A stretch of 64,000 nucleotides of DNA, from NCBI RefSeq assembly GCF_022024015.1, contig NZ_CP091786.1:3348001-3412000 (forward strand), in the 5' to 3' direction. This DNA comes from Prevotella sp. E9-3 (GTDB lineage Bacteria > Bacteroidota > Bacteroidia > Bacteroidales > Bacteroidaceae). Made by a program: the position numbers and the translations under genes. Below, piece after piece: positions 1-64,000 of this stretch. The notes under the pieces are model-generated. The model made no database searches, was not told where the DNA came from, and was given only the letters and a program-made list of their open reading frames with translations. Position 1 is the first letter of the stretch, and every line of letters starts with the position of its first letter.

Positions 1-325
1 TTTTTGAGGGTGTTATTTGTTCGTGTCGCGCAGAAATATGCTGTGCTGCTTCTGTTATATATTTGTTTAGGCTGCGTAATCCTGGCGTTGAAGGGAATAT
101 GGCATACCAGTCTTCTCGTCCTGTCATAGTCTCCAATTCACGACATAGTGCATTCCTCAACGTTACTTCCAATACTGACAAGCTTGTGTATAATGATTCT
201 GACAACATCAAATTGCATTCATAATGCTTAATGGCACGAGCCTCGTCATTAGGATAGAGAGCAAAATATCGCTCCATTCGTTTCGTTGAGAAAACTTTTT
301 CAAAGAAATTCTTGTTTATTTCCAT
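1..325 (-). CDS. Abi-like (Abi_2-type) protein, partial, runs off left edge
   Basis: An open frame of 108 codons begins at ATG 325 and continues past base 1, so only the N-terminus is seen. The translation starts MEINKNFFEKVFSTKR and contains RMERYFALYPNDEARAIKHY, then LSVLEVTLRNAL. This is the pattern I know from N-termini of Abi-like proteins: a helical region of aromatic and acidic residues followed by E-x-x-LRNAL. Members of that family are linked to phage abortive infection, but the mechanism of this one is unknown. A stop lies in frame at 404-406, so the start is downstream of it. A -7 box at 426-433 on the same strand would give a leader of about 95 nt. The leader holds a 28-codon ORF (413 to 327) that ends just before the start. 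The C-terminal half cannot be judged. Confidence 0.6.
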   Translation of the reverse strand, partial: MEINKNFFEKVFSTKRMERYFALYPNDEARAIKHYECNLMLSESLYTSLSVLEVTLRNALCRELETMTGREDWYAIFPSTPGLRSLNKYITEAAQHISARHEQITPSK

Positions 326-425
326 AATTATTTGTAGCTTTGCAACGCAGTCCCGGTAGTTCCTCTCCCAGATATTAGATGCTGGTGATGAATCCGGGTT
401 TTTTTATATCCATAATTGGTTGCTG

Positions 426-433
426 CAAAAGTA
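426..433 (-). promoter_or_regulatory. -7 box TACTTTTG for the Abi-like gene
   Basis: On the minus strand TACTTTTG matches the Bacteroidota consensus TAnnTTTG. Transcription would start near 420, about 95 nt before the ATG at 325. Confidence 0.5.
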
Positions 434-632
434 CGAATATCTTTTTACTTTACGCTCTTTTTCCTACATCTTTTATTATTTAGTTCATCACCCATACGAT
501 ACTTGATGTCGTAGTTCTTCGACGAGCGAAGCGGCAGACCGAGCGAATGATGAAGTCGAGTTCCTTAGTATTTTGCAATAATATTAGATTATTCTGGTTT
601 ACCTTCCTCAACCTTCAATCCAAGATGGATGA
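434..632. other. intergenic stretch with no supported gene
   Basis: I see no convincing gene here. A short open piece on the minus strand (about 530 to 455) encodes the conserved-looking KNYDIKYRMGDEL before a stop. It may be a decayed gene end, but I cannot name it. Confidence 0.3.
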
Positions 633-716
633 TATTCCACCACCGAGAAACTCGGTTTCACCGGTCGCGAAGAAGGCATCTCTGCCTACGCCACCGTATT
701 GGTCACAGCAGAATAA
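633..716 (+). pseudogene. ispF: 3' remnant of ispF (MECDP synthase)
   Basis: The frame from 636 to the TAA at 714 reads STTEKLGFTGREEGISAYAT followed by a few more residues and the stop. This is the highly characteristic C-terminus of IspF (2-C-methyl-D-erythritol 2,4-cyclodiphosphate synthase, MEP isoprenoid pathway), where TTEKLGFTGR carries conserved substrate and active-site residues. A TGA in the same frame at 630-632 and the lack of any upstream IspF sequence show that only about 27 codons survive. It is a dead fragment, presumably left by a rearrangement. A functional copy must lie elsewhere if the MEP pathway is intact; dxs, its first enzyme, is present in this window at 61.6 kb. Confidence 0.8.
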
Positions 717-744
717 GCCCGAGATCTTCATTCTATCTTGTTTT

Positions 745-775
745 TTTGTTTATTCGGAAACTATTCTTAATTTTG
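745..775 (+). promoter_or_regulatory. promoter of the antitoxin gene (copy 1 of a duplicated promoter)
   Basis: TTTG at 745-748 and TAATTTTG at 768-775 are separated by 19 bp, a textbook Bacteroidota -33/-7 pair. The sequence around it (about 738-776) is repeated almost exactly at 1127-1165. Confidence 0.75.
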
Positions 776-795
776 CAGCAGATAATAATGCGACT

Positions 796-1041
796 ATGAC
801 TGCGACACAAATGCTTGCCGAGATTCTTCGCAATATGAGCATTATTGCTGAAGATGAGAACCTGCTGAAACGAGCAGCCAAATACCTGCGCAAATTGGCG
901 ACAGAGAAGGAAGATTCCTCTTTGATGACGAAAGAAGAATTCTTCGCAAAGATTGAGCGTGCAGAGAAGGATATTGCAGATGGTAAAGGCACCACCTTTA
1001 CGAACAAAGATGACATGAACGCTTGGTTAAACTCACTCTGA
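796..1041 (+). CDS. type II antitoxin-like small protein
   Basis: This is an 81-aa protein starting MTATQMLAEILRNM. The ATG at 796 was chosen because it sits about 20 bases after the -7 box at 768-775; the upstream part of the frame is unrelated (it overlaps the ispF scrap). The first half is helical and the second half has TKEEFFAKIERAEKDIADGK and ends NAWLNSL. I associate this arrangement with Bacteroidota antitoxins that precede RelE/ParE-type toxins. The family assignment is from memory. The stop codon overlaps the ATG of the next frame (TGATG at 1039-1043), the usual coupling in toxin-antitoxin operons. The partner toxin is broken, so this may be an orphan antitoxin. Confidence 0.6.
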   Translation: MTATQMLAEILRNMSIIAEDENLLKRAAKYLRKLATEKEDSSLMTKEEFFAKIERAEKDIADGKGTTFTNKDDMNAWLNSL

Positions 1042-1130
1042 TGAAATACGCCATTACCTATGCTCCTGAAGCAAAAGAGGGACTTGCCAGAGAGTGTAAT
1101 CCATTCCATGGCTTCATTCAAACGCTCATC
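1041..1130 (+). pseudogene. truncated RelE/ParE-type toxin start
   Basis: The frame opens at an ATG overlapping the antitoxin stop and reads MKYAITYAPEAKEGLAR. This fits the first strand and helix of RelE/ParE-fold toxins, which typically begin MKY.v.ys.eA...L. Homology stops after about 17 codons. The sequence then turns into a second copy of the upstream promoter region, still in the same open frame, which runs on into the small ORF ending at 1322. No catalytic C-terminus (Arg/Lys/Tyr/His of RelE) is present, so the toxin should be inactive. The end coordinate is approximate. Confidence 0.6.
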
Positions 1131-1133
1131 TTT

Positions 1134-1164
1134 TTTGTTTATTCGAAAACTATTCTTAATTTTG
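1134..1164 (+). promoter_or_regulatory. second, duplicated -33/-7 promoter
   Basis: TTTG at 1134-1137 and TAATTTTG at 1157-1164 with a 19-bp spacer repeat the promoter at 745-775 nearly base for base. It lies inside the broken toxin frame and would drive the small ORF at 1191. Confidence 0.7.
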
Positions 1165-1190
1165 CAATTGAAATCAAATGGATTACCTTT

Positions 1191-1322
1191 ATGAGTATTA
1201 AAAAGATTACACACGAAGAGGCTTTACGTCGATGGAATCATTCGTTGGAGATCAAACGCGAATGGGAACGTAGAGTAGCTGAGCGCTGGGCTAATGAAGA
1301 CCAGCAGAAGAGTGTATCTTAG
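1191..1322 (+). CDS. small charged protein, unknown
   Basis: This is a 43-codon ORF beginning MSIKKITHEEALRRW, about 27 bases after a good -7 box. It is highly charged and probably one long amphipathic helix rich in Arg, Glu and Trp. I do not recognise the family. A start at 1178 in another frame gives only seven codons. Its dedicated promoter argues that it is expressed. The same frame is open upstream through the toxin remnant, so a 93-residue fusion product from 1041 is also possible. Confidence 0.45.
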   Translation: MSIKKITHEEALRRWNHSLEIKREWERRVAERWANEDQQKSVS

Positions 1323-1391
1323 CAGCAACAAGCTTACCCTGTTTCCCAGTGATCTTCTTAGCAAAACAGTATTTGTTTCTACTTTCAAGTT

Positions 1392-1532
1392 ATGATATTT
1401 CTCAACCAGTTCCACAAAGAAGCAACAGAGCGCAAGATGCGGAAAATAGCAGCATCGCAGCAATCGCCGATAAGCTCGAGCGAATTTGCGCAGTACATGA
1501 AGCGCAACTTGGAGATTGCTAATCAGATGTAA
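1392..1532 (+). CDS. small basic protein, unknown
   Basis: This 46-codon ORF (MIFLNQFHKEATERKMRK...) ends NLEIANQM. It is basic and predicted helical, with no signal peptide or membrane segment. It lies 69 bp after the preceding small ORF and just before a hairpin at 1569-1599, which is compatible with a co-transcribed pair. I cannot assign a family, and it could be a remnant. Confidence 0.35.
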   Translation: MIFLNQFHKEATERKMRKIAASQQSPISSSEFAQYMKRNLEIANQM

Positions 1533-1568
1533 GCCAGTGTTTTTGAAGACAGACCATCATAAATGAAT

Positions 1569-1599
1569 TAAAGCCGTAGGTACTCGACCAACGGCTTTA
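1569..1599 (+). terminator. hairpin after the small-ORF pair
   Basis: A perfect 9-bp stem (TAAAGCCGT / ACGGCTTTA) with a 13-nt loop lies 37 bp after the stop at 1532. The T-tract is weak, so termination is probable rather than certain. Confidence 0.45.
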
Positions 1600-1712
1600 T
1601 AAATCGACGGTTGCGGAGCTTGATGTTATCGCGCCTATATGCCGCTCGGCTTGGTTAGCCAAGACGCTTGCCGAAGCAAGAACTCTCATCCAAGTGCAAA
1701 TTTAGGAACTTT

Positions 1713-1760
1713 TCCTGAAAGTTCCAAATCTTGGAGAAACTTTTTATTCTTCTACTTTTG
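1713..1760 (+). promoter_or_regulatory. orphan promoter overlapping a palindrome
   Basis: TTG at 1731-1733 and TACTTTTG at 1753-1760 are 19 bp apart on the plus strand. The -33 region lies in CCAAATCTTGG, and a further inverted repeat (GGAACTTT / AAAGTTCC) lies just upstream. The stretch 1723-1750 resembles the site at 2271-2300 upstream of the DUF2442-HTH gene. No gene follows on this strand, so the function is unclear. Confidence 0.4.
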
Positions 1761-1837
1761 TTATGCAATAGGGTGAAATAGGTACCAGTCCCTTGATGGC
1801 TCCGTCAGGCCTTAGAGCTGATAGACGATGCGGTCAA

Positions 1838-2239
1838 TTATACCGCTATCAATTCCTGGCCTATTTCGCGTACTGTATCAAGAATCATCGTGACCCTTGC
1901 TTCACTAGCCTTCTTCTTACCACTGATATACTGCGCCATTAGACTCTGAGAAATTCCCAAACGGCGTGCAATAGCAGAGACATTCAACTCTGGGTGAGCC
2001 ATAAAGACTTTGTAGAGTTGCGTCGTCTCCCGCTTATCAAAGAACCCTTCAAAACTCAAGTCTTCATCGATGTCCTCCCAATGCAGTCCGTACTCATCAG
2101 CTTCATAATTTGCACGTTGTTCTTTGGTTGCATATCTTAGACGAGGATAGTCATTAAACTTTTCGCATGCCTCACGTCCGTCAGCAGCCCTAATCCAAAC
2201 CGCATCGTCAGTCAGCCAAATCTTCTCAATCTTCTCCAT
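1838..2239 (-). CDS. DUF2442 / HTH (XRE-like) regulator, orphan antitoxin-like
   Basis: The 133-aa protein has two parts. Residues about 5-70 match the DUF2442 pattern (IWLTDDAVWIRAADGRE, DYPRLR.A, GLHWEDIDEDLSF.G). Residues about 80-130 form a Cro/CI-type helix-turn-helix (NVSAIARRLGISQSLMAQYI, then SGKKKAS). I chose the ATG at 2239; a TTG nine bases upstream is possible but would sit inside the -7 box at 2246-2253. DUF2442 proteins are usually paired with a DUF4160 partner in toxin-antitoxin-like modules; no partner is seen here. A perfect palindrome at 2271-2285 overlaps the expected -33 position, suggesting autoregulation (inference). Confidence 0.75.
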   Translation of the reverse strand: MEKIEKIWLTDDAVWIRAADGREACEKFNDYPRLRYATKEQRANYEADEYGLHWEDIDEDLSFEGFFDKRETTQLYKVFMAHPELNVSAIARRLGISQSLMAQYISGKKKASEARVTMILDTVREIGQELIAV

Positions 2240-2245
2240 ATTCCG

Positions 2246-2285
2246 CAAAGATAGGTAATTATTTTATTACCTCCAAATTTTGGAG
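2246..2285 (-). promoter_or_regulatory. promoter and palindromic operator-like site of the DUF2442-HTH gene
   Basis: TATCTTTG on the minus strand (2246-2253) is the -7 box. A perfect 15-bp palindrome, CTCCAAATTTTGGAG (7-bp arms around one base), occupies 2271-2285, where the -33 element should be. A bound HTH dimer there would block transcription. Confidence 0.6.
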
Positions 2286-2339
2286 CGACTTTTTTATTCA
2301 TCCTTCTTCCATCAGCCCTCATTTATCTTCCATCAGACT

Positions 2340-2492
2340 TCAGATGCCACTCATCTGCCCCGCGCATCTTGTCCTGTCAAAATGATCAAGAGAACCGTAC
2401 CCATGATTATACTGAAGGAAATCCTTGCTCAGCTTCACCCCCACTTCGCGAGAGTTTTCTATGATGCTGTATAGTTTTTCAAGTTTGGTCAT
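2340..2492 (-). pseudogene. truncated third gene of the helicase-methyltransferase operon
   Basis: A 50-codon frame starts at ATG 2492, only 10 bp after the methyltransferase stop at 2503. It begins MTKLEKLYSIIENSREVGV and ends abruptly after a low-homology tail. The N-terminus looks like that of a longer coiled, conserved protein that I have a faint memory of seeing next to such methyltransferases; I cannot name it. The frame is shorter than I would expect and its second half does not look conserved. I therefore call it truncated or decayed, but a genuine 50-aa protein cannot be excluded. Confidence 0.45.
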
Positions 2493-2502
2493 AATATAGT
2501 AG

Positions 2503-5433
2503 TTATTCGTCAGAATTTCTGTATCTTATATCATAATTAATGATGTATTCAATTTCATTATCTGTCAAACCGTATTTCTTGCCTATAAACTTATCAATTT
2601 TATCAATACAGGATTTTGATTTTCGAGCATAAAAACATCTCAGTCCTGATTTCATGGTTTTACTATTCTTTTGTAAATCTTTTAAATATGAGTCATATAA
2701 ATTACCTATTTCTTCCAAATCCCTATCTGTATAAGACTGATACGGGATTGGAAACATTGCCAATTCTGATGTCCTTAAATTATGCCAGTCAGAATGTATA
2801 AGCCAGAACCAATAGAATAGATTACTAGATAAGCTTGCGCCAACAAGGTTAGCGTATTTTTGGGGAACACTTATGTTTCCTTCAGCAGCAGAATGAGTAG
2901 GTTCTTTCATTATGACTTTATAATACCTGCCACCTGCTTTCCTGTAATAAATTGGAGTACTATTCTTGTAATATAGTCCACTCAATTCAGTCTTAACCAA
3001 ATGAAGCTTTTCTAATATATTAAGTTCAATACTATCTCCAACTTTGGGTATTCTACCGTTACGAACATATTTCAACACATTAATAAATTTCAAATTTCCA
3101 AGCAAAACCCAAAGAGATTCATCGGAATACCTTTTATTAATAGGTGTTGACATTAATTGTCTACATGTAGTTCCTGTTTTTCTAAATCCAATGATTGAGA
3201 CTTGTTGTTCGGCACTCTCAAAAATACGTTTGGGTCGATCACCATAGGAGCTTACACATATTTCCTTACAATTATCTATTAACAATTTGTGTAACCCAGA
3301 CATCGCATCAGACGCAGTTATGCTTAATGGAACAATAAACATTGACACACCATGTATCTTTATTGACTGATATCCAAAATCAATAAAGATGCTGAACGTA
3401 TCAGTAGAGCCTTTCTGCTTGCCAGCAATAGTCTTTGCAGAATTATAAATCTTTTTAAAAGCACTTTTTTCATATAAAGTAGTTTTGGCACCATAGGGGG
3501 GATTACCTATCGTTATATCAAAACCACCCTGTGAGAAAACATCGTAAAACCATGTATGCCATAGGAAGAACTGACTATTTCCATCTAAATTCAAGTCTAT
3601 TGTGCTTAAATCTATATGTTGTTCTTTCATTTGCTTTTTTACATTATCAATAATGGCTCGTTTGAGCGATACTTTTGCATTATGGTTTGTGCAATCATAA
3701 TATTGATGTATCATTTTTCGCAATTCTTGCCTATAAAAATCAAGCATATTATCAAATATTAGCAATGAATCTGTCTTATTCCATTTTGACGCAGTCATTG
3801 CAGATAGGTCAACACCCTTGTACTGCTCCAACAGCGAGTTACCCTGCATAATCTTGAAGTCGAGGTTGGGCAGAGCTTGTGGCGTTTCTTCGTCAACAAT
3901 GAGAGAGAGCCAGAAGCGGAGGCGGGCGATGTCAACAGCACCACGCTCGATATCAACTCCATAAATGTTTTGCTGAATGATATGCTTCTTGATTTCTGCT
4001 GCTTTGCTTTGTGTAATTCCTTCAAGGGCTGTACGGCAAAGGAAGAGTTCTTTCAGCAAGCCCATTGGGAATGCTCCAGAGCCAATAGCAGGGTCGCATA
4101 TCTTGACATTCTTCAGAGCCTCATCCACTTGCTGACGGAATTTGTCGTTAGTTCCAAGAGCTTTGACATCATGAGTGGTTACAAACTGACGAAGAGCCTC
4201 CTTCGTTGCCTCATCTTCTATGTTTGTCTGAAGATAGGCTATCAAAGACTCACGGCACATATAACTTACAATCTCCTTAGGCGTATAGAATGCACCTTTA
4301 TCTTTGTTGTCTTCGAGCAGGTTCTCAAAGATTCTGCCAAGCATCTCTGGGTCAACGCCTACTTCAGCATCATCAGGATCGTTCTCATCAATGGTAAAGT
4401 TGTAACTACTGAAGAAGTCCAACATCTGCTTCATATACTTGCCTGGAAGAGGAAAGTTGGTTTCATCTTGGACATCGCGCTCGAAGAGGCCACCATTAAG
4501 ATAGGGTGTACGATATTGTGGAAGTTGTTTTTCATCCTCGCTATTGAGATCGTTGAAAAGCGCCTCTAAAACGTTATCGATAAAGTGGTCTTTATCTGCT
4601 GTCTGAGCAAAGAGGTTCTGTATGAACTCCGCATCACCCGTACCCCATTCTGCACCAGCAGGCACACCCAGCCAGCCTTTCTTCTGAAGGAACTGGAGGA
4701 ATACAAGTCGTCCCATCAGTTTCTTTACATAGTCACGAATCGCTTTCTCTTGATTGTCAAACTTGGCAAACTGCTGCATGATATACGCATTAGGCTTTCC
4801 TTCTTGACGTTCTTCCCACTTGTTGGCAACCTTCACCATCCGCTTACCAGTAATAAAGAAGATGATATCTTCGTACTGCTGCTTATAACCCTTGAAGAAC
4901 ATATCGCTGACAGCATCTACAGAGAAGGCTTTGGTCAAATCCTTCAACGTAAGACTACTGTCGCGCAGTTTCTCAAACTGCTGAATGGCGGTGCGGCTAC
5001 GATGCCCCTCACCAAGCAAATAAGTGAAGCGTTTGGCATCGGTGGATTCTTTCTGGTAGCTGCCATCATCGGCAAACGTCCAGGCTTCACTAACGTAAGA
5101 GAATCGAAGCACACTCTCGTTCTTGCGATAGCAGAACATAAAGGCTCCAGCATTGCCATTGTTTCGCCAATCAGTCAGCAACATATCGCGGATACCTCTT
5201 CGATTGCGTTCAATATCTACGCTATCAGAAAGTTCGACTTCGTAGATGCTGATAGTCTGGTTGTCGCTCAATGTGATGGTACCCAGCCAAAGTGCCTGTT
5301 TGGCAAACTGACTACTGGTAAGAATCGTTGATGGCGTATTCCAGAATTTTATCTTATTGCCAAAAATGTCATGTAACAGCAATTGCCAGTTCTGACGATT
5401 GTATCTCGATTCGATGACTTCTTTATAGTTCAT
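2503..5433 (-). CDS. Eco57I-like DNA adenine methyltransferase with specificity domain
   Basis: This 976-aa protein contains the N6-adenine methyltransferase motifs of the type IIG/Eco57I class. AFYTPKEIV is near residue 380, the SAM-binding motif DPAIGSGAFPMG near 447, and the catalytic IGNPPYG near 643. The N-terminal third (ISIYEVELSD, then ERNRRGIRDML) resembles the N-termini of large bacterial methyltransferases of defence systems. The C-terminal third (after about residue 720) is likely the target-recognition domain, ending in the helical YGLTDNEIEYII typical of Eco57I-type enzymes. No nuclease motif is obvious; the nuclease is probably supplied by the upstream PLD-helicase, which ends 6 bp before this start. 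It probably methylates the host recognition site and specifies the target. The methyltransferase activity is well supported; the type of system is inferred. Confidence 0.85.
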   Translation of the reverse strand: MNYKEVIESRYNRQNWQLLLHDIFGNKIKFWNTPSTILTSSQFAKQALWLGTITLSDNQTISIYEVELSDSVDIERNRRGIRDMLLTDWRNNGNAGAFMFCYRKNESVLRFSYVSEAWTFADDGSYQKESTDAKRFTYLLGEGHRSRTAIQQFEKLRDSSLTLKDLTKAFSVDAVSDMFFKGYKQQYEDIIFFITGKRMVKVANKWEERQEGKPNAYIMQQFAKFDNQEKAIRDYVKKLMGRLVFLQFLQKKGWLGVPAGAEWGTGDAEFIQNLFAQTADKDHFIDNVLEALFNDLNSEDEKQLPQYRTPYLNGGLFERDVQDETNFPLPGKYMKQMLDFFSSYNFTIDENDPDDAEVGVDPEMLGRIFENLLEDNKDKGAFYTPKEIVSYMCRESLIAYLQTNIEDEATKEALRQFVTTHDVKALGTNDKFRQQVDEALKNVKICDPAIGSGAFPMGLLKELFLCRTALEGITQSKAAEIKKHIIQQNIYGVDIERGAVDIARLRFWLSLIVDEETPQALPNLDFKIMQGNSLLEQYKGVDLSAMTASKWNKTDSLLIFDNMLDFYRQELRKMIHQYYDCTNHNAKVSLKRAIIDNVKKQMKEQHIDLSTIDLNLDGNSQFFLWHTWFYDVFSQGGFDITIGNPPYGAKTTLYEKSAFKKIYNSAKTIAGKQKGSTDTFSIFIDFGYQSIKIHGVSMFIVPLSITASDAMSGLHKLLIDNCKEICVSSYGDRPKRIFESAEQQVSIIGFRKTGTTCRQLMSTPINKRYSDESLWVLLGNLKFINVLKYVRNGRIPKVGDSIELNILEKLHLVKTELSGLYYKNSTPIYYRKAGGRYYKVIMKEPTHSAAEGNISVPQKYANLVGASLSSNLFYWFWLIHSDWHNLRTSELAMFPIPYQSYTDRDLEEIGNLYDSYLKDLQKNSKTMKSGLRCFYARKSKSCIDKIDKFIGKKYGLTDNEIEYIINYDIRYRNSDE

Positions 5434-5439
5434 AGGACA

Positions 5440-8400
5440 TTAGTCTTTAAAAGATTCTGATAGTATGATGACAGCAGCCGATTCCTCTTCTGCATGCTGA
5501 CTCTCGCGATAATAGGTATTGTATTTGTTGGCCATGTCGAGCACTTGTTTTAGCGCATCCTCAAAGGTCAGTTTCGCTTTGCTACCACCTTGACGCTGCA
5601 AGTCCTTCTGAATACGTTGCAAGCGCTTGGCAATATAGGTGATGGTGCCTCTTTCAGTCAACTCTTTCAGTTGAATAATCTTCAGGCGAGTGTCGCCATC
5701 ATCTATATGGGGCAGCATGCTGTTTAGCAGGCTGACAGCCGTCGTAACCTGAGCACCAAGATTGCTACGTTGGCTTTGATTCGATTCTTCCTCGTGCAGT
5801 TCCTGTTCCTTGGTTTTATTGAATTTCTTCAGGGCTTTGTCAACATGCTCATGATGTTGTGGGATACGAGGAACGGCTTTCTCTTCCGGTTTGGCCTTGA
5901 AATAGTTGAGTGCATCGAGCACAGACAACTCTCGTGTCTGCTGGTCGTTCACCAGATAGAACAGTTTGCGGAAGTTTGTTTTGAGGAATACCAATGAGTC
6001 ACCTGACAAAGTTACCCCTTCTAACTCGCGAGGTTCACGGCCTGTACGACTGCGAAGCGACAACCTTTCAATGCGCTTATACTCTTTGCGATTCTGCTGA
6101 TAGAGTGCTCGCAATTCTTCATAGAAAGGCAGTTCCAAGTTGCGATCTTCCTGTTCGCGCTTGATGCTTTCCTTGAAAAGCTTATCAAGGTCGCGATCAA
6201 TAATCTCTTCTGTAGAATATATCTGATTGTCTTCACCAAACGTAGTGTGGAATGTCTGAATCTTACTCAACGCTATCTGATTGAGTTTGATTTCTTTATT
6301 ACCCTGACGCGATGGGTAGAATACGTAGTTATAGATGATGCCTGCCGTAGAACCGATACGATTCACACGACCTATGCGCTGCATCAGTCGTGTAGCGTTC
6401 CAAGGCGTGTCATAGTTGATGATGATGTTTGAGCGATGTAGGTTGACACCTTCCGCCAACACATCTGTTGTCAGGATAATGTTATAGTCATTCTTCTTCT
6501 GTTTCCAGTTGGCATCAAAGTTCTCGCGGATGGTCTTGAACAGCTGGCTGCGGTTCTGTGAGGAAATCACCAATACGTCTGGGCGATTAATGCGGCGCTG
6601 CAGATATTCAACGGTATCAACGGATTCTGAGAACACCACAATCTTTCCTTCTGGGTTACGTTCCTTCTTGAATAGCTCATGCTTCAGCAAGTCTTCGAAC
6701 TTGGCAAACTTCGAGTCGTCATCGTCATCGATATATTCCCACTCCAGCCACATATCGTCAAGCAACGCTTGGTCGTGTCTCAGTTGCTCGATATAATCCT
6801 CATCGAAGTCTTTTCTCTGGAAGGAGGCATTCTTGGGATTCACCTCTGCCTTCTCGTTCATCTTCTGCTCAATCTCCTCCTCGCTGTAGCCAGCCTCTAT
6901 CAGCGCATTGATGTCCAAGTCGGGGGCAATGAATATCTTATCATTCTCCCACATGTCTATCATGTTTTCGTTGGCCTGACGGAAGGCTTTCAGCGATTTG
7001 CAGAAGGCATAGAAACTGCTTTCCAAACGCTTTACCAAGCCGTTTTTGCGGATGCCTGCCAAACTGCGGCTGATAACCTCCGCATTGTCGTAGAGTCCTG
7101 GGGCAGCATCGGGTTTCAGATAGGCGATGGCTTGATAACGGGCGTAGGTCAGTTCCTTGTCAAGAATGTGCATCGCCTTTTCAAAGAGGTTGGCCAAGTG
7201 GTCGTTCAATTCATATTCCTTCTTGATGGGCTTGTCAACTTTGGGGAATCCGTTCACATCTTTATTATATCGCGCGATGTTCTCGATGTCGGTTCTTGTA
7301 CGGCGAACGGTCAGAGGCTTTATGACCCTATCGCGCACTTTCTCGGCCAGTTTCTTAAACTCTTTCAGGTCGAAGTTCTCCTGCTTGCGGAACTTACGGA
7401 ACTCCACCACCAAAGGTGAGAAGAAGGCTGTGAGATTGGGCACGCCATCAATCGTGCAATGACGCGGATCTTGGAACATCAGTATCTGGTAGTAGATATC
7501 CGCTGGTGTATTATTCATTGGTGTTGCTGAAATCAGCATCACCTTTTTCTTATAGCCCGGAATATAGCCTGTTTCAAGGCGAGGCATCTTGCAGATTTCC
7601 TGCAACTGATTGAAAGCGCCTGTGGTATGATTGCGGAACTTATGGGCCTCGTCAACCAGAACCAAGTCGTATTCGTCAGCATTCCAGTAATCGTAGTTGT
7701 CTTCGTCAAGCACTTTTGCGAGACTGCCGTTGCTTACAAAACGGGTATATTTATCGATTCCGAAATCCTTAAACGTAGTCTTCCAGTTCTGTTCAACGGC
7801 TGGCGGATAAACTACGAGGATTTTGGTGTGCTCCAGGCCGTTCTCTATCAAGAACTTCTTGGCAATCATCGTCGCAATCACCGTCTTGCCAAGACCTACT
7901 ACATCAGCCAGGAAGAAACCATCGTAACGCATCAGCTTCTGATAGCCTTCTATTACGGCATCTGCCTGATAGTCAAACTTGCTATAGCCTTCAGGCATAT
8001 CGAAAGGATCATCTTGGTCAATGGCCAGCACGCGGTCGCTGAAGTATTCCATCAGCATTTTAATGTATAACTCGTAAGGGGTGACATCGCCTTTCAAATA
8101 GGTCTTGTCGAGTGTGGCTTGATAGTCCTCTGCATTGATGGGTACATTCTTGGCCTCTTCCCACAAAAGTTCAAACTCGTTCTTGGCAAATGCGACATCC
8201 TCATATTGAGTCAGTTTTACATTAAACTCATATTGCTTGTCATCACCAAGTCCAAGACCATTGCCGCTAAGATTGCTACTACCAGTAATCGCAGCACCAA
8301 AAGTGTGTTGATTGAAATTATCTGGATAGAGAATATAAAATTTAGCATGAATCTTCTTTGACGGATGTGCACGAAGTTCTAATTTGCCGTCTATCAAGTC

Positions 8401-8760
8401 CTGCACCATCTGAAGCATACCATCTTCAATTATCTTGGTGTAGTGAGACTTCTCAATATCTTCTTTAAGTAGTCTTAGACATTCTTCCTTTACTTCCTCC
8501 TCTGCTCCAAAAAAGAGTTCGCCTTTCTGATGAGCACGTGCAATGTACTTGTCAACATCAATACCAATCAGAATGCGCACTTTATTGATTCCGTCAAGAA
8601 AGGGACGCAAAGCAAAATAGCCCGACGCACGAAGGAAACCAACGACAGCATCAAGATTCTTCACTTGAGGGTTGTTCTGGAGTATGCCCTCAAACTCTTT
8701 CATCAACGTATTCCCACCACGGTTAGTAAAAAAGTGGGACGAGATAGGTATGTCTGACAT
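5440..8760 (-). CDS. PLD-family nuclease fused to SNF2-like helicase (defence/restriction subunit)
   Basis: The protein is 1106 aa. Residues 1-210 form a phospholipase D-like domain with one HxK motif (KIHAKFYIL, His near 137) followed by TGSSNLSGNG near 158. Residues about 265-900 form a superfamily 2 helicase. Walker A is GLGKT near 288, DEAH (LVDEAHKFRN) near 370, motif III SATPMNN near 412, and motifs V and VI are LAEGVNLH near 768 and QRIGRVNRIG near 797. One HKD copy usually means that it dimerises for nuclease activity. The start ATG at 8760 follows an in-frame stop by 15 bases. With the methyltransferase 6 bp downstream this forms a split helicase-nuclease plus modification pair. The logic resembles Type ISP enzymes (one chain) or the helicase/methylase core of DISARM, but I see no drmA, drmB or BREX genes. 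Confidence 0.85.
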   Translation of the reverse strand: MSDIPISSHFFTNRGGNTLMKEFEGILQNNPQVKNLDAVVGFLRASGYFALRPFLDGINKVRILIGIDVDKYIARAHQKGELFFGAEEEVKEECLRLLKEDIEKSHYTKIIEDGMLQMVQDLIDGKLELRAHPSKKIHAKFYILYPDNFNQHTFGAAITGSSNLSGNGLGLGDDKQYEFNVKLTQYEDVAFAKNEFELLWEEAKNVPINAEDYQATLDKTYLKGDVTPYELYIKMLMEYFSDRVLAIDQDDPFDMPEGYSKFDYQADAVIEGYQKLMRYDGFFLADVVGLGKTVIATMIAKKFLIENGLEHTKILVVYPPAVEQNWKTTFKDFGIDKYTRFVSNGSLAKVLDEDNYDYWNADEYDLVLVDEAHKFRNHTTGAFNQLQEICKMPRLETGYIPGYKKKVMLISATPMNNTPADIYYQILMFQDPRHCTIDGVPNLTAFFSPLVVEFRKFRKQENFDLKEFKKLAEKVRDRVIKPLTVRRTRTDIENIARYNKDVNGFPKVDKPIKKEYELNDHLANLFEKAMHILDKELTYARYQAIAYLKPDAAPGLYDNAEVISRSLAGIRKNGLVKRLESSFYAFCKSLKAFRQANENMIDMWENDKIFIAPDLDINALIEAGYSEEEIEQKMNEKAEVNPKNASFQRKDFDEDYIEQLRHDQALLDDMWLEWEYIDDDDDSKFAKFEDLLKHELFKKERNPEGKIVVFSESVDTVEYLQRRINRPDVLVISSQNRSQLFKTIRENFDANWKQKKNDYNIILTTDVLAEGVNLHRSNIIINYDTPWNATRLMQRIGRVNRIGSTAGIIYNYVFYPSRQGNKEIKLNQIALSKIQTFHTTFGEDNQIYSTEEIIDRDLDKLFKESIKREQEDRNLELPFYEELRALYQQNRKEYKRIERLSLRSRTGREPRELEGVTLSGDSLVFLKTNFRKLFYLVNDQQTRELSVLDALNYFKAKPEEKAVPRIPQHHEHVDKALKKFNKTKEQELHEEESNQSQRSNLGAQVTTAVSLLNSMLPHIDDGDTRLKIIQLKELTERGTITYIAKRLQRIQKDLQRQGGSKAKLTFEDALKQVLDMANKYNTYYRESQHAEEESAAVIILSESFKD

Positions 8761-9130
8761 ATCTACGCTATAGCTTTAGGAGCGAAAGGACTATCTTTTC
8801 GGATGATAATGGGTTCTCAACGAAGAACCTCAGGACACAATAAAAGCGTGAACCGCCCCTATCGATGTCCTAAGGTCCTCGGATGACCCATTTCTAATGA
8901 TAAGTCCAGCCCACGCTATCGCGCAGGCGCTGGTACTTATTCGAATTAGAAATGTCGTTTGAATTTCCGAGGTTCTAGGACATCACCGAATATAGCACTA
9001 ACGCTAATATTATTTCCACAAAAATCATACTGCCTCCCTGCGCTCAGGGACTATTGGCACCATTCTTGCATCCCTCAAAGAAGCAAGCGAGCAAAGCTCG
9101 AACAACAGTGCCTTCAGCAATACTTGATTG
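8761..9130 (-). promoter_or_regulatory. long structured 5' leader of the helicase-methyltransferase operon
   Basis: The promoter at 9131-9161 places the transcription start about 360 nt before the helicase ATG. In the leader, a 12-codon ORF (9063-9025, MVPIVPERREAV) overlaps by ATGA a 17-codon hydrophobic ORF (9028-8975, MIFVEIILALVLYSVMS). A long imperfect hairpin follows (8871-8984; arms share GATGTCCTA, CCGAGG, ATTTCTAAT and ATAAGT). A small perfect hairpin, GGTTCT / AGAACC, lies at 8812-8829. The layout suggests attenuation, translational control or a small-peptide function; none is proven. Two stops interrupt the frame after the 17-codon ORF, so no larger protein is encoded. Confidence 0.5.
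8871..8984. repeat. long imperfect inverted repeat (hairpin) in the leader
   Basis: The left arm begins GATGTCCTAAGGTCCTCGG and the right arm ends CCGAGGTTCTAGGACATC. Inner blocks (ATTTCTAAT / ATTAGAAAT and ATAAGT / ACTTAT) continue the pairing down to CCAGC / GCTGG near the centre. The total is about 114 bp with small bulges. It could be an RNA structure, a MITE-like insertion or a recombination site. Confidence 0.6.
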
Positions 9131-9161
9131 CAAAGATACACATTATCCAGAAATTACCCAA
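9131..9161 (-). promoter_or_regulatory. promoter of the helicase-methyltransferase operon
   Basis: On the minus strand TATCTTTG (9131-9138) is preceded by TTG (9159-9161) at 20 bp spacing. No better promoter is seen between here and the helicase start. Confidence 0.6.
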
Positions 9162-9280
9162 GTCTTTTCAATTATTATTTCCACAAGGTACGCATGATCT
9201 CTTACTGTTGCCGACAAAAAGACAAAGGATTGGGACGGAACAGAGCGACTGTTGCATTAAGACAGAAATCACGCTGAAAT

Positions 9281-9340
9281 AAATTATAGCTAAAATTAGA
9301 AGAATTATAGCTATAATCGCGAAAATTATAGCTATAATTT
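9281..9340. repeat. three-unit palindrome array, 21-bp period (AGCT core), copy A
   Basis: Three palindromic units of the form AATTATAGCTATAATT lie head to tail. Their AGCT centres are at 9288, 9309 and 9330, exactly 21 bp (two helical turns) apart. The first unit is slightly degenerate. The array sits about 145 bp upstream of the -7 box of the leftward defence operon. The same arrangement recurs at 54143-54205, and a GGCC-core version at 21795-21856. Confidence 0.85.
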
Positions 9341-9450
9341 ATTTCAACCGTTGCACTATTAAAGTGAAAGGTATATTACATTACACAGTAACCGACATCA
9401 TTTTGAGAGTCAATAGAACTATGGCTGAAATTCAAAATAACAGTGGTAGC

Positions 9451-9754
9451 AAAAAAAAGTTCGCCGCAACTCTCACGAGCCACAGCGAAACAAGCCTATG
9501 TTTAACTAAAAATCCTTTTCAGTTTAAACAAATCTCCGGTTGTCTTTTTCGTCCAGTTTCGATTCCGCTGCAGTCGAATTTGACTTGCAAACGGGATCTA
9601 CTCTTAGACTCAACCAAAAATTTGAAAGTTTAAATGGGAGCTTCACAGCGACCACCTGTTATCCTACAGTTGAAAACTTTCTTTTTTACCAATAACTAAA
9701 AACCTAAAACTATAAATATTACTACTAACCTAAAACAATCTATTAACCTTTTGA
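9451..9754 (-). ncRNA. candidate non-coding RNA of about 300 nt, unidentified
   Basis: On the minus strand a promoter (TACCTTTG at 9760-9767, with TTG 20 bp upstream) is followed by about 300 nt without a plausible ORF. It ends in a strong terminator-like stem: GTTTCGCTGTGGCTC pairs through GC and wobble pairs with GAGTTGCGGCGAAC around a GTGA loop, followed by eight T (9451-9458 on the plus strand). Internal pairings include GTTTAAACT / AGTTAAAC near 9500-9530 and TTCGA / TCGAA near 9560-9585. The ends are inferred from promoter and terminator. It does not carry the landmarks I know for tmRNA, RNase P or SRP RNA. It could be a 6S-like RNA, a known Bacteroidales motif or a new RNA. Confidence 0.5.
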
Positions 9755-9759
9755 CGATG

Positions 9760-9767
9760 CAAAGGTA
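9760..9767 (-). promoter_or_regulatory. -7 box for the candidate ncRNA
   Basis: TACCTTTG on the minus strand is a perfect consensus match, with TTG 20 bp upstream. Transcription would begin near 9753 and run leftward, where no gene starts for a kilobase. Confidence 0.6.
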
Positions 9768-9905
9768 CGACGATTTTCAATATCAAGCAATAATTTTAAT
9801 GGAATAAGTGCATAAAAAACCATTCTTCTTGACCTACATCAACCCATTGTGTGCGATAACAGTCAATTCTTCTGCATTTTTATATCATATTTTCAAATTA
9901 ATATG

Positions 9906-9913
9906 TACCTTTG
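9906..9913 (+). promoter_or_regulatory. -7 box TACCTTTG for the glycosyltransferase pair
   Basis: This perfect consensus lies 8 bp before the ATG at 9922, so the mRNA leader is nearly absent. It fixes the start of the gene at 9922 rather than at an upstream in-frame codon. Confidence 0.7.
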
Positions 9914-9921
9914 TGGCACGA

Positions 9922-11175
9922 ATGAAAATACTGATAGTAAACACAAGTGAGAGAACAGGTGGAGCAGCCATTGCAGCAGGCCGTCTTTCAGAGGCTCTGA
10001 TAGACAATGGCGTGAAAGCGAAGATGCTGGTTCTGCACAAAGAGAGCGATGCCCTGTATGTAGGTACGGCGGGCACTTCTTTGCGCAACAAGTGGAATTT
10101 TCTGTGGGAGCGCGCCATTATCTGGCTGAACAACAAGTTCAACCGTGATAATCTCTTCAAGATTTCAATTGCCAACACAGGCATCGACATCACGAAGACG
10201 CAGGAATTTCGCGAGGCCGACATTATTCACCTGCACTGGATCAACCAGGGTTTTCTTTCTCTTCACACCATCCATAAGATTCTGAACAGCGGTAAGCCTG
10301 TTGTATGGACCATGCACGACATGTGGCCCGCCACGGGCATCTGCCATCATGCCTACAACTGTGACAACTACCAGTCGGAATGCCACGACTGTCCTTTTCT
10401 TAAAAAGGCCGGCCCCAACGATTTATCTACCCGTACCTTCAAAAACAAGCAGCGCATGCTGGAAGGTGCCAAGAACCTGAACTTCGTGGCCGTAGGCGAA
10501 TGGCTGGCCAATCGTGCCCGCAACAGCGCCCTGATTGGTCATTTCCCCATCAGAGTGATTCCCAACGCTCTTTCGCTCACCCGTTTTGTGCTTACCGACC
10601 GCAACGATGCCCGTACGGCCCTTGACATCCACGAGTCGTATGTGATTGTGTTCGGTGCGGCACGCATCGACGAGCCCATCAAAGGCTTCGACCTCCTGCT
10701 GTCGGCCCTAAATATACTCAAGAACCAAAAGAGCATCAACCCTGATGATATCCGACTGATTCTTTTTGGAAGCATCAAGAATCCGGAACTGCTGCAACAG
10801 ATACCTATTAAATATACGCACGAAGGGTATATAGATGATGAAGACCGTTTGTCGCTCATCTACTCGGCAGCCAACGCAACGGTGTCTGCCTCGCACTACG
10901 AGACCTTCGGACAGACACTGATAGAGGCGCAGGCATGCGGCTCGCTTCCTGTGGCCTTCCGTGGCAGCGGTCCCGACGATATCATCAACCATAAGGAGAA
11001 CGGCTATCTGGCTGACAACCTCTCTGCCGAAAGTCTGGCAGACGGTATTCGCTGGGCATTGAATGCCAACATTTCGCCTCGCGACCTCAGACGAAGTGTT
11101 ACCCGCCGTTATTCTGAGAGCACCGTAGCCTATCGCTACATCGAACTCTACAATTCCATTTCAAATCATGGTTAA
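9922..11175 (+). CDS. GT4-family glycosyltransferase
   Basis: The 417-aa protein is a GT-B fold glycosyltransferase of family 4. The N-terminus MKILIVNTSERTGGAAIAAG is the usual start with a glycine-rich acceptor loop. The middle has WTMHDMWPATGICHH, a signature of this subfamily, plus a cysteine cluster (CHH..C, C..C) near residues 135-155. The C-terminal donor domain carries GYIDDEDRLSLIYSAA and then SASHYETFGQTLIEAQACG with the E-x7-E motif near 325-333. It likely transfers a nucleotide-activated sugar during surface polysaccharide or lipid-linked glycan synthesis in the cytoplasm. The exact sugar is unknown. The next gene overlaps it by 8 bp, so the two are translated together. Confidence 0.85.
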   Translation: MKILIVNTSERTGGAAIAAGRLSEALIDNGVKAKMLVLHKESDALYVGTAGTSLRNKWNFLWERAIIWLNNKFNRDNLFKISIANTGIDITKTQEFREADIIHLHWINQGFLSLHTIHKILNSGKPVVWTMHDMWPATGICHHAYNCDNYQSECHDCPFLKKAGPNDLSTRTFKNKQRMLEGAKNLNFVAVGEWLANRARNSALIGHFPIRVIPNALSLTRFVLTDRNDARTALDIHESYVIVFGAARIDEPIKGFDLLLSALNILKNQKSINPDDIRLILFGSIKNPELLQQIPIKYTHEGYIDDEDRLSLIYSAANATVSASHYETFGQTLIEAQACGSLPVAFRGSGPDDIINHKENGYLADNLSAESLADGIRWALNANISPRDLRRSVTRRYSESTVAYRYIELYNSISNHG

Positions 11176-11947
11176 ATTTACTGTCATCACGATTACATAC
11201 AACGCTGAAGACTGTGTAGGCCGTACCCTCGAGAGTGTATTCAAGCAGACTTATGAAGACATAGAGCACCTGATCATTGACGGTGCATCGTCTGACAACA
11301 CCCTACAGTTGGCCAAAGCCTACAAACAGCGCAACGACACAACGGGCACCGGCCACAAAATCATTATTCACTCCGAGCCCGACCATGGCATCTATGATGC
11401 GATGAACAAGGGGCTATCGCAAGCCTCGGGCGACTATGTCGTTTTTATGAATGCCGGCGATTTCTTTCCACAGGACGACACACTGGAAATGATTGTACAC
11501 AAATGCCGACTCAAGGAGAACCCTTCAGCCGAGATGCCTGCCGTGCTCTACGGAAACACGAATATCGTTGACAATGAAGGCCGTTTCCTGCATCTGCGCC
11601 GACTGCAGCCGCCTGCCCACCTCACCTGGCGCTCGTTCCGCCACGGCATGCTGGTGTGCCATCAGGCTTTCTATGCCCGCACCGACCTGGCCAAGACCAC
11701 CCCGTTTGACATGCGCTACAAGTATTCAGCCGATGTGGACTGGTGCATTCGGGTGATGCATGAGGGCGAGCGTGCCGGTCTTACATTATATAATATTAAT
11801 GAGATAGTGGCATGCTATACCCAGGAAGGGGCCACCACGCGCCATCACCTGGAGTCACTTTTTGAGCGATTCGACGTGATGCGCCGCCACTACGGACTCG
11901 TCAGCACTATCCTCATGCATCTCTGGTTCGTTGTACGCAAGAAATAG
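11168..11947 (+). CDS. GT2-family glycosyltransferase
   Basis: The 259-aa protein has a GT-A fold. It begins MVKFTVITITYNAEDCVGRT, has LIIDGASSDNT near residue 37, then SEPDHGIYDAMNKGLSQASG and a D-x-D-like site in FMNAGDFF. DVDWCIRVMHEG and the later region fit the WcaA/family 2 type that uses an NDP-sugar donor. The start overlaps the upstream GT4 gene, so the two probably act in the same polysaccharide pathway. No flippase, polymerase or other capsule genes are adjacent, so this is a small two-gene glycan unit rather than a full cluster. Confidence 0.85.
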   Translation: MVKFTVITITYNAEDCVGRTLESVFKQTYEDIEHLIIDGASSDNTLQLAKAYKQRNDTTGTGHKIIIHSEPDHGIYDAMNKGLSQASGDYVVFMNAGDFFPQDDTLEMIVHKCRLKENPSAEMPAVLYGNTNIVDNEGRFLHLRRLQPPAHLTWRSFRHGMLVCHQAFYARTDLAKTTPFDMRYKYSADVDWCIRVMHEGERAGLTLYNINEIVACYTQEGATTRHHLESLFERFDVMRRHYGLVSTILMHLWFVVRKK

Positions 11948-11979
11948 TTTTTTTATTTTGCATTTCACTCGACTTTTCG

Positions 11980-12067
11980 TAACTTTGGCTATCGCCGAAG
12001 TTACTGTCACTCGGAAGAAAAAAGAAACCCGTTTCTTTTGTTCTTCTCTCGTTTTTTCGTAACTTTG
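11980..12067 (+). promoter_or_regulatory. tandem -7 boxes upstream of argS
   Basis: TAACTTTG occurs at 11980-11987 and again at 12060-12067, exactly 80 bp apart. Both are preceded by a similar TCG-T(n)-CG sequence (CGACTTTTCG and CGTTTTTTCG). This looks like a duplicated promoter; the nearer copy is 25 bp before the argS ATG. Confidence 0.65.
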
Positions 12068-12092
12068 CACCCCAGAATTCAAAATAGCTATT

Positions 12093-13883
12093 ATGAATAT
12101 TGAGACGTTGATTAGCAATGCTGCCAAAGAGGCCGTAAAGGAACTCTATGGCATGGATGCTACCGAGAAGATGTTACAGCTGCAGAAGACACGCAGCGAG
12201 TTTGAGGGTAACCTGACTTTGGTGGTCTTCCCATTTGTGAAGGCTGCTCGCAAAAGTCCCGAACAAACAGCACAAGAGATTGGCGAATACTTAGTGGCTC
12301 ACTGTTCTGCCGTAGATAAGTTTAATGTAGTAAAAGGATTCCTGAACCTCAGTGTTGGCGAAGGTGCCTGGCTGCAATTGCTGGAAGCTATTGACAAAGA
12401 CGACCGTTTCGGTATGAAACAGGCTACAGAAGAGTCGCCTCTTGTCATGATTGAATATTCTTCACCCAACACCAACAAGCCCCTTCACTTAGGTCATGTA
12501 CGCAACAACCTGCTGGGTTGGTCGCTGGCACAGATCATGGAGGCCAACGGCAACAAGGTGGTGAAAACTAACATCGTCAACGACCGCGGTATTCATATCT
12601 GCAAATCTATGCTGGCATGGCTGAAATATGGCAATGGCGAAACTCCTGAAAGCTCTGGCAAGAAGGGCGACCACCTCATCGGTGACTACTATGTGGCTTT
12701 CGACAAGCACTACCGTGAGGAGGTGAAGGAACTCATGGCTCAGGGCATGGACGAGGAGAAAGCCAAGCAGGAGGCTCCACTCATCAAGGAGGCTCACGAG
12801 ATGCTGGTGAAATGGGAGAACAACGACCCCGAGGTTCGCGCTCTGTGGGAAAAGATGAACAACTGGGTGTATGCCGGTTTCGACGAGACCTATAAGAAGA
12901 TGGGTGTCAGCTTCGACAAGATCTACTATGAGTCTCAGACCTATCTCAAGGGTAAGGCAAAGGTTGAGGAAGGACTGGCCAAAGGTCTTTTTGAGCGTCA
13001 TGAAGACAATAGTGTTTGGGCCGACCTGACCAACGAGGGATTGGACCAGAAACTGCTGCTCCGCAGTGACGGTACCTCAGTATATATGACTCAGGACATC
13101 GGTACTGCCGAGATGCGTTTCAAGGACTACCCCATCGACAAGATGATCTATGTAGTAGGCAACGAGCAGAACTACCATTTCCAGGTGCTCTCTATCCTGC
13201 TCGACCGTCTGGGCTTCAAGTGGGGTAAGGAGCTGGTACACTTCTCTTACGGTATGGTGGAACTGCCCAACGGTAAGATGAAGAGCCGTGAGGGAACCGT
13301 TGTAGATGCCGACGACCTGATGGACCTGATGGTAGAGGATGCCTACAAGACATCGATGGAGCTGGGCAAGTTTGACGATATGACTGAGGAGGAGCGCCGT
13401 GAGATTGCCCGCATCGTGGGTATGGGTGCCCTGAAATACTTCATCCTGAAGGTGGATGCCCGCAAGAACATGCTGTTCAACCCTGAGGAAAGTATCGACT
13501 TCAACGGCAACACCGGTCCCTTTATTCAATATACCTACGCAAGAATACGCTCAATTTTGAGAAAGGCTCAGGATAATCAGAATTCTCCGAATATTCTGAA
13601 CATTCAGATTGCGCTGAGTAACAAGGAAATCGAGCTCATCCAGAAGATGTCGGAGTTCGGTGCTGCTGTCGAGCAGGCTGGTAAGGACTACTCTCCTTCT
13701 GGCATTGCCAACTACTGCTACGAACTGACCAAGGTGTTCAACCAGTTCTACCACGACTTCTCTATCCTGAACGAGCCTGACGAGCAGAAGAAGGCCGTGC
13801 GCCTGATGCTGGCCAAGAACGTGGCAAAGATTATCAAGAACGGTATGAGCCTTTTGGGCATTGAGGTTCCCGAAAGAATGTAA
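12093..13883 (+). CDS. argS: arginyl-tRNA synthetase
   Basis: The 596-aa class I synthetase charges tRNA-Arg with arginine in the cytoplasm. The N-terminal 110 residues are the Arg-tRNA synthetase additional domain. The HIGH-like motif is HLGHVRN near residue 132, preceded by EYSSPNTNKPLH. The KMSKS equivalent is KMKSREGT near 394. The C-terminal anticodon-binding helices run to the end (LLGIEVPERM). The length and order are normal for the family. The start ATG lies 25 bp after a -7 box, and a strong terminator follows, so argS appears monocistronic. Confidence 0.97.
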   Translation: MNIETLISNAAKEAVKELYGMDATEKMLQLQKTRSEFEGNLTLVVFPFVKAARKSPEQTAQEIGEYLVAHCSAVDKFNVVKGFLNLSVGEGAWLQLLEAIDKDDRFGMKQATEESPLVMIEYSSPNTNKPLHLGHVRNNLLGWSLAQIMEANGNKVVKTNIVNDRGIHICKSMLAWLKYGNGETPESSGKKGDHLIGDYYVAFDKHYREEVKELMAQGMDEEKAKQEAPLIKEAHEMLVKWENNDPEVRALWEKMNNWVYAGFDETYKKMGVSFDKIYYESQTYLKGKAKVEEGLAKGLFERHEDNSVWADLTNEGLDQKLLLRSDGTSVYMTQDIGTAEMRFKDYPIDKMIYVVGNEQNYHFQVLSILLDRLGFKWGKELVHFSYGMVELPNGKMKSREGTVVDADDLMDLMVEDAYKTSMELGKFDDMTEEERREIARIVGMGALKYFILKVDARKNMLFNPEESIDFNGNTGPFIQYTYARIRSILRKAQDNQNSPNILNIQIALSNKEIELIQKMSEFGAAVEQAGKDYSPSGIANYCYELTKVFNQFYHDFSILNEPDEQKKAVRLMLAKNVAKIIKNGMSLLGIEVPERM

Positions 13884-13917
13884 TGAAAAGTTTTGGGTAA
13901 TTAATTATACTTTAAAA

Positions 13918-13957
13918 GAAACTGTCCTGCAGGTTTATTCCGCAGGACAGTTTTTTT
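13918..13957 (+). terminator. intrinsic terminator of argS
   Basis: A 9-bp stem, CTGTCCTGC / GCAGGACAG (13922-13930 and 13942-13950), is followed by seven T; the flanking A/T pairs extend it. It may also serve the convergent PL11 gene. Confidence 0.9.
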
Positions 13958-13991
13958 GTTACTCTATTTCACGTATTTCTTTTATGTTATC

Positions 13992-16900
13992 CTATTTCAC
14001 AAATTTCTTTCCACCTTTTATATATAGTCCGCGTGCCGGTTCCTTGTTCAGCCGTACGCCCTCAATGCTATAGATAGTGTCAGCAGAAGCGGGAGTATTC
14101 AATATCTGCTCTACACCCAACACCTTGTTCAGCACAGCGTTGAAGAAAGCACCCATCACATACGACTCACGGCCAGGCTTGCTCTCACTTCCGAACTGAG
14201 CGTATGCATTACCGCCTTTTATCACCTTCTGACCATAGGTGCGATAGAAACCGGGACCACGGTCGCCATTGCGGAACTCATAGGTAACCTTACCTGTCTC
14301 TGTATCGGCCACCAGCGAATCGCAGTAGAATCCCTTCGCATAGGCCATGCCCACCGATGCATTGGCATTCAAGGCCGTAGGAACGAACTTGGGTGCATCT
14401 GTCGAAGCATTGAACACCACGGCACGTGCAGCCGGGATAATCTTTCCTGCAGCCAACAGGGTGGTCTTCAGGGTATCAGCGTCATTGGTCTCATCGCAGT
14501 TGCTTACCGACCATACTCTGACACCTTCGGGAATAATCACCGGATAGGTGGTATAGAAAGCGCCCCAGTATCTGTAAGCTGGCGTTTTTCCAGGATCCTG
14601 TTCAAAGGTCTCGGGGATGATCGTCTTTTCTGTACGGGGATCATAGCTCACATGAGGAGGCTGGTTGTACACACTATTCTGTGCAATGAGCTGAGCACGA
14701 TAGGCATAGTCGTCCATCAGATGAGGGAAGATATAGCGTGTCTCGTAGTTGGTGGCGTTGATCACCAACTGATAATTGCCGCTGTCATCCTTCGACCAGT
14801 TCACGATTTCCTCACGCCAGTCGCCCAGCAAGTCGCCCAGCACACAGGGATTGTTCTTCGAACTGTTGTTCAGATTGCCGGCAGTGTACCATGATCCGTT
14901 CACCTGCTGACGGTCCAGCTGCATAGTCTCGGGATTGAACACTGCCAGATAGCTCTTGTCATAATAGTCATCAGCCAGGTTGCCGTTCCAGAAGATGCGG
15001 TTGTTGATACCTGCACCACTCGAACCAGTGCTCACCTCGGCCACCTGATTGCCACTGGCATCAAACATTTTCATGCCATCGGCACTATCCATGAAGTAAG
15101 CATCCTCAGCCTCGGGATTGAAGTGAGCCATCAGTCCGCGACCTGTATCACCACTGGCAGTACGGCGAACGAGTATCTTTCCTGTACGGGCGTCACGCAG
15201 GTCAACGCCATACTGTCCTTTCTCATGGGCCATAAAGAACTCCTGTCCGGGGCGTGAGGGAATGAAATCGCCCAGATGAGTTGCATCGCCATGACCGAGT
15301 CCGGTACGATACAGGGTGGTACCGTCGGCATTCACAGCACCCGAACCGTAGGTAATCTCCTGCTTGCCGTCACCGGTCACATCACCTACCACAAACGAGT
15401 GGGCACCTTCGCCATAGACAGAGCTGTTCATATTTTTCACCGTTCCATCGGCATAAGTCACCGTACCGGCATTGGCCGAAGTACCACTATGCAACCAGCG
15501 CAGGGTGAGGTTGGCACCGTCCCAGTCGTAGGCACCGATACGACAACCACTATAATATCCGCGCGCGAAGATGGCAGAAGGATTTTCATCCTCACCGCTC
15601 AACCAGGCAATGCCTGCCAGATAACGTTCAGAACGGTTCTGTTTTTCATCGCCCCAAAAAGAGGTCGATACATCGCCATAGGCGGTATGATACTTGATGG
15701 TCTGCAGTTCGGCACCGGTGGTTCCGTCAAACACGGTGATATACTCCGAGCCGTGATCCTGCTTGCCGCGTCCGCTCTTCAGGTTCTCGTTAGGATCGTC
15801 ATTGCCCATGAGCACATAGTTACCCTCACCGTCAACGGCGCCAGGCGCTGTTTTCACTATAAACTCACCAAAGCCGTCGCCATCCAAGTCCCAAGCCACG
15901 AAAGGTGTGGTATGAGCCGAGTTGAACATGTTATGACCTGTGTGGAGCATCCACAAGCGGGTACCATCAAGTTTGTAGCAACTGTAGAAGGCAGGCGAGG
16001 TAGTACCGTTGCTGGCTGCATCTTTCTCGTTGGAGGGAGCCCATTTCAAGATAATCTCATATTCGCCGTCACCATCCATATCGCAGAAAGAGGCATCGTT
16101 GGGCGTATAGGTGGCGTTGGCCGATGTAGGATCGGTGGGAGCGCCGCCCTTCAGGGTGATATACTTGGTCTGATTGCTCCATGTAGGACCGCTCACCTCT
16201 GTCTCAATGATATTATTGGTATCGTCATAGACCTCCAGTCTGTAGTAGTTGCCTGCTGCTCCGCTGGTATCCAGGAAGTTGGTCTTTCCCATGATGAAAT
16301 TGCCGCTGTTCACTTTCAAACTCTGTGTAGTGGCCGAACTGCCGCGATAGAGCTTGAACTTATAGTTGCGCGAGTCGCTCTTACGCGAACGCCAGGAAAT
16401 GAGGTTGCCTGTTGACAGATGAAGGGCCATCAGTCCGCGCTTCAATGCCACCGGCTGACCTTTCGGTGGACGGTTGCTCACAGTAAAGCCGACACTAAAG
16501 CCGAACTCTGCCACTCCAGCAGAACGGGTCTGACCAGAATTCTTCTTATAGAAATTGACGTTAAGCGTATTGGTCGCATTCAGATATTCGGTAGAGACGG
16601 TATAGTTCTCTGCCAGCTCCGGCTGAAGTGTAGCCACGAAATCGGTAGGAACGGCATAGAGTCTCTGGGAGAAACGGGCATTCTCGCCATTCTTCAGGCC
16701 TTTCACCAGATTATAAAGGCTGACGGTAGATGCCTCGTCGGTACCCGTCTTAGCCGTGCAGGTGAGGTCGGAGATATAATGAGACGCATCGAAGATGGGC
16801 TCGTCAACCACGCCTTCAACAATAATATTTCGGAATGCCATAGACTTCGGATTAGCATCGTCTGTTCCATTCAGCTGATAGATAGAGAACACAAGCTGCA

Positions 16901-17441
16901 TGCCGGCATCCGTTACCAGCACATCTCCAATCGTAAACTCATTATGTCCGTATCCGGTTGAGTTATTCGCAGTAATCTTATTACGCTGAATAATCACAGG
17001 ACTCAATGCCTTTGTCTTTCCACTATACTTCAGGTTGGCATCAACGGCACCGCCATCAGTTCCCACACGTGAGCAGTCGAAACTCACACGGGTCAGTTTC
17101 AGCGTATGACCGCTTGCCGGTTTGATAGCAAACGTGATATCATGGCCGGCAGTGGCAGTCTCAACACGTGTAGCAGGAGTGAATCGTGAGAAAGGCACAT
17201 CGAAGGTCACGGGTTCAAAGCCCGTATCGGCATTCGTTCCCGTCATCACATCGACAGCAGAAATCTTGCTGCCTTTCTCAAAACTGAAAGTCAGCAGATC
17301 GGACGAAAGACTGCCGTCGCTGGTCAGTTTTACAGCATTCAGATTTTCGGGATTACTCAGTTCCCATTTCACACTTACATTTTGCGACATGCCATACAGG
17401 GATGCCGACAACATCAGTAAAAATACCAATAGTTTCTTCAT
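13992..17441 (-). CDS. secreted rhamnogalacturonan lyase, PL11 family
   Basis: This is a 1149-aa secreted protein. The ATG at 17441 gives a clean signal peptide (MKKLLVFLLMLSASLYGMSQ), unlike the longer frame upstream. Residues about 20-400 are extra beta-rich domains. From about 405 the PL11 catalytic beta-propeller begins (ALKRGLMALHLSTGNLISWR), with calcium-binding D-x-DGDG-x-x-E/F motifs (DMDGDGEYE, DLDGDGFGEF, DVTGDGKQEI). PL11 enzymes cleave the rhamnose-galacturonate backbone of rhamnogalacturonan-I by beta-elimination. The C-terminus (SIEGVRLNKEPARGLYIKGG, then KKFVK) is the short tail common on exported Prevotella proteins. The -7 box is TAATTTTG at 17472-17479. No SusC/D pair is adjacent. 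Confidence 0.88.
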   Translation of the reverse strand: MKKLLVFLLMLSASLYGMSQNVSVKWELSNPENLNAVKLTSDGSLSSDLLTFSFEKGSKISAVDVMTGTNADTGFEPVTFDVPFSRFTPATRVETATAGHDITFAIKPASGHTLKLTRVSFDCSRVGTDGGAVDANLKYSGKTKALSPVIIQRNKITANNSTGYGHNEFTIGDVLVTDAGMQLVFSIYQLNGTDDANPKSMAFRNIIVEGVVDEPIFDASHYISDLTCTAKTGTDEASTVSLYNLVKGLKNGENARFSQRLYAVPTDFVATLQPELAENYTVSTEYLNATNTLNVNFYKKNSGQTRSAGVAEFGFSVGFTVSNRPPKGQPVALKRGLMALHLSTGNLISWRSRKSDSRNYKFKLYRGSSATTQSLKVNSGNFIMGKTNFLDTSGAAGNYYRLEVYDDTNNIIETEVSGPTWSNQTKYITLKGGAPTDPTSANATYTPNDASFCDMDGDGEYEIILKWAPSNEKDAASNGTTSPAFYSCYKLDGTRLWMLHTGHNMFNSAHTTPFVAWDLDGDGFGEFIVKTAPGAVDGEGNYVLMGNDDPNENLKSGRGKQDHGSEYITVFDGTTGAELQTIKYHTAYGDVSTSFWGDEKQNRSERYLAGIAWLSGEDENPSAIFARGYYSGCRIGAYDWDGANLTLRWLHSGTSANAGTVTYADGTVKNMNSSVYGEGAHSFVVGDVTGDGKQEITYGSGAVNADGTTLYRTGLGHGDATHLGDFIPSRPGQEFFMAHEKGQYGVDLRDARTGKILVRRTASGDTGRGLMAHFNPEAEDAYFMDSADGMKMFDASGNQVAEVSTGSSGAGINNRIFWNGNLADDYYDKSYLAVFNPETMQLDRQQVNGSWYTAGNLNNSSKNNPCVLGDLLGDWREEIVNWSKDDSGNYQLVINATNYETRYIFPHLMDDYAYRAQLIAQNSVYNQPPHVSYDPRTEKTIIPETFEQDPGKTPAYRYWGAFYTTYPVIIPEGVRVWSVSNCDETNDADTLKTTLLAAGKIIPAARAVVFNASTDAPKFVPTALNANASVGMAYAKGFYCDSLVADTETGKVTYEFRNGDRGPGFYRTYGQKVIKGGNAYAQFGSESKPGRESYVMGAFFNAVLNKVLGVEQILNTPASADTIYSIEGVRLNKEPARGLYIKGGKKFVK

Positions 17442-17471
17442 TGTGTTAGTAGTTTCTATTATTCCTGGCCA

Positions 17472-17479
17472 CAAAATTA
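17472..17479 (-). promoter_or_regulatory. -7 box for the PL11 lyase
   Basis: TAATTTTG on the minus strand lies 30 bp before the ATG at 17441. Confidence 0.6.
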
Positions 17480-17573
17480 ATATAAAAAGGTAAATGAAGC
17501 AATTATTAAGTCTGTTTTTACTAATAAGAATCAAAATGTGGGGTATTTTTTTGGCTTTTTACGCAGTTCGTCG

Positions 17574-17581
17574 TACCTTTG
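17574..17581 (+). promoter_or_regulatory. -7 box for RNase H
   Basis: TACCTTTG lies 19 bp before the ATG at 17601 and supports that start over the upstream in-frame codon. Confidence 0.65.
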
Positions 17582-17600
17582 GTCCCAAATTAAAATAACA

Positions 17601-18071
17601 ATGTCCAATCAACTACAGAATCCCCCCGATTATCGTCACGACACCATCCTTCCCTTGCCCATGGAAGTTACTGCTGATGCATGGGCCGTCGATGCAGCAT
17701 GCTCCGGAAACCCTGGTCCTATGGAATATCAGGCCATCGACCTGCAGACGGGTGCATGCGTATTCCATTTCGGTCCCGTCCACGGCACCAACAACATTGG
17801 CGAGTTTCTGGCCATTGTCCATGCCCTGGCTCTTTGCTGGCAGCAGGGCCTCCATACAAAGACTATTTACAGCGATTCCTATAATGCCATTCTATGGGTG
17901 AAGAAACGCCAGTGCAAGACAAAATTGGAGCGTACGCCCAAGACCGAGCAACTCTATCAGATCATTGCCCGTGCTGAGCGTTGGCTTCAGACTCACGACT
18001 ATAAGAACCCGCTATTGAAATGGGAAACAGGAAAATGGGGCGAAGTGCCCGCCGACTTTGGCAGGAAATAA
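17601..18071 (+). CDS. ribonuclease H-family protein
   Basis: The 156-aa protein matches the RNase HI fold. DAACSGNPGP carries the first catalytic Asp (D31), NNIGEFLA the Glu (E68) and IYSDS the second Asp (D92). The last acidic residue may be in VPADFGRK near the end. The family degrades RNA in RNA-DNA hybrids. Residues 1-25 are an unusual proline-rich lead. The ATG at 17601 was chosen from the promoter position. The central part lacks the basic handle of E. coli RNase HI, which is common in short Bacteroidota forms. Confidence 0.8.
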   Translation: MSNQLQNPPDYRHDTILPLPMEVTADAWAVDAACSGNPGPMEYQAIDLQTGACVFHFGPVHGTNNIGEFLAIVHALALCWQQGLHTKTIYSDSYNAILWVKKRQCKTKLERTPKTEQLYQIIARAERWLQTHDYKNPLLKWETGKWGEVPADFGRK

Positions 18072-18100
18072 CTAAAGAGAATTATTCTTTGAAGAAACAG

Positions 18101-18127
18101 AAACAAGCTCCTCAATCGGGGAGCTTG
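18101..18127. terminator. hairpin between convergent RNase H and ribD
   Basis: CAAGCTCC and GGAGCTTG pair as an 8-bp stem overlapping the ribD stop at 18112. The U-tract is poor, so the call is tentative. Confidence 0.4.
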
Positions 18128-19074
18128 CTTGTTATTGTATAGTTCACAATGATGTTGTTGTCATACTGTTGTTGCGAGATTACTACTGCATTGGCTGGCA
18201 GATGCGGGGCTCGCGTACCGCCGTTGACGGTGAGCGAGAAATTGGTTTCTACCCGGATTTCATCCCATAAGTTCTGCGCCAGGAACGACTCAAGGGTTTT
18301 TCTTCCGCCTTCCACAATCAGCGATTGAATGTTCTGATGGTAGAGGGTTTCAAGACTCAACGGATGCTGACGATCTACAACCAGGCGCTTGGGCGACGGA
18401 CCCGACCAGTGGCGTACGGTGAGCTGAGGATGCTCGCGCTCGTTGGTCACGCGGCCCACAAGGATAGCGTCTTCCTCGGCACGCAACTTATGACCTAACA
18501 TCTGAGTGAAAGCATTCGAAATGGCCAGCGGCTGCCCGTTATCGTCGATAAAGCCGTTGGCGGTCTGGGCCCATTTCAGAATGATATAGGGACGATGCAA
18601 CCGATGGAAGGTGAAGAAACGACGGTTCAGTGCCTTGCACTCTTCTTCCAATACACCAACAGTCACTTCGGTGCCGGCATCACGGAGTTTTTTGATGCCA
18701 CGTCCCTGCACTTCGGCAAACTCGTCGATACAGCCTACTACCACTCTGCGCACGCCTTTCCTGATGATGAGATCGGCACAGGGAGGTGTTTTTCCATAGT
18801 GAGAACAGGGTTCCAACGACACATAGATAGTGGCCTGCGACAACAGCGACTCATCTTCCGGGCGCACCGAAGCGAAGGCATTCACTTCAGCATGTCCCTG
18901 ACCACAACGCACATGATAGCCCTCACCGATGATACGGTACTCGGTAGCGGATGATGACTGTTGAGCCATGGGAACAACAATCACTGCGCCCACCATAGGG
19001 TTGGGCTTGGCGTTCTGCCGCCCGTTACGGGCCAGTTGCAGGCATCGCCACATGTATTTCTCGTCAACAGTCAT
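18112..19074 (-). CDS. ribD: bifunctional pyrimidine deaminase/reductase RibD
   Basis: The 320-aa enzyme catalyses the second and third steps of riboflavin synthesis, deamination and then reduction of the ribosylamino-pyrimidine. The N-terminal deaminase domain shows the zinc sites GHAEVNA (near residue 62) and EPCSHYGKTPPCADLI (near 88-103). The C-terminal reductase domain begins around RPYIILKWAQTANGFI, with LIVEGGRKTLESF later. It is slightly short at the C-terminus but complete. It starts 15 bp after the murF-alr stop, so the two probably share a transcript. Confidence 0.95.
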   Translation of the reverse strand: MTVDEKYMWRCLQLARNGRQNAKPNPMVGAVIVVPMAQQSSSATEYRIIGEGYHVRCGQGHAEVNAFASVRPEDESLLSQATIYVSLEPCSHYGKTPPCADLIIRKGVRRVVVGCIDEFAEVQGRGIKKLRDAGTEVTVGVLEEECKALNRRFFTFHRLHRPYIILKWAQTANGFIDDNGQPLAISNAFTQMLGHKLRAEEDAILVGRVTNEREHPQLTVRHWSGPSPKRLVVDRQHPLSLETLYHQNIQSLIVEGGRKTLESFLAQNLWDEIRVETNFSLTVNGGTRAPHLPANAVVISQQQYDNNIIVNYTITSKLPD

Positions 19075-19089
19075 ATTGCATGAAGATTA

Positions 19090-21636
19090 TTAGTCCTGAT
19101 AATAGATGCGCTTCACACGGTTGGAAACACCGGTCAGCACTTCATAGGGAATGGTTTCAAGAATGTCCGAGAGCACGGTGACAGGAAGTTCCTGACCGAA
19201 TATTTCTACTGAATCACCCTCCTGACAGTCAATGCCCGTCACATCGATCATAGCCACATCCATGCAGATATTGCCTACATAGGGCGCTTTCTGACCATTC
19301 ACCAGACAATAGCCATGACGATTGCCCAAGCGTCGGTTCAATCCGTCGGCATATCCGATAGGTATGGCTGCAATCACGCTGTCGCGATCAAGAATGGTTC
19401 TGCGGCTATAGCCTACAGAATCGCCTGCCTTTACATGGCGCATCTGCAAGATAGTGGTCTTCAGTGTGCTCACGGTTTTCAGTGTAGAGTGTAGAGTGGA
19501 GAGTGTAGAGTCTTCACTAGCATACGGCTCCACTCCATACAGTCCGATGCCCAGTCGGCACATGTCCATCTGGCGCTCGGGGAAATGCTCGATGCCGGCA
19601 GAGTTGTCCATGTGGCGCAGGATGCGATGACTGAAGGCCGACTGCAGTTTGCGACTTCCTTCATCGAAAAGGGCAAACTGAGTAGCTGAGAAATCATCGA
19701 ACTCATCACTATCGCTACCCACAAAATGAGAGAACACCGAACGGGGAATAAGTGCTGTCTGATGCTGAAGGCGGTCAACCAGCTCGTCGATATCGGCTTT
19801 GGGATCAAAGCCCAGACGGTGCATACCGGTATCCAGTTTGATATGTACAGGCCATCCGGTGATACCTTCCTTGCGGGCTGCACGAATCAGGGCATCCATC
19901 AAACGGAAAGAATACACCTCTGGCTCAAGATCATAGTCGAAGAGAGTCTTGAATGATGTCATCTCAGGGTTCATCACCATGATATTGGCAGTAATGCCGG
20001 CTTTGCGCAGGGCCACGCCCTCATCGGCCACAGCCACAGCCAGATAATCTACACGGTTGTCCTGCAGGGTCTTGGCTATTTCGATGGCACCGGCTCCATA
20101 GGCATCAGCCTTGATCATGCACACCATTTTCGTGTCGGTTTTCAGGAACGAACGGAAATGGTTCAGGTTATCGACCACAGCCTGAAGGTTCACCTCAAGA
20201 ATGGTTTCATGAACTTTCTGCTCCAACAGTTCGGTGATGCGCTCAAAACCGAACCGGCGTGCACCTTTCAGCAGCACCAGTTCGTTGGCAAGCTGACTGA
20301 ACACTGTACTATTCACAAACTGTTCAACATCATGGAAGAAATGGCGCTCGGGAACATCAATCAGAGCTGCCTGCGAGGCTATCTCATCACCGATACCAAT
20401 GAGTTTGGCCACCCCACGGTTTTTACACATGTTGGACACCTGCTGATAGAGCGAAGCCAACGACTCGCCACTCTGATAGATATCGCTGAGTATGAGGGTG
20501 ATGGGCGATGGGTGCAACTTATTGGAAGCCTCGCCACGACGGTTCACAAAGTCGAGCGCGATGTCGAGCGAATTGATATCGTTGTTATAGGAATCGTTGA
20601 TGAGGGTGAGACCGCGCTGGCCTTCCTTCACTTCCAGGCGCATGGCCACAGGTTCGAGCAGTGGCATGCGTTCTGCCAGATCCTCATGGGTAAGCCCAAG
20701 GTAGAGTGCTGTGGCCGCACAGGTGATACTGTTTTCTATGGAAGCCTCATCGATGAAGGGAATCACGTATGAAGAGCGTACACCTTTATATATATAGGTA
20801 ATCTGTGAAGAGACGGAATCGGGCAGTGCCTGAACGCTCTCTACCTTGAACTCAACATTGTCGCTGATGCGCGACCAGCCGATGCGCTCGCCCTGATAAC
20901 CGGAACGGCGCACGCAGCGGCTCACAATATCATCATCGCTGGGATAGACAATGGCGGCCGTGTCGTGAAACAACTGAAGTTTCTCCATGCACTTCTCTTC
21001 CATGGAGCGGAAATTCTCCTGATGGGCGGCGCCCAAGGAAGTGAGCACGCCCACGGTGGGTTGGATGATATCGCGCAGGGCAGCCATCTCACCGGGCTGA
21101 CTGATACCTGCCTCAAACAGACCTACCTGAGACTGTTCGCCCAACAACCAGACTGAAAGGGGCACACCAATCTGAGAGTTATAGCTGCGAGGCGAACGAG
21201 TGACATTCAACGAAGAGCGCTCGCCAGATGCTGTTCCCACTGCTACGGCAGAAAGCAACTGGTACAGCCACTCCTTGACCATGGTCTTTCCGTTGGAACC
21301 GGTAATGCCTACGATGGGAATATCGAACTCGTCACGATGACGCTCGGCCAGTCGCTGAAGAGCAGCCAGAGGAGAAGGCACCTGCAGGAAGTTGGCTTCC
21401 GGATAAGATGCCAAATCAGGTACCTCTTTCACTACAAACGAGCGAACGCCACGCCGATAAAGTTCAGGGATATACTTATGTCCGTCGTTGCGCTGAGTGC
21501 GCAGGGCAAAGAAAAGTGTCTGTTCAGGGAAACGAAGTGAACGGCTGTCAGTGAGTAGCCATCCCACGGTGGTCTCAGTGCTTCCATAGCGGCGGGCACC
21601 AATCAGTGTCGCCACCTTTACGATGCTATAGGTCAT
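19090..21636 (-). CDS. murF-alr: fused MurF ligase / alanine racemase
   Basis: This 848-aa fusion is typical of Bacteroidota. Residues 1 to about 470 are MurF, which adds D-Ala-D-Ala to UDP-MurNAc-tripeptide; the P-loop is GITGSNGKT near 108-116. Residues about 475-848 are a PLP-dependent alanine racemase, with the PLP lysine in MIKADAYGAG near 508 and the second catalytic Tyr in SVGYSRR near 740. One polypeptide therefore makes D-Ala and uses the dipeptide in peptidoglycan synthesis. A low-complexity insert STLSTLHSTLKTVSTLKT sits at about residue 709, encoded by TAGAGTG-type repeats. The -7 box is at 21688-21695. Confidence 0.96.
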   Translation of the reverse strand: MTYSIVKVATLIGARRYGSTETTVGWLLTDSRSLRFPEQTLFFALRTQRNDGHKYIPELYRRGVRSFVVKEVPDLASYPEANFLQVPSPLAALQRLAERHRDEFDIPIVGITGSNGKTMVKEWLYQLLSAVAVGTASGERSSLNVTRSPRSYNSQIGVPLSVWLLGEQSQVGLFEAGISQPGEMAALRDIIQPTVGVLTSLGAAHQENFRSMEEKCMEKLQLFHDTAAIVYPSDDDIVSRCVRRSGYQGERIGWSRISDNVEFKVESVQALPDSVSSQITYIYKGVRSSYVIPFIDEASIENSITCAATALYLGLTHEDLAERMPLLEPVAMRLEVKEGQRGLTLINDSYNNDINSLDIALDFVNRRGEASNKLHPSPITLILSDIYQSGESLASLYQQVSNMCKNRGVAKLIGIGDEIASQAALIDVPERHFFHDVEQFVNSTVFSQLANELVLLKGARRFGFERITELLEQKVHETILEVNLQAVVDNLNHFRSFLKTDTKMVCMIKADAYGAGAIEIAKTLQDNRVDYLAVAVADEGVALRKAGITANIMVMNPEMTSFKTLFDYDLEPEVYSFRLMDALIRAARKEGITGWPVHIKLDTGMHRLGFDPKADIDELVDRLQHQTALIPRSVFSHFVGSDSDEFDDFSATQFALFDEGSRKLQSAFSHRILRHMDNSAGIEHFPERQMDMCRLGIGLYGVEPYASEDSTLSTLHSTLKTVSTLKTTILQMRHVKAGDSVGYSRRTILDRDSVIAAIPIGYADGLNRRLGNRHGYCLVNGQKAPYVGNICMDVAMIDVTGIDCQEGDSVEIFGQELPVTVLSDILETIPYEVLTGVSNRVKRIYYQD

Positions 21637-21687
21637 TATTGTACGAAAAAAAATCTATAAAAAACTTTTTATGCGATTATTGTATTG

Positions 21688-21695
21688 CAAAAGTA
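21688..21695 (-). promoter_or_regulatory. -7 box for murF-alr
   Basis: TACTTTTG on the minus strand is 52 bp before the ATG at 21636. Confidence 0.6.
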
Positions 21696-21794
21696 CATAT
21701 TTTATATATAATGCCAAAGAAATGGAATCCATTTTTAGCAAAATTTGGACTGAGCCGCCACTTCCTTAATGAAGGAAGCAAAAAGGGTCATTTT

Positions 21795-21856
21795 AAATTT
21801 TGGCCATTATTTTCTAAATTTTGGCCAAAATTCAAAAAATAATGGCCAAAATTTAT
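21795..21856. repeat. three-unit palindrome array, 21-bp period (GGCC core), copy B
   Basis: Three units related to AAATTTTGGCCAAAATTT have GGCC centres starting at 21802, 21823 and 21844, exactly 21 bp apart. The middle unit is the most symmetric. The array lies about 100 bp upstream of the murF-alr -7 box and downstream of the GSCFA stop. The geometry equals the AGCT-core arrays at 9.3 and 54.2 kb. Confidence 0.85.
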
Positions 21857-21917
21857 TTCAGTAGTTATTTTATTCCGTTGCAAAAGGAGAAGGGAGACAA
21901 CCCAACAGAACAACAAA

Positions 21918-22754
21918 TCAAGACCAACGGGCCAACAGTTCGGCCTCACGCCTTTTGGTTTCAGCCAGAAATTGCTGATACTCTTCACTCTCAGGATGGA
22001 AAGGACGATGAGCCAATGCTTCTTTCAAGGGTTTCCATTCCTTTAGGAACTCAACGGCTTTGGGTGAGAAATAATGGTCAACCAATTGTTGCCACAGGTA
22101 TTCAACCGCCTGGTCTGTGGGGTGCAACATGTCCTCCTTATAAAAACGATAGTCGCGCAACTCGTCAAGCACCACCTCGTAGGCCGGGAAATAGGAAAGC
22201 GATGAATTGGGTACAAAGAGTTTCGAATCGTGCACCAGTCTGTCGATGGCAAGAAGGAGGGTGGCTTTCGACAACTGACTGATGTGGTAGCCATACTTGG
22301 CATAGCGGATGGGGCTGACTGTAAACACCACATGAATATCAGGACGGTGAGCACGCAGTAATTCCACCGACAATCGAAGAAAATTGACGGTTTCATCGAT
22401 AGAAAGGTCTTCTTCGGAGAAGAGTCGTTGGGGTCGTTTCTCACAGTTATCCACTATTTCGCCAGTAGAGATCAATCGGTAGATACGGTTGGTACCCAAA
22501 GTGACAAACACCACTCTGGGAAAAGCTTTCTCGCCACCACTGGCAAGATGCTCTTCGCAGAATCGCTCAATGGTATGCAACACTGAGGCAGGATTGTACA
22601 TCGTGCCGTAAGGGTTGATTACCACAGGAAAATGCTCATTAAGGAAGTGCTTACCGATATTGTCTGCAAAACAAGAACCGACAAAAAGCATCGATTCCAT
22701 CGGTTCGATTTGGAAGGCTGGTTCTGGGATGTCAACTTTAGTTCGAAACTCCAT
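21918..22754 (-). CDS. GSCFA-domain protein
   Basis: The 278-aa protein has the family signature FVGSCFADNIG (GSCFA at residues 26-30). It also has the SGNH-hydrolase-like pieces FVTLGTNRIYR, VVFTVSPIRYA and DMLHPTDQAVEYLW, whose Ser and Asp-x-x-His could form an esterase triad. The family is common in Bacteroidota and some plants' bacterial partners; its substrate is not known. No signal peptide is evident. It is the last gene of a radical SAM-purN-GSCFA run, 16 bp after the purN stop. Confidence 0.85.
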   Translation of the reverse strand: MEFRTKVDIPEPAFQIEPMESMLFVGSCFADNIGKHFLNEHFPVVINPYGTMYNPASVLHTIERFCEEHLASGGEKAFPRVVFVTLGTNRIYRLISTGEIVDNCEKRPQRLFSEEDLSIDETVNFLRLSVELLRAHRPDIHVVFTVSPIRYAKYGYHISQLSKATLLLAIDRLVHDSKLFVPNSSLSYFPAYEVVLDELRDYRFYKEDMLHPTDQAVEYLWQQLVDHYFSPKAVEFLKEWKPLKEALAHRPFHPESEEYQQFLAETKRREAELLARWS

Positions 22755-22770
22755 AGAAGAAATATTATAG

Positions 22771-23355
22771 TTATTCGTTTAGTTCTTTCAACACCCGAGC
22801 CACTACTACCGGGAAATGCTTCATTTCCAGAGAATGAACTTTTTCGGCGATTTCATCGACAGAATCATCCGGGGAAAGCGATGTGTGGAACTGGGCAATA
22901 ATGTCTCCACCATCACAAACATTCGACACGAAATGAATGGTGATGCCCGTTTCCTGTTCGCCTGCTGCCTTCACCGCTTCATGAACATGATGCCCCCACA
23001 TGCCCTTACCGCCATATTTCGGAAGAAGTGAAGGATGGATATTGACAATGCGACGCGGAAAAGCCTCAACCAAAAAGGAAGGAACCAACGGAAGAAAGCC
23101 TGCCAGCACGATGAAATCGACAGAAAACTGCTGAAGAAGGGTCATCATGAACTGCTGATTGTTCAGATCTGCTTTCACGGCGACAGCAGTAGGAACACCC
23201 AGTCGGCGGGCCCGTTCCAGAGCAAAGGCATCAGCCTTATTGCTCACAACAAGAACTACCGTAGCCAATTCAGAACCTTCAAAATATCGAATCAGGTTCT
23301 CACAATTGGTACCGTTGCCCGACACAAAAACAGCTATGTTGACTTTCCTTTTCAT
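22771..23355 (-). CDS. purN: phosphoribosylglycinamide formyltransferase
   Basis: The 194-aa GAR transformylase moves a formyl group from 10-formyl-THF to GAR in purine synthesis. The start MKRKVNIAVFVSGNGTNCEN has the phosphate loop. The active site is NIHPSLLPKYGGKGMWG with catalytic Asn and His, and the Asp lies in NVCDGGDII. Length and order are normal. It starts 7 bp after the radical SAM stop and precedes GSCFA. Confidence 0.95.
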   Translation of the reverse strand: MKRKVNIAVFVSGNGTNCENLIRYFEGSELATVVLVVSNKADAFALERARRLGVPTAVAVKADLNNQQFMMTLLQQFSVDFIVLAGFLPLVPSFLVEAFPRRIVNIHPSLLPKYGGKGMWGHHVHEAVKAAGEQETGITIHFVSNVCDGGDIIAQFHTSLSPDDSVDEIAEKVHSLEMKHFPVVVARVLKELNE

Positions 23356-23362
23356 TCTTCAC

Positions 23363-24127
23363 TTAATACGACGCCTGGCAGGGAATGCCTTCGGCCATCA
23401 CACGATCGCGGATAGCATCCAGTTCCTCGTGTGTAGCCTTTGACAAAGTCTTGTCGGGAGTTTCTCGGTCAATGGTATATACCATCACCTCTTGGGGACG
23501 AATAGCCTTTACCACCTCCAGCCAAGGCTCGACATATTCGTCGGACGTATTACTTACGCCTGGTCCGTGCAGGAAAATCGTCTGAATAATGATATGTCCG
23601 TTGAAGGCTTTCATGCATTCGATAATCCGGTCCAACTGATAAGTACCCGTCGGGCGGTCAACCTTCTGAATATAGTCGATACTGACAGTGTCCAGTTTCA
23701 GAATATTATTATCGACCCTCATCAGAGCATCGTGGACAGAAGGTTTATGAATGAACGTGGAGTTGCTGAGCACTGATACTTTCGCCTTCGGGCAATAGCG
23801 ATTGCGTAGGACAATGGTATCTTCGATGATTTCAGGGAAATGAGGATGACTGGTAGGTTCGCCATTGCCGGCAAATGTCAACACATCAGGCAGTTGGCCT
23901 TCGGCAACCATCTGCTGCAAACGAGTTTCCAACTGTTCAGCCACCTCCTCACGAGTGGGCAGAGGCTGCTTTGGCCGATGGTCGGCATTAAATCCGCACT
24001 CACAGTAAATACAGTCGAAACTACACACTTTGCCATCGGGAGGCAACAAATTAATGCCTAACGACAAACCGAGGCGACGGCTATGAATAGGGCCAAAGAT
24101 AGGCGATGGATAGATAACTGTACTCAT
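23363..24127 (-). CDS. radical SAM protein, unknown substrate
   Basis: The 254-aa protein carries the radical SAM cluster motif C-x3-C-x2-C (C35, C39, C42, in CSFDCIYC) and the SAM-binding GNGEPTSHP near residue 95. The N-terminus YPSPIFGPIHSRRLGLSLGI is typical of a small group annotated only as radical SAM protein. It is often thought to act on RNA or as a moaA-like enzyme, but nothing here fixes a reaction. I chose ATG 24127, which lies 9 bp after the -7 box at 24136-24143. It heads the operon with purN. Confidence 0.85.
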   Translation of the reverse strand: MSTVIYPSPIFGPIHSRRLGLSLGINLLPPDGKVCSFDCIYCECGFNADHRPKQPLPTREEVAEQLETRLQQMVAEGQLPDVLTFAGNGEPTSHPHFPEIIEDTIVLRNRYCPKAKVSVLSNSTFIHKPSVHDALMRVDNNILKLDTVSIDYIQKVDRPTGTYQLDRIIECMKAFNGHIIIQTIFLHGPGVSNTSDEYVEPWLEVVKAIRPQEVMVYTIDRETPDKTLSKATHEELDAIRDRVMAEGIPCQASY

Positions 24128-24135
24128 AACGACGA

Positions 24136-24143
24136 CAAAGTTA
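24136..24143 (-). promoter_or_regulatory. -7 box for radical SAM-purN-GSCFA
   Basis: TAACTTTG on the minus strand lies 8 bp upstream of the start at 24127. The transcript would be nearly leaderless. Confidence 0.65.
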
Positions 24144-24271
24144 AGCAATTACTGAAGAGTAAGATGTGGAGAAAGCGGATATTTAGGAGTTTTTATGCAA
24201 AATAAAGTTAAAACAGACAAGCTAAGTACTAACAACTCCTAACCACGCACACCAAACTCACAACTCTTTAG

Positions 24272-24279
24272 TATCTTTG
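24272..24279 (+). promoter_or_regulatory. -7 box for ftsX operon
   Basis: TATCTTTG lies 33 bp before the ftsX ATG at 24313. Confidence 0.65.
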
Positions 24280-24312
24280 CATAGATTTTGGTGTAATACG
24301 TCCAATTAGCTA

Positions 24313-25194
24313 ATGGGAAAAAGAAACAAACCGACCCGGCGCCCTCAAGGTATGCAGGCCGTTACTTTATGTATTAGTACCACAATGGTACTGATTTTAT
24401 TAGGGCTTGTAGTACTTTCGGTTCTAACTACTCGCAATCTTACGAACTATGTCAGAGAACATCTGACCGTGACTGTGATGCTGGGCGACAGCGTGACAGC
24501 CAAGGAAGGTAAGGCTTTGGGCAAAAAGCTTCAAGAGGCCTACTACGTGAAAGATGTGACCTACATCAGCAAAGAGCAGGCCCTAAAAGAACAGACTGAG
24601 GCAATGGGCAGCGATCCATCGGAATTTCTGGGTGTAAACCCCTTTGTGGCTACACTGGAAATGCACTTAAAGGCCGATTACGCCAACGCCGACTCACTGC
24701 GAAAATTTTCCAAAATCATCAAGAAGAACAAGCAACAGGTAACTGACGTGACCTATCAGGAGAATCTGACGGAACAGGTGAACTACAACCTGAACCGTAT
24801 CTCGTTCGTCCTGTTAGGCTTGGCTGTATTGCTGATTATCGTCAGCTATTCACTGATATCCAACTCTGTCAGACTCGACATCTACTCGCGTCGTTTCTCC
24901 ATCCACACCATGAAACTGGTGGGTGCCTCGTGGTCGTTCATCCGCTGGCCGTTCCTGCGCCGTTCAATCAGCATTGGCTTAGTGGCTTCATTACTGGCCT
25001 GTGCGTCACTTTGCGGCATCGTTTACGGACTGTACCAATACCAGCCGGGCGCACAGGAAATCATCACATGGATAGAACTGACCATCATGGGACTGGCCGT
25101 ATTTGCTTTCGGTTTCCTGATCATGCTGTTCTGCACATTTATCTCGGTGAACAAATTCCTGAGAATGACAGCTGGAGAACTGTATAAGATTTGA
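24313..25194 (+). CDS. ftsX: cell-division permease FtsX
   Basis: The 293-aa membrane protein has four predicted membrane segments: one after residue 12, then three near 160-185, 215-240 and 255-280. The periplasmic loop after the first segment carries TVTVMLGDSVTAKEG and ISKEQALKEQ. This is FtsX of the FtsEX ABC complex, which controls peptidoglycan hydrolases at the septum. The ATPase gene ftsE is not adjacent, as is usual in Bacteroidota. It leads an operon with DUF3098, uppP, truB, queA and perhaps folK. Confidence 0.92.
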   Translation: MGKRNKPTRRPQGMQAVTLCISTTMVLILLGLVVLSVLTTRNLTNYVREHLTVTVMLGDSVTAKEGKALGKKLQEAYYVKDVTYISKEQALKEQTEAMGSDPSEFLGVNPFVATLEMHLKADYANADSLRKFSKIIKKNKQQVTDVTYQENLTEQVNYNLNRISFVLLGLAVLLIIVSYSLISNSVRLDIYSRRFSIHTMKLVGASWSFIRWPFLRRSISIGLVASLLACASLCGIVYGLYQYQPGAQEIITWIELTIMGLAVFAFGFLIMLFCTFISVNKFLRMTAGELYKI

Positions 25195-25214
25195 ACAATA
25201 AAACAATCAAAAAT

Positions 25215-25454
25215 ATGAACAAGCAGAATCTTGCCTTTGGGCGAATGAACTTTATCCTGCTGGCAGCAGGAATGATTGTTGTCATCATCGGATTTATCCT
25301 GATGGGAGGCGACGGTTCTACCGACACGGCCTACAATCCCGACATTTTCAGTGTGCGCCGCACCAAGGTGGCCCCTATTGTGTGTCTAATCGGTTTTGTA
25401 TCGATGATTTACGCCGTAGTTTACAAACCTAAAGATAAGGAGAATACGAAATAA
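25215..25454 (+). CDS. DUF3098 membrane protein
   Basis: The 79-aa protein has two membrane helices: FILLAAGMIVVIIGFILMGG, and IVCLIGFVSMIYAVVY near the end. Between them is the family motif DIFSVRRTKVAP. DUF3098 is found in Bacteroidota between ftsX and uppP, as here. The role is unknown; the context suggests cell envelope or division. ATG 25215 was chosen over a TTG at 25191. Its stop overlaps the uppP start (TAATG). Confidence 0.9.
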   Translation: MNKQNLAFGRMNFILLAAGMIVVIIGFILMGGDGSTDTAYNPDIFSVRRTKVAPIVCLIGFVSMIYAVVYKPKDKENTK

Positions 25455-26317
25455 TGGACTGGATTGAAACCGTTATCATAGCCATCGTTGAAGGACTGAC
25501 AGAATTTCTGCCCGTATCATCAACTGGCCATATGATTATTACCCAGAACCTGCTGGGTGTAGAGAGCACGCCTTTTGTTAAGGCTTTCACCATTATTATT
25601 CAGTTTGGCGCCATTCTATCGGTGGTATGCCTATACTGGAAACGCTTTTTCCGTTTGAACCACGAGCCGGCACCTGAAGGCAGCACACCTTTGCAAGCTT
25701 TCATGCACAAGTGGAATTTCTACTGGAAACTGTTTATAGCCTTCCTCCCAGCAGTGGTGTTCGGATTCCTGGGCAAGATGGGCGGACTCATCGACCGTTT
25801 CCTGGAGAGTGTTGAGGTGGTGGCCGTAATGCTGGTTGTAGGTGGTATCTTCATGCTGTTCTGTGACCGCCTATTTAATAAAGGTAGTGAGAAGACAGAA
25901 CTGACCGAGCGCCGCGCATTCCATATCGGTTTGTTCCAGTGCATCGCCATGATTCCCGGCGTTTCGCGCTCCATGGCCACGATAGTAGGCGGTATGGCCC
26001 AAGGACTTACCCGCCGTGCAGCAGCCGAATTCTCGTTCTTCCTGGCAGTGCCCACCATGGCAGCTGCTACGGCATTGGACTTCCTTCAGCTGTTCTTCGG
26101 AGACGGAGCAGATGCCAGTTGGGCAACAAGCGACAACCTGCTGATGCTTGGGTTGGGCTGCGTGGTAGCCTTTATCGTGGCACTGTTGGCTATGAAATGG
26201 TTCGTCGCTTTCCTGACAAAATACGGCTTTAAGGCATTTGGTATCTACCGCATCATCGTTGGCAGCATCATTATCTATCTGCTGATGACAGGGCATTCAC
26301 TCGCAATGGTTGACTAA
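25454..26317 (+). CDS. uppP: undecaprenyl-diphosphatase
   Basis: The 287-aa integral membrane enzyme (BacA/UppP family) removes a phosphate from undecaprenyl pyrophosphate to recycle the lipid carrier for peptidoglycan and O-antigen. The two catalytic motifs are present: E13, E17 and H26 in EGLTEFLPVSSTGH, and PGVSRSMATI near residue 168. About eight hydrophobic segments are visible. The start overlaps the stop of DUF3098, and truB starts at the base after its stop, so translation is tightly coupled. Confidence 0.96.
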   Translation: MDWIETVIIAIVEGLTEFLPVSSTGHMIITQNLLGVESTPFVKAFTIIIQFGAILSVVCLYWKRFFRLNHEPAPEGSTPLQAFMHKWNFYWKLFIAFLPAVVFGFLGKMGGLIDRFLESVEVVAVMLVVGGIFMLFCDRLFNKGSEKTELTERRAFHIGLFQCIAMIPGVSRSMATIVGGMAQGLTRRAAAEFSFFLAVPTMAAATALDFLQLFFGDGADASWATSDNLLMLGLGCVVAFIVALLAMKWFVAFLTKYGFKAFGIYRIIVGSIIIYLLMTGHSLAMVD

Positions 26318-27031
26318 ATGAACTTTCAAGAAGGCGAATTCATCTATATCAACAAGCCCTATCGCATGTCGTCATTCGGTGCGCTGGCCTATGTCCGCAC
26401 CCGACTGTCACGACTGCTGCATGTGAAGCGACTGAAAACTGGGCATGCGGGCACTCTTGACCCACTGGCCACAGGAGTACTGATACTCTGCACAGGCAAG
26501 GCTACAAAGAAAATAGAGAGTCTGCAACTGCAGGACAAGGAATATACGGCCACACTGCAACTGGGAGCCACCACACCCTCGTTCGACAAGGAACATACGG
26601 TGGATATGACCTATCCCACGCACCATATCACCCGTGAGCTGATTGAACAGACGCTCCACCAGTTTGAAGGAAACACCATGCAGGTGCCCCCACTCTATTC
26701 AGCAGTGATGGTGGATGGTCACCGCGCCTACAAACTGGCCCGTAAGGGCAGCGATGTAGAACTGCAGGCCAAGCCAATCCGCATTGACGAGATTGAACTG
26801 ACCCATTTCGACCCGGATACCATGCAGATGAGCATCCGGGTGGCTTGCGGAAAAGGAACATACATCCGCTCGCTGGCACGCGACATTGGATTTGCCTTGG
26901 GCAGCGGCGCTTTCCTTACCGCACTCTGCCGTACCCGCTTGGGAAATGTGCGCATTGAGGACTGCGTAACACTCGATGAATTCCCCGCCTGGCTCGAACG
27001 TCAGGAGATAGAACTTCCAGAGAGGACCTGA
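26318..27031 (+). CDS. truB: tRNA pseudouridine-55 synthase
   Basis: The 237-aa enzyme makes pseudouridine 55 in the T-loop of tRNAs. The catalytic aspartate is D48 in HAGTLDPLATG. PPLYSAVMVDGHRAYKLAR and the later GTYIRSLARDIG are family signatures. The short C-terminus without a full PUA domain is normal for this phylum. It begins directly after the uppP stop. Confidence 0.96.
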   Translation: MNFQEGEFIYINKPYRMSSFGALAYVRTRLSRLLHVKRLKTGHAGTLDPLATGVLILCTGKATKKIESLQLQDKEYTATLQLGATTPSFDKEHTVDMTYPTHHITRELIEQTLHQFEGNTMQVPPLYSAVMVDGHRAYKLARKGSDVELQAKPIRIDEIELTHFDPDTMQMSIRVACGKGTYIRSLARDIGFALGSGAFLTALCRTRLGNVRIEDCVTLDEFPAWLERQEIELPERT

Positions 27032-27084
27032 GGCTGGCATAACACAGAAACTGAGTATTGTAATCACGTAACACCGAAATATTG

Positions 27085-28227
27085 ATGAAACTATCACAAT
27101 TCAAATTCAAACTTCCTGAAGAGCTCATCGCCCTTTATCCCCCTCATCGTGCTTTCGAGAATGAGGATGGAACAGTTGACCGCGTGTACAACCGCGACCA
27201 GTCACGACTGATGGTGCTACACCGTAAGAGTGAGAAAATTGAACTCTTCAAGAAAGATGCAGAAGGCAACGATACCGACCAGTATATGACCTTCCGCGAC
27301 TTGGTGAACTACTTTGACGAAGGCGATACCTTCATCTTCAACGACACGAAGGTGTTCCCTGCCCGTCTCTATGGTACAAAAGAAAAGACCGATGCCAAGA
27401 TTGAGGTATTCCTGCTGCGCGAACTGAACGAGGAACTCCGCCTGTGGGATGTGCTGGTAGAGCCTGCACGCAAAATCCGTATCGGCAACAAGTTGTTCTT
27501 CGACGGTGACGGCCCAATGGTGGCCGAAGTCATCGACAATACCACTTCACGTGGCCGTACTCTGCGTTTCCTCTACGACTGCGATCACGATGAGTTCAAG
27601 CGCGAGCTCTATGCACTGGGCCAGGCTCCCCTGCCCCGCTATATTGTAGAGCGCCGTGCAGCAGAGCCCGACGACATGGAGAATTTCCAGACCATCTTTG
27701 CCAAGAACGAAGGTGCTGTCACCGCACCCTCTACCGGTCTGCACTTCAGCAAGCAACTGATGAAGATGATGGAGATTCGCGGCTTTAACTTCGCCTATCT
27801 TACTGTTCACTGCGGTCTGGGTGCTTTCGACTCTATCGAGGTGGAAGACCTGACCAAGCACAAGATGAACTCTGAGCAGATGATCATCACCAACGAATGC
27901 TGCAATATTGTAAACGAGGCGAAGAATGCCGGTCATCGCATCTGTGCAGTGGGTGTGAGTGTGGCCCGTGCCACTGAGACTGCCGTTGGCACCGACGGAA
28001 TGCTGAAGGAATATGACGGATGGACCAACAAGTTCCTCTTCCCGCCCTACGAGTTTGGAATGGCCAACACCATGATTGCCAATTTCTATCATCCTGAATC
28101 GACCATGATGATGGCTACTGCTGCCTTCGGCGGCTACGACCTGGTGATCGAGGCCTACAAACTGGCCCTGAAGAACGAATATAAGTTCGGATGCTATGGC
28201 GACAGTCTCCTGATTCTGGACGATTGA
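27085..28227 (+). CDS. queA: tRNA ribosyltransferase-isomerase QueA
   Basis: The 380-aa enzyme transfers the ribosyl part of SAM to preQ1 in tRNA, making epoxyqueuosine. Signatures are [13 protein letters not shown] near residue 85 and [13 protein letters not shown] near 208-220, with HCGLGAF later. The frame is open from a TTG three bases upstream; I prefer ATG 27085. It lies 53 bp after truB. Confidence 0.95.
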
Positions 28228-28260
28228 TATTGAGAGGTGAGAATTGAGAGATGAGAGGTG
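28228..28260. repeat. GAGAG-type short repeats overlapping the folK start
   Basis: TGAGAGGTGAGAATTGAGAG and a further TGAGAGGTG form a degenerate tandem tract. It lies between the queA stop and folK and supplies the apparent GTG start of folK. Confidence 0.6.
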
Positions 28261-28719
28261 AAGAATCTGAATTCTGATTTTCATACCGTTTACCTGGGAC
28301 TCGGTTCCAACCTTGGCAACAGCCAGGAAACCATCCTCATGGCCTATAAAGAAATAGAAAAGCTGATTGGCACCATCGTGCGCCAATCAGCTTTCTATAT
28401 ATCTGAACCATGGGGATTTGAGTCAGCCCATCTGTTCACCAATACCGTTATCTGTGTCAGCACCCGACTCAAGCCTCACGAGGTGTTGAGGCAAACACAG
28501 ACCATCGAACGCTCTTTAGGCAAAAACAGTTCTCACGCCACCGAGCGCACTGTCACCGCCAACCAGCAACCGCTCATCCACTACCATGACCGCCCAATAG
28601 ACATAGACATTCTTCTCTACGACGATCTTCACATCGACACCCCCGATCTGAAAATCCCCCATCCGTTGATGCAGGAAAGGGACTTTGTAATGAAACCACT
28701 ACGAGAAATTCTGCAATAA
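28258..28719 (+). CDS. folK: HPPK, folate synthesis
   Basis: The 153-aa 6-hydroxymethyl-dihydropterin pyrophosphokinase shows YLGLGSNLGN near residue 13 and the metal-binding DRPIDIDILLYDD near 110. It prepares the pterin for dihydropteroate synthase. No ATG precedes the first motif: a TGA lies in frame at 28252, and the only early start is the GTG at 28258, inside a short-repeat tract. The repeat may have replaced the original start. It lies 30 bp after queA. Its last codons are duplicated 44 bp downstream. Confidence 0.9.
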   Translation: MKNLNSDFHTVYLGLGSNLGNSQETILMAYKEIEKLIGTIVRQSAFYISEPWGFESAHLFTNTVICVSTRLKPHEVLRQTQTIERSLGKNSSHATERTVTANQQPLIHYHDRPIDIDILLYDDLHIDTPDLKIPHPLMQERDFVMKPLREILQ

Positions 28720-28765
28720 AGAAAGAACTTTGCGAGAGATCGCTCAGAGAAATTCTGCAATAAAA

Positions 28766-28797
28766 AAAGCCCTGCTCTTAACGAACAGGGCTTTATA
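28766..28797. terminator. bidirectional terminator between folK and rpsO
   Basis: AAAGCCCTG (28766-28774) pairs with CAGGGCTTT (28786-28794) around an 11-nt loop. A-rich and T-rich flanks allow it to work for both converging genes. Confidence 0.8.
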
Positions 28798-28812
28798 GTT
28801 TCTCTACATCTT

Positions 28813-29082
28813 TTATTTACGCAGACCCAGAGCCTTGATGAGGGCACGGTAGCGATTAATGTCAGTGTTGTAGAGGTACTTCAGCAACTTACGACGACGA
28901 CCTACCATCATGGTCAGTGAACGAGCGGTCACGTGATCCTTGTGGTTCTGTTTCAGGTGCTCAGTGAGGTGCTTAATACGATAGGTGAACAAAGCCACCT
29001 GGCTCTCTACTGAACCAGTGTCCTTAGCGTCTTTGCCATACTGGCCGAAAATCTCTGCTTTTTTTGCTTGATCGAGATACAT
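28813..29082 (-). CDS. rpsO: ribosomal protein S15
   Basis: The 89-aa protein is a complete S15, which binds 16S rRNA and organises the platform of the small subunit. The conserved DTGSVESQVALFTYRIKHLT and HVTARSLTMMVGRRRKLLKY are present, and the C-terminus RALIKALGLRK is intact. The gene has its own promoter at 29214-29221 and a leader of about 125 nt. Confidence 0.98.
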   Translation of the reverse strand: MYLDQAKKAEIFGQYGKDAKDTGSVESQVALFTYRIKHLTEHLKQNHKDHVTARSLTMMVGRRRKLLKYLYNTDINRYRALIKALGLRK

Positions 29083-29221
29083 AATTAAATAAATGTGATT
29101 AATTGATTTGTTGTGCTCATTTACATCTTTCCTACGCTCGCCCTGCTAATCACTGCGGAAGCTTTGCGTTGTCAGATGCTTCGGACTTTCCGAAAAGCGC
29201 GTGCAAAGGTACTACTTTTAT
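29083..29221 (-). promoter_or_regulatory. rpsO promoter and leader
   Basis: TACCTTTG (29214-29221, minus) starts a leader of about 125 nt with CTTTTCGGAAAGTCCGAAG and other self-complementary parts. S15 commonly represses its own mRNA through leader structure; whether this one does is inferred from the length only. Confidence 0.45.
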
Positions 29222-29373
29222 GTAAAATAATGATAAAATGGAATGAAGATTTTCTGTTTACCTGTCTGTTTTAACATTATTTTTCATTAAGTAATGTTGC
29301 TACAATCATTGTGCAGACATTGATTTCTCAAAGGAAAAAGAGAAATTCCTTTTGTCGTTTCGGAAGATAGTAA

Positions 29374-29381
29374 TACCTTTG
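29374..29381 (+). promoter_or_regulatory. -7 box for the C10 protease
   Basis: TACCTTTG lies 51 bp before the ATG at 29433. The rest of 29222-29373 is AT-rich spacer in which I see nothing else. Confidence 0.6.
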
Positions 29382-29432
29382 CAATAACAATAATAGTACT
29401 TTCAACTAATGGAGATATAGGTGTAAGAATAT

Positions 29433-31463
29433 ATGAACAGATCTTTCCTCTTGCTGCTCATGCTGTATGTGACAAGTATCATATGGGCAGACGTTGAAAT
29501 CAGCGAAAAGAACTTCCCTGACCCGAATTTCCGAAATTGGATACTGTCGCAGCCATTTGGCAAAGACGGTGTGCTGTCTGACAAGGAGATTGCTGACATT
29601 ACGGAGATGAATGTGTCAAACAAAAACATTCATGACCTGAAGGGAATAGAATACTTTACGGCATTGGAAAGCCTTAACTTAGACAAGAACCAAGTCAAGT
29701 ACATCGATGTCTCGAAAAATAAGGAATTGGTATATCTAAGGGTTGAACGGAACCAGTTAACCTCACTTGACGTTTCGAAAAATGAAGCGATGCGATTCTT
29801 GATGTGTGGCGGCAATTCTCTTACAGAACTTAACACGTCAGGATGTACTGCACTCGAACGGATACGCTGTTGGCACAATCAGTTCAATGGTGCGATCATG
29901 GATTCTCTGATAAGGAACCTGCCAATTGTCACTAAGGCAGAACTATGTATCAGAAGCAATACAAATGATCGGAATACGATGACTTCTTCACAGGTGACTG
30001 CGGCAAAAGCTAAAGGATGGTTGCCAAAACATCTCGTAGAGCGCACATGGGAAGAATATGCTGGCACCGAGCCTCTTCCTGTAGTGATTACTGATGAGCT
30101 AATCAGGGATTCGTTAGTAGTATTATCACAATTTGTCTTTTCAGAAGAAGTAAAACCTCTTATAAAGACTCAATGGGGACAGCATTACCCATTCAACCTG
30201 CTATGCCCTGAGACAGACAATAATAATGGTGAGAATACTTACAAACTGGCTGGCTGTGGCCCTGTGGCTATGGCTCAGGTGGTGAATTATCACCGCTATC
30301 CGTCAATGAGCCCTGATGGGAAGTATGAATATGACTGGAGCCAGATGTTCCACTCGCTGACTTCTAACGTGCAGAAAGAGGGAATAGTTGCTGTAGCAAA
30401 GCTCATCAGCGACTGCGGCGTATCATCCTTTACCGAATATGGAGACGAACGGAGCAGCACTTCACTTTCGTATATTATGGGTGCAATGAAGCGTCTTTTC
30501 GGATATAGCAACTATATGAGCATCTACAACCGCTCTGATTTTGAAACACCTAAGCGAGACAGCTTGTACCGACAGCTTATTTTCTCGGAACTGAAGGCAG
30601 GAAGGCCCGTTCTCTATCGAGGAACCAATGAAAAGGGAGAAGGACATCTGTTTATCATTGATGGATGCAAGAAAGGCAAGGTACATGTAAACATGGGATG
30701 GGGTGGCAATGATAACGGCTACTACGAATTAAGCGATTTGGGAGGCTATGGTCAGCAACATTGGATGCTGGTTGATGTGGCCGACAACAGTTATCAGGCA
30801 GAAACGAAAGAGGTTACCATTAGCGAGGCAGGCACCCTTGTAAAACTTCTCACACCAGAAGAGCGGCTTACTACTCGCCACATCAAACTGAAAGGAAAGA
30901 TGAATGGTATAGACTTTTTCACTCTTCGGGAGATGTCGAAGAAAGGCCTGCTTCGTACTGTTGATATGGAACAGGTTGAGATGGAGGCATTACCTGATAC
31001 CGCATTCTCTGATTGCTACTATCTGTCTCACTTCGTAGCACCACGAACATTGAAACGAATAGGAAATCGTTCCTTCTTTCGTTGCCGTAATCTCAATTAT
31101 GCAGTATTTCATGATGGACTCCAGGAAGTGGGAAATGCGGCTTTTAGCGGATGCGAAAATCTTCTTGCCGTGAGACTGCCATCAACAACGACTAAGATAG
31201 GCTATAATGCCTACACATCGTGCAATACACTTCTTTCTGTCACAATCCCTGAAGGCTTATTGGACATTGGCAATTATGCCTTTTCCTATTGCAGTCACCT
31301 TTATTCCATCAACCTCCCCAAATCTCTCCGCAATATTGGCAAGGAAGTATTCAAAAACTGCAACCGTCTGACACATATCCGCCTTCATTCTGAGAATCCC
31401 TTTTACAAGGTTAATGAAGAAAATGAATTAATACCAATATCTACATCCACGCCTAAATTTTAG
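29433..31463 (+). CDS. secreted C10-family cysteine protease with leucine-rich repeats
   Basis: The 676-aa protein starts with a signal peptide (MNRSFLLLLMLYVTSIIWA). Residues about 35-160 are leucine-rich repeats (LESLNLDKNQVKYIDVS, LTSLDVSKN). Residues about 225-460 are a streptopain/interpain-like peptidase. The nucleophile is C275 in AGCGPVAMAQVVNYH and the histidine H405 in GHLFIIDG, followed by NMGWGG. Residues about 490-660 are BspA-type repeats (LKRIGNRSFFRCRNL, VGNAAFSGCENL). C10 proteases of oral and gut Prevotella degrade host or dietary proteins outside the cell. The repeats probably bind substrate or surface ligands. There is no typical lysine-rich C-terminal tail. Confidence 0.88.
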   Translation: MNRSFLLLLMLYVTSIIWADVEISEKNFPDPNFRNWILSQPFGKDGVLSDKEIADITEMNVSNKNIHDLKGIEYFTALESLNLDKNQVKYIDVSKNKELVYLRVERNQLTSLDVSKNEAMRFLMCGGNSLTELNTSGCTALERIRCWHNQFNGAIMDSLIRNLPIVTKAELCIRSNTNDRNTMTSSQVTAAKAKGWLPKHLVERTWEEYAGTEPLPVVITDELIRDSLVVLSQFVFSEEVKPLIKTQWGQHYPFNLLCPETDNNNGENTYKLAGCGPVAMAQVVNYHRYPSMSPDGKYEYDWSQMFHSLTSNVQKEGIVAVAKLISDCGVSSFTEYGDERSSTSLSYIMGAMKRLFGYSNYMSIYNRSDFETPKRDSLYRQLIFSELKAGRPVLYRGTNEKGEGHLFIIDGCKKGKVHVNMGWGGNDNGYYELSDLGGYGQQHWMLVDVADNSYQAETKEVTISEAGTLVKLLTPEERLTTRHIKLKGKMNGIDFFTLREMSKKGLLRTVDMEQVEMEALPDTAFSDCYYLSHFVAPRTLKRIGNRSFFRCRNLNYAVFHDGLQEVGNAAFSGCENLLAVRLPSTTTKIGYNAYTSCNTLLSVTIPEGLLDIGNYAFSYCSHLYSINLPKSLRNIGKEVFKNCNRLTHIRLHSENPFYKVNEENELIPISTSTPKF

Positions 31464-31495
31464 GTATTTCCCATAGTTCTGCCAGCAGCATGCCG

Positions 31496-31512
31496 TATCT
31501 CTTAAAGAGATA
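31496..31512. repeat. palindrome TATCTCTTAAAGAGATA
   Basis: This 17-bp palindrome (8-bp arms) lies 32 bp after the protease stop. It is probably part of its 3' end or a protein site; there is no T-tract next to it. Confidence 0.4.
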
Positions 31513-31688
31513 GGCCGTTTCTCTGGAAGCAATATGCCGTTTCGCTAATTAGGGGAGAAAGGTACTACTTTTTAATGAAAGTGGAAAGTGAGGAGATTTT
31601 TTAGATATAAATGTTTGTTAAAAGTTAGCTGCCGCTTGTGAATTTGCTCAATTTTTACGTATTTTGCATTTAAATAACTTAAAACATC

Positions 31689-34600
31689 ATGCCTATGAAA
31701 AAATTATCCTTTGCTGTGCTATCGTTGTTCATATCCTTATTACCCATGAAAGGACAAACAGTAAACTTCAACGAAGAGAGCACTTATCAAACTTTATATC
31801 GTATGTTGGCTAGTCCATTCGATGATAACGGCTTGGGCGATATTGACAACTACGATACTGGTTCCACCGACTTTGTAAGAATGTTATGGAACCTCAACGA
31901 GTTGCCCACCGACGAGGCCATGTGCTGGTGGAACGATCCTGGCATTCCGGAGCTAAACTGGAACCAATGGACTCATCAGACAAGTTCACCGAAATGTATG
32001 TTCTGGCGTCTTTATATCGGTATCTTCAATGCAAACCTTTATTTAGAGAATGCTCCAGCCGAACTGAAACAGCGTCGTGCTGAGGTGCGTTTCCTGCGCG
32101 CCTTGTTCTATTTCCACGTCCTTGACTTGTTCGGCAATGCTCCACTGATGACCTCAACTAATATTAACCTTTTTGGCAGATATTACGAATATGCCAGGGC
32201 TGCAGGCATCGATACCAGCATCATGACTGAAGAAGAGTTCATAAGCAAATGTCAGGCATACGAGGATAACACCGTTGTACGACCCGAACAGGTTGGGTGC
32301 ACGACTTTGTTTAACTTTATTGTCTCTGAACTGAAATCTTGCGAGACCGATCTCCCCGTGCCTGGTAGCGAAAGCTATGCCCGTCCGTCAAAAGCTGCTG
32401 CATGGCTGCTGCTGGCCCGTCTCTACCTGAATGCCTTTGTCTATACTGGCACGTCACAGTGGGAATTGGCTCGCGAATATGCCAAGAAAGTCATTGACAG
32501 CAATGCATACGCCCTGTGCAGCAACTACCGTTATCTCTTCATGGGCGACAATGCCACGAATGGTGCACAACACGAAACCTTGTTTGCCATCGATGCAACC
32601 CAACGCCCATATTCATGGGGCTGTACCACCTATCTGATAGCCTCAACAGTCAATTCGAAATATGACAACGGTATTACTGAACGTTGGGAAACTGGTGTTC
32701 ACGCTCGTGGAGACATTGTGAATAAGTTCCAACTGAATGCAGACGACCGTGCCTTGTTCTATACGGAAGGGCGTTCACAGGTTGTTGAAACTTTCGACGA
32801 CAGCCGTCAGGGATATGGGTTCGTGAAGTTCACCAATGTATTCTCCGATGGCACATCGCCTGGTACACAGTTTGCCGACACCGACTTCCCGTTGATGCGA
32901 CTGGCCGAAGCCTACTTGACCATTGCCGAGGCGGATGCCCGTCTGAATAACGGAACATGTACGCCTGAGGGCATCAGCATGCTGAACAAGTTGCGTACCC
33001 GTGCCCATGCCAATGAGTTGCCTACAGTCACGCTTAATGACATTGCTGACGAGTGGGCTCGCGAGTTCATGTTCGAAGGTCGCCGTCGCAGCGACCTTAT
33101 CCGCATGAACCTCTTCACGGGCGGCAACTATCTATGGGACTGGAAGGGTGGTCAGCGGTCAGGCATCGCCATCAGCGACCACCTGAGTCGTTTCCCTTTG
33201 CCTGAAGAAATAATGGTCTTAAAATCAGACTACCAACAGAACCCGGGCTACATGGATATCAATAAGGTTACCCTTGATGAGACGTTCGCTCTCAGCACGA
33301 CAAGCGATACCGAACACCCCATTTCACTTCGCAATGTGGAAAGACTGGACTTTAGCTGGAACACGCCTGGCATCACTGGCGCAGACCCGTCTGAGTTGAC
33401 TATCCGTTTGCAGATGTCGCCATCGGGCAATTTCGGTCAGACAACCAATTCAGATGAAATCATTCCTTACACTGGCTACACTTATTATCCATTCTTTAAT
33501 GGCGAAATCAACACGGAGGAGTTGAATATGGCTCTGCTTAGTTGGAAGCGGGTCAAACGCTGGTCTGATTGTCCCCAAACCATTGATATATACTTTCGCT
33601 GCGTAGCTACTATCGGTCGTCGAGAAAGTGTGTCTAATGTCGTGAAGTTGACCGTCGTTCCCTATGCTAATAACATCAACTCCACAAACTTCTACCTTAT
33701 AGGAGACGGCATTGGTGATGGAAAGCAGCTTCGCGAATCCGCAGGCATTGGCACTTCCATGATTCCTATGGACATCGATATTGAAAGTTATAGCCTTGAG
33801 AGCGGATGGTATAGTGCAGGAAAGTTCACCCAGACCGTCTACCTGAAAGAAGACAAGCCTTTCTGGATTTGCCGCATGAAGCAAGGCTACTACATGTACT
33901 CATCCGACGGCACCTTGAATGGCACAGAATACAATTCCTATACCGAAAACATCATGCCCGATGCCGGTCAAATGTTCACAGTCAAAGAATCGGGCACATA
34001 CGAGGTTACGTTGGATTTCAACGTTCAATGGAAGAAGAACGACAATGGCGAATGGCAACACCCTCCTTACCTCACTCTGAAGAAAGTTGATGACATTGAA
34101 GGACAAGTGAACAGCGTAGCCCTTTCAGGTGTTGGCTCTGCCACCCTGAAGCAATGCCCAGGCAGTTTCGTATGGTATGGCAATGTCACAGTTCAGCAGA
34201 CTGGACGCCTACACTTCTTAGTGGCAGGTGTGCCCTGGGGGGATAGCGGCAGTTCGTTTGGCTATGCCAAGCCCGGCAATGAAGAGATGATTGTTCCTGC
34301 TGGCAACTACGTTGTGACCTTTAACGCAGCCACTGGCTTCTACGACTTTTACAATACCAATGATACACGCTTCATCTGGGAGTCCTCTCCATTCAGTCTC
34401 ATGTGGCAGCGCACATTGGAACAGACATTCGGTAATTTCTATTATATAGGCTGGTTGAACAATTGGAATATCGCCGACGACAGCTATCTGCTGGAGAACA
34501 AAGACGGTCTCATCTATCAAATCACCATTCCTAGTCCAGAAGTTAATGTTGAAGGTTGGTTCAAAATTGCCAGCGAGGAAGCCATCAGAACACGTGATTG

Positions 34601-34919
34601 GAACGAATACTTTATCACAGCTCCTTATGACGGATGTGAAGACTTGGAAGGCTACCTTACCTACGACAAAAATATGGGAGGAGCCTGGAAACTGCCTGCT
34701 CTTACCGATGGGGACACCCACTACCTCCTGCAGTTCAACATGGTATCGAAACGCTATAAGTTTACCCCTGTCAACCCGACTGGTATTAGCGAGGTCAGTG
34801 GCTCGAAAGCCGTTTTACCCACCATTTACAACCTGAACGGTATACGGGTGAAAAAGGGCATTCGTCAACTCTCCAAAGGACTATATATTATCGGTGGCAA
34901 GAAGATCGTAGTGCGCTAA
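31689..34919 (+). CDS. SusD-like protein fused to SusE/SusF-like domains, non-lipidated
   Basis: The 1076-aa protein has a signal peptide (MKKLSFAVLSLFISLLPMKG) with no lipobox cysteine, unlike normal SusD. Residues about 30-530 match the SusD/RagB fold: LRALFYFHVLDLFG, ARPSKAAAWLLLARLYLNA, FPLMRLAEAYLTIAEADARL and EWAREFMFEGRRRSDLIRM. Residues about 535-660 resemble the SusE N-terminal immunoglobulin-like domain. Several beta domains with SusF-like starts follow (FYLIGDGIGDGK, FYYIGWLNNWNI). The end (YNLNGIRVKKGIRQLSKGLY, then IIGGKKIVVR) is the short exported-protein tail. SusD-family proteins capture glycans for a SusC transporter, but no susC is nearby. Substrate unknown. ATG 31695 is equally possible. 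Confidence 0.8.
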   Translation: MPMKKLSFAVLSLFISLLPMKGQTVNFNEESTYQTLYRMLASPFDDNGLGDIDNYDTGSTDFVRMLWNLNELPTDEAMCWWNDPGIPELNWNQWTHQTSSPKCMFWRLYIGIFNANLYLENAPAELKQRRAEVRFLRALFYFHVLDLFGNAPLMTSTNINLFGRYYEYARAAGIDTSIMTEEEFISKCQAYEDNTVVRPEQVGCTTLFNFIVSELKSCETDLPVPGSESYARPSKAAAWLLLARLYLNAFVYTGTSQWELAREYAKKVIDSNAYALCSNYRYLFMGDNATNGAQHETLFAIDATQRPYSWGCTTYLIASTVNSKYDNGITERWETGVHARGDIVNKFQLNADDRALFYTEGRSQVVETFDDSRQGYGFVKFTNVFSDGTSPGTQFADTDFPLMRLAEAYLTIAEADARLNNGTCTPEGISMLNKLRTRAHANELPTVTLNDIADEWAREFMFEGRRRSDLIRMNLFTGGNYLWDWKGGQRSGIAISDHLSRFPLPEEIMVLKSDYQQNPGYMDINKVTLDETFALSTTSDTEHPISLRNVERLDFSWNTPGITGADPSELTIRLQMSPSGNFGQTTNSDEIIPYTGYTYYPFFNGEINTEELNMALLSWKRVKRWSDCPQTIDIYFRCVATIGRRESVSNVVKLTVVPYANNINSTNFYLIGDGIGDGKQLRESAGIGTSMIPMDIDIESYSLESGWYSAGKFTQTVYLKEDKPFWICRMKQGYYMYSSDGTLNGTEYNSYTENIMPDAGQMFTVKESGTYEVTLDFNVQWKKNDNGEWQHPPYLTLKKVDDIEGQVNSVALSGVGSATLKQCPGSFVWYGNVTVQQTGRLHFLVAGVPWGDSGSSFGYAKPGNEEMIVPAGNYVVTFNAATGFYDFYNTNDTRFIWESSPFSLMWQRTLEQTFGNFYYIGWLNNWNIADDSYLLENKDGLIYQITIPSPEVNVEGWFKIASEEAIRTRDWNEYFITAPYDGCEDLEGYLTYDKNMGGAWKLPALTDGDTHYLLQFNMVSKRYKFTPVNPTGISEVSGSKAVLPTIYNLNGIRVKKGIRQLSKGLYIIGGKKIVVR

Positions 34920-34950
34920 TACTTATTCTTTAATAATAGAGAGATTCATC

Positions 34951-34985
34951 GGAGTTGAGAAGATTTTTGCTTCTCAACTCTTTTA
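34951..34985 (+). terminator. intrinsic terminator after the SusD-like gene
   Basis: GAGTTGAGAAG and CTTCTCAACTC form a perfect 11-bp stem with a 7-nt loop and TTTTATT after it. Confidence 0.88.
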
Positions 34986-35328
34986 TTGGTATGCTTTTTT
35001 ATATAAAACACCATTTCTTTCATAGTTTTTTTTGAAATACGCTATCCTAAGCCAGAAAAGATATGGAAGAGTGTAGATAACTGCGGATCAGCGTGACCGT
35101 TCTCTATTTTGATATATATATTCTATCTATGTGCCAATTTTAGCACATTTGAAAAATTGAAAGAATGGATACTGACCACGTTACTTCCTGAAGAAAAAGT
35201 GGTGAAATAACTATGAAGAAATGCCAGATGCGATGCAAGACGCGTAACAGGGTGAAGGGAAATGGATGATAATACTAAAAATAGTGTGGAAAAATTTGTC
35301 TCTTTGACACAAAAGAATTACCTTTGCA
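34986..35328. other. intergenic, nothing recognised
   Basis: This AT-rich spacer shows no ORF with a credible start, no tRNA and no repeat array. Short ORFs such as one starting near 35212 (18 codons) look random. Confidence 0.4.
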
Positions 35329-35336
35329 TTTACAAA
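35329..35336 (+). promoter_or_regulatory. -7 box for the small lipoprotein
   Basis: TACCTTTG lies 44 bp before the ATG at 35381. Confidence 0.6.
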
Positions 35337-35380
35337 TCGAGAACTATACTTTAATTTAACAAACTAAAAACCAAAAAACA

Positions 35381-35812
35381 ATGAAAAAGACTCTTTTAGG
35401 ATTTGTAGTGGCAATTGTAGCCATGGGTGTAAGCAGTTGTGCAAGTTATAGTACTACCGCTCCTTTGCAAGGCATCAGCGAGAATGCTATCAGCACATAT
35501 GCTGAAGCAGATATTGACTATGCCAGCGCCAAGCGTGTAACTGCAACTATTGAAACAGGTTCTGTATTTGGCATTCCTACCATTTCTAATGGCAACAAAC
35601 AGCTGAGAAGTTCTAATCACTATGGTCGTTTGACCAAACGTCAGGCACAGGCTCTTTATAAGGCAAAGAAGGAAAGTGGCATGGATATTATTCTTGACCC
35701 AGAGTTTGAGTCGGAGAAGCATAGTTATTTCTTCGGTGCTATAAAAAATGGCAAGACCACAGTTTCTGGCTGGGGTGTAAAGGTGAAAGGCATCAAAGAC
35801 TCTCGGCATTAA
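35381..35812 (+). CDS. small lipoprotein, unknown
   Basis: The 143-aa protein begins MKKTLLGFVVAIVAMGVSSC, a lipoprotein signal with the lipid-accepting cysteine at residue 20 in the box VSSC. The mature part has about 120 residues, including TVSGWGVKVKGI at the end, and looks like a small alpha/beta envelope protein. I do not recognise the family. It has its own promoter and terminator, so it is expressed alone. Confidence 0.75.
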   Translation: MKKTLLGFVVAIVAMGVSSCASYSTTAPLQGISENAISTYAEADIDYASAKRVTATIETGSVFGIPTISNGNKQLRSSNHYGRLTKRQAQALYKAKKESGMDIILDPEFESEKHSYFFGAIKNGKTTVSGWGVKVKGIKDSRH

Positions 35813-35883
35813 AATAGTTAAACACAAATCGAGTAAACTGGAGCTTGATCCACGGGGTTAAGATGACAGGTACTGATTACGAT

Positions 35884-35921
35884 ATTCCCTAATGGATTGT
35901 ATATCCATAGGGAATTTTTTA
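35884..35921 (+). terminator. intrinsic terminator after the lipoprotein
   Basis: ATTCCCTA / TAGGGAAT with an inner ATGGAT / ATCCAT pairing is followed by TTTTTT. Confidence 0.85.
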
Positions 35922-36131
35922 CTGCGGATCACAAGGCCTCTCGCAATACAGGATTGCCGACTCTGTTCTTGTGGCCTGAATCAAAGATCGCTTGTTCGAA
36001 ATTCGAGGCAAAGCAAATTCTAATGCACTATGGGATAGTGTATAGTAGGATGAAATGACCACAAATAAGCATAGTCAGGCCAGAAAAAATGAATTTAACT
36101 TGAAAGGCAAGCATATTTCGAAAAAAAGTTG
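35922..36131. other. intergenic, nothing recognised
   Basis: I find no gene here. Part of it (TACTGCGGATCA) echoes a sequence near 35080, which may be a minor repeat. Confidence 0.3.
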
Positions 36132-36139
36132 TACCTTTG
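36132..36139 (+). promoter_or_regulatory. -7 box for typA
   Basis: TACCTTTG lies 23 bp before the typA ATG. Confidence 0.65.
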
Positions 36140-36162
36140 CACGCAATTTACGTAAATAGAAT

Positions 36163-37965
36163 ATGCAGGATATTAGAAACATTGCGATTATTGCGCATGT
36201 GGACCACGGCAAAACAACGCTTGTGGACAAAATGATGCTGGCAGGCAATCTTTTCCGTGAGGGACAGGACCTCAGCAGTCAAGTACTTGATGCCAACGAT
36301 CTGGAACGCGAACGTGGCATCACCATCCTTTCCAAAAACGTTTCAATTAACTGGAAAGGAACAAAAATCAACATCATCGATACTCCGGGACACTCTGACT
36401 TCGGTGGCGAGGTAGAGCGCGTGCTCAACATGGCCGACGGCTGCTTGCTGTTGGTAGATGCTTTCGAAGGCCCTATGCCTCAAACCCGCTTTGTGCTGCA
36501 AAAGGCATTGGAGATTGGACTGAAACCTATTGTGGTTGTGAACAAGGTTGACAAACCTAACTGCCGCCCCGAGGAGGTCTATGAGATGGTTTTCGACCTG
36601 ATGTTCTCGCTCAATGCTACTGAAGACCAGTTAGACTTCCCCGTTGTTTATGGTTCGGCCAAGAACGGCTGGATGGGCGAAGACTACAACAAGCCAACCA
36701 CAGATATTACCTATCTTCTTGATAAGATTGTCGAAGTGATTCCCGCTCCAAAGCAGTTGGAAGGCACTCCACAGATGCTGATCACCTCGCTCGACTACTC
36801 CAGCTATACAGGACGTATTGCTGTGGGACGTGTTCATCGCGGCACCTTGAAGGATGGCATGCAGGTAACGCTCTGCCATCGCGACGGTTCGATGGAGAAG
36901 ACAAAGATCAAGGAGTTGCACACCTTCGACGGTATGGGTCATCAGCGCATAGACCAGGTGGAGTGCGGCGACATCTGTGCTGTCATTGGATTGGAAAAAT
37001 TTGAGATTGGCGATACCATCTGCGATATTGAGAATCCGGAGCCACTGCCTCCCATTGCTATCGACGAGCCTACAATGTCGATGCTGTTCATGATCAACGA
37101 CTCACCTTTCTTCGGTAAAGAAGGTAAGTTCGTTACCTCACGTCACATCAACGACCGTTTGGAAAAGGAACTGGAGAAGAACCTTGCCCTGCGCGTAAAA
37201 CCTTTCGAGGATTCTACCGACAAATGGATTGTCTCGGGCCGCGGTGTGCTGCACCTCTCTGTGCTCATTGAGACCATGCGTCGCGAAGGCTACGAGTTGC
37301 AGGTGGGTCAGCCCCAGGTTATCTACAAGGAGATAGACGGTGTGAAGTGCGAGCCTATCGAAGAGCTCACCATCAATGTTCCCGAGGAGTTTGCCTCAAA
37401 GATGATTGATATGGTGACCCGTCGTAAGGGTGAGATGACCTCAATGGAGAGTCAGGGCGAGCGCACAAATATCGAGTTCAATATTCCCTCACGCGGTATC
37501 ATCGGTCTGCGCACCAACGTGCTCACCGCTTCTCAGGGTGAGGCCATCATGGCTCACCGCTTCAAGGAGTATCAGCCACACAAGGGTGAGATTGAGCGCC
37601 GCGTGAACGGTTCAATGATTGCCCTGGAGACCGGCACTGCCTATGCCTATGCTATCGACAAGCTTCAGGACCGCGGTAAGTTCTTCATTGATCCAGGCGA
37701 AGACGTTTACTTGGGTGAGGTTGTGGGCGAGCATGTTCACGACAACGACCTGGTGATCAATGTTTGCAAGGCCAAGCAGCTCACCAACGTTCGTGCATCG
37801 GGTACCGACGACAAGGCTCGCATTATTCCGAAGACAGTGATGTCGCTCGAAGAATGCTTGGAGTACATCAAGGAAGACGAGCTGGTGGAGGTTACTCCAA
37901 AGTCAATGCGCATGCGTAAGATCATCCTTGACCACGACCAGCGCAAGAAGGCCAACAAGAATTAA
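36163..37965 (+). CDS. typA: ribosome-associated GTPase TypA/BipA
   Basis: The 600-aa translational GTPase shows G1 AHVDHGKTT (residues 10-18), the switch region [12 protein letters not shown]3 [10 protein letters not shown] and G4 NKVDKP. EF-G-like domains II, III and V follow, then the TypA-specific C-terminal domain ending in a basic patch. It acts on the 50S subunit during assembly and stress, especially in the cold. It is a complete single gene with its own promoter and terminator. Confidence 0.97.
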
Positions 37966-37996
37966 GCCACATTTTTTCATTACTATATAGAAAAAA

Positions 37997-38028
37997 GACT
38001 CTCGACACCCTCGAGGGTCTTTTTTTTT
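37997..38028 (+). terminator. intrinsic terminator of typA
   Basis: AGACTCTCGA pairs with TCGAGGGTCT and is followed by nine T. Confidence 0.88.
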
Positions 38029-38100
38029 GTTCATTCGACACAGAATATTATTAGCAAAACAAGAGAATCACCTAAAAACAAGCGCCTGTTAATAAGAAAA

Positions 38101-40059
38101 AAGGCAGCCTACGACAAGTTGAATGCACTCATCACCCTGGCCACCAATGAGATGACAAACTCAGCCGGTGCGAAGACCGACATCGAGACTGCCATCAACA
38201 CTGCGACAACAAACAAAGAGAACTGTACAACAGCCGATGCACTCAACACTGACTACAACACGTTGGAAACTGCACGCCAGACTTATGTAACAGGTGCAGA
38301 GCCAACAAATGGACATCCCTTTGATTGGACATTCAAACTTTCTAATCCTAGTTTCGAAAGTGATGACACTGGTTGGATTGTCAACAAGAATATTTCCGGA
38401 AGTACAGAATGCAAAGTTAATACAGCAGAATCCGAATCTGCAGATGGAGAAAAATACTATAATGCATGGGCATCACAAATTAACTATATAGAAGTATATC
38501 AAAATGTTACTTTACCTATTGGAAATTACACTTTAAAGGGGTATCTTTATACCGGGTCAGGGAACAAAAAGGCGCAACATATTTATGCATATAATGGTAC
38601 TGACAATCCATCCTCTAATTTGAACAGTGAAAAAAATTGGGAACAACTTACAGCAGACTTTGTTCAAACCAGTTCAAGTAGTGTAAAAATAGGTGTTTAT
38701 TCACAGGGAAATAATGTGAATAATGACACAAAAGGATGGTTCCGTGCTGATAATTTCCAACTATTCTATAATGGTTTGAAACCTGTATTGAATGATTTGA
38801 TTTCTTCTGCTACGACATTAACAACTACCAACGTGGGTACGGGCGTATTCCAGATTCCTTCTTCTGCAGCCTCAACACTTTCAAGTGCTATTGCTGATGC
38901 ACAAGGCGTATATGATAACGCAGACGCAGATGGTGCAACCATTCAGACGGCAATTGACAATTTGAACGCTGCAATAGCGACATTTGGTGAAGCAGAATTG
39001 AATGCTCCTGATGAAGGTAAACGCTATGGAATCATCAACGTAACACCTTCCAGCAGTTTTGATTATTCAGGAAAGGCTTTAACTTTCTATGTAAATCCCT
39101 CGCAAACTGAAGGTGGCTACGGATATAAGTATATGCTTGACCCAAATATCAATTATGCACAGGGCTTTATCTTTACACCTGTTGATGGAGAAAAGAATGT
39201 TTATACTTTAAGTTTCATCGACGCTGATGGCAATACGAAGTATATATGCACACAATATGGCTATAACGAAAATGCCAGTGGTGATAAGTCAAGAATACGC
39301 ACAACAGAAAATGAGACTTATGCATTAAAGATAAGAATCGATATCACTACTACAGAAAATGTCTGGAAGCTTTACAACACTGAGGCCCAGAAGAATATTG
39401 GAACAAACGGAAAGGACAACAATGACTTTTTCACAAATGCCGACCGCAGTGACATTCGCATTATTGAAGTCAATCAAACAAGTGTTCCTATTACGATTCT
39501 TTCTGATAATAAGTTTGCCACTCGCATATTCCCCTTCACCTCTGAACTGCCAAGCGGTGTGAAGGCTTACTCATGCGCAGCAACTGAAGGAGACGTACTC
39601 ACACTCGAAGAAGTTACAGAGCCTGCCGCTAACACTCCATATATTCTCTATGCAGAAGATGGATATACAGGCGATGCTCTTACTGGCTATGGAACAGCCA
39701 CTGCTGATAGCTATACCACTGGACTGCTCACCGGTGTTTATACAAGTACTCCTGCACCAGTAGGATCGTATGTACTGCAGAAAAACAATGATATATTGGC
39801 CTTCTACAAGGTTGGTGAAGGGCAACCCACTGTTGGAGCTTACCGTGCTTACCTCACCGTTCCTAATAATAATGCACGTGCACTATTCTTCAGTTTCGAT
39901 GACGACAATCAGACCACTGCCGTCAAGACCATCGAGGCGCTGACAAGTGGCAAGTCCGAAATCTACAACACGTCAGGTGTACGTCAGAACGCTCTACAAA
40001 AGGGTATGAACATTCTGAAAATGGAAGACGGTTCTATTCGTAAAGTCATGATTAAGTAA
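38101..40059 (+). pseudogene. 5'-truncated exported protein with FIVAR and sugar-binding-like domains
   Basis: The frame runs without stops from just after the typA terminator, yet has no ATG before codon position 38152 and no signal peptide. It begins in mid-domain with KAAYDKLNALITLATNEM. Residues from there to about 60 and about 225-295 resemble FIVAR helices (AIADAQGVYDNADADGATIQ). A jelly-roll/galactose-binding-like domain lies between (LSNPSFESDDTGWIV). The C-terminal half is beta-rich, ending NTSGVRQNALQKGMNILKME and a short basic tail. Only the 5' end is missing, so I infer a deletion next to typA. A non-ATG start (TTG 38119) without secretion is the alternative. Confidence 0.65.
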
Positions 40060-40083
40060 CTCTCAAAAAAAGGAAAAAACATT

Positions 40084-40245
40084 ATGAAAAAGATATATCA
40101 AACTCCGCTGACAACACTCTTCAGACTGGAAACACAGAAAATGGTTGCCACATCAGTACCTCAACTATGCACAGTTAATACTGACGCCGACGAAGAAGGT
40201 GAAGTTCTTTCACGTCGTTCTGACATCTGGGAAGAAGAAGAATAG
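40084..40245 (+). CDS. 53-aa peptide with acidic tail
   Basis: This 53-codon ORF begins MKKIYQTPLTTLFRLETQ and ends in LSRRSDIWEEEE. It starts 24 bp after the truncated exported-protein gene and stops 25 bp before a strong terminator. From memory, short peptides with a basic, hydrophobic N-half and an LSRR...W-acidic end are common and uncharacterised in Prevotella. A regulatory, precursor-peptide or small-toxin role is possible; none can be shown. The coding look (codon use, terminator) is good despite the size. Confidence 0.65.
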   Translation: MKKIYQTPLTTLFRLETQKMVATSVPQLCTVNTDADEEGEVLSRRSDIWEEEE

Positions 40246-40270
40246 CATTTTCCCTTTTCTCAATACTTAT

Positions 40271-40312
40271 CAGGGCGGCACACTCGCAAGGAATGTGCCG
40301 CCCTGTTTTTTT
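40271..40312 (+). terminator. intrinsic terminator
   Basis: CAGGGCGGCACA and TGTGCCGCCCTG form a perfect 12-bp stem followed by eight T. Confidence 0.92.
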
Positions 40313-40327
40313 ATAATTTAGTATTCT

Positions 40328-40822
40328 CTAAGCGTCAGCGAACACCTTACCGTCGTCAAGGGTGATTTGGAGTTTTGTATATTCGCAGTGGAAATCATGC
40401 TGCAGACGGTCCAAATAGCGAGCACTCTCCCATTTGCACATGGGCAGATCGTGCAACAGGTAGTTGCCGCAGGCCTCCGGACGCGTGGCGGGCACTTCGG
40501 TCTGAGTGAGAATCCACTGTAGGCATTCGATGGTGAGTCGGCGCATATCCTCGACAGTATATTCTCCAGTCATGATGACATACATACCCGTGAGACAGCC
40601 CATCGGACCTACATATACCACATTGTCCTTCGCCTCAGAGTTGCGGAACCATGTGGCCATCAGATGCTCCAGACTATGCATGGCGGCGGGAGCCACAGCA
40701 GGTTCTTTGTTGGGTTCGGTGATGCGCAGGTCGAAAGTGGTGAACCCTTTATCCACACGAGAAACGTAAATGCCTGGCTTCAAGCGTGTATGATCGATAG
40801 TGAAACTCTGTATTACTTCCAT
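40328..40822 (-). CDS. luxS: S-ribosylhomocysteine lyase
   Basis: The 164-aa enzyme splits S-ribosylhomocysteine into homocysteine and DPD, the precursor of AI-2. The metal site is H49, H53 (HSLEHL, with E52) and C118 (ACGNY); C76 in GPMGCLTG is the catalytic cysteine. Length is normal. It follows mtnN by 24 bp, so the two make a complete SAH-recycling pair. Confidence 0.97.
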   Translation of the reverse strand: MEVIQSFTIDHTRLKPGIYVSRVDKGFTTFDLRITEPNKEPAVAPAAMHSLEHLMATWFRNSEAKDNVVYVGPMGCLTGMYVIMTGEYTVEDMRRLTIECLQWILTQTEVPATRPEACGNYLLHDLPMCKWESARYLDRLQHDFHCEYTKLQITLDDGKVFADA

Positions 40823-40846
40823 TATTGAAATCGTATAATAAAAAGA

Positions 40847-41527
40847 CTATAGTTTTTCGACGAAGGTTTTTGTAATCTGGAATGAACGCTCAGCTACGTT
40901 GTCCCAGAAATTATGATACTGCGAGGCATCGGTATCTTTCAAGGGCAGGTCGCTGATGATGCGAAACGAGATGAACGGCACCTTATTGATATAACAAGTC
41001 TGAGCTATGGCACACGACTCCATATCTACAGCCTTTGCCTCCGGAAAATGACCGATAATATCACGCATCTTCTCCTTAGAATCCACAAACCAGTCGCCGG
41101 TCACGATGAGACCTGTATGAAGTGTAGAGTTCAGTTCCGCTCCGCAAGACTTATCTGGTGAGGATAGTATCTCTCTACACTCTAAGCTTTTCTGAAGAAG
41201 ATAGGAATCGGCCTGATAACGGGCGGGCAGGCCCTGTACCTGGCCATAGATAGTATTTTCGTCAATAGCAGTACCGCAATACACATCATGATAGCACAAC
41301 TCGCTGCTGACAATCACATCCTGGATATTGACATCATCACCATTTCCACCGGCACATCCACTACTGATGATGCAGTCGGGGTGGAACTCGTTAATCATTC
41401 GCTGAGCGCCTAAAGCAGCATTCACCTTGCCAATGCCACACTTCTGCACCAGCACATCACTATTCTTGAACACCTCCTGCAACTGACGCAGTTCCTTGTC
41501 CATTGCTACTATAATGCCTATTCTCAT
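40847..41527 (-). CDS. mtnN: MTA/SAH nucleosidase
   Basis: The 226-aa enzyme hydrolyses S-adenosylhomocysteine and methylthioadenosine, the step before LuxS. It starts MRIGIIVAMDKELRQL (ATG 41527; the longer frame upstream has no conserved sequence). It has SSGCAGG near residue 70 and AVDMESCAIAQ near 172 with the catalytic Glu; the Asp lies in SDLPLKDTD. An insert near residues 113-135 (SSPDKSCGAELNSTL) is encoded by TAGAG-type repeats and is absent from standard family members, as far as I recall. Confidence 0.95.
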   Translation of the reverse strand: MRIGIIVAMDKELRQLQEVFKNSDVLVQKCGIGKVNAALGAQRMINEFHPDCIISSGCAGGNGDDVNIQDVIVSSELCYHDVYCGTAIDENTIYGQVQGLPARYQADSYLLQKSLECREILSSPDKSCGAELNSTLHTGLIVTGDWFVDSKEKMRDIIGHFPEAKAVDMESCAIAQTCYINKVPFISFRIISDLPLKDTDASQYHNFWDNVAERSFQITKTFVEKL

Positions 41528-41624
41528 GTCTATTTTCCAGTTTTTAATGTTTGTTACAAAGAAAAAGCCGCACAATCCATGTTAAGGAATGTACGGCTAT
41601 ATTTTTATGGTTCTTTCCAGAAGC

Positions 41625-41879
41625 TTAGCCCAGCTTGTTGATGTGCAGGCAGAGGCTTGACTTCAGGTTAGCGGCCTTGTTCTTGTGGATGATATTCACC
41701 TTAGCCAGTTTGTCCAGCATCTTCTGAACCTTTGGATAGAGAGCAACAGCCTCGTCCTTATTGGTCATTGCGCGAAGCTTGCGAACTGCGTTACGCATAG
41801 TCTTTGCATAATACTTGTTGTGAAGTGCCTTCTTCTTGTCCTGGCGAATTCTCTTCACCGATGATTTGTGATTTGCCAT
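41625..41879 (-). CDS. rpsT: ribosomal protein S20
   Basis: The 84-aa basic helical protein starts [17 protein letters not shown] and binds 16S rRNA. I chose ATG 41879; the longer frame upstream is not conserved. It lies downstream of tRNA-Glu on the same strand, 178 bp away, and the two may share the promoter at 42176-42183. Confidence 0.97.
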
Positions 41880-42057
41880 TTTTTTTGAATTAATTTTTTT
41901 GATGTTAATATTAAAGCTTATGGGTCTTGCGCACGATGGCTGCCCTGGGCGGATTTTATAAACAGGCAATCCTATTTAAAAAAATCCTCCGCCACCCTTT
42001 CCCAGCTTTCACCAGTAGCGCATCACTACGCAGATGACGGATTTAACCTTATTTTTG

Positions 42058-42129
42058 TAGTCCCTAGGAGAGTCGAACTCCTCTTTAGAGAATGAAAATC
42101 TCTCGTCCTAACCGATAGACGAAGGGACC
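42058..42129 (-). tRNA. tRNA-Glu (anticodon TTC)
   Basis: On the minus strand the 72-nt cloverleaf begins GGTCCCTTCGTCTATCGGTT and has the anticodon stem AGAGA / TCTCT around TTTTCAT, so the anticodon is TTC. The T-arm has GTTCGACTC, and the acceptor closes with AGGGACT plus discriminator A. CCA is not encoded. Confidence 0.95.
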
Positions 42130-42175
42130 AAACCTTCTGCTATTTGACAATTTTAGTTCTCATCAAAAGCGGGTG

Positions 42176-42183
42176 CAAAGGTA
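42176..42183 (-). promoter_or_regulatory. -7 box for tRNA-Glu
   Basis: TACCTTTG on the minus strand is 46 bp upstream of the tRNA 5' end. Confidence 0.6.
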
Positions 42184-42261
42184 CGTTTTTTTATTTATTC
42201 AACCAAATTTTTCGACCAAAATATATCAAATTGGTAGTCAATTTAATGAATTTTAGAAAAA

Positions 42262-44799
42262 TTAAGCCTCATCTGCCGTACTTTTCTCACCTTTCTTTAT
42301 GCGTTTCACTTCCATGCCCACTACGAAAAGTATGAGCAACAAAAGGAAGGCCAACGAGGTATAGGCGATGGTCTCGGTGCGGTCAATTGTTTTGGGGAAG
42401 AACGACAACACTACTTCATGTTCGCCGGGCTCAACAGCCAGTGCGCGCAGCACATAGTCCACACGGCCCAGTTCTTTTTCTACGCCATCCACGGTAGCAG
42501 TCCATCCGGGATAGAAAATCTCAGAGAACACAACTACGCCTCCCTGTCCGGAGCGAACCTTATAAGTTATCTGATTGGGTTCGTACTTCTCGATAGTCAC
42601 AATGCTCAGTGTGTCCTGTGGGCGACTTTCTCCCAGTACCTCACTGAACTTTTTGTCGGCCACAGCCACATGACGCAAAGGCAATTGCGAGAGGGCGTCA
42701 AGTTCCTTGTTGGCATTCTCAACATATTCAACCTTATCCACCAGCCATGCATTGCCGTAGGTATAAGGATTCTGTACGGGAACCGTCTGCCCCGACTGGA
42801 GGGGAAGTATCACATAGCGCATGTTCAGCATGTTCAGTACGGGGAACAGACTGTCTCCATTCACCTGCGTCATATCACCGGCAGCCTGCGACACTGCACG
42901 GAACAGCCCCGACATTTCCTGCGAGATATGGGCGTCGATCAATTCCTGATAACGGCGCAGCTTAGCAGCATGATAGCCACCGATACTCTTATGATAATAG
43001 CTGGTCTCGTTTTCATTAAACGTATTGCTGGCCAGGTTCAGCACACGATAGTCGAGGGTTTTGTCTTGCAGAATAAACTGGTCGGTCTGCGTCATGGGCT
43101 GTATTTTCTCACGCTCATACTTAGGCACGAACATGGCATCGTTCAGATAGCGCTTGTTCACCGTCCAAAGATCAATAAGACATACCACAATCAGTATCAT
43201 CACCATCGGAAGCGTCTTCAGTTTGCGAGCTCTGTACAGCAGCATTACGCCTGCACCTATCAGGATGATGAAGAACGAGCGCCACGCATCGCTGGTGAGC
43301 ATGGCCTTACGCATTTCAGTAAGATTCTGCATCAGTGGTCCCACGTGTTCCTGTGGCAACTGGCTCAATGCCTGCACCTCCTGCTGAGACACGAAGCTAT
43401 CGAAGAACAGCGAGGGGAAAAGCGCCATCAGCAAACAAGAGCCTGCGGTGAGAGCGAGAGCAGTCAGAAAGCTTTTTCCCCCAAAAGGACTCACCGTCTT
43501 TTCCGAACTATTGCAGGAGTTCATCCATTCCTTCAGCGCCATCATTGCCAACAGAGGAATAGTAAACTCAGCTATTACCAGGATAGAGGCCACTGTACGG
43601 AACTTCGCGTACATGGGCATATAGTCGAGGAAGAAGTCGGTAAGTCCCATGAAGTTCTTACCCCACGACAACATCACCGAGAGAATGGTAACACACAGCA
43701 GCATCCACTTCATCGGGCCTTTCACAATCATCAGCCCAAGGATAAAGAGGAACATCACGAAGGCACCCACATAGACCGGACCGCTGGTACCCGGCTGTTC
43801 GCCCCAATACTGTCCCAGCTGCTGATAAATAGGAACATACTGCGGATTGGCTTTCTCCATCGCCGTCTTGTTCATAGACAGGGGCACCGAGGCGCCACCC
43901 TTGGCATTGGGTACCAAGAGGGTCCAGGTTTCTCCAATGCCATATGACCACTGGGTGATATAGTCACGATCCAAGCCACTTGAAGTCTGATTGGCAGCAT
44001 TTGCCTTTACCAGTTCACTTTTACCGCGCATAGTCTCCTGACTGTACTCCCATGTATGATAGAGGTTCGAGATGTTCACCAAGATGCCAATCAGTCCGCC
44101 CAACAGGCATACTCCTGTGGCTTTCAGGAAATGCACATACTTTTTCTGTTGGATAGCCTCTATCAGATAGGCCACTAACATAAAGAAGATGATGAACAGA
44201 TAGTAGTAAGTCATCTGTACATGGTTGGCGTGCACCTCAAAAGCAGCAAAGATGGCTGTAAGGAACAGTCCCCAAAGGTATCGTCCCTTAAAGGCCAGTA
44301 CGATACCGGCAATCATCGGTGGCAAATAGGCCAGTGCCCATACTTTCCAAATATGACCGGCTGCTATAATAATCAGGAAATAGGTACTGAACGCCCAAAA
44401 CACGGAGCCCAGTGCAGCAAGATGCTGACGGAAGTCAAAGGCACGAAGCAGAATATAGAATCCTAACAGATAGACAAACAGATACCATACGTTCTCCGGA
44501 AGGAAAAGATGATAGAAATTCTCCAGTTTGCTGAGTGTATTTGCCGACTCATAACTAGGTGCTATCTGATAGTTGGGCATACCCGAGAACAACGCATTGG
44601 TCCACCGTGATGTCTGTCCGGTACGGTGTTCATACTCCACTCGCTCTTGAGCGGCACCTATCATAGCCGAAGAGTCATGACGGAACAGAATTCGTCCCTC
44701 TATATCGGCAGGAAAGAAATAGGCAAAGGAGATAACAACGAAAAGCAGGATGGCCAGCACGTCGGGCAGGCATTTCTTGAAAACCTTAACCAGATTCAT
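42262..44799 (-). CDS. YfhO-family large membrane protein
   Basis: The 845-aa protein has about 12 membrane segments spread over residues 15 to 560, a long outer segment, and a last helix at about 810-835 (AYTSLAFLLLLILFVVG). It has the family features FRHDSSAMIGAAQE near residue 40 and a C-terminal beta-rich domain (VVVFSEIFYPGWTATVDG). YfhO proteins resemble GT-C glycosyltransferases and have been linked to glycosylation of envelope polymers in Firmicutes. The substrate here is unknown. ATG 44799 is preferred because the upstream part of the frame covers the promoter at 44850-44857. Confidence 0.88.
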   Translation of the reverse strand: MNLVKVFKKCLPDVLAILLFVVISFAYFFPADIEGRILFRHDSSAMIGAAQERVEYEHRTGQTSRWTNALFSGMPNYQIAPSYESANTLSKLENFYHLFLPENVWYLFVYLLGFYILLRAFDFRQHLAALGSVFWAFSTYFLIIIAAGHIWKVWALAYLPPMIAGIVLAFKGRYLWGLFLTAIFAAFEVHANHVQMTYYYLFIIFFMLVAYLIEAIQQKKYVHFLKATGVCLLGGLIGILVNISNLYHTWEYSQETMRGKSELVKANAANQTSSGLDRDYITQWSYGIGETWTLLVPNAKGGASVPLSMNKTAMEKANPQYVPIYQQLGQYWGEQPGTSGPVYVGAFVMFLFILGLMIVKGPMKWMLLCVTILSVMLSWGKNFMGLTDFFLDYMPMYAKFRTVASILVIAEFTIPLLAMMALKEWMNSCNSSEKTVSPFGGKSFLTALALTAGSCLLMALFPSLFFDSFVSQQEVQALSQLPQEHVGPLMQNLTEMRKAMLTSDAWRSFFIILIGAGVMLLYRARKLKTLPMVMILIVVCLIDLWTVNKRYLNDAMFVPKYEREKIQPMTQTDQFILQDKTLDYRVLNLASNTFNENETSYYHKSIGGYHAAKLRRYQELIDAHISQEMSGLFRAVSQAAGDMTQVNGDSLFPVLNMLNMRYVILPLQSGQTVPVQNPYTYGNAWLVDKVEYVENANKELDALSQLPLRHVAVADKKFSEVLGESRPQDTLSIVTIEKYEPNQITYKVRSGQGGVVVFSEIFYPGWTATVDGVEKELGRVDYVLRALAVEPGEHEVVLSFFPKTIDRTETIAYTSLAFLLLLILFVVGMEVKRIKKGEKSTADEA

Positions 44800-44849
44800 A
44801 TCAGTCGTTTCTATATATAATACTCTATAATAATAATGTAAAGGAGCGG

Positions 44850-44857
44850 CAAAGATA
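44850..44857 (-). promoter_or_regulatory. -7 box for the YfhO gene
   Basis: TATCTTTG on the minus strand is 51 bp before the ATG at 44799. Confidence 0.6.
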
Positions 44858-44939
44858 CGAAGATTTTTCGTAAATGTGTACAATTCACGCTCAAAATATC
44901 TGTTTTCAGCTCTTTTTCAGAGCATTGTAGCTATTTTTC

Positions 44940-45677
44940 TCAGGTATTCCACAAATCGCGGAGCACATCCAAGGAGCGAAGGTCTGGAAAGTCTGGCAGG
45001 TGCAGACGATAGAACTGTAGGGCCACCTCTATACAGCGGTAGCGTTGCTGACGGTTCATTTTGAACAGGTGCATCGTGGAATAGTCCATACGCATCATCA
45101 GGCGAAGCATACCGGCCTCTTCGGGCATAAGGAAATCACGATGAACAGGGGGAGCCCCACAAAACGATGCCGAACGCAAATCGAAATAGACCGTTGGTTG
45201 TCTATCCTCTCTATAATCCAGATTAGGATAGAAGCCAAGAAAACGCGAAAGGTGCATGAGAAACACCAGATGGAAATTGGCATAGTCGCTGTCACGCCCT
45301 TCAAGCCACTGAATACTCGTTGAAATATAATCAAACATCGGCTCGTCCTGTTGTTCACTGCGCAGGGCATGATAAAGGAATTCGGAGAGGAACAGACAGA
45401 TAGAGAGTTTCGACGGCTCAGCAAAAAGCATAGAGAGCGGTACCAGCAGCGATGCATCATTCATTTTCTGCAACTGGGCCTGCGGCCGGTAGTCAAACTC
45501 TACAGTGAGCAGGGTGAGTGGCTGAAAATACTGTTTCTTCAGTTTGGCATGCGGCGATTTAGGTACAGACACGACAAACGACAGTCGCCCCAGACTTCGG
45601 CTGAAGAGGTCAACGATGAGTTTTTTCTCACCATATTTAATAGTACGCAGCACAATGGCCGGAGTGGTTACGAGCAT
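44940..45677 (-). CDS. recO: DNA repair protein RecO
   Basis: The 245-aa protein begins MLVTTPAIVLRTIKYGEKKL, the usual OB-fold start of RecO, which loads RecA at SSB-coated gaps with RecR. The helical C-terminal part contains LSEFLYHALR and FLMHLSRFLGFYPNL. I chose ATG 45677 over one nine codons upstream because family members start with MLVKT-like sequence. No zinc-binding cysteine set is visible, as in other Bacteroidota RecO proteins. Confidence 0.9.
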   Translation of the reverse strand: MLVTTPAIVLRTIKYGEKKLIVDLFSRSLGRLSFVVSVPKSPHAKLKKQYFQPLTLLTVEFDYRPQAQLQKMNDASLLVPLSMLFAEPSKLSICLFLSEFLYHALRSEQQDEPMFDYISTSIQWLEGRDSDYANFHLVFLMHLSRFLGFYPNLDYREDRQPTVYFDLRSASFCGAPPVHRDFLMPEEAGMLRLMMRMDYSTMHLFKMNRQQRYRCIEVALQFYRLHLPDFPDLRSLDVLRDLWNT

Positions 45678-45773
45678 GACCGTTTTCGATGATTCTAACG
45701 GCAAAATTACAACAATTTCTAAAGAAATGGCACTTTTTACCGTCGTTTATCATTTAATTATGAAAAATATCAC

Positions 45774-45781
45774 TAACTTTG
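45774..45781 (+). promoter_or_regulatory. -7 box for the GH76 gene
   Basis: TAACTTTG lies 22 bp before ATG 45804. Confidence 0.65.
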
Positions 45782-45803
45782 CGCCACTCAACGATAGTAA
45801 GTA

Positions 45804-47141
45804 ATGCTTAAAACAATGAAAAAATTTTTACTCCCCCTAACATTCTCTGTAGCTGCCCTTTGGGGCATGGCCCTACAGTTGAAGGCAGCCGATGGATTGG
45901 CTGGTATGATCGACATGGACTATTCCGGAAAAGCCGACACCCTGACCACCTCATTCATCCGCCAGTTTCTCAATCAGTCAAAAGGTACGTTCTGGGCTGT
46001 TCCAAGCAATCAGAACAATCGTGAATCCGAAACTACCTACATCTACTGGCAGCAGGCTCATGCCATGGATGCGCTGATTTACTCCTATCAGCGCATTAAG
46101 GACGCGAAACCGCAGACGGCAGCCGTTTACAAGCGATACATGAATTCCTGGTACAATAACCATGCCAACAACTGGTATCACGACAACAACGACCCTACAG
46201 GTTTTCTGAACGAATATACTGACGATATGTGCTGGATCAGTCTGACGCTGATGCACATGAGCGAAGCATTGGAAGATGACAAATATGCCAATACCGCCCG
46301 CAAACTGTTTGACGACTATATTGAGCCACGCGGTTGGGAAGATGACGATCATTTCTGGGGACTGCCCTGGAAGTCGAACGATATGGGCCGCAATGCCTGC
46401 ACCAATGCACCCGGTAGTCTGCTGGCCTCGAAACTCTACCTGAAATATGGCGAAGAGAAATACAAAGAGAGAGCCATCGACATGTACAAATACCTGGCCA
46501 ACGAGATGAAGAACAAACTGAACAACGACGGTCGTGTGGAGGATCCCCCACTCACCTACACGCAAGGCACTTTTGCCGAAGCTTGCCGCGTGTTGTATCA
46601 CATCACGAATGAAAGTGCTTACATACAGATGGCCCACAAAGTGGCTAATTACATGTGCACCAGTACTCGCTGCACCAATCAGGGACTGTTGCGCCATGAG
46701 GGAACCTCTATGGACCAGAGTATCTTCAAGGCAGTGGCCATTCCCTATCTGGTAAACCTGGCACTTGATCCCAGTGCAGGACTTTCCTATCGCCGCACTT
46801 TCATACGCTTCCTGCAGAAGAATGCCAAGGCTCTGTGGGAGCACCTGGACCTGACCACCTACCCTGCTATTTACTGTCCCTACTATTGGGGCGAGACCAT
46901 CAACAAGTCGGAAGTACCGTCGATGGGTGCAATGACCAGCGGTGTGTCGCTAATGGAGAATGTAGCGCGCATGGCTATCCATCTGACCAAGGAAGCTGAA
47001 GAGGCCGGTATTCACCAAACATCTTTCGACAGGAAAAAGAACGAGCAGATTTACTCCCTCGACGGACGGCTCATCAATCAACAGTCGCCACTTCGCAAAG
47101 GACTTTATATCAAAGACAATAAAAAAGTGATGGTCAAGTAA
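45804..47141 (+). CDS. secreted GH76 alpha-1,6-mannanase-like hydrolase
   Basis: The 445-aa protein has a signal peptide (MKKFLLPLTFSVAALWGMAL...KAA) and an (alpha/alpha)6 fold of family GH76. The catalytic aspartate pair is in EYTDDMCWISL (D140, D141). Aromatic-rich substrate regions include FWGLPWKSNDMGRNACTNAP and CPYYWG. GH76 enzymes cut alpha-1,6-mannan, as in yeast mannan or bacterial glycans. The C-terminus (IYSLDGRLINQQSPLRKGLY, then IKDNKKVMVK) is the short exported-protein tail. It begins at ATG 45804 or 45816. The terminator overlaps its stop. Confidence 0.88.
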   Translation: MLKTMKKFLLPLTFSVAALWGMALQLKAADGLAGMIDMDYSGKADTLTTSFIRQFLNQSKGTFWAVPSNQNNRESETTYIYWQQAHAMDALIYSYQRIKDAKPQTAAVYKRYMNSWYNNHANNWYHDNNDPTGFLNEYTDDMCWISLTLMHMSEALEDDKYANTARKLFDDYIEPRGWEDDDHFWGLPWKSNDMGRNACTNAPGSLLASKLYLKYGEEKYKERAIDMYKYLANEMKNKLNNDGRVEDPPLTYTQGTFAEACRVLYHITNESAYIQMAHKVANYMCTSTRCTNQGLLRHEGTSMDQSIFKAVAIPYLVNLALDPSAGLSYRRTFIRFLQKNAKALWEHLDLTTYPAIYCPYYWGETINKSEVPSMGAMTSGVSLMENVARMAIHLTKEAEEAGIHQTSFDRKKNEQIYSLDGRLINQQSPLRKGLYIKDNKKVMVK

Positions 47142-47154
47142 CCATCACTTTTTT
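47121..47154 (+). terminator. intrinsic terminator overlapping the GH76 stop
   Basis: AAAAGTGATGGT and ACCATCACTTTT pair over 12 bp; the last codons and the stop lie in the stem and loop, and a T-tract follows. Confidence 0.9.
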
Positions 47155-47174
47155 ATTATTATATCACTCAATTT

Positions 47175-47204
47175 CCTGAAGTTCACTACGAACACGAACT
47201 TCAG
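47175..47204. repeat. inverted repeat CCTGAAGTTC / GAACTTCAG
   Basis: A 9-bp stem lies between the GH76 terminator and the next gene's end. It may be the terminator of the leftward gene ending at 47416. Confidence 0.5.
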
Positions 47205-47338
47205 AAAATCAAATTACTTTATTCAAATTTCGCATGTTACGAAGATATTGGAAGATAGAGGTAGATAGCCGCTTTTCAGCAGCAGAAGATAGAGGACATT
47301 ACTCCATCTGTGGTGATTCTGCAGAAAAACTATTGTCA

Positions 47339-47386
47339 TTTATCTCCTTCTATCTCCTTCTGTCTCCTTCTGTCTCCCTTTATCTT
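47339..47386. repeat. 10-bp pyrimidine tandem repeat, about four copies
   Basis: ATCTCCTTCT, ATCTCCTTCT, GTCTCCTTCT and GTCTCCCTTT follow one another. The whole tract is pyrimidine-only on the plus strand. It lies downstream of the stop at 47416 of the leftward gene. Confidence 0.75.
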
Positions 47387-47415
47387 CAAGGCAAGCGGAG
47401 CTTGCGAAAGTTAAG

Positions 47416-49434
47416 TTACTTTATTTTCTTCGTCAGGAAGTTCAACGTACGCTCAGGACTGTACATCTCCCACAGTGAGGCAACGGTCCATCCTGGAGCA
47501 AAGATGTCATTATAGAATCCTTTTCCGTTACGGCCATAGTCCCAGTTGGTGTGCTGCACAACCTCAGGATTGAAGCCAGGCACGCCGATACCGCAGAGAC
47601 GCTCCTTGGTAGGCAACAACTGGTTCAACGACGAGTAGATCACGTTGTAGGCCTGTGTGAAGCGTGGTTCCTTCACTTCCTCTCCCAACCACTTCACAAT
47701 GTGAGGCAGTTCGAATACGAACACGTCGATATGGTTGTTCTCTACCGACACATTACTCCAACCACGGCTCTTGAAATTCAGATCGCCCAGCATCTGGCCC
47801 TGTGCAAAGGGAACATCCCACAAATAGTACCATGACAGCGCAAAATAAGTAGCCTTCTGACAAAGGTCAATATAGTGCTGACGCTCCTGTTTCTTCGTAA
47901 CCATAGCCATATAGTAGGTAGCAGTAACGGCGCTGATAGCAGCCTCTTTGTCCTCGCAGTTGGCATCAAGAGTTGACGAGAAATAGTCACTCTTTGAGAT
48001 GATATTCTCTTCCAGATAGCTGATGGTGCGCTTGGCAGCAGCCAGATAGCGCTTGTCGCCAAAATACTTATAGCCCATAACGAGCGTAGAGGTGGCACTG
48101 GGGGTTGAACCGCCAGAAGCATCTACATCGGTGTGGTCATCACGATACTTTCGGGGGAAACTGCCATCGGCTTTCTGCAACAGCAGCATCTGATTGAGAA
48201 GGGTGCGCATCTTTGCCTCCCACTCTTTATGCCGACGGCCCTGTTTCTTCTCATACACCAGATAGTGCAGCACTGCATAGACGGCTTCTGACTGCTGGCG
48301 AATACTGTGGATGCAGTCCTGATCGGCAGGGATGCCATTACGAATGTGCATATCCTCCTTGAAATAGCCGCGGGCGGTAAAACCGTTCTCCAACCAGCTG
48401 CTGAAGATATCCTGACCCATCTTTACAAAGGTGGCATTGCCTTGCTGCTCACCATACTCCAAAGCATTGAAACCGTTCAGCAGCACACGACCGCAGAAGC
48501 CCAACTGCACGTGATCTACAGGAATACAGTCGTCGCAGCGCAAGCCGTGACCCGAGTGATATTTCAACGCATACTTATCTACATAGCCCTTAGCGAAATA
48601 ATTAGACAACTGAGCCTTCATCTCATCGGCCGTATAGAGAGGCTTGATGGGCTGAGGATTCATCTGGTCCATGCAGAGGTTCCAGGTATTGGCAACAAAC
48701 TGTCCGTAGTCCTGAGCCTTGCCTTCTGTAATCAGCCATGAAACAGTTTTCTTCTGTCCTTTCTCCAAGCAGGCAAAAGCCTGAATGGGGGCTGTAAGGG
48801 TGAGCTTGCGGATATAGCGCTTGGGAGTTTCCATGTAAGGATAACCGAAGGTGAGGGCGGCACGACCACTCTCGTTGTCGAAGCCGAGATAGCCCAGTGA
48901 GGTCTCGCCACTGACAATCACCTCACCCTCCTGATGGGTGGTGAGCGCTTCCTTCGGTGCATCGAGCAGACGCATCACACTGAGTGAACTGCCTGAACGA
49001 CTGTCAAACACGCCTGTGAGGGGTGATGATAGTCGGTCTTCACGGAAGTTCCAGCTCTTGGAAGTGTGGAATGAGGGTGCCTGTCGGGGCGAACGAAGAT
49101 TCTTGTGATACCAGAATCCAGGAAGATAGAAATCACAGTCGGCGGTAGCGAAAGCAGTATTCATCATACCACCGAAATTAAAATACACGCGTTCCTTAGC
49201 GGTGATGGTCACGGTGAGCAATGACTGTCCGTCGCCTTTCTGCTCGGTTTTCTTGACAATAGTCACAGGCAGTTCGCTGTTGGCACGAAGCTGTCCCTGT
49301 TGCTCACTTAGTTGATAACGAACAGCGGGATTGCCCGGTTTTTTCAAGCTGATGCAATACTGCTGTGCAGCCGTTGTGCCTAATCCTGCTATGAGGAAGG
49401 CCAGGGTCAGAGCATAGTTAAAAAATCTCTTCAT
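47416..49434 (-). CDS. secreted protein with alpha/alpha-barrel-like domain, function unknown
   Basis: The 672-aa protein has a signal peptide (MKRFFNYALTLAFLIAGLGTTAAQ). Residues about 30-235 are beta-rich (VYFNFGGMMNTAF, RLSSPLTGVFDSRSG). Residues about 260-660 are helical with repeats typical of an (alpha/alpha)n toroid: GFCGRVLLNGFNALEYGEQ, LHYLVYEKKQ, GSFPRKYRDDHTDVDASGGS and WYYLWDVPFAQGQMLGDLNF. This layout suits a polysaccharide lyase or glycoside hydrolase, but I cannot place it in a CAZy family. The neighbouring GH76 gene is convergent, not in the same operon. Confidence 0.7.
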   Translation of the reverse strand: MKRFFNYALTLAFLIAGLGTTAAQQYCISLKKPGNPAVRYQLSEQQGQLRANSELPVTIVKKTEQKGDGQSLLTVTITAKERVYFNFGGMMNTAFATADCDFYLPGFWYHKNLRSPRQAPSFHTSKSWNFREDRLSSPLTGVFDSRSGSSLSVMRLLDAPKEALTTHQEGEVIVSGETSLGYLGFDNESGRAALTFGYPYMETPKRYIRKLTLTAPIQAFACLEKGQKKTVSWLITEGKAQDYGQFVANTWNLCMDQMNPQPIKPLYTADEMKAQLSNYFAKGYVDKYALKYHSGHGLRCDDCIPVDHVQLGFCGRVLLNGFNALEYGEQQGNATFVKMGQDIFSSWLENGFTARGYFKEDMHIRNGIPADQDCIHSIRQQSEAVYAVLHYLVYEKKQGRRHKEWEAKMRTLLNQMLLLQKADGSFPRKYRDDHTDVDASGGSTPSATSTLVMGYKYFGDKRYLAAAKRTISYLEENIISKSDYFSSTLDANCEDKEAAISAVTATYYMAMVTKKQERQHYIDLCQKATYFALSWYYLWDVPFAQGQMLGDLNFKSRGWSNVSVENNHIDVFVFELPHIVKWLGEEVKEPRFTQAYNVIYSSLNQLLPTKERLCGIGVPGFNPEVVQHTNWDYGRNGKGFYNDIFAPGWTVASLWEMYSPERTLNFLTKKIK

Positions 49435-49482
49435 TTTTCAAAGAAGTAATATAGTTAATAATTAGGTTACTCAGAAAAGAAA

Positions 49483-49545
49483 AGTATCTGACGTAAATAC
49501 TCGCAGTATTCAATAAAGTTGCTGCCAGTTTCTACGTCAGATACT
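49483..49545 (-). terminator. long inverted repeat, probable terminator of the etf operon
   Basis: AGTATCTGACGTA and TACGTCAGATACT are perfect 13-nt arms 37 nt apart, with a smaller stem AATACT / AGTATT inside. On the minus strand TTTTCTTTTC follows. It lies 56 bp after the acyl-CoA dehydrogenase stop. Confidence 0.6.
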
Positions 49546-49600
49546 AATTATAATGATACTTGCTTAGCAAGCCTTTTTCACTTCAGCAGTCATCCTGCTC

Positions 49601-51340
49601 TTAGCATGCCTCTTCCTTAGAAGCTGCACGGAAGCTCTCAAGATCCTCAACACGGAAGTTCTTGATGTAGGCTGCCTTACCAAGTACATCCTCTTCAGCC
49701 ATGCGGACATAGACGTTGGCGCTCTTCTTGAAGAGCTCAGGAGCCTTGCTGGCATCACGGATGATGAGCAGCGACATCACGAGCTCGGCAGTCATATCGT
49801 AGAGACGACGAGCCAAGAAGTCGTGTGCCTCCTGATTATCCAAAGCCTTCACGGCAGCGAGAGCCTCCTCATATACAGGGATCAGTCTCTCTACTCTCTC
49901 GAGAAGTTGAGAGTTGAGAGTTGAGAGCTGAGAGTTCTTGAGTTCTGCAGCCATCTCCTTGATGTTGTTCAGCATGGTACCGTTGGTGATGTAACGGATA
50001 GCAGCTACAACCTGCAACTGAGTGGTACCCTCGTAGATAGAGAAGATACGGGCGTCGCGGAACAGGCGCTGGCTCTTGTACTCCATGATGAAACCTGAAC
50101 CGCCGTGGATGCTGATAGCATCGTAAGCGTTCTGGTTGGCATACTCAGAGTTCATACCCTTGGCCAGTGGGGTGAAGGCATCAGCCAAGCGCTGGTACTT
50201 CTTCAGCTCCTGCTTCTCCTCTGGTGTGAGTTTGCGGTCGCGCTCAATATCCTCCAAGCACTTGTAGATATCAACATAAGCGGCTGTCTCGTACAGCAGT
50301 GAACGACCAGCATCGAGCTTAGCTTTCATGCGAGAGAGCATGTCATAGACAGCGGGGAAGTTGATGATCTTATCACCGAACTGCTGACGCTCCTTGGCGT
50401 AAGCCAGACCCTCGTTGTATGCCTCCTGCTCTACACCTACACTCTGTGCAGCAATACCCAGACGGGCACCATTCATCAGGGCCATCACATACTTGATCAG
50501 ACCCAGACGGGTGCTACCGCAGAGCTCTGCCTTAGCATTCTTATAAGTCAACTCACAGGTAGGTGAACCATGGATACCCAGCTTGTGCTCGATGTGACGA
50601 ACGTCAACACCGCCCTGACGCTTGTCGTAGATGAACATTGACAGACCACGTCCGTCCTTGGTGCCTTCCTCAGAACGAGCCAGCACGAGATGGATGTCAG
50701 AGTCACCATTGGTGATGAAACGCTTCACACCGTTCAGGCGCCAGCAGTTTTCCTTCTCGTCGAAGGTGGCCTTCAGCATCACGCGCTGCAGGTCAGAACC
50801 AGCATCAGGCTCAGTTAGGTCCATTGACATGCCCTCACCAGCGCAAACGCGGGGGATATACTTCTGACGCTGCTCCTCGCTACCGAACTCATAGAGGGTG
50901 TCGATACAGCTCTGCAAGCTCCAGATATTCTGGAAACCGGCATCGGCAGAAGAAATCATCTCAGAGAGCATAGAGAACACGGTGTTAGGCAGGTTCAGAC
51001 CGCCGTAACGACGAGGCATACTTACGCCCCACAGACCAGCCTTGCGGGTGGCGTCGATGTTCTCATAAGTCTTAGAGGCGTAGATCATACGGCCGTTCTC
51101 AAGATGTGGACCTTCCAGGTCAACGCTCTCAGAGTTAGGCTCGATGATGTTAGCAGCCACATCGCCGGTGATGTCGAGAATCTGCTTGTAGTTCTCGATG
51201 GCATCGCCCAGGTCAACGGGAGCGTAGTCATATTCTTTCGCATCAGCGAAACCTTTTTCCTTCAACTCGACGATACGAGCCATCAGGGGGTGGTTCAAGT
51301 AGAACCCGATCTCAGGATGATCGCTATAATAGTTTGCCAT
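49601..51340 (-). CDS. acyl-CoA dehydrogenase
   Basis: The 579-aa flavoenzyme has the family signatures MDLTEPDAGSD near residue 175, FITNGD near 210 and QQFGDKI near 320. The catalytic glutamate lies in FSIYEGTTQLQVVAAIR near 436. A C-terminal helical extension makes it longer than the classic 380-residue enzymes. It passes electrons to the EtfAB flavoprotein encoded upstream. A low-complexity insert LKNSQLSTLNSQLLERVERL at about residue 468 is encoded by GAGAGTT-type repeats. It follows the DUF559 cassette, whose inverted repeat ends only 7 bp before this ATG. Confidence 0.93.
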   Translation of the reverse strand: MANYYSDHPEIGFYLNHPLMARIVELKEKGFADAKEYDYAPVDLGDAIENYKQILDITGDVAANIIEPNSESVDLEGPHLENGRMIYASKTYENIDATRKAGLWGVSMPRRYGGLNLPNTVFSMLSEMISSADAGFQNIWSLQSCIDTLYEFGSEEQRQKYIPRVCAGEGMSMDLTEPDAGSDLQRVMLKATFDEKENCWRLNGVKRFITNGDSDIHLVLARSEEGTKDGRGLSMFIYDKRQGGVDVRHIEHKLGIHGSPTCELTYKNAKAELCGSTRLGLIKYVMALMNGARLGIAAQSVGVEQEAYNEGLAYAKERQQFGDKIINFPAVYDMLSRMKAKLDAGRSLLYETAAYVDIYKCLEDIERDRKLTPEEKQELKKYQRLADAFTPLAKGMNSEYANQNAYDAISIHGGSGFIMEYKSQRLFRDARIFSIYEGTTQLQVVAAIRYITNGTMLNNIKEMAAELKNSQLSTLNSQLLERVERLIPVYEEALAAVKALDNQEAHDFLARRLYDMTAELVMSLLIIRDASKAPELFKKSANVYVRMAEEDVLGKAAYIKNFRVEDLESFRAASKEEAC

Positions 51341-51347
51341 AATTAAA

Positions 51348-51861
51348 GCCTCACCCCCGACCCCTCTCCCAAAGAGAGGGGAGTAAAATGTTTTTTCCCT
51401 TGAAAGGGTGAAGGGTCGGGAGCTTCATTTTTATTCGTTAAACAATAATTCTTTAATTCTCATAATGACCGTTTTCAGGTCGTTGCCTATTTCTTCGTTT
51501 TTGAAACGGATAACAGTAAATCCTTTACTCTCCAAGAATTCTGTGCGGTTCAGGTCGTCCTGCAGCTGTCTCGGCTCGTTGTGGTAACCACCATCAACTT
51601 CAATCACTAACATCTTCTTGATGCATATGAAATCTGCAATGTAATCACCTATAGGGTGTTGCCTTCTGAAGTGATAGCCACAGTTAAGTTTCCTTAGTGC
51701 TTCCCACAATACTCGCTCGCTTTCAGTCATTTCCCTGCGATTCTTCTTTGCGAAATCTTTCAGCAGTTCATACCTATCAGGAGCCGCAGTTTCATAGTGG
51801 TAGCCCATCGCACAGATACTATTTACTCCCCTCTCTCTGGGAGAGGGGCTGGGGGTGAGGC
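51348..51861. mobile_element. DUF559 cassette bounded by 40-bp inverted repeats
   Basis: The repeats at 51348-51387 and 51822-51861 are inverted and agree at 37 of 40 positions by direct comparison. Each begins GCCTCACCCCC and includes CCCCTCTCCC plus GAGAGGGGAGTAAA, so each arm also folds on itself. The cassette fits between etfA (stop 4 bp away) and the acyl-CoA dehydrogenase (start 7 bp away) and carries only the DUF559 gene. I infer insertion into an existing operon. Confidence 0.75.
51431..51808 (-). CDS. DUF559 endonuclease-like protein (Vsr/PD-D/ExK fold)
   Basis: The 125-aa protein matches the DUF559 pattern: NRREMTESERVLWEALR, then YHFRRQHPIGDYIADFIC, then the nuclease core VIEVDGGYHNEP, and FLESKGFTVIRFKNEEI at the end. 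The Asp in YIADF and the E-x-D in IEVDGG form the expected metal site. These proteins are related to the Vsr mismatch endonuclease, but their function is not established. Its position between inverted repeats suggests that the gene is mobile or moves with the repeats. Confidence 0.85.
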   Translation of the reverse strand: MGYHYETAAPDRYELLKDFAKKNRREMTESERVLWEALRKLNCGYHFRRQHPIGDYIADFICIKKMLVIEVDGGYHNEPRQLQDDLNRTEFLESKGFTVIRFKNEEIGNDLKTVIMRIKELLFNE

Positions 51862-51864
51862 TTC

Positions 51865-52887
51865 TTATTTACTGTTCTGCTTATAGTACTTAATCAGCTT
51901 TGGTACAACCTCCTCGACAGTGCCGTTGATGACATAGTCGGCGATGCGGTTGATAGGTGCATCGGGATCGCTGTTCACAGAGATAATGATACCAGAATCC
52001 TGCATACCGGCGATGTGCTGAATCTGTCCGGAGATACCGCAGGCGATATACACCTTGGGGTGAACGGTAACACCCGTCTGACCAATCTGACGGTCGTGAT
52101 CCAGCCAGCCTGCATCTACAGCGGCACGGCTACCACCAACTTCACCATGAAGTACCTTGGCCAACTCGAAAAGCATGTCGAAGTTCTCCTTAGAGCCAAC
52201 GCCATAACCACCGGCAACAACGATAGGAGCACCCTTCAGGTTGTGCTTGGCGGCCTCCACATGGTGGTCGAGCACCTTCACTACGAAAGCCTCGGGGCTA
52301 ACATACTTAGAAACCTCGGGATATACAACCTCACCCTTGGCCTTACCCTCATAGATAGCCTTCTGCATCACGCCTGAGCGTACAGTAGCCATCTGTGGAC
52401 GGTGGTCGGGGTTCACGATGGTAGCCACGATGTTACCACCAAAGGCAGGACGAATCTGATAGAGCAGATTCTCGTAGGTCTTACCGGCTTTCTTATCCTC
52501 GAAAGGACCAATCTCCAGCTCGGTGCAGTCGGCAGTCAGACCAGAGGTCAGTGATGACGATACACGTGGACCGAGGTCACGGCCAATCACAGTAGCACCC
52601 ATCAGACAGATCTGAGGCTGCTCCTCCTTGAAGAGGTTCACCAGAATATCGGTATGGGGAGCTGAGGTGTAGGGGAACAGGTCCTTAGCATCGAAAACAA
52701 ACAGCTTGTCAACGCCGTAAGGCAGAATCTGGTCCTCCACCTTACCCTTGATGCCTGTACCGGCAACAATGGCGTGGAGCTCAACCTTCAGTTCATTGGC
52801 GAGCTTACGACCCTTGGTCAGCAGCTCCTGAGATACTTCCTGTACCTGAGTACCTTCTATTTCGCAATATACAAATACGTTGTTCAT
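51865..52887 (-). CDS. etfA: electron transfer flavoprotein alpha subunit
   Basis: The 340-aa subunit has the FAD-binding C-terminal domain: VVAGGYGVGSKENF near residue 222, GGSRAAVDAGW near 260, QTGVTVHPKVYIACGISGQI near 278 and NSDPDAPI near 310. With EtfB it accepts electrons from the acyl-CoA dehydrogenase encoded downstream. Its start is preceded by the hairpin element that separates it from etfB. Confidence 0.95.
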   Translation of the reverse strand: MNNVFVYCEIEGTQVQEVSQELLTKGRKLANELKVELHAIVAGTGIKGKVEDQILPYGVDKLFVFDAKDLFPYTSAPHTDILVNLFKEEQPQICLMGATVIGRDLGPRVSSSLTSGLTADCTELEIGPFEDKKAGKTYENLLYQIRPAFGGNIVATIVNPDHRPQMATVRSGVMQKAIYEGKAKGEVVYPEVSKYVSPEAFVVKVLDHHVEAAKHNLKGAPIVVAGGYGVGSKENFDMLFELAKVLHGEVGGSRAAVDAGWLDHDRQIGQTGVTVHPKVYIACGISGQIQHIAGMQDSGIIISVNSDPDAPINRIADYVINGTVEEVVPKLIKYYKQNSK

Positions 52888-53103
52888 AACTTTTGAATGA
52901 AGAATGAAGAATGAAGAATGAAGAATTTCTTGCCGTGCAAGCGTCCAAAGGCCGAGCGGCTACCGCTCTTCTGACGTTCTGTCCTTTTGTTGAACCTGCA
53001 TTACCTGTTTGCCCGTTTTGTTGGGCGGCAGCCGCTCGGCATCCCGTAGGGTGACGCTTGCTACCAGCGGGACGCAAGAAATTCTTAATTCTTAATTCTT
53101 AAT
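52888..53103. mobile_element. MITE-like hairpin element between etfB and etfA
   Basis: The core 52921-53086 (166 bp) has perfect 13-bp terminal inverted repeats, AAGAATTTCTTGC and GCAAGAAATTCTT. Nested inside are GCAAGCGTC / GACGCTTGC and GCCGAGCGGCTACCGC / GCGGCAGCCGCTCGGC (15 of 16). Both ends run into 8-bp tandem repeats (AAGAATGA and AAGAATTA units on reading outward), which extend the imperfect terminal repeats. No ORF is encoded. The whole region can fold as one long hairpin. Confidence 0.75.
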
Positions 53104-53976
53104 TTATCCAATGATTTTCTCGTCCAACAGTTCTTTGATCATTCCCTCGATGTCAGCATCAGAAGCCGTCAAAGTCTTCGACTCCTTAGCCTGGAACACG
53201 ATGTTCTTAATGGCCTTCACCTTGGTGGGTGAGCCATTCAGACCACACTGGTTTACATCGCCATCAACATCAGCTACGCTCCACTGGTTCAGATTCAGCT
53301 CGGGGCGCTCCTCATACAGATAGTCGTATGGTGTGCCCTCGGCAGGACGTTCCATCGGACAAGTAGCGCGCTTGTACTTCATCACCAGTTTGGCGTTCTG
53401 GGGGCGGCAAGGAGCTGCACTACCATTTACGGTAATCACTACAGGCAGTGGAGCCTCAACAGTCTCTACGCCACCATCGATGACACGCTTGATAGTAGCC
53501 TTGCCATCCTTAACGCTGAGCACTTCCTCAGCATAAGTAACCTGGTTGAGGCCCAGCTTCTGAGCCACCTGAGGACCTACCTGAGCGGTATCGCCATCGA
53601 TAGCCTGACGACCACCAATCACGATATCAACATCGCCAATCTTCTTAATGGCAGTAGCCAAAGCATAAGAGGTAGCCAGGGTGTCGGCACCAGCAAACAG
53701 ACGGTCGGTCAGCAGCCAACCGGTATCGGCACCACGATAAAGTCCCTGACGGATGATTTCACCTGCACGTGGAGGGCCCATCGTGAGGATTCCTACGGTA
53801 GAACCAGGATTCTGCTCCTTCAGTCGGAGAGCCTGTTCTAATGCATTCAAGTCTTCTGGATTAAAGATAGCAGGTAAGGCAGCTCGGTTTACGGTACCTT
53901 CGGCAGTCATGGCATCCTTACCCACATTTCGGGTGTCTGGCACTTGTTTGGCCAGCACAACAATTTTTAAAGCCAT
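53104..53976 (-). CDS. etfB: electron transfer flavoprotein beta subunit
   Basis: The 290-aa subunit begins MALKIVVLAKQVPDTRNVG and has the AMP/ETF fold: NPEDLNALEQALRLKE near residue 40, and GGRQAIDGDTAQVGPQVAQKLGL near 121-143. EtfAB is a heterodimer that moves electrons from acyl-CoA dehydrogenase to the quinone pool or, in bifurcating forms, to ferredoxin. Which type this is cannot be told here. Promoter at 54028-54035. Confidence 0.95.
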   Translation of the reverse strand: MALKIVVLAKQVPDTRNVGKDAMTAEGTVNRAALPAIFNPEDLNALEQALRLKEQNPGSTVGILTMGPPRAGEIIRQGLYRGADTGWLLTDRLFAGADTLATSYALATAIKKIGDVDIVIGGRQAIDGDTAQVGPQVAQKLGLNQVTYAEEVLSVKDGKATIKRVIDGGVETVEAPLPVVITVNGSAAPCRPQNAKLVMKYKRATCPMERPAEGTPYDYLYEERPELNLNQWSVADVDGDVNQCGLNGSPTKVKAIKNIVFQAKESKTLTASDADIEGMIKELLDEKIIG

Positions 53977-54027
53977 ATTATATTATATAATAATGTGTAT
54001 AATAAGATTTTTCTTTAATTGCGGCTG

Positions 54028-54035
54028 CAAAGTTA
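54028..54035 (-). promoter_or_regulatory. -7 box for the etf operon
   Basis: TAACTTTG on the minus strand lies 52 bp before the etfB ATG. Confidence 0.6.
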
Positions 54036-54142
54036 AACCTTTTCTACCATTTAGCAAAGCAAAAACAATAAAAATTGCACAATATGACTCTAATCGTGCA
54101 CAAACTTAATACTTTGTGCAGTCTTTTTGTAAGTCTGCAAAT

Positions 54143-54205
54143 TAAAATTATAGCTATAATTCGGATAATTTTAGCTATAATTCGTGAAATTATAGCTATA
54201 ATTTA
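54143..54205. repeat. three-unit palindrome array, 21-bp period (AGCT core), copy C
   Basis: Three AATTATAGCTATAATT-type units have AGCT centres at 54152, 54173 and 54194, exactly 21 bp apart. Spacers contain CG dinucleotides, as in part of copy A at 9.3 kb. It lies between the divergent etf and CE12 promoters: 110 bp upstream of one -7 box and 37 bp upstream of the other. Confidence 0.85.
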
Positions 54206-54241
54206 TTGTAAAATTTATTTGGCTGTAATGAAAACCTTTAG

Positions 54242-54249
54242 TATCTTTG
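54242..54249 (+). promoter_or_regulatory. -7 box for the CE12 gene
   Basis: TATCTTTG lies 43 bp before ATG 54293. Confidence 0.65.
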
Positions 54250-54292
54250 CAGCAATTAAATAAAAACTTCATTCTACTTACTACATTTTTTA

Positions 54293-55975
54293 ATGAAACA
54301 CTTTTTTGCCACCGTTACTCTGTCGCTGTTGGCGCTATCGGCCAGCGGCCAGAATTTCGATAACCTCCCCGACCCTATTGAAGATGTAAACAAGGTAGTC
54401 GATAACACGCCCGACTCTATTGCCAAGGCCCTGATGTCGCGCCCTGCTCCAGGTTCTACCCGTAAGGGAAATCAGCCTGTGCTGTTTCTCATAGGTAACA
54501 GTACCATGCGCAACGGCACCAAAGGTGACGGCTCTAACGGACAATGGGGATGGGGCTACTATGCCAGCAAATATTTTGACGGAAAGAAGATTGCGGTGGA
54601 AAACCAGGCACTGGGCGGTATGTCAACTCGCACGTTCTATACCGACCTGTGGCCGGCCGTACGTGAGGCACTGAAACCCGGCGATTGGGTAATCGTGTCG
54701 ATAGGCCACAACGACAATGGTGAATTCTTTGACCAAAAGCGCGCACGTGCCGTCATTCCCGGCGTAGATCCCGACACCTGCTACGTAGGTTTCAACCAGC
54801 GCACGCAGAAGCAGGACACTGTATATAGCTATGGTACCTATCTGCGGAAATACATCCACGAGATACGTCAGAAAGGGGCCAACCCTATCCTGATGTCGCT
54901 CACCCCACGCGACGCCTATGACGCCAATGGGCTTATCATTCGCAAGCCCCAAACAGGATGGGCTTCCTATATTGCTGAGGCAGAGGGAGTACCCTTCGTT
55001 GACCTGAACGAACGCTCTGGACAGAAACTCGATTCCTACAGCACTTGGAAAAAGAAATATCATTTCTACGGCGATAAGATTCACACCTCGAAATGGGGTG
55101 CTGAGATGAATGCCCATTCGGCGGCTGAAGGCATCTGGGAGAGTAAGAACGCGCAACTGAAACCGCTGCAGGACATGATGGTGAATGTAGAGGAGGAATG
55201 CTATGAGGTTGATCGCACCGGCGGAAAGCCCGTGGTATTCTTTACCGGCGACTCTACTGTGAAGAACATGGACAACGACGACAACGGTATGTGGGGATGG
55301 GGCGCACAGGCACAGACCGTATTCGACGAGTCGAAGATCACCCTGTGCAACGCTGCACGTGCCGGACGCAGTACACGTTCGTTCATTCGTGAAGGACTGT
55401 GGGAAAAGGTGTACAACTCGCTGCAGCCCGGCGATTTCGTAACCATTGAGTTCGGCCACAACGATATTTGTCCCATGACCGACAAGAAAGCCCGTGGAGT
55501 GATAGCCACCGGACGCGACAGCAGTCATGTGTACAAGTTGGACAACGGCACTTACGAGCTGGTTTACTCGTTCGGCTGGTACCTGAAGAAAATGATTGAC
55601 GACACTCGCGAGAAAGGTGCTACGCCTATTCTCGTTTCGCTCACCCCACGCAACGAATGGCCTGACGGAAAGATAGAACGCCGCGACGCTTCTTACGGTA
55701 AATGGTACCGTGAAGTGGTAGAGGAAACAGGAGTAGAATTCGTTGACCTGCATAATATCTCGGCCGACTTCCTGGACAAGAAGTTCAGCGTAAAGAAGTT
55801 GCCTAAGGACAAGGAGAAAGCCAAGGCCAAGATAGCCAAACTGAAAGAGAAGGCTGGCAAGTATTTCAAGAAAGACCACACCCACGCTTCAAAACTGGGA
55901 GCACAGATGAATGCCCGGTCAGTGGCCAAAGGTCTGCGTGCCAACCGCTCTCCATTAGTAAAATACCTGAAATGA
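54293..55975 (+). CDS. double-domain rhamnogalacturonan acetylesterase (CE12, SGNH fold)
   Basis: The 560-aa secreted protein (signal MKHFFATVTLSLLALSASGQ) holds two SGNH/GDSL esterase domains. Domain 1 (about 60-280) has FLIGNSTMRNG with Ser near 72, GGMSTRTF, GHNDNGEF and the D-x-x-H in GDKIHTSKWG near 262. Domain 2 (about 300-555) has FTGDSTVKN near 319, AGRSTRSF, GHNDICPM and KDHTHASKLG near 528. CE12 enzymes remove acetyl groups from galacturonate in rhamnogalacturonan. In domain 1 the usual GDS is GNS. Both triads otherwise look complete. It pairs functionally with the PL11 lyase. Confidence 0.9.
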   Translation: MKHFFATVTLSLLALSASGQNFDNLPDPIEDVNKVVDNTPDSIAKALMSRPAPGSTRKGNQPVLFLIGNSTMRNGTKGDGSNGQWGWGYYASKYFDGKKIAVENQALGGMSTRTFYTDLWPAVREALKPGDWVIVSIGHNDNGEFFDQKRARAVIPGVDPDTCYVGFNQRTQKQDTVYSYGTYLRKYIHEIRQKGANPILMSLTPRDAYDANGLIIRKPQTGWASYIAEAEGVPFVDLNERSGQKLDSYSTWKKKYHFYGDKIHTSKWGAEMNAHSAAEGIWESKNAQLKPLQDMMVNVEEECYEVDRTGGKPVVFFTGDSTVKNMDNDDNGMWGWGAQAQTVFDESKITLCNAARAGRSTRSFIREGLWEKVYNSLQPGDFVTIEFGHNDICPMTDKKARGVIATGRDSSHVYKLDNGTYELVYSFGWYLKKMIDDTREKGATPILVSLTPRNEWPDGKIERRDASYGKWYREVVEETGVEFVDLHNISADFLDKKFSVKKLPKDKEKAKAKIAKLKEKAGKYFKKDHTHASKLGAQMNARSVAKGLRANRSPLVKYLK

Positions 55976-55997
55976 CACGTTAATCAACACAAAAAAC

Positions 55998-56035
55998 TAA
56001 GGGATGTCTCGCAAAGCGAAACATCCCTTCTTTAT
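55998..56035 (+). terminator. intrinsic terminator after CE12
   Basis: AAGGGATGT and ACATCCCTT pair, with an inner TCGC / GCGA stem, followed by CTTTATTAT. Confidence 0.85.
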
Positions 56036-56049
56036 TATATCAGGACTTT

Positions 56050-57537
56050 TTATCCGAAGAACTCACCGTCGCCCTGCGACTGATCGTAACTACTGCCATC
56101 AAAGCAGTGGGTACAGATCTGCGACTTGGGCATGCCGATAGAGGCAACAAGGTCTTCAAGTTTAGCAAACTTCAACGATGAGAGTCCCAAACGGCGGGCC
56201 ACTTCATTTACCATACGATTGTATTCGGGAGTTCCCGTCTGTGAATACTTGTCGAGATTGGTCTTATCATCTCCCTCGAAATCACGGATAATCTGACGGG
56301 TAATCAACTCCATATCGCTCTTTGAACTGGTGAAGCCGATGAACGGGCAACCATATACCAGTGGAGGACAAGAGATACGTACATGCACCTCTTTGGCACC
56401 ATTCTCAAAGAATTCCTTTACATTATCGCGCAACTGAGTACCGCGAACAATACTATCGTCACAGAACACTACGCTCTGGTCGCGAAGGATAGCCTCATTG
56501 GGAATCAGTTTCATCTTAGCCACCAGGTTACGACGGCTCTGATTGCCGGGAGTAAACGAACGAGGCCATGTGGGTGTATATTTCAATACGGCACGCTTGT
56601 ATGGAATCTTGGCGCCAACGGAATAGCCAAGAGCCATACCTACACCAGAATCGGGAATACCGCACACCAAATCGGCTTTCACATCATCCTGCTCGCCCAT
56701 CATCTGACCGTTACGCTCGCGCACTTCCTCAGTATTGATGCCTTCATAGCAAGAAGCAGGGAATCCGTAGTAAACCCAAAGGAACGAACAGATCTGGCAA
56801 CGCTTGAATGCCTGCTGCATCACCTCGATGCCATCGGCACGCAGACGAACAATCTCGCCGGGACCTACATCGCGCAGCACTTTATAACCTAAATTAGGGA
56901 AACTTGTTGACTCGCTTGAAGCGGCATAGGCCGAAAGGCTCCATTCCACCAGCTCGCCATTAGCCAGACGGTCCTGGTGTGTCTCTTCTTTCTTGCCCAG
57001 CACAATCGGGGTGCGACCCAGGAAGTCACGGGCAGCAATGATACCATCTTCAGTAAGAATGAGCATTGAGCATGAGCCCTTGATCTTACGGTAAACGAGA
57101 TTGATACCGTCAACGAACGTATTTCCCATATTGATGAGCAGTGCCACCAATTCAGTCTGGTTGATGTTGTTGGCAGAAAGCTCACTCAAGTGCATACGCT
57201 GAGCAAGGAGCTCATCGGCAATTTCTCGAAGATTGTTGATTTTGGCCACTGTCACCACTGCATAACGGCCCAGATGTGAGTTTACAATAATAGGCTGCGG
57301 GTCAGTGTCGCTGATAACGCCCAGACCTTGGCAGCCTACAAACTTGTCTAGTTCGTCTTCGAACTTAGAGCGGAAATAGTCGCGCTCAAGCGAATGGATA
57401 CTACGATTAAAGCCACGCTCCTGATCGAAAGTGACCAGTCCGGCACGTTTTGTTCCAAGATGAGAGTTGTAATCGGTTCCGTAAAACAAATCGTTTACGC
57501 AATCCTTGGTTGATATGGTTCCAAAAAAGCCACCCAT
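56050..57537 (-). CDS. PurF-like amidophosphoribosyltransferase lacking the N-terminal Cys nucleophile
   Basis: The 495-aa protein has the PurF layout. It has an Ntn glutaminase-like domain (residues 1 to about 240) and a PRTase domain with the PRPP loop VVFCDDSIVRGTQLRD near 365. Cysteines match the 4Fe-4S ligands of B. subtilis-type PurF (KRCQICSF, YGCPFIG, CTHCFDG). However, it begins MGGFFGTIS where active enzymes have a free cysteine before GVFG or GIVG; here that position is glycine. Glutamine hydrolysis is therefore doubtful. It may use ammonia, a partner, or have another role. ATG 57537 was chosen from the alignment and the -7 box at 57572-57579. Confidence 0.82.
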   Translation of the reverse strand: MGGFFGTISTKDCVNDLFYGTDYNSHLGTKRAGLVTFDQERGFNRSIHSLERDYFRSKFEDELDKFVGCQGLGVISDTDPQPIIVNSHLGRYAVVTVAKINNLREIADELLAQRMHLSELSANNINQTELVALLINMGNTFVDGINLVYRKIKGSCSMLILTEDGIIAARDFLGRTPIVLGKKEETHQDRLANGELVEWSLSAYAASSESTSFPNLGYKVLRDVGPGEIVRLRADGIEVMQQAFKRCQICSFLWVYYGFPASCYEGINTEEVRERNGQMMGEQDDVKADLVCGIPDSGVGMALGYSVGAKIPYKRAVLKYTPTWPRSFTPGNQSRRNLVAKMKLIPNEAILRDQSVVFCDDSIVRGTQLRDNVKEFFENGAKEVHVRISCPPLVYGCPFIGFTSSKSDMELITRQIIRDFEGDDKTNLDKYSQTGTPEYNRMVNEVARRLGLSSLKFAKLEDLVASIGMPKSQICTHCFDGSSYDQSQGDGEFFG

Positions 57538-57571
57538 ATTGTTATCGCTGTTTTTGTGAAAAATGAGGTTG

Positions 57572-57579
57572 CAAAGGTA
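57572..57579 (-). promoter_or_regulatory. -7 box for the PurF-like gene
   Basis: TACCTTTG on the minus strand lies 34 bp before the ATG at 57537. Confidence 0.65.
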
Positions 57580-57687
57580 CAAAAAATTCTGAATTGTAAA
57601 AAGTGAAGAGAAAGTTTTTGCTTTACCCCTCACTTTTTTTAATAATCGTCAACGCTATTTTTAATAATTACAATTGATTCTATTTGC

Positions 57688-58647
57688 TTACACGAAGGTC
57701 TCGATGAACTTCACAGTTCCTTCTACCTTCAGTTCCTTGGCGGTGGCAGGAATCAACACGGTCTCGCCGGCATTGAGCGAAGTGGTCTGTCCGTTGCAGG
57801 TCAGGGTGCCGCTGCCTTTCAGGCCGATAAGGATGACGAATGAATCCAGGTCGGCATAGTCGAGGGTCATCGGCTCGTCTAAATCATAGACGGCGGTAGT
57901 GAAGTAAGGGCAGGTGACCACCTGCTGGGGCTCGTTCTTCTGCAGATTGTACTCTGTGCGGTAGTTCTCGAGTACGGTATAGTCGATACTCTCGGCAGCC
58001 AGTTCGGTGTGCAGCTCACGATAGTTACCATTCTTGTCACGGCGCTTGAAGTCGTAGATACGATAGGTGACGTCGCTGGTTTGCTGAATCTCGGCCACAA
58101 AACAACCTGCGCCAATGGCATGAATACGTCCGGCTGGAATAAAGAACACATCGCCTTCCTTCACCTCATAGCGAGAGAGGGCTTCGGTGATGGTATCGTT
58201 CTCCACCATCTGCTTATATTCCTCGGGAGTAATTTTCTGCTTTAAACCGTTATAGAGCTGGGCGCCCTTGTCTGATTCCAAGGCGAACCACATTTCGGTC
58301 TTTCCACGCTCCTTACCCTGACGATGAGCAATCTCATCGGTAGGATGCACTTGAATAGAGAGGTCCTGACGGGCATCGATAAACTTGATGAGCAGTGGAA
58401 ATTCGGTTCCGAAACGTTCAAAATTTGCTTTTCCAACAAGCTGGGCACCATACTCAGCCACCAGGTCATTGAGCTTACGGCCTTTCAGTGAGCCTTCACT
58501 CACTACGGTCTCATTGCCGGGAACGCCAGATATTTCCCAGCTCTCGCCAACCTGTTCCATCTGCACATTCAAATGCTTGAAAGCAATAATCTTGTCACCA
58601 CCCCATATCGTCTGTTTCAGAAGGGGTTCAAACTTTAACAATTCCAT
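57688..58647 (-). CDS. manA: mannose-6-phosphate isomerase, class I
   Basis: The 319-aa zinc enzyme interconverts mannose-6-P and fructose-6-P. It shows WGGDKI near residue 15, SIQVHPTDEIA near 97 (zinc Gln and His), TEMWFAL, and FFIPAGRIHAIGAG near 170 with a zinc His. A C-terminal cupin half follows. It is the last gene of the leftward run and starts 29 bp after trkH. It could feed GDP-mannose synthesis or use mannose released by the GH76 enzyme (inference). Confidence 0.94.
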   Translation of the reverse strand: MELLKFEPLLKQTIWGGDKIIAFKHLNVQMEQVGESWEISGVPGNETVVSEGSLKGRKLNDLVAEYGAQLVGKANFERFGTEFPLLIKFIDARQDLSIQVHPTDEIAHRQGKERGKTEMWFALESDKGAQLYNGLKQKITPEEYKQMVENDTITEALSRYEVKEGDVFFIPAGRIHAIGAGCFVAEIQQTSDVTYRIYDFKRRDKNGNYRELHTELAAESIDYTVLENYRTEYNLQKNEPQQVVTCPYFTTAVYDLDEPMTLDYADLDSFVILIGLKGSGTLTCNGQTTSLNAGETVLIPATAKELKVEGTVKFIETFV

Positions 58648-58676
58648 TCTTACTACTATTTAATATGAATATATCA

Positions 58677-60134
58677 TTAGTTCTCTTTCCAGAAACTGCG
58701 GGTGAAAAGCACCAGTACCGCCAGTATTTCAAGACGGCCTACCAGCATCAGCAGTGCGCACGCCCATTTCATTGCATCGGTCAGATCGGCCCACGACATC
58801 ACAGGGCCGATATTGGTATCAAGACCTGCTCCGACATTGCTCACCAGACTGAGGGCGATGGTCACCGAGTTGGTTATATCCACTCCTGAGCCATTCACCA
58901 TCACCGTTACTCCTATCAGCATACCCAGATAGAGCAGCAGCATGGCCAACAACGATACCAATCGACTTTGCGGAACGCTCTGTCCATTCACCTTCACAGG
59001 CAGAACGGCATTGGGATGGAGGATATGCCGAATCTCATTGCGCACCACCTTGTACAGCATCAGTCCGCGAATGCATTTGAATCCACCCGTTGTTGAACCG
59101 GCACAGGCTCCGATAAACATCAAGCCACCAAGCACAAACCAGGTGATGGGAGGCCACATGCCGGCATTGTCGTTAGACAGGCCAGTGGTGGTCATAAACG
59201 ATACCACCTGGAACAAGGCCGAACGGAAAGCAGGTTCATAGTTATAGTGCAGTCGGTAAACGAGCATATACATGATGAAGAGTGTGGCCACAGCAATGAT
59301 GCTCACATAGACACGGAACTCAGAATTACGTACTACCGTCCCTATACGCAGTCGGAAGATAGACATATATAATAAGGTGAAGTTGATACCTGCCAAAAAC
59401 ATAAACAGAATGGACAGATACTCAATGGTGACAGAATTAAAGAATACCGTCGAGCCATTATGGGTAGAGAAACCACCGGTAGCCGTTGTTGTCATGGCAT
59501 AGTTCAAGGCATCAAACCAGTCCATGCCTGCTGCCCAGAAACTCAATCCGCAGGCTGCTGTGAGCAAGAGGTAGATAGACCATATCCACTTGGCAGTAGT
59601 ACTCAGTCGGGGGTGCATCTTCGAACGCATAGGGCCTGTTGCCTCGGCAGCAAACACCTTTACGCTACCACCTACCAATGAAGGCAACAGGGCGATGGTG
59701 AAGAATACGATTCCCAAACCGCCTATCCACTGCATCAGTGAGCGCCAGAACAGAATGCCATGAGGCAGCCGTTCCACATCATCAATAGTAGTAACGCCCG
59801 TAGTGGTGAAACCAGACATGGTTTCGAAGAAGGCTTCCGAGAGGTTGGTCAATGAACCGTGAATAAGAAATGGCAGCATACCGAACACGCTGAACACCAG
59901 CCATGTGGCTGTTACCACCACATAGGCATCGCGGCGCGACAGACTGTTCTCTGCCGACCGGCCTTGTAACAGGAAAAGGAAAGCGGAGCTGAACGTGATA
60001 AGGGCCGACATGACGAAAGCCATCACATCGTCCTCATGATGGCACAACGCCATTATCAGGCACCAAGTCATGAAGAATGCCTCGATAAACAGCAATGAGC
60101 CAAGAATCTTTAATATGATACGCCAGTTTACCAT
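58677..60134 (-). CDS. trkH: potassium uptake protein TrkH
   Basis: The 485-aa channel subunit has four pore-loop units, including FETMSGFTTTGVTT near residue 107, AMTTTATGGFSTHNG near 220, and VSFMTTTGLSND and later NVGAGLDTNIGP. These give the K+ selectivity filter. About ten membrane helices are visible. It works with TrkA, encoded 78 bp upstream across a 9-bp tandem repeat. Confidence 0.95.
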   Translation of the reverse strand: MVNWRIILKILGSLLFIEAFFMTWCLIMALCHHEDDVMAFVMSALITFSSAFLFLLQGRSAENSLSRRDAYVVVTATWLVFSVFGMLPFLIHGSLTNLSEAFFETMSGFTTTGVTTIDDVERLPHGILFWRSLMQWIGGLGIVFFTIALLPSLVGGSVKVFAAEATGPMRSKMHPRLSTTAKWIWSIYLLLTAACGLSFWAAGMDWFDALNYAMTTTATGGFSTHNGSTVFFNSVTIEYLSILFMFLAGINFTLLYMSIFRLRIGTVVRNSEFRVYVSIIAVATLFIMYMLVYRLHYNYEPAFRSALFQVVSFMTTTGLSNDNAGMWPPITWFVLGGLMFIGACAGSTTGGFKCIRGLMLYKVVRNEIRHILHPNAVLPVKVNGQSVPQSRLVSLLAMLLLYLGMLIGVTVMVNGSGVDITNSVTIALSLVSNVGAGLDTNIGPVMSWADLTDAMKWACALLMLVGRLEILAVLVLFTRSFWKEN

Positions 60135-60150
60135 CTTTATTTAGAAAAAA

Positions 60151-60204
60151 GTACTATAGGCACTATAGGTACTATAGGTACTATAGCCACTATAGCCACT
60201 ATAG
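60151..60204. repeat. 9-bp tandem repeat (six copies) between trkA and trkH
   Basis: Six units occur in a row: GTACTATAG, GCACTATAG, GTACTATAG, GTACTATAG, CCACTATAG and CCACTATAG. The units share ACTATAG and vary only in the first two bases. The tract fills most of the 78-bp gap. Confidence 0.9.
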
Positions 60205-60212
60205 AAAAACCC

Positions 60213-61571
60213 CTAAAACAGTCCTTGCTTCTTGAAAAACTTTTCTATTTTGCCCAACTGATGCTCGTGACAGAACACCATCACCGAGTCACCAGGCTGA
60301 ATCTGTGTCATACCACTTACCAACTGGCCTTCGCCGTTGCGCACCAGACCACCGATGGTTACGCCGAAAGGAAGTCCAAGGTCTTTCACCACTTTCTTTG
60401 TAACGCGCGATCCTTCGGCAGCCACGAACTCGGCCACATCACTATCCACCATCATCAGCGAACGCAGATTGCGCACGTCGGCTTTCATCATCATCTGGAA
60501 GATATGGCTGGCAGCGATGGTCTTCTTATTGATAATAGTACCGATATCCAATCCTTCTGCCATGCTCACATAGTCAAGGTTCTCGACCATAGCGATCGTC
60601 TTGCGAACCCCCTGTTTCTTAGCAGTCAGACAGGCAAGGATGTTTGTTTCGGCATTGTCGGTCAGCGCCACAAAAGCCTGAGTATGCTTGATGCCTTCTT
60701 CCTGAAGCAAAGCCAGATCACGGCCATCACCATGAATCACCATTGTGTCGGTATCGGCCAACAACTGGTTTAACCGCTCACAACGGTCGGCATCGTGCTC
60801 AATAATTTTCAGGTTCATATATTCAGGCAACGTAAGTGCAGCACGCACGGCCGTCTTACTACCGCCCATGATGATGACATTCTGTACATCGTCATAGTGC
60901 TCTTTGCCAACAATCTTACGGATATAGGGTATATACTCGGCGGTGGTCATGAAATAAGCCAAGTCGTAGGCATGGAGTTCGTCAATACCACTGGGAATAA
61001 TGGTATCATCGCCACGACGGATAGCCACGATATGGTAGGGATCATTCGGTCCGCAGAGGTCTTTCAGCGGTTGGTTCAGAATGGTGGCCGATTCACGCAG
61101 TTTCACGCCCAACAGTACGAGGGCACCATCATGAACATCCCAGCGCTGGCGTACCCATGATAGTTTCAGACCATTGATGATATCTGAAGCAGCCAACACT
61201 TCGGGATAGATAAGAGAATCGACGCCAAGATTCTTAAAGAACTGCTGGTTAGACTGCAACAGATACTCATAATTATCAATACGAGCCACTGTCTTCTTCG
61301 CACCTAACTGATGGGCCAGACTACAAGCAATTATATTAGTACTCTCTTCAGGAGTGACGCCTACAAACAAGTCGGCCGAACCTACACCGGCATCTTTTAA
61401 AGTCTTGATACTGGTGGGCGAGGCATTCAGAGCCATGATATCATAGTTGGAATCGATGCTTCCAAGACGTTTCTCGTCGGCATCAATCAACACACAGTCA
61501 TGTTTCTCGGTAGAGAGAAGTCTCGACAAATGAGTTCCAACGGCTCCGGCTCCGGCTATAACGATTTTCAT
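60213..61571 (-). CDS. trkA: potassium uptake regulator TrkA
   Basis: The 452-aa cytosolic protein has two RCK units. Each has a Rossmann nucleotide site (VIAGAGAVGTHL at residues 4-15, and IIMGGSKTAVRAAL near 235) followed by a TrkA-C domain (GVKLRESATILNQPL, and PFGVTIGGLVRNGEG). It binds NAD(H) or ATP and gates TrkH. It begins 11 bp after dxs, so a shared transcript is likely. Confidence 0.95.
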   Translation of the reverse strand: MKIVIAGAGAVGTHLSRLLSTEKHDCVLIDADEKRLGSIDSNYDIMALNASPTSIKTLKDAGVGSADLFVGVTPEESTNIIACSLAHQLGAKKTVARIDNYEYLLQSNQQFFKNLGVDSLIYPEVLAASDIINGLKLSWVRQRWDVHDGALVLLGVKLRESATILNQPLKDLCGPNDPYHIVAIRRGDDTIIPSGIDELHAYDLAYFMTTAEYIPYIRKIVGKEHYDDVQNVIIMGGSKTAVRAALTLPEYMNLKIIEHDADRCERLNQLLADTDTMVIHGDGRDLALLQEEGIKHTQAFVALTDNAETNILACLTAKKQGVRKTIAMVENLDYVSMAEGLDIGTIINKKTIAASHIFQMMMKADVRNLRSLMMVDSDVAEFVAAEGSRVTKKVVKDLGLPFGVTIGGLVRNGEGQLVSGMTQIQPGDSVMVFCHEHQLGKIEKFFKKQGLF

Positions 61572-61582
61572 GAATAGAGACT

Positions 61583-63472
61583 TTAGAATTCAGAATTAAG
61601 TATTTCCTTGCGGATACTGTCAACATCCAACCCCACGATTTTCAGCAGTTCGTTGACTGTACCATGTTCCACGAATTCGTCTGGCAAGCCCATACGAACC
61701 ACCTGTGGCTGATAACCGTGATCGCTCATCCATTCCAGTACGGCCGAACCCAGTCCGCCATTACGAACTCCATTCTCTACGGTAATAATCTTACGGAACT
61801 TGCGTCCAACCTCGTGAAGGATATTCTCGTCGAGCGGTTTCAGGAAGCGCATGTCATAATGGGCTGCTTTCGTTCCTTCAGCGGCCAGTCCGGCATTATT
61901 GCCCACTGGTCCGATAGACAGTACGGCCACGCCCTCGCCGTCTTTCATTTTGCGTCCGGTTCCCACTTCCATTTTCTCGAGCGGACAACGCCAGTCAGAA
62001 AGGACGCCACAGCCACGCGGATAACGAATGACAAAGGGTCCCATATCGGGCAGCTGGGCCGTGTACATCATACGACGCAATTCATGCTCGTCCATTGGTG
62101 AGCAAATAGTGAGATTAGGAATAGGCCGCAAACTGGCTAAGTCAAAAGCACCATGATGCGTTGGTCCGTCCTCGCCTACTAGTCCGGCACGGTCCAGACA
62201 GAGTACTACGGGCAGTCGGAGGATCGCCACATCATGAATAATATTATCGTACGCGCGTTGCGCGAAAGCGCTATAGATATTACAGAAAGGCAGCAAGCCG
62301 TCTTTTGCCATACCGGCTGAGAAAGTGACAGCATGACCTTCGGCAATACCCACGTCAAACGTGCGTTCGGGCATCGCCTGCATCATAATGTTCATGGAAC
62401 AACCTGTAGGCATGGCCGGTGTAACGCCTACTATACGTGGATTCTGCTTGGCCAGTTCTAAGAGTGTTTCACCGAAAACGTCCTGGAATTTAGCCGGTTT
62501 ACCCTTGGTGTCGCTCTTAATCAGTTCGCCTGTATTGGGATCGAAGCGTCCTGGCGCATGCCATATCGGGGTATAATCCTCGGCAGGAGCGAATCCGTGT
62601 CCTTTCTTTGTATGCAGATGCAGCAGTTTTGGTCCTTTCATATCCTTCAGTTGTCGAAGAATACGTACCAGTTCTTTCACATCGTGACCGCCGAAAGGAC
62701 CGAAATAGCGGATATTCATACCTTCAAAGATATTCTGCTGATGCGAAATGGCACTCTTGATGGCATTGGTCAAACGGATAAGACCTTTACGGCGGTCTTC
62801 CTTCAACAATCCCTTTGAGCTCAGCCATTGCGATACTTTGAAGCGTACACAGTTATAGGTTTCGTTGGTGTTCAGTCCCAACAGATATTGTTTCATGCCA
62901 CCCACCGACAGGTCGATAGACATGTTATTGTCGTTCAGAATGATCAGCATGTCGTTCGGACTCGACGACACGTTGTTCAGTCCCTCAAAAGCCAGTCCGC
63001 CACTCATGGCACCATCGCCGATGACGGCCACCACCTTGCGTGGAGAGGATGAAGATTTCTGAAAGTTGGCGGCTACTGCCATACCAAGAGCAGCCGAGAT
63101 ACTATTTGAAGCATGACCACATACGAACGAGTCGTACTCGCTTTCCTCTGGAGAAGGGAAAGGCTTGATGCCATGCAACTTACGATTTGTTTTGAATTGT
63201 TCGCGACGACCAGTCAGTATCTTATGTCCATAAGCCTGATGGCCCACATCCCATACGATGCGGTCTTCAGGAGTATTGAATACATAATGGAGTGCTACCG
63301 TCAGTTCCACCACGCCCAGGCTGGAGGCCAGATGGCCCGGATTCACCGACAGTTCTTCTACAATGTCCTGTCGCAACTCGTCACAGAGTTGTGGCAACTG
63401 ATCTACCGTAAGTTTTCTTAGGTCTGCAGGAAAGTTTATGCTACTGAGAAGTTCTTGATTATTTGCTTCCAC
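61583..63472 (-). CDS. dxs: 1-deoxy-D-xylulose-5-phosphate synthase
   Basis: The 629-aa TPP enzyme condenses pyruvate and glyceraldehyde-3-P, the first step of the MEP isoprenoid pathway. It has [14 protein letters not shown] [13 protein letters not shown] near residue 45, [16 protein letters not shown] near 76, the TPP motif [16 protein letters not shown] near 151, and the pyridine-domain [15 protein letters not shown] near 437. Length is normal. It lies between the FKBP gene (49 bp upstream) and trkA. Confidence 0.96.
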
Positions 63473-63521
63473 AATCGGTCAATCTTAGTTCTGACAAAAC
63501 GATCATACCCTACCCACATCC

Positions 63522-64000
63522 TTAGATGTTTGGCAGGGCAGTCCCTTCTGGGGCAATGGCATAGAGTGTCATATCGAAAATCAGTGTACTATAGGCGGGG
63601 AGTCCAGTCTGACTGGCAGCTCCATAGCCCAAAGCATAGGGGATATATACACGCCATGTATCGCCGCGATGCATGTGCAGCAATGCTGTGGTAAATCCTA
63701 ATACCGTGCCCGACACTTTGAAACGGGCCGTAGCATTCGTTTTCACGTTGTAGTCGCCATAAACAGTGCCGTCAAAGATTTTTCCGTCGGAACTGTTGGC
63801 CACTTCAGTCGATATGATACGTCCCTGATAGCTCACCCTCACCGAGTCGTTGAACAGGGGTCTCACCGTGTCGGTAGTCTCAAAACCGGTAGGAATCACC
63901 TTCACATAGATATAATCGGTATTCTTTCCGGGTATTGAGTCGGCACTCTTTGAGAAGCACTTGATTTTCTTCCAAGTACCTGAGCCATTGGCGAGCGAGT
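63522..64000 (-). CDS. FKBP-type peptidyl-prolyl isomerase, partial
   Basis: The frame is open to the right edge, so the N-terminus is missing. The visible 158 residues begin SLANGSGTWKKIKCFSKSAD. They include VKVIPTGFETTD, DSVRVSYQGRII near the expected start of the FKBP domain, and GFTTALLHMHRGDTWRVYIP and YSTLIFDMTLYAI at its end. This matches FKBP folds, which speed proline isomerisation in exported proteins. Bacteroidota members are often lipoproteins; the anchor cannot be seen here. Confidence 0.85.
   Translation of the reverse strand, partial: SLANGSGTWKKIKCFSKSADSIPGKNTDYIYVKVIPTGFETTDTVRPLFNDSVRVSYQGRIISTEVANSSDGKIFDGTVYGDYNVKTNATARFKVSGTVLGFTTALLHMHRGDTWRVYIPYALGYGAASQTGLPAYSTLIFDMTLYAIAPEGTALPNI

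What the first reader, a model, noticed from the sequence alone, without database searches (positions are those of the whole stretch)
9281..9340. Triple palindrome array with exact 21-bp period, AGCT core, upstream of the defence operon
Three AATTATAGCTATAATT-type palindromes have centres at 9288, 9309 and 9330. The 21-bp step is two DNA turns, so three dimers would sit on one face. The same design recurs at 54.2 kb, and with a different core at 21.8 kb, next to unrelated genes. In each case it sits 100-145 bp upstream of a leftward promoter. This looks like a dispersed regulatory or architectural element, not ordinary AT-rich spacer.
Basis: partly seen in the sequence, partly recalled or inferred. 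Interest (0 to 1): 0.75.

Follow-up and report, generated by a model that had tools for sequence, protein, structure and literature searches.

The report
Histone-like protein's dispersed triple docking sites
About 70 near-identical three-part DNA palindromes are scattered between genes of this Prevotella-type chromosome but almost absent round its replication terminus, and they match the control site of a gene for a histone-like protein, which suggests an undescribed system for marking or organising the bacterial chromosome.

Summary
The window's three arrays belong to a genome-wide family of 39 AGCT-type and 30 GGCC-type arrays: three 16-bp units (AATNNTRGCYANNATT) at exact 21-bp steps with free 5-bp spacers, between genes in every orientation. 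Between 1.294 and 2.337 Mb only one was found (1.453 Mb); the gap is centred on the replication terminus (cumulative GC-skew peak 1.853 Mb).

In five species the array lies between a promoter-like motif and the start codon of an orthologous HU-family gene (HU-HIG, PF18291); two more diverged orthologues carry 3x21-bp arrays of other sequence there. The orthologue is in 9 of 398 genus genomes; 7 of those 9 are among the 20 with arrays. In array-bearing genomes other HU-HIG paralogues often carry their own triple repeats, and the two other operators searched for were again dispersed (36 places in G078; 15 in G086 and at least 40 in G169).

Best reading: HU-HIG proteins with private, autoregulatory, dispersed docking sites, working like Noc/SlmA-type chromosome marks. 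The protein link is strong but indirect; the cellular role is inferred. Against it: 13 of the 20 array genomes lack this orthologue, and 65 further HU-HIG genes show upstream triples no more often than controls.

The parts
9282..9339 (.). AGCT-class triple array: units 9282-9297, 9303-9318, 9324-9339; spacers AGAAG and GCGAA; outer flanks CTGAAATA and TATTTCAA
9340..9431 (.). Segment related (88% over 92 bp) to the segment between the AGCT and GGCC arrays of a 151-bp composite pair at 1,086,219/1,086,370; no intact GGCC array follows it here
21796..21853 (.). GGCC-class triple array, dyad-symmetric as a whole: AATTTTGGCCATTATT / AATTTTGGCCAAAATT / AATAATGGCCAAAATT; between a MurF-Alr fusion gene (19090-21636, -) and a GSCFA gene (21918-22754, -)
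54146..54203 (.). AGCT-class triple array: units 54146-54161, 54167-54182, 54188-54203; between a leftward ETF-domain gene (53104-53976, -) and a GDSL gene (54293-55975, +)

Best explanation
The arrays are docking sites of an HU-fold DNA-binding protein of the HU-HIG family; in this genome the candidate is the 129-aa product of the gene at 3,221,371-3,221,757, outside the window. Shown: three palindromic units at an exact two-turn step; units conserved far more than spacers or flanks; one such array between a promoter-like motif and the start codon of the HU-HIG gene in five species; dispersal, through their own genomes, of the upstream arrays of two other HU-HIG types that were searched for; a large gap round the terminus in this genome. 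Inferred: HU-HIG dimers bind the palindromes cooperatively on one DNA face and repress their own gene when the dispersed sites are filled; the roughly 70 complexes act as chromosome-position marks (compaction, replication-progress counting or division control), as Noc and SlmA sites do.
For: (1) Array between a TAnnTTTG motif and the ATG of the HU-HIG gene in G000, G074, G128, G179 and G023; the diverged orthologues of G078 and G086 carry 3x21-bp arrays with TTGCAA and TGCA cores there. So 7 of 7 orthologues at 54% identity or more have a 3x21-bp array upstream. (2) Co-distribution: orthologue (E<=1e-35) in 9 of 398 genomes, 7 of them among the 20 of 398 with arrays; Fisher p 9e-9, not corrected for kinship. 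(3) Other paralogues in genomes chosen for having arrays: setting aside 3 orthologues and 2 low-complexity cases, 9 of 22 have an upstream triple-repeat score of at least 10 of 16, against 8 of 289 controls (p 1e-7; some of the 9 are near-copies of each other). (4) Prediction tested: the G078 operator has 36 BLAST places in G078 and 0 in G086, G169 and G128; the G086/G169 operator has 15 in G086, at least 40 in G169 (40 of 61 candidates scored) and 0 in G141 and G302; own operators counted. (5) Selection: in 14 non-independent pairs of related sites flanks are 80%, units 97% and spacers 56% identical; one site changed class in all three units (14 differences in 58 bp) beside 65 identical flanking bases. 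(6) Terminus: 0 of 54 merged loci within 10% of genome length of ter, 10.8 expected; largest-gap P 3.5e-5 (AGCT alone 1.25e-4, GGCC alone 0.012). (7) HU fold: AF2 pLDDT 92 for orthologue L319; best PDB match 4fmr, then HU/IHF.
Against: 13 of 20 array genomes gave no orthologue at E<=1e-35, among them near-complete G141, G302, G290 and G271. Of their HU-HIG genes (12, 11, 14 and 13 rows) upstreams of 10, 7, 4 and 10 were read, and none had an RGCY-type array. G086 has RGCY arrays although its orthologue's operator has a TGCA core. Orthologue L322 (62%) has no array. In the wider HU-HIG set, 12 of 74 score at least 10, but 7 of those 12 are genes already seen; of 65 new genes 5 do (3 without low-complexity cases), not above controls (p 0.07 and 0.43), so upstream arrays are not a general feature of HU-HIG genes. 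PF18291 also passes its cut-off in 9 of 14 control genomes including E. coli, so the name alone does not set these proteins apart from HU. HU-family proteins mostly bind with little sequence specificity (recalled). The terminus gap is shown in one genome; G141 has two arrays at 1.42 Mb, near its skew switch. No binding or cell-biology data.
Confidence: 0.57

Rival explanations
1. A conventional regulon: HU-HIG (or another factor) is a transcription regulator and the arrays control some 50 flanking genes.
For: Operator-like position at the HU-HIG gene; outward TAnnTTTG motifs within 150 bp are above background (17 right, 21 left against 4.3 expected), inward ones nearer to it (7 and 6).
Against: 17 of 71 sites lie between convergent genes. 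In the part of relatives' arrays that was fetched, HU-HIG is the only neighbour family shared by three genomes; 16 other clusters link two genomes each, 9 of them within close pairs. Outward promoters are expected at any intergenic point, and no intergenic control was run. The terminus gap is not explained.
Confidence: 0.2
2. A small non-autonomous mobile repeat (MITE- or REP-like) that arose from an HU-HIG operator and spread without function.
For: Related flanks among copies: 8 intact GGCC/AGCT pairs at exactly 151 bp and shared flanking segments up to about 240 bp outside rRNA duplications; copy number differs widely, about 9 places in G074 against 69 here.
Against: Units conserved beyond flanks; class change in place; other operator types dispersed in other species; arms evenly filled (20/19 and 15/15) but terminus nearly empty; no common transposase-like neighbour among shared clusters. 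Insertion ends and empty sites were not tested.
Confidence: 0.17
3. The terminus gap only reflects gene content: arrays sit in old intergenic DNA and the terminus region is denser in coding or newer.
For: Sampled noncoding share is lower there: 8.7% (13 stretches) against 13.0% (7 stretches) and 9.6% in the window.
Against: A one-third reduction still predicts about 7 of 54 loci within 10% of ter; none is found, and no other pair of units scoring 22 of 24 or more remains between 1.30 and 2.336 Mb apart from the array at 1.453 Mb.
Confidence: 0.25

Closest known systems
Noc and its binding sites (NBS), Bacillus subtilis
   Same: About 70 palindromic sites round most of the chromosome and absent from the terminus (PMC4331003, passages seen); here 69 arrays with a terminus gap.
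   Different: Single sites (recalled) and a ParB-related protein there; here exact triples at 21 bp, an HU-fold candidate binder, and unit sequence that differs between species and paralogues.
SlmA and its sites, Escherichia coli
   Same: A similar distribution is stated in PMC4331003 (passage).
   Different: TetR-family protein (recalled); not HU fold, not fixed triples.
HU-HIG family (PF18291) and its relative 4fmr
   Same: Protein scores 73 bits, cut-off 26.2; model of an orthologue matches 4fmr and HU/IHF.
   Different: No target site for this family was found in our paper searches; proposed roles (recalled: Burroughs et al. 2017, not held) do not include dispersed operator arrays.
IHF
   Same: A sequence-specific member of the HU fold (recalled).
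   Different: Single asymmetric sites (recalled), not palindromic triples.
REP/RAYT elements and MITEs
   Same: Dispersed intergenic palindromes, some with related flanks.
   Different: No common transposase-like neighbour seen; fixed three-unit geometry; operator-like copy at a host gene.
Lambda OR/OL-type triple operators
   Same: Three palindromic sites in a row controlling the binder's own gene (recalled).
   Different: HU fold, and the array recurs at dozens of chromosomal loci.

Membership tests
HU-HIG (PF18291) protein | Match above the family's curated cut-off | tested here: met
   73.1 bits against 26.2; PF00216 (ordinary HU) only 20.4, under its cut-off. The PF18291 model also passes in 9 of 14 control genomes including E. 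coli, so it is not exclusive.
HU-HIG (PF18291) protein | HU fold | tested here: met
   AF2 model of orthologue L319, pLDDT 92.2, pTM 0.68; Foldseek 4fmr E 8e-5, HU and IHF chains next
Noc/NBS-type nucleoid occlusion | Dozens of palindromic sites absent from the terminus | tested here: met
   69 arrays; 1 between 1.294 and 2.337 Mb, in this genome only
Noc/NBS-type nucleoid occlusion | Binder is a ParB/Noc-family protein | not tested
   No search for a Noc-family gene was made; the candidate binder is HU-fold, so membership is not claimed
Noc/NBS-type nucleoid occlusion | Inhibits division over the nucleoid | not testable with these tools
   needs cell biology
Autoregulatory operator | Site between promoter and start codon of the binder's own gene | tested here: met
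   Promoter-like TAnnTTTG, then array, then ATG in G000, G074, G128, G179 and G023
Autoregulatory operator | The protein binds the site | not testable with these tools
   only co-distribution and operator dispersal
MITE/REP mobile element | Related element body with ends; partner transposase | tested here: inconclusive
   related flanks in a subset; no transposase family among shared neighbours; insertion ends not tested
CRISPR array | Variable number of direct repeats with long unique spacers, near cas genes | tested here: not met
   three units, 5-bp spacers, 69 arrays at 54 merged loci; cas genes not searched
Phage or plasmid element | Present on phages or plasmids | tested here: not met
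   array 1: no match at E<=0.01 in phages or plasmids; an exact two-unit AGCT pattern: none in IMG/VR; GGCC arrays not searched there

The most novel reading that the evidence does not exclude
Rumen-type Prevotella run private chromosome-address systems: in a lineage one HU-HIG protein reads its own triple-palindrome code, placed dozens of times round the chromosome but not at the terminus, with one copy as feedback operator, so that free HU-HIG reports how many sites are replicated and couples replication progress to nucleoid structure or division. Protein and code co-evolve, and paralogues create parallel codes in one cell.
Probability: 0.27. Interest if true: 0.92.

Novelty: new variant of a known kind. 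Interest (0 to 1): 0.8.

Why it matters
HU-HIG proteins come in many paralogues (up to 14 PF18291 rows per genome), and our searches found no described target; this gives a concrete predicted target for several. It would be an HU-family protein with strong, paralogue-specific site recognition, and a candidate terminus-excluded chromosome mark in a phylum for which our paper searches listed no nucleoid-occlusion site system. Each step can be tested by EMSA, ChIP-seq and gene removal.

Tried and rejected
Rejected: chance AT-rich palindromes; a link to the defence operon (arrays lie beside diverse genes); a leftward-promoter rule; RNA genes as the rule (20 sources: partial 16S rRNA in L002 and L004, a tRNA in L005, and a window tRNA at 42 kb away from the arrays; tRNAs in 3 of 55 loci); phage or plasmid origin of array 1. 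Looked for and not seen: a clear terminus gap in G141, which has few RGCY arrays and two of them at 1.42 Mb. Of 81 relatives' loci, 12 had no triple at the threshold; 6 of these 12 are two-unit arrays. G016, G024 and G010 had no convincing match (best E 0.05). No solved structure matched the G000 protein by sequence.

Corrected on re-checking: a claim that the 80-locus HU-HIG set was independent support. Nine of its 74 usable genes had been seen before, 7 of its 12 positives among them; the 65 new genes do not exceed controls. Because of this I lowered the best explanation from 0.60 to 0.57, the novel case from 0.30 to 0.27, and raised the mobile-repeat rival from 0.15 to 0.17. The identical flank at 137,991/162,776 is 65 bp, not the 72 first noted.

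Literature: searches listed no paper on these arrays or on HU-HIG sites (listings and abstract starts only; open-licence library). PMC4331003 was seen as passages. The Burroughs 2017 HU-superfamily paper is not held and is cited from recall. For G141, 120 kb of random stretches showed, outside its HU-HIG locus at 5.4 kb, one full CTAG-type array (L259) and one partial (L261). Script notes: the histogram is labelled ter-to-ori but runs ori-to-ter; one search failed on a wrong strand assumption and was redone; the upstream stretches printed for L280 and L284 were wrong (contig ends) and were read again.

Full report
OBSERVATION. The three arrays are in the window as described, with centres about 1.5 bp right of those given. 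In the whole 3,733,400-bp single-contig genome (G000; window = 3,348,001-3,412,000) two BLASTN searches give 71 distinct places: 69 intact arrays (39 AGCT-class, 30 GGCC-class) and two decayed GGCC sites. Both searches scored 40 of 53 candidates. The 39 AGCT arrays hold 73 of 74 forward and 73 of 76 reverse matches of the half-unit, so that set is nearly complete. In 68 aligned arrays (39 + 29; the one at 2,909,667 was mis-centred then and left out) there are no gaps over 74 columns and 23 invariant columns. The common unit is AATNNTRGCYANNATT; the two 5-bp spacers are free in sequence and fixed in length. Most GGCC arrays are dyad-symmetric as a whole.

ANATOMY. Outer flanks tend to CTGAAATA...TATTTCAG. 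Eight intact GGCC/AGCT pairs share a 151-bp centre distance, with related segments between many of them; the window's first array keeps such a segment on its right (9340-9431) without an intact GGCC array. So part of the family spread by duplication of a few hundred bases. In 14 non-independent pairs picked with flank identity under 95%, flanks are 80% identical (local BLAST values), units 97%, spacers 56%: the units are held by selection. At 137,991 and 162,776 the 65 bases beside the array are identical and 4 of 93 differ, yet the arrays differ at 14 of 58 positions and in all three unit cores, AGCT against GGCC, which points to a class change in place.

PLACEMENT. Of 71 sites, crude ORF calling gives 24 divergent, 29 tandem, 17 convergent and 1 undetermined neighbourhood. 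Promoter-like TAnnTTTG motifs point outward on both sides, as expected of intergenic DNA; no intergenic control was run. GC skew is mostly positive in the first half of the contig and negative in the second, with the cumulative maximum of the scanned part at 1,853,141. All of 1,300,000-2,339,999 was scanned: one array (1,453,125) precedes the pair at 2,336,599/2,336,750, with no other pair of units scoring 22 of 24, and a lone AGCT half-unit at 1,533,350. Arms hold 20/19 AGCT and 15/15 GGCC arrays. After merging within 5 kb, 0 of 54 loci lie within 10% of genome length of ter (10.8 expected; largest-gap P 3.5e-5; AGCT alone 1.25e-4; GGCC alone 0.012). The noncoding share is lower there (8.7% of 13 stretches against 13.0% of 7), which weakens but does not remove the effect. 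Only this genome could be tested; in G141, with few such arrays, two lie at 1.42 Mb, near its skew switch.

RELATIVES. A sequence-only model finds arrays in 20 of 398 genus genomes (8 of 175 good ones). Of 81 relatives' loci, 69 have a triple at the threshold used, with GGCC, AGCT or mixed RGCY cores; 6 of the other 12 are two-unit arrays. One 4-unit array (L216) and two 2-unit arrays in G074 were also seen. G179 (L149) and G023 (L123) share an array with the same spacers but different cores.

THE PROTEIN. In one search the only neighbour family shared by three genomes is a 129-aa protein of Pfam PF18291, HU-HIG (73 bits, cut-off 26.2); add G023 and G179. In G000, G074, G128, G179 and G023 the array lies between a TAnnTTTG motif and the start codon. 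The orthologue (E<=1e-35) is in 9 of 398 genomes; the seven most similar are all array genomes (Fisher p 9e-9, uncorrected for kinship). The two more diverged of the seven also carry 3x21-bp arrays upstream, with TTGCAA (G078) and TGCA (G086) cores. The predicted fold of an orthologue (L319, the G179 gene by contig position) is HU-like, nearest to 4fmr from Bacteroides vulgatus.

OTHER PARALOGUES AND A TESTED PREDICTION. In ten array genomes, 14 of 25 HU-HIG genes with readable upstreams score at least 10 of 16 for a triple repeat; leaving out the 3 orthologues and 2 low-complexity cases, 9 of 22 against 8 of 289 controls (12 of 293 before four array-linked rows were removed). Periods are 21 or 22 bp in 8 of the 9: ACAAAGTCGACGAGTTTGT (G086, G169), TTCTAGACTCTAGAA (G302), TTCTAGCCCCTAGAA (G141), TTTTGGGCCAAAA (G271, two genes) and others. 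Twenty further genes gave 4 (two low-complexity) and six more at 9 with period 22. In a wider set of 80 loci, 12 of 74 usable ones score, but 7 of the 12 were already known; of 65 new genes 5 score, 3 without low complexity, which is not above controls. So the feature is common in array genomes and not general for the family. If arrays are docking sites, other operators should be dispersed too. Both that were searched for are: G078's at 36 BLAST places in its genome, the G086/G169 one at 15 and at least 40, and none in the other genomes queried (own operators included). Of 40 such loci inspected, 20 of 20 from G086/G169 and 17 of 20 from G078 are triples (three of the 40 are the operators themselves).

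MECHANISM. Most likely, dimers of HU-HIG sit on each palindrome, three in a row on one face, at their own gene (feedback) and at dozens of chromosomal marks. The analogy is Noc, with about 70 palindromic sites missing from the terminus (PMC4331003, passages). I put the HU-HIG/array link near 0.75, the chromosome-mark role near 0.45 and the joint statement at 0.57.

AGAINST. Thirteen of 20 array genomes gave no orthologue at the threshold, some of them near-complete, and none of the 31 HU-HIG upstreams read in G141, G302, G290 and G271 has an RGCY array; there the RGCY arrays may be relics or serve another protein. Orthologue L322 has no array. No binding data exist. The seven paper searches list nothing on the arrays, within an open-licence library only.

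Noticed in passing
window 1838-8760: Leftward cluster of a Helicase_C/SNF2-related protein (5440-8760), an Eco57I/MmeI-like methylase (2503-5433) and a DUF2442 protein (1838-2248), a likely restriction or defence operon.
   Followed up: partly
window about 60135-60204, and L116 (genome about 3.65 Mb): Another upstream repeat: 9-bp tandem units like CTATAGTRC before the leftward gene 58677-60134, with a similar ACTATAG tract in L116.
   Followed up: no
L102, genome about 1.310 Mb: Three 25-bp repeats with the core AAGTTATCAGAACA upstream of a leftward gene, inside the array-poor terminus region.
   Followed up: no
window about 31484-31555: 22-bp-period triple repeat around ATGCCGT with a TCTCTTAAAGAGA palindrome, upstream of the 1076-aa ORF at 31689.
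   Followed up: no
L515 (genome 2,600,000-2,619,999): Very strong GC skew of -0.211 over 20 kb, unlike the other sampled stretches.
   Followed up: no
L002 and L004 (genome 0.90 and 3.16 Mb): Two composite array pairs lie in a long duplicated region (97% identity) next to 16S rRNA.
   Followed up: partly
L438-L457 (G086 and G169): Several arrays of ACAAASTCGWCGASTTTGT have outer flanks like AAACCATTTT...AAAATGG, parallel to the CTGAAATA flanks of the RGCY arrays.
   Followed up: no
L418-L437 (G078): TTGCAA-core and TAGCTA-core units are mixed within single arrays, as if one binder accepted both.
   Followed up: partly
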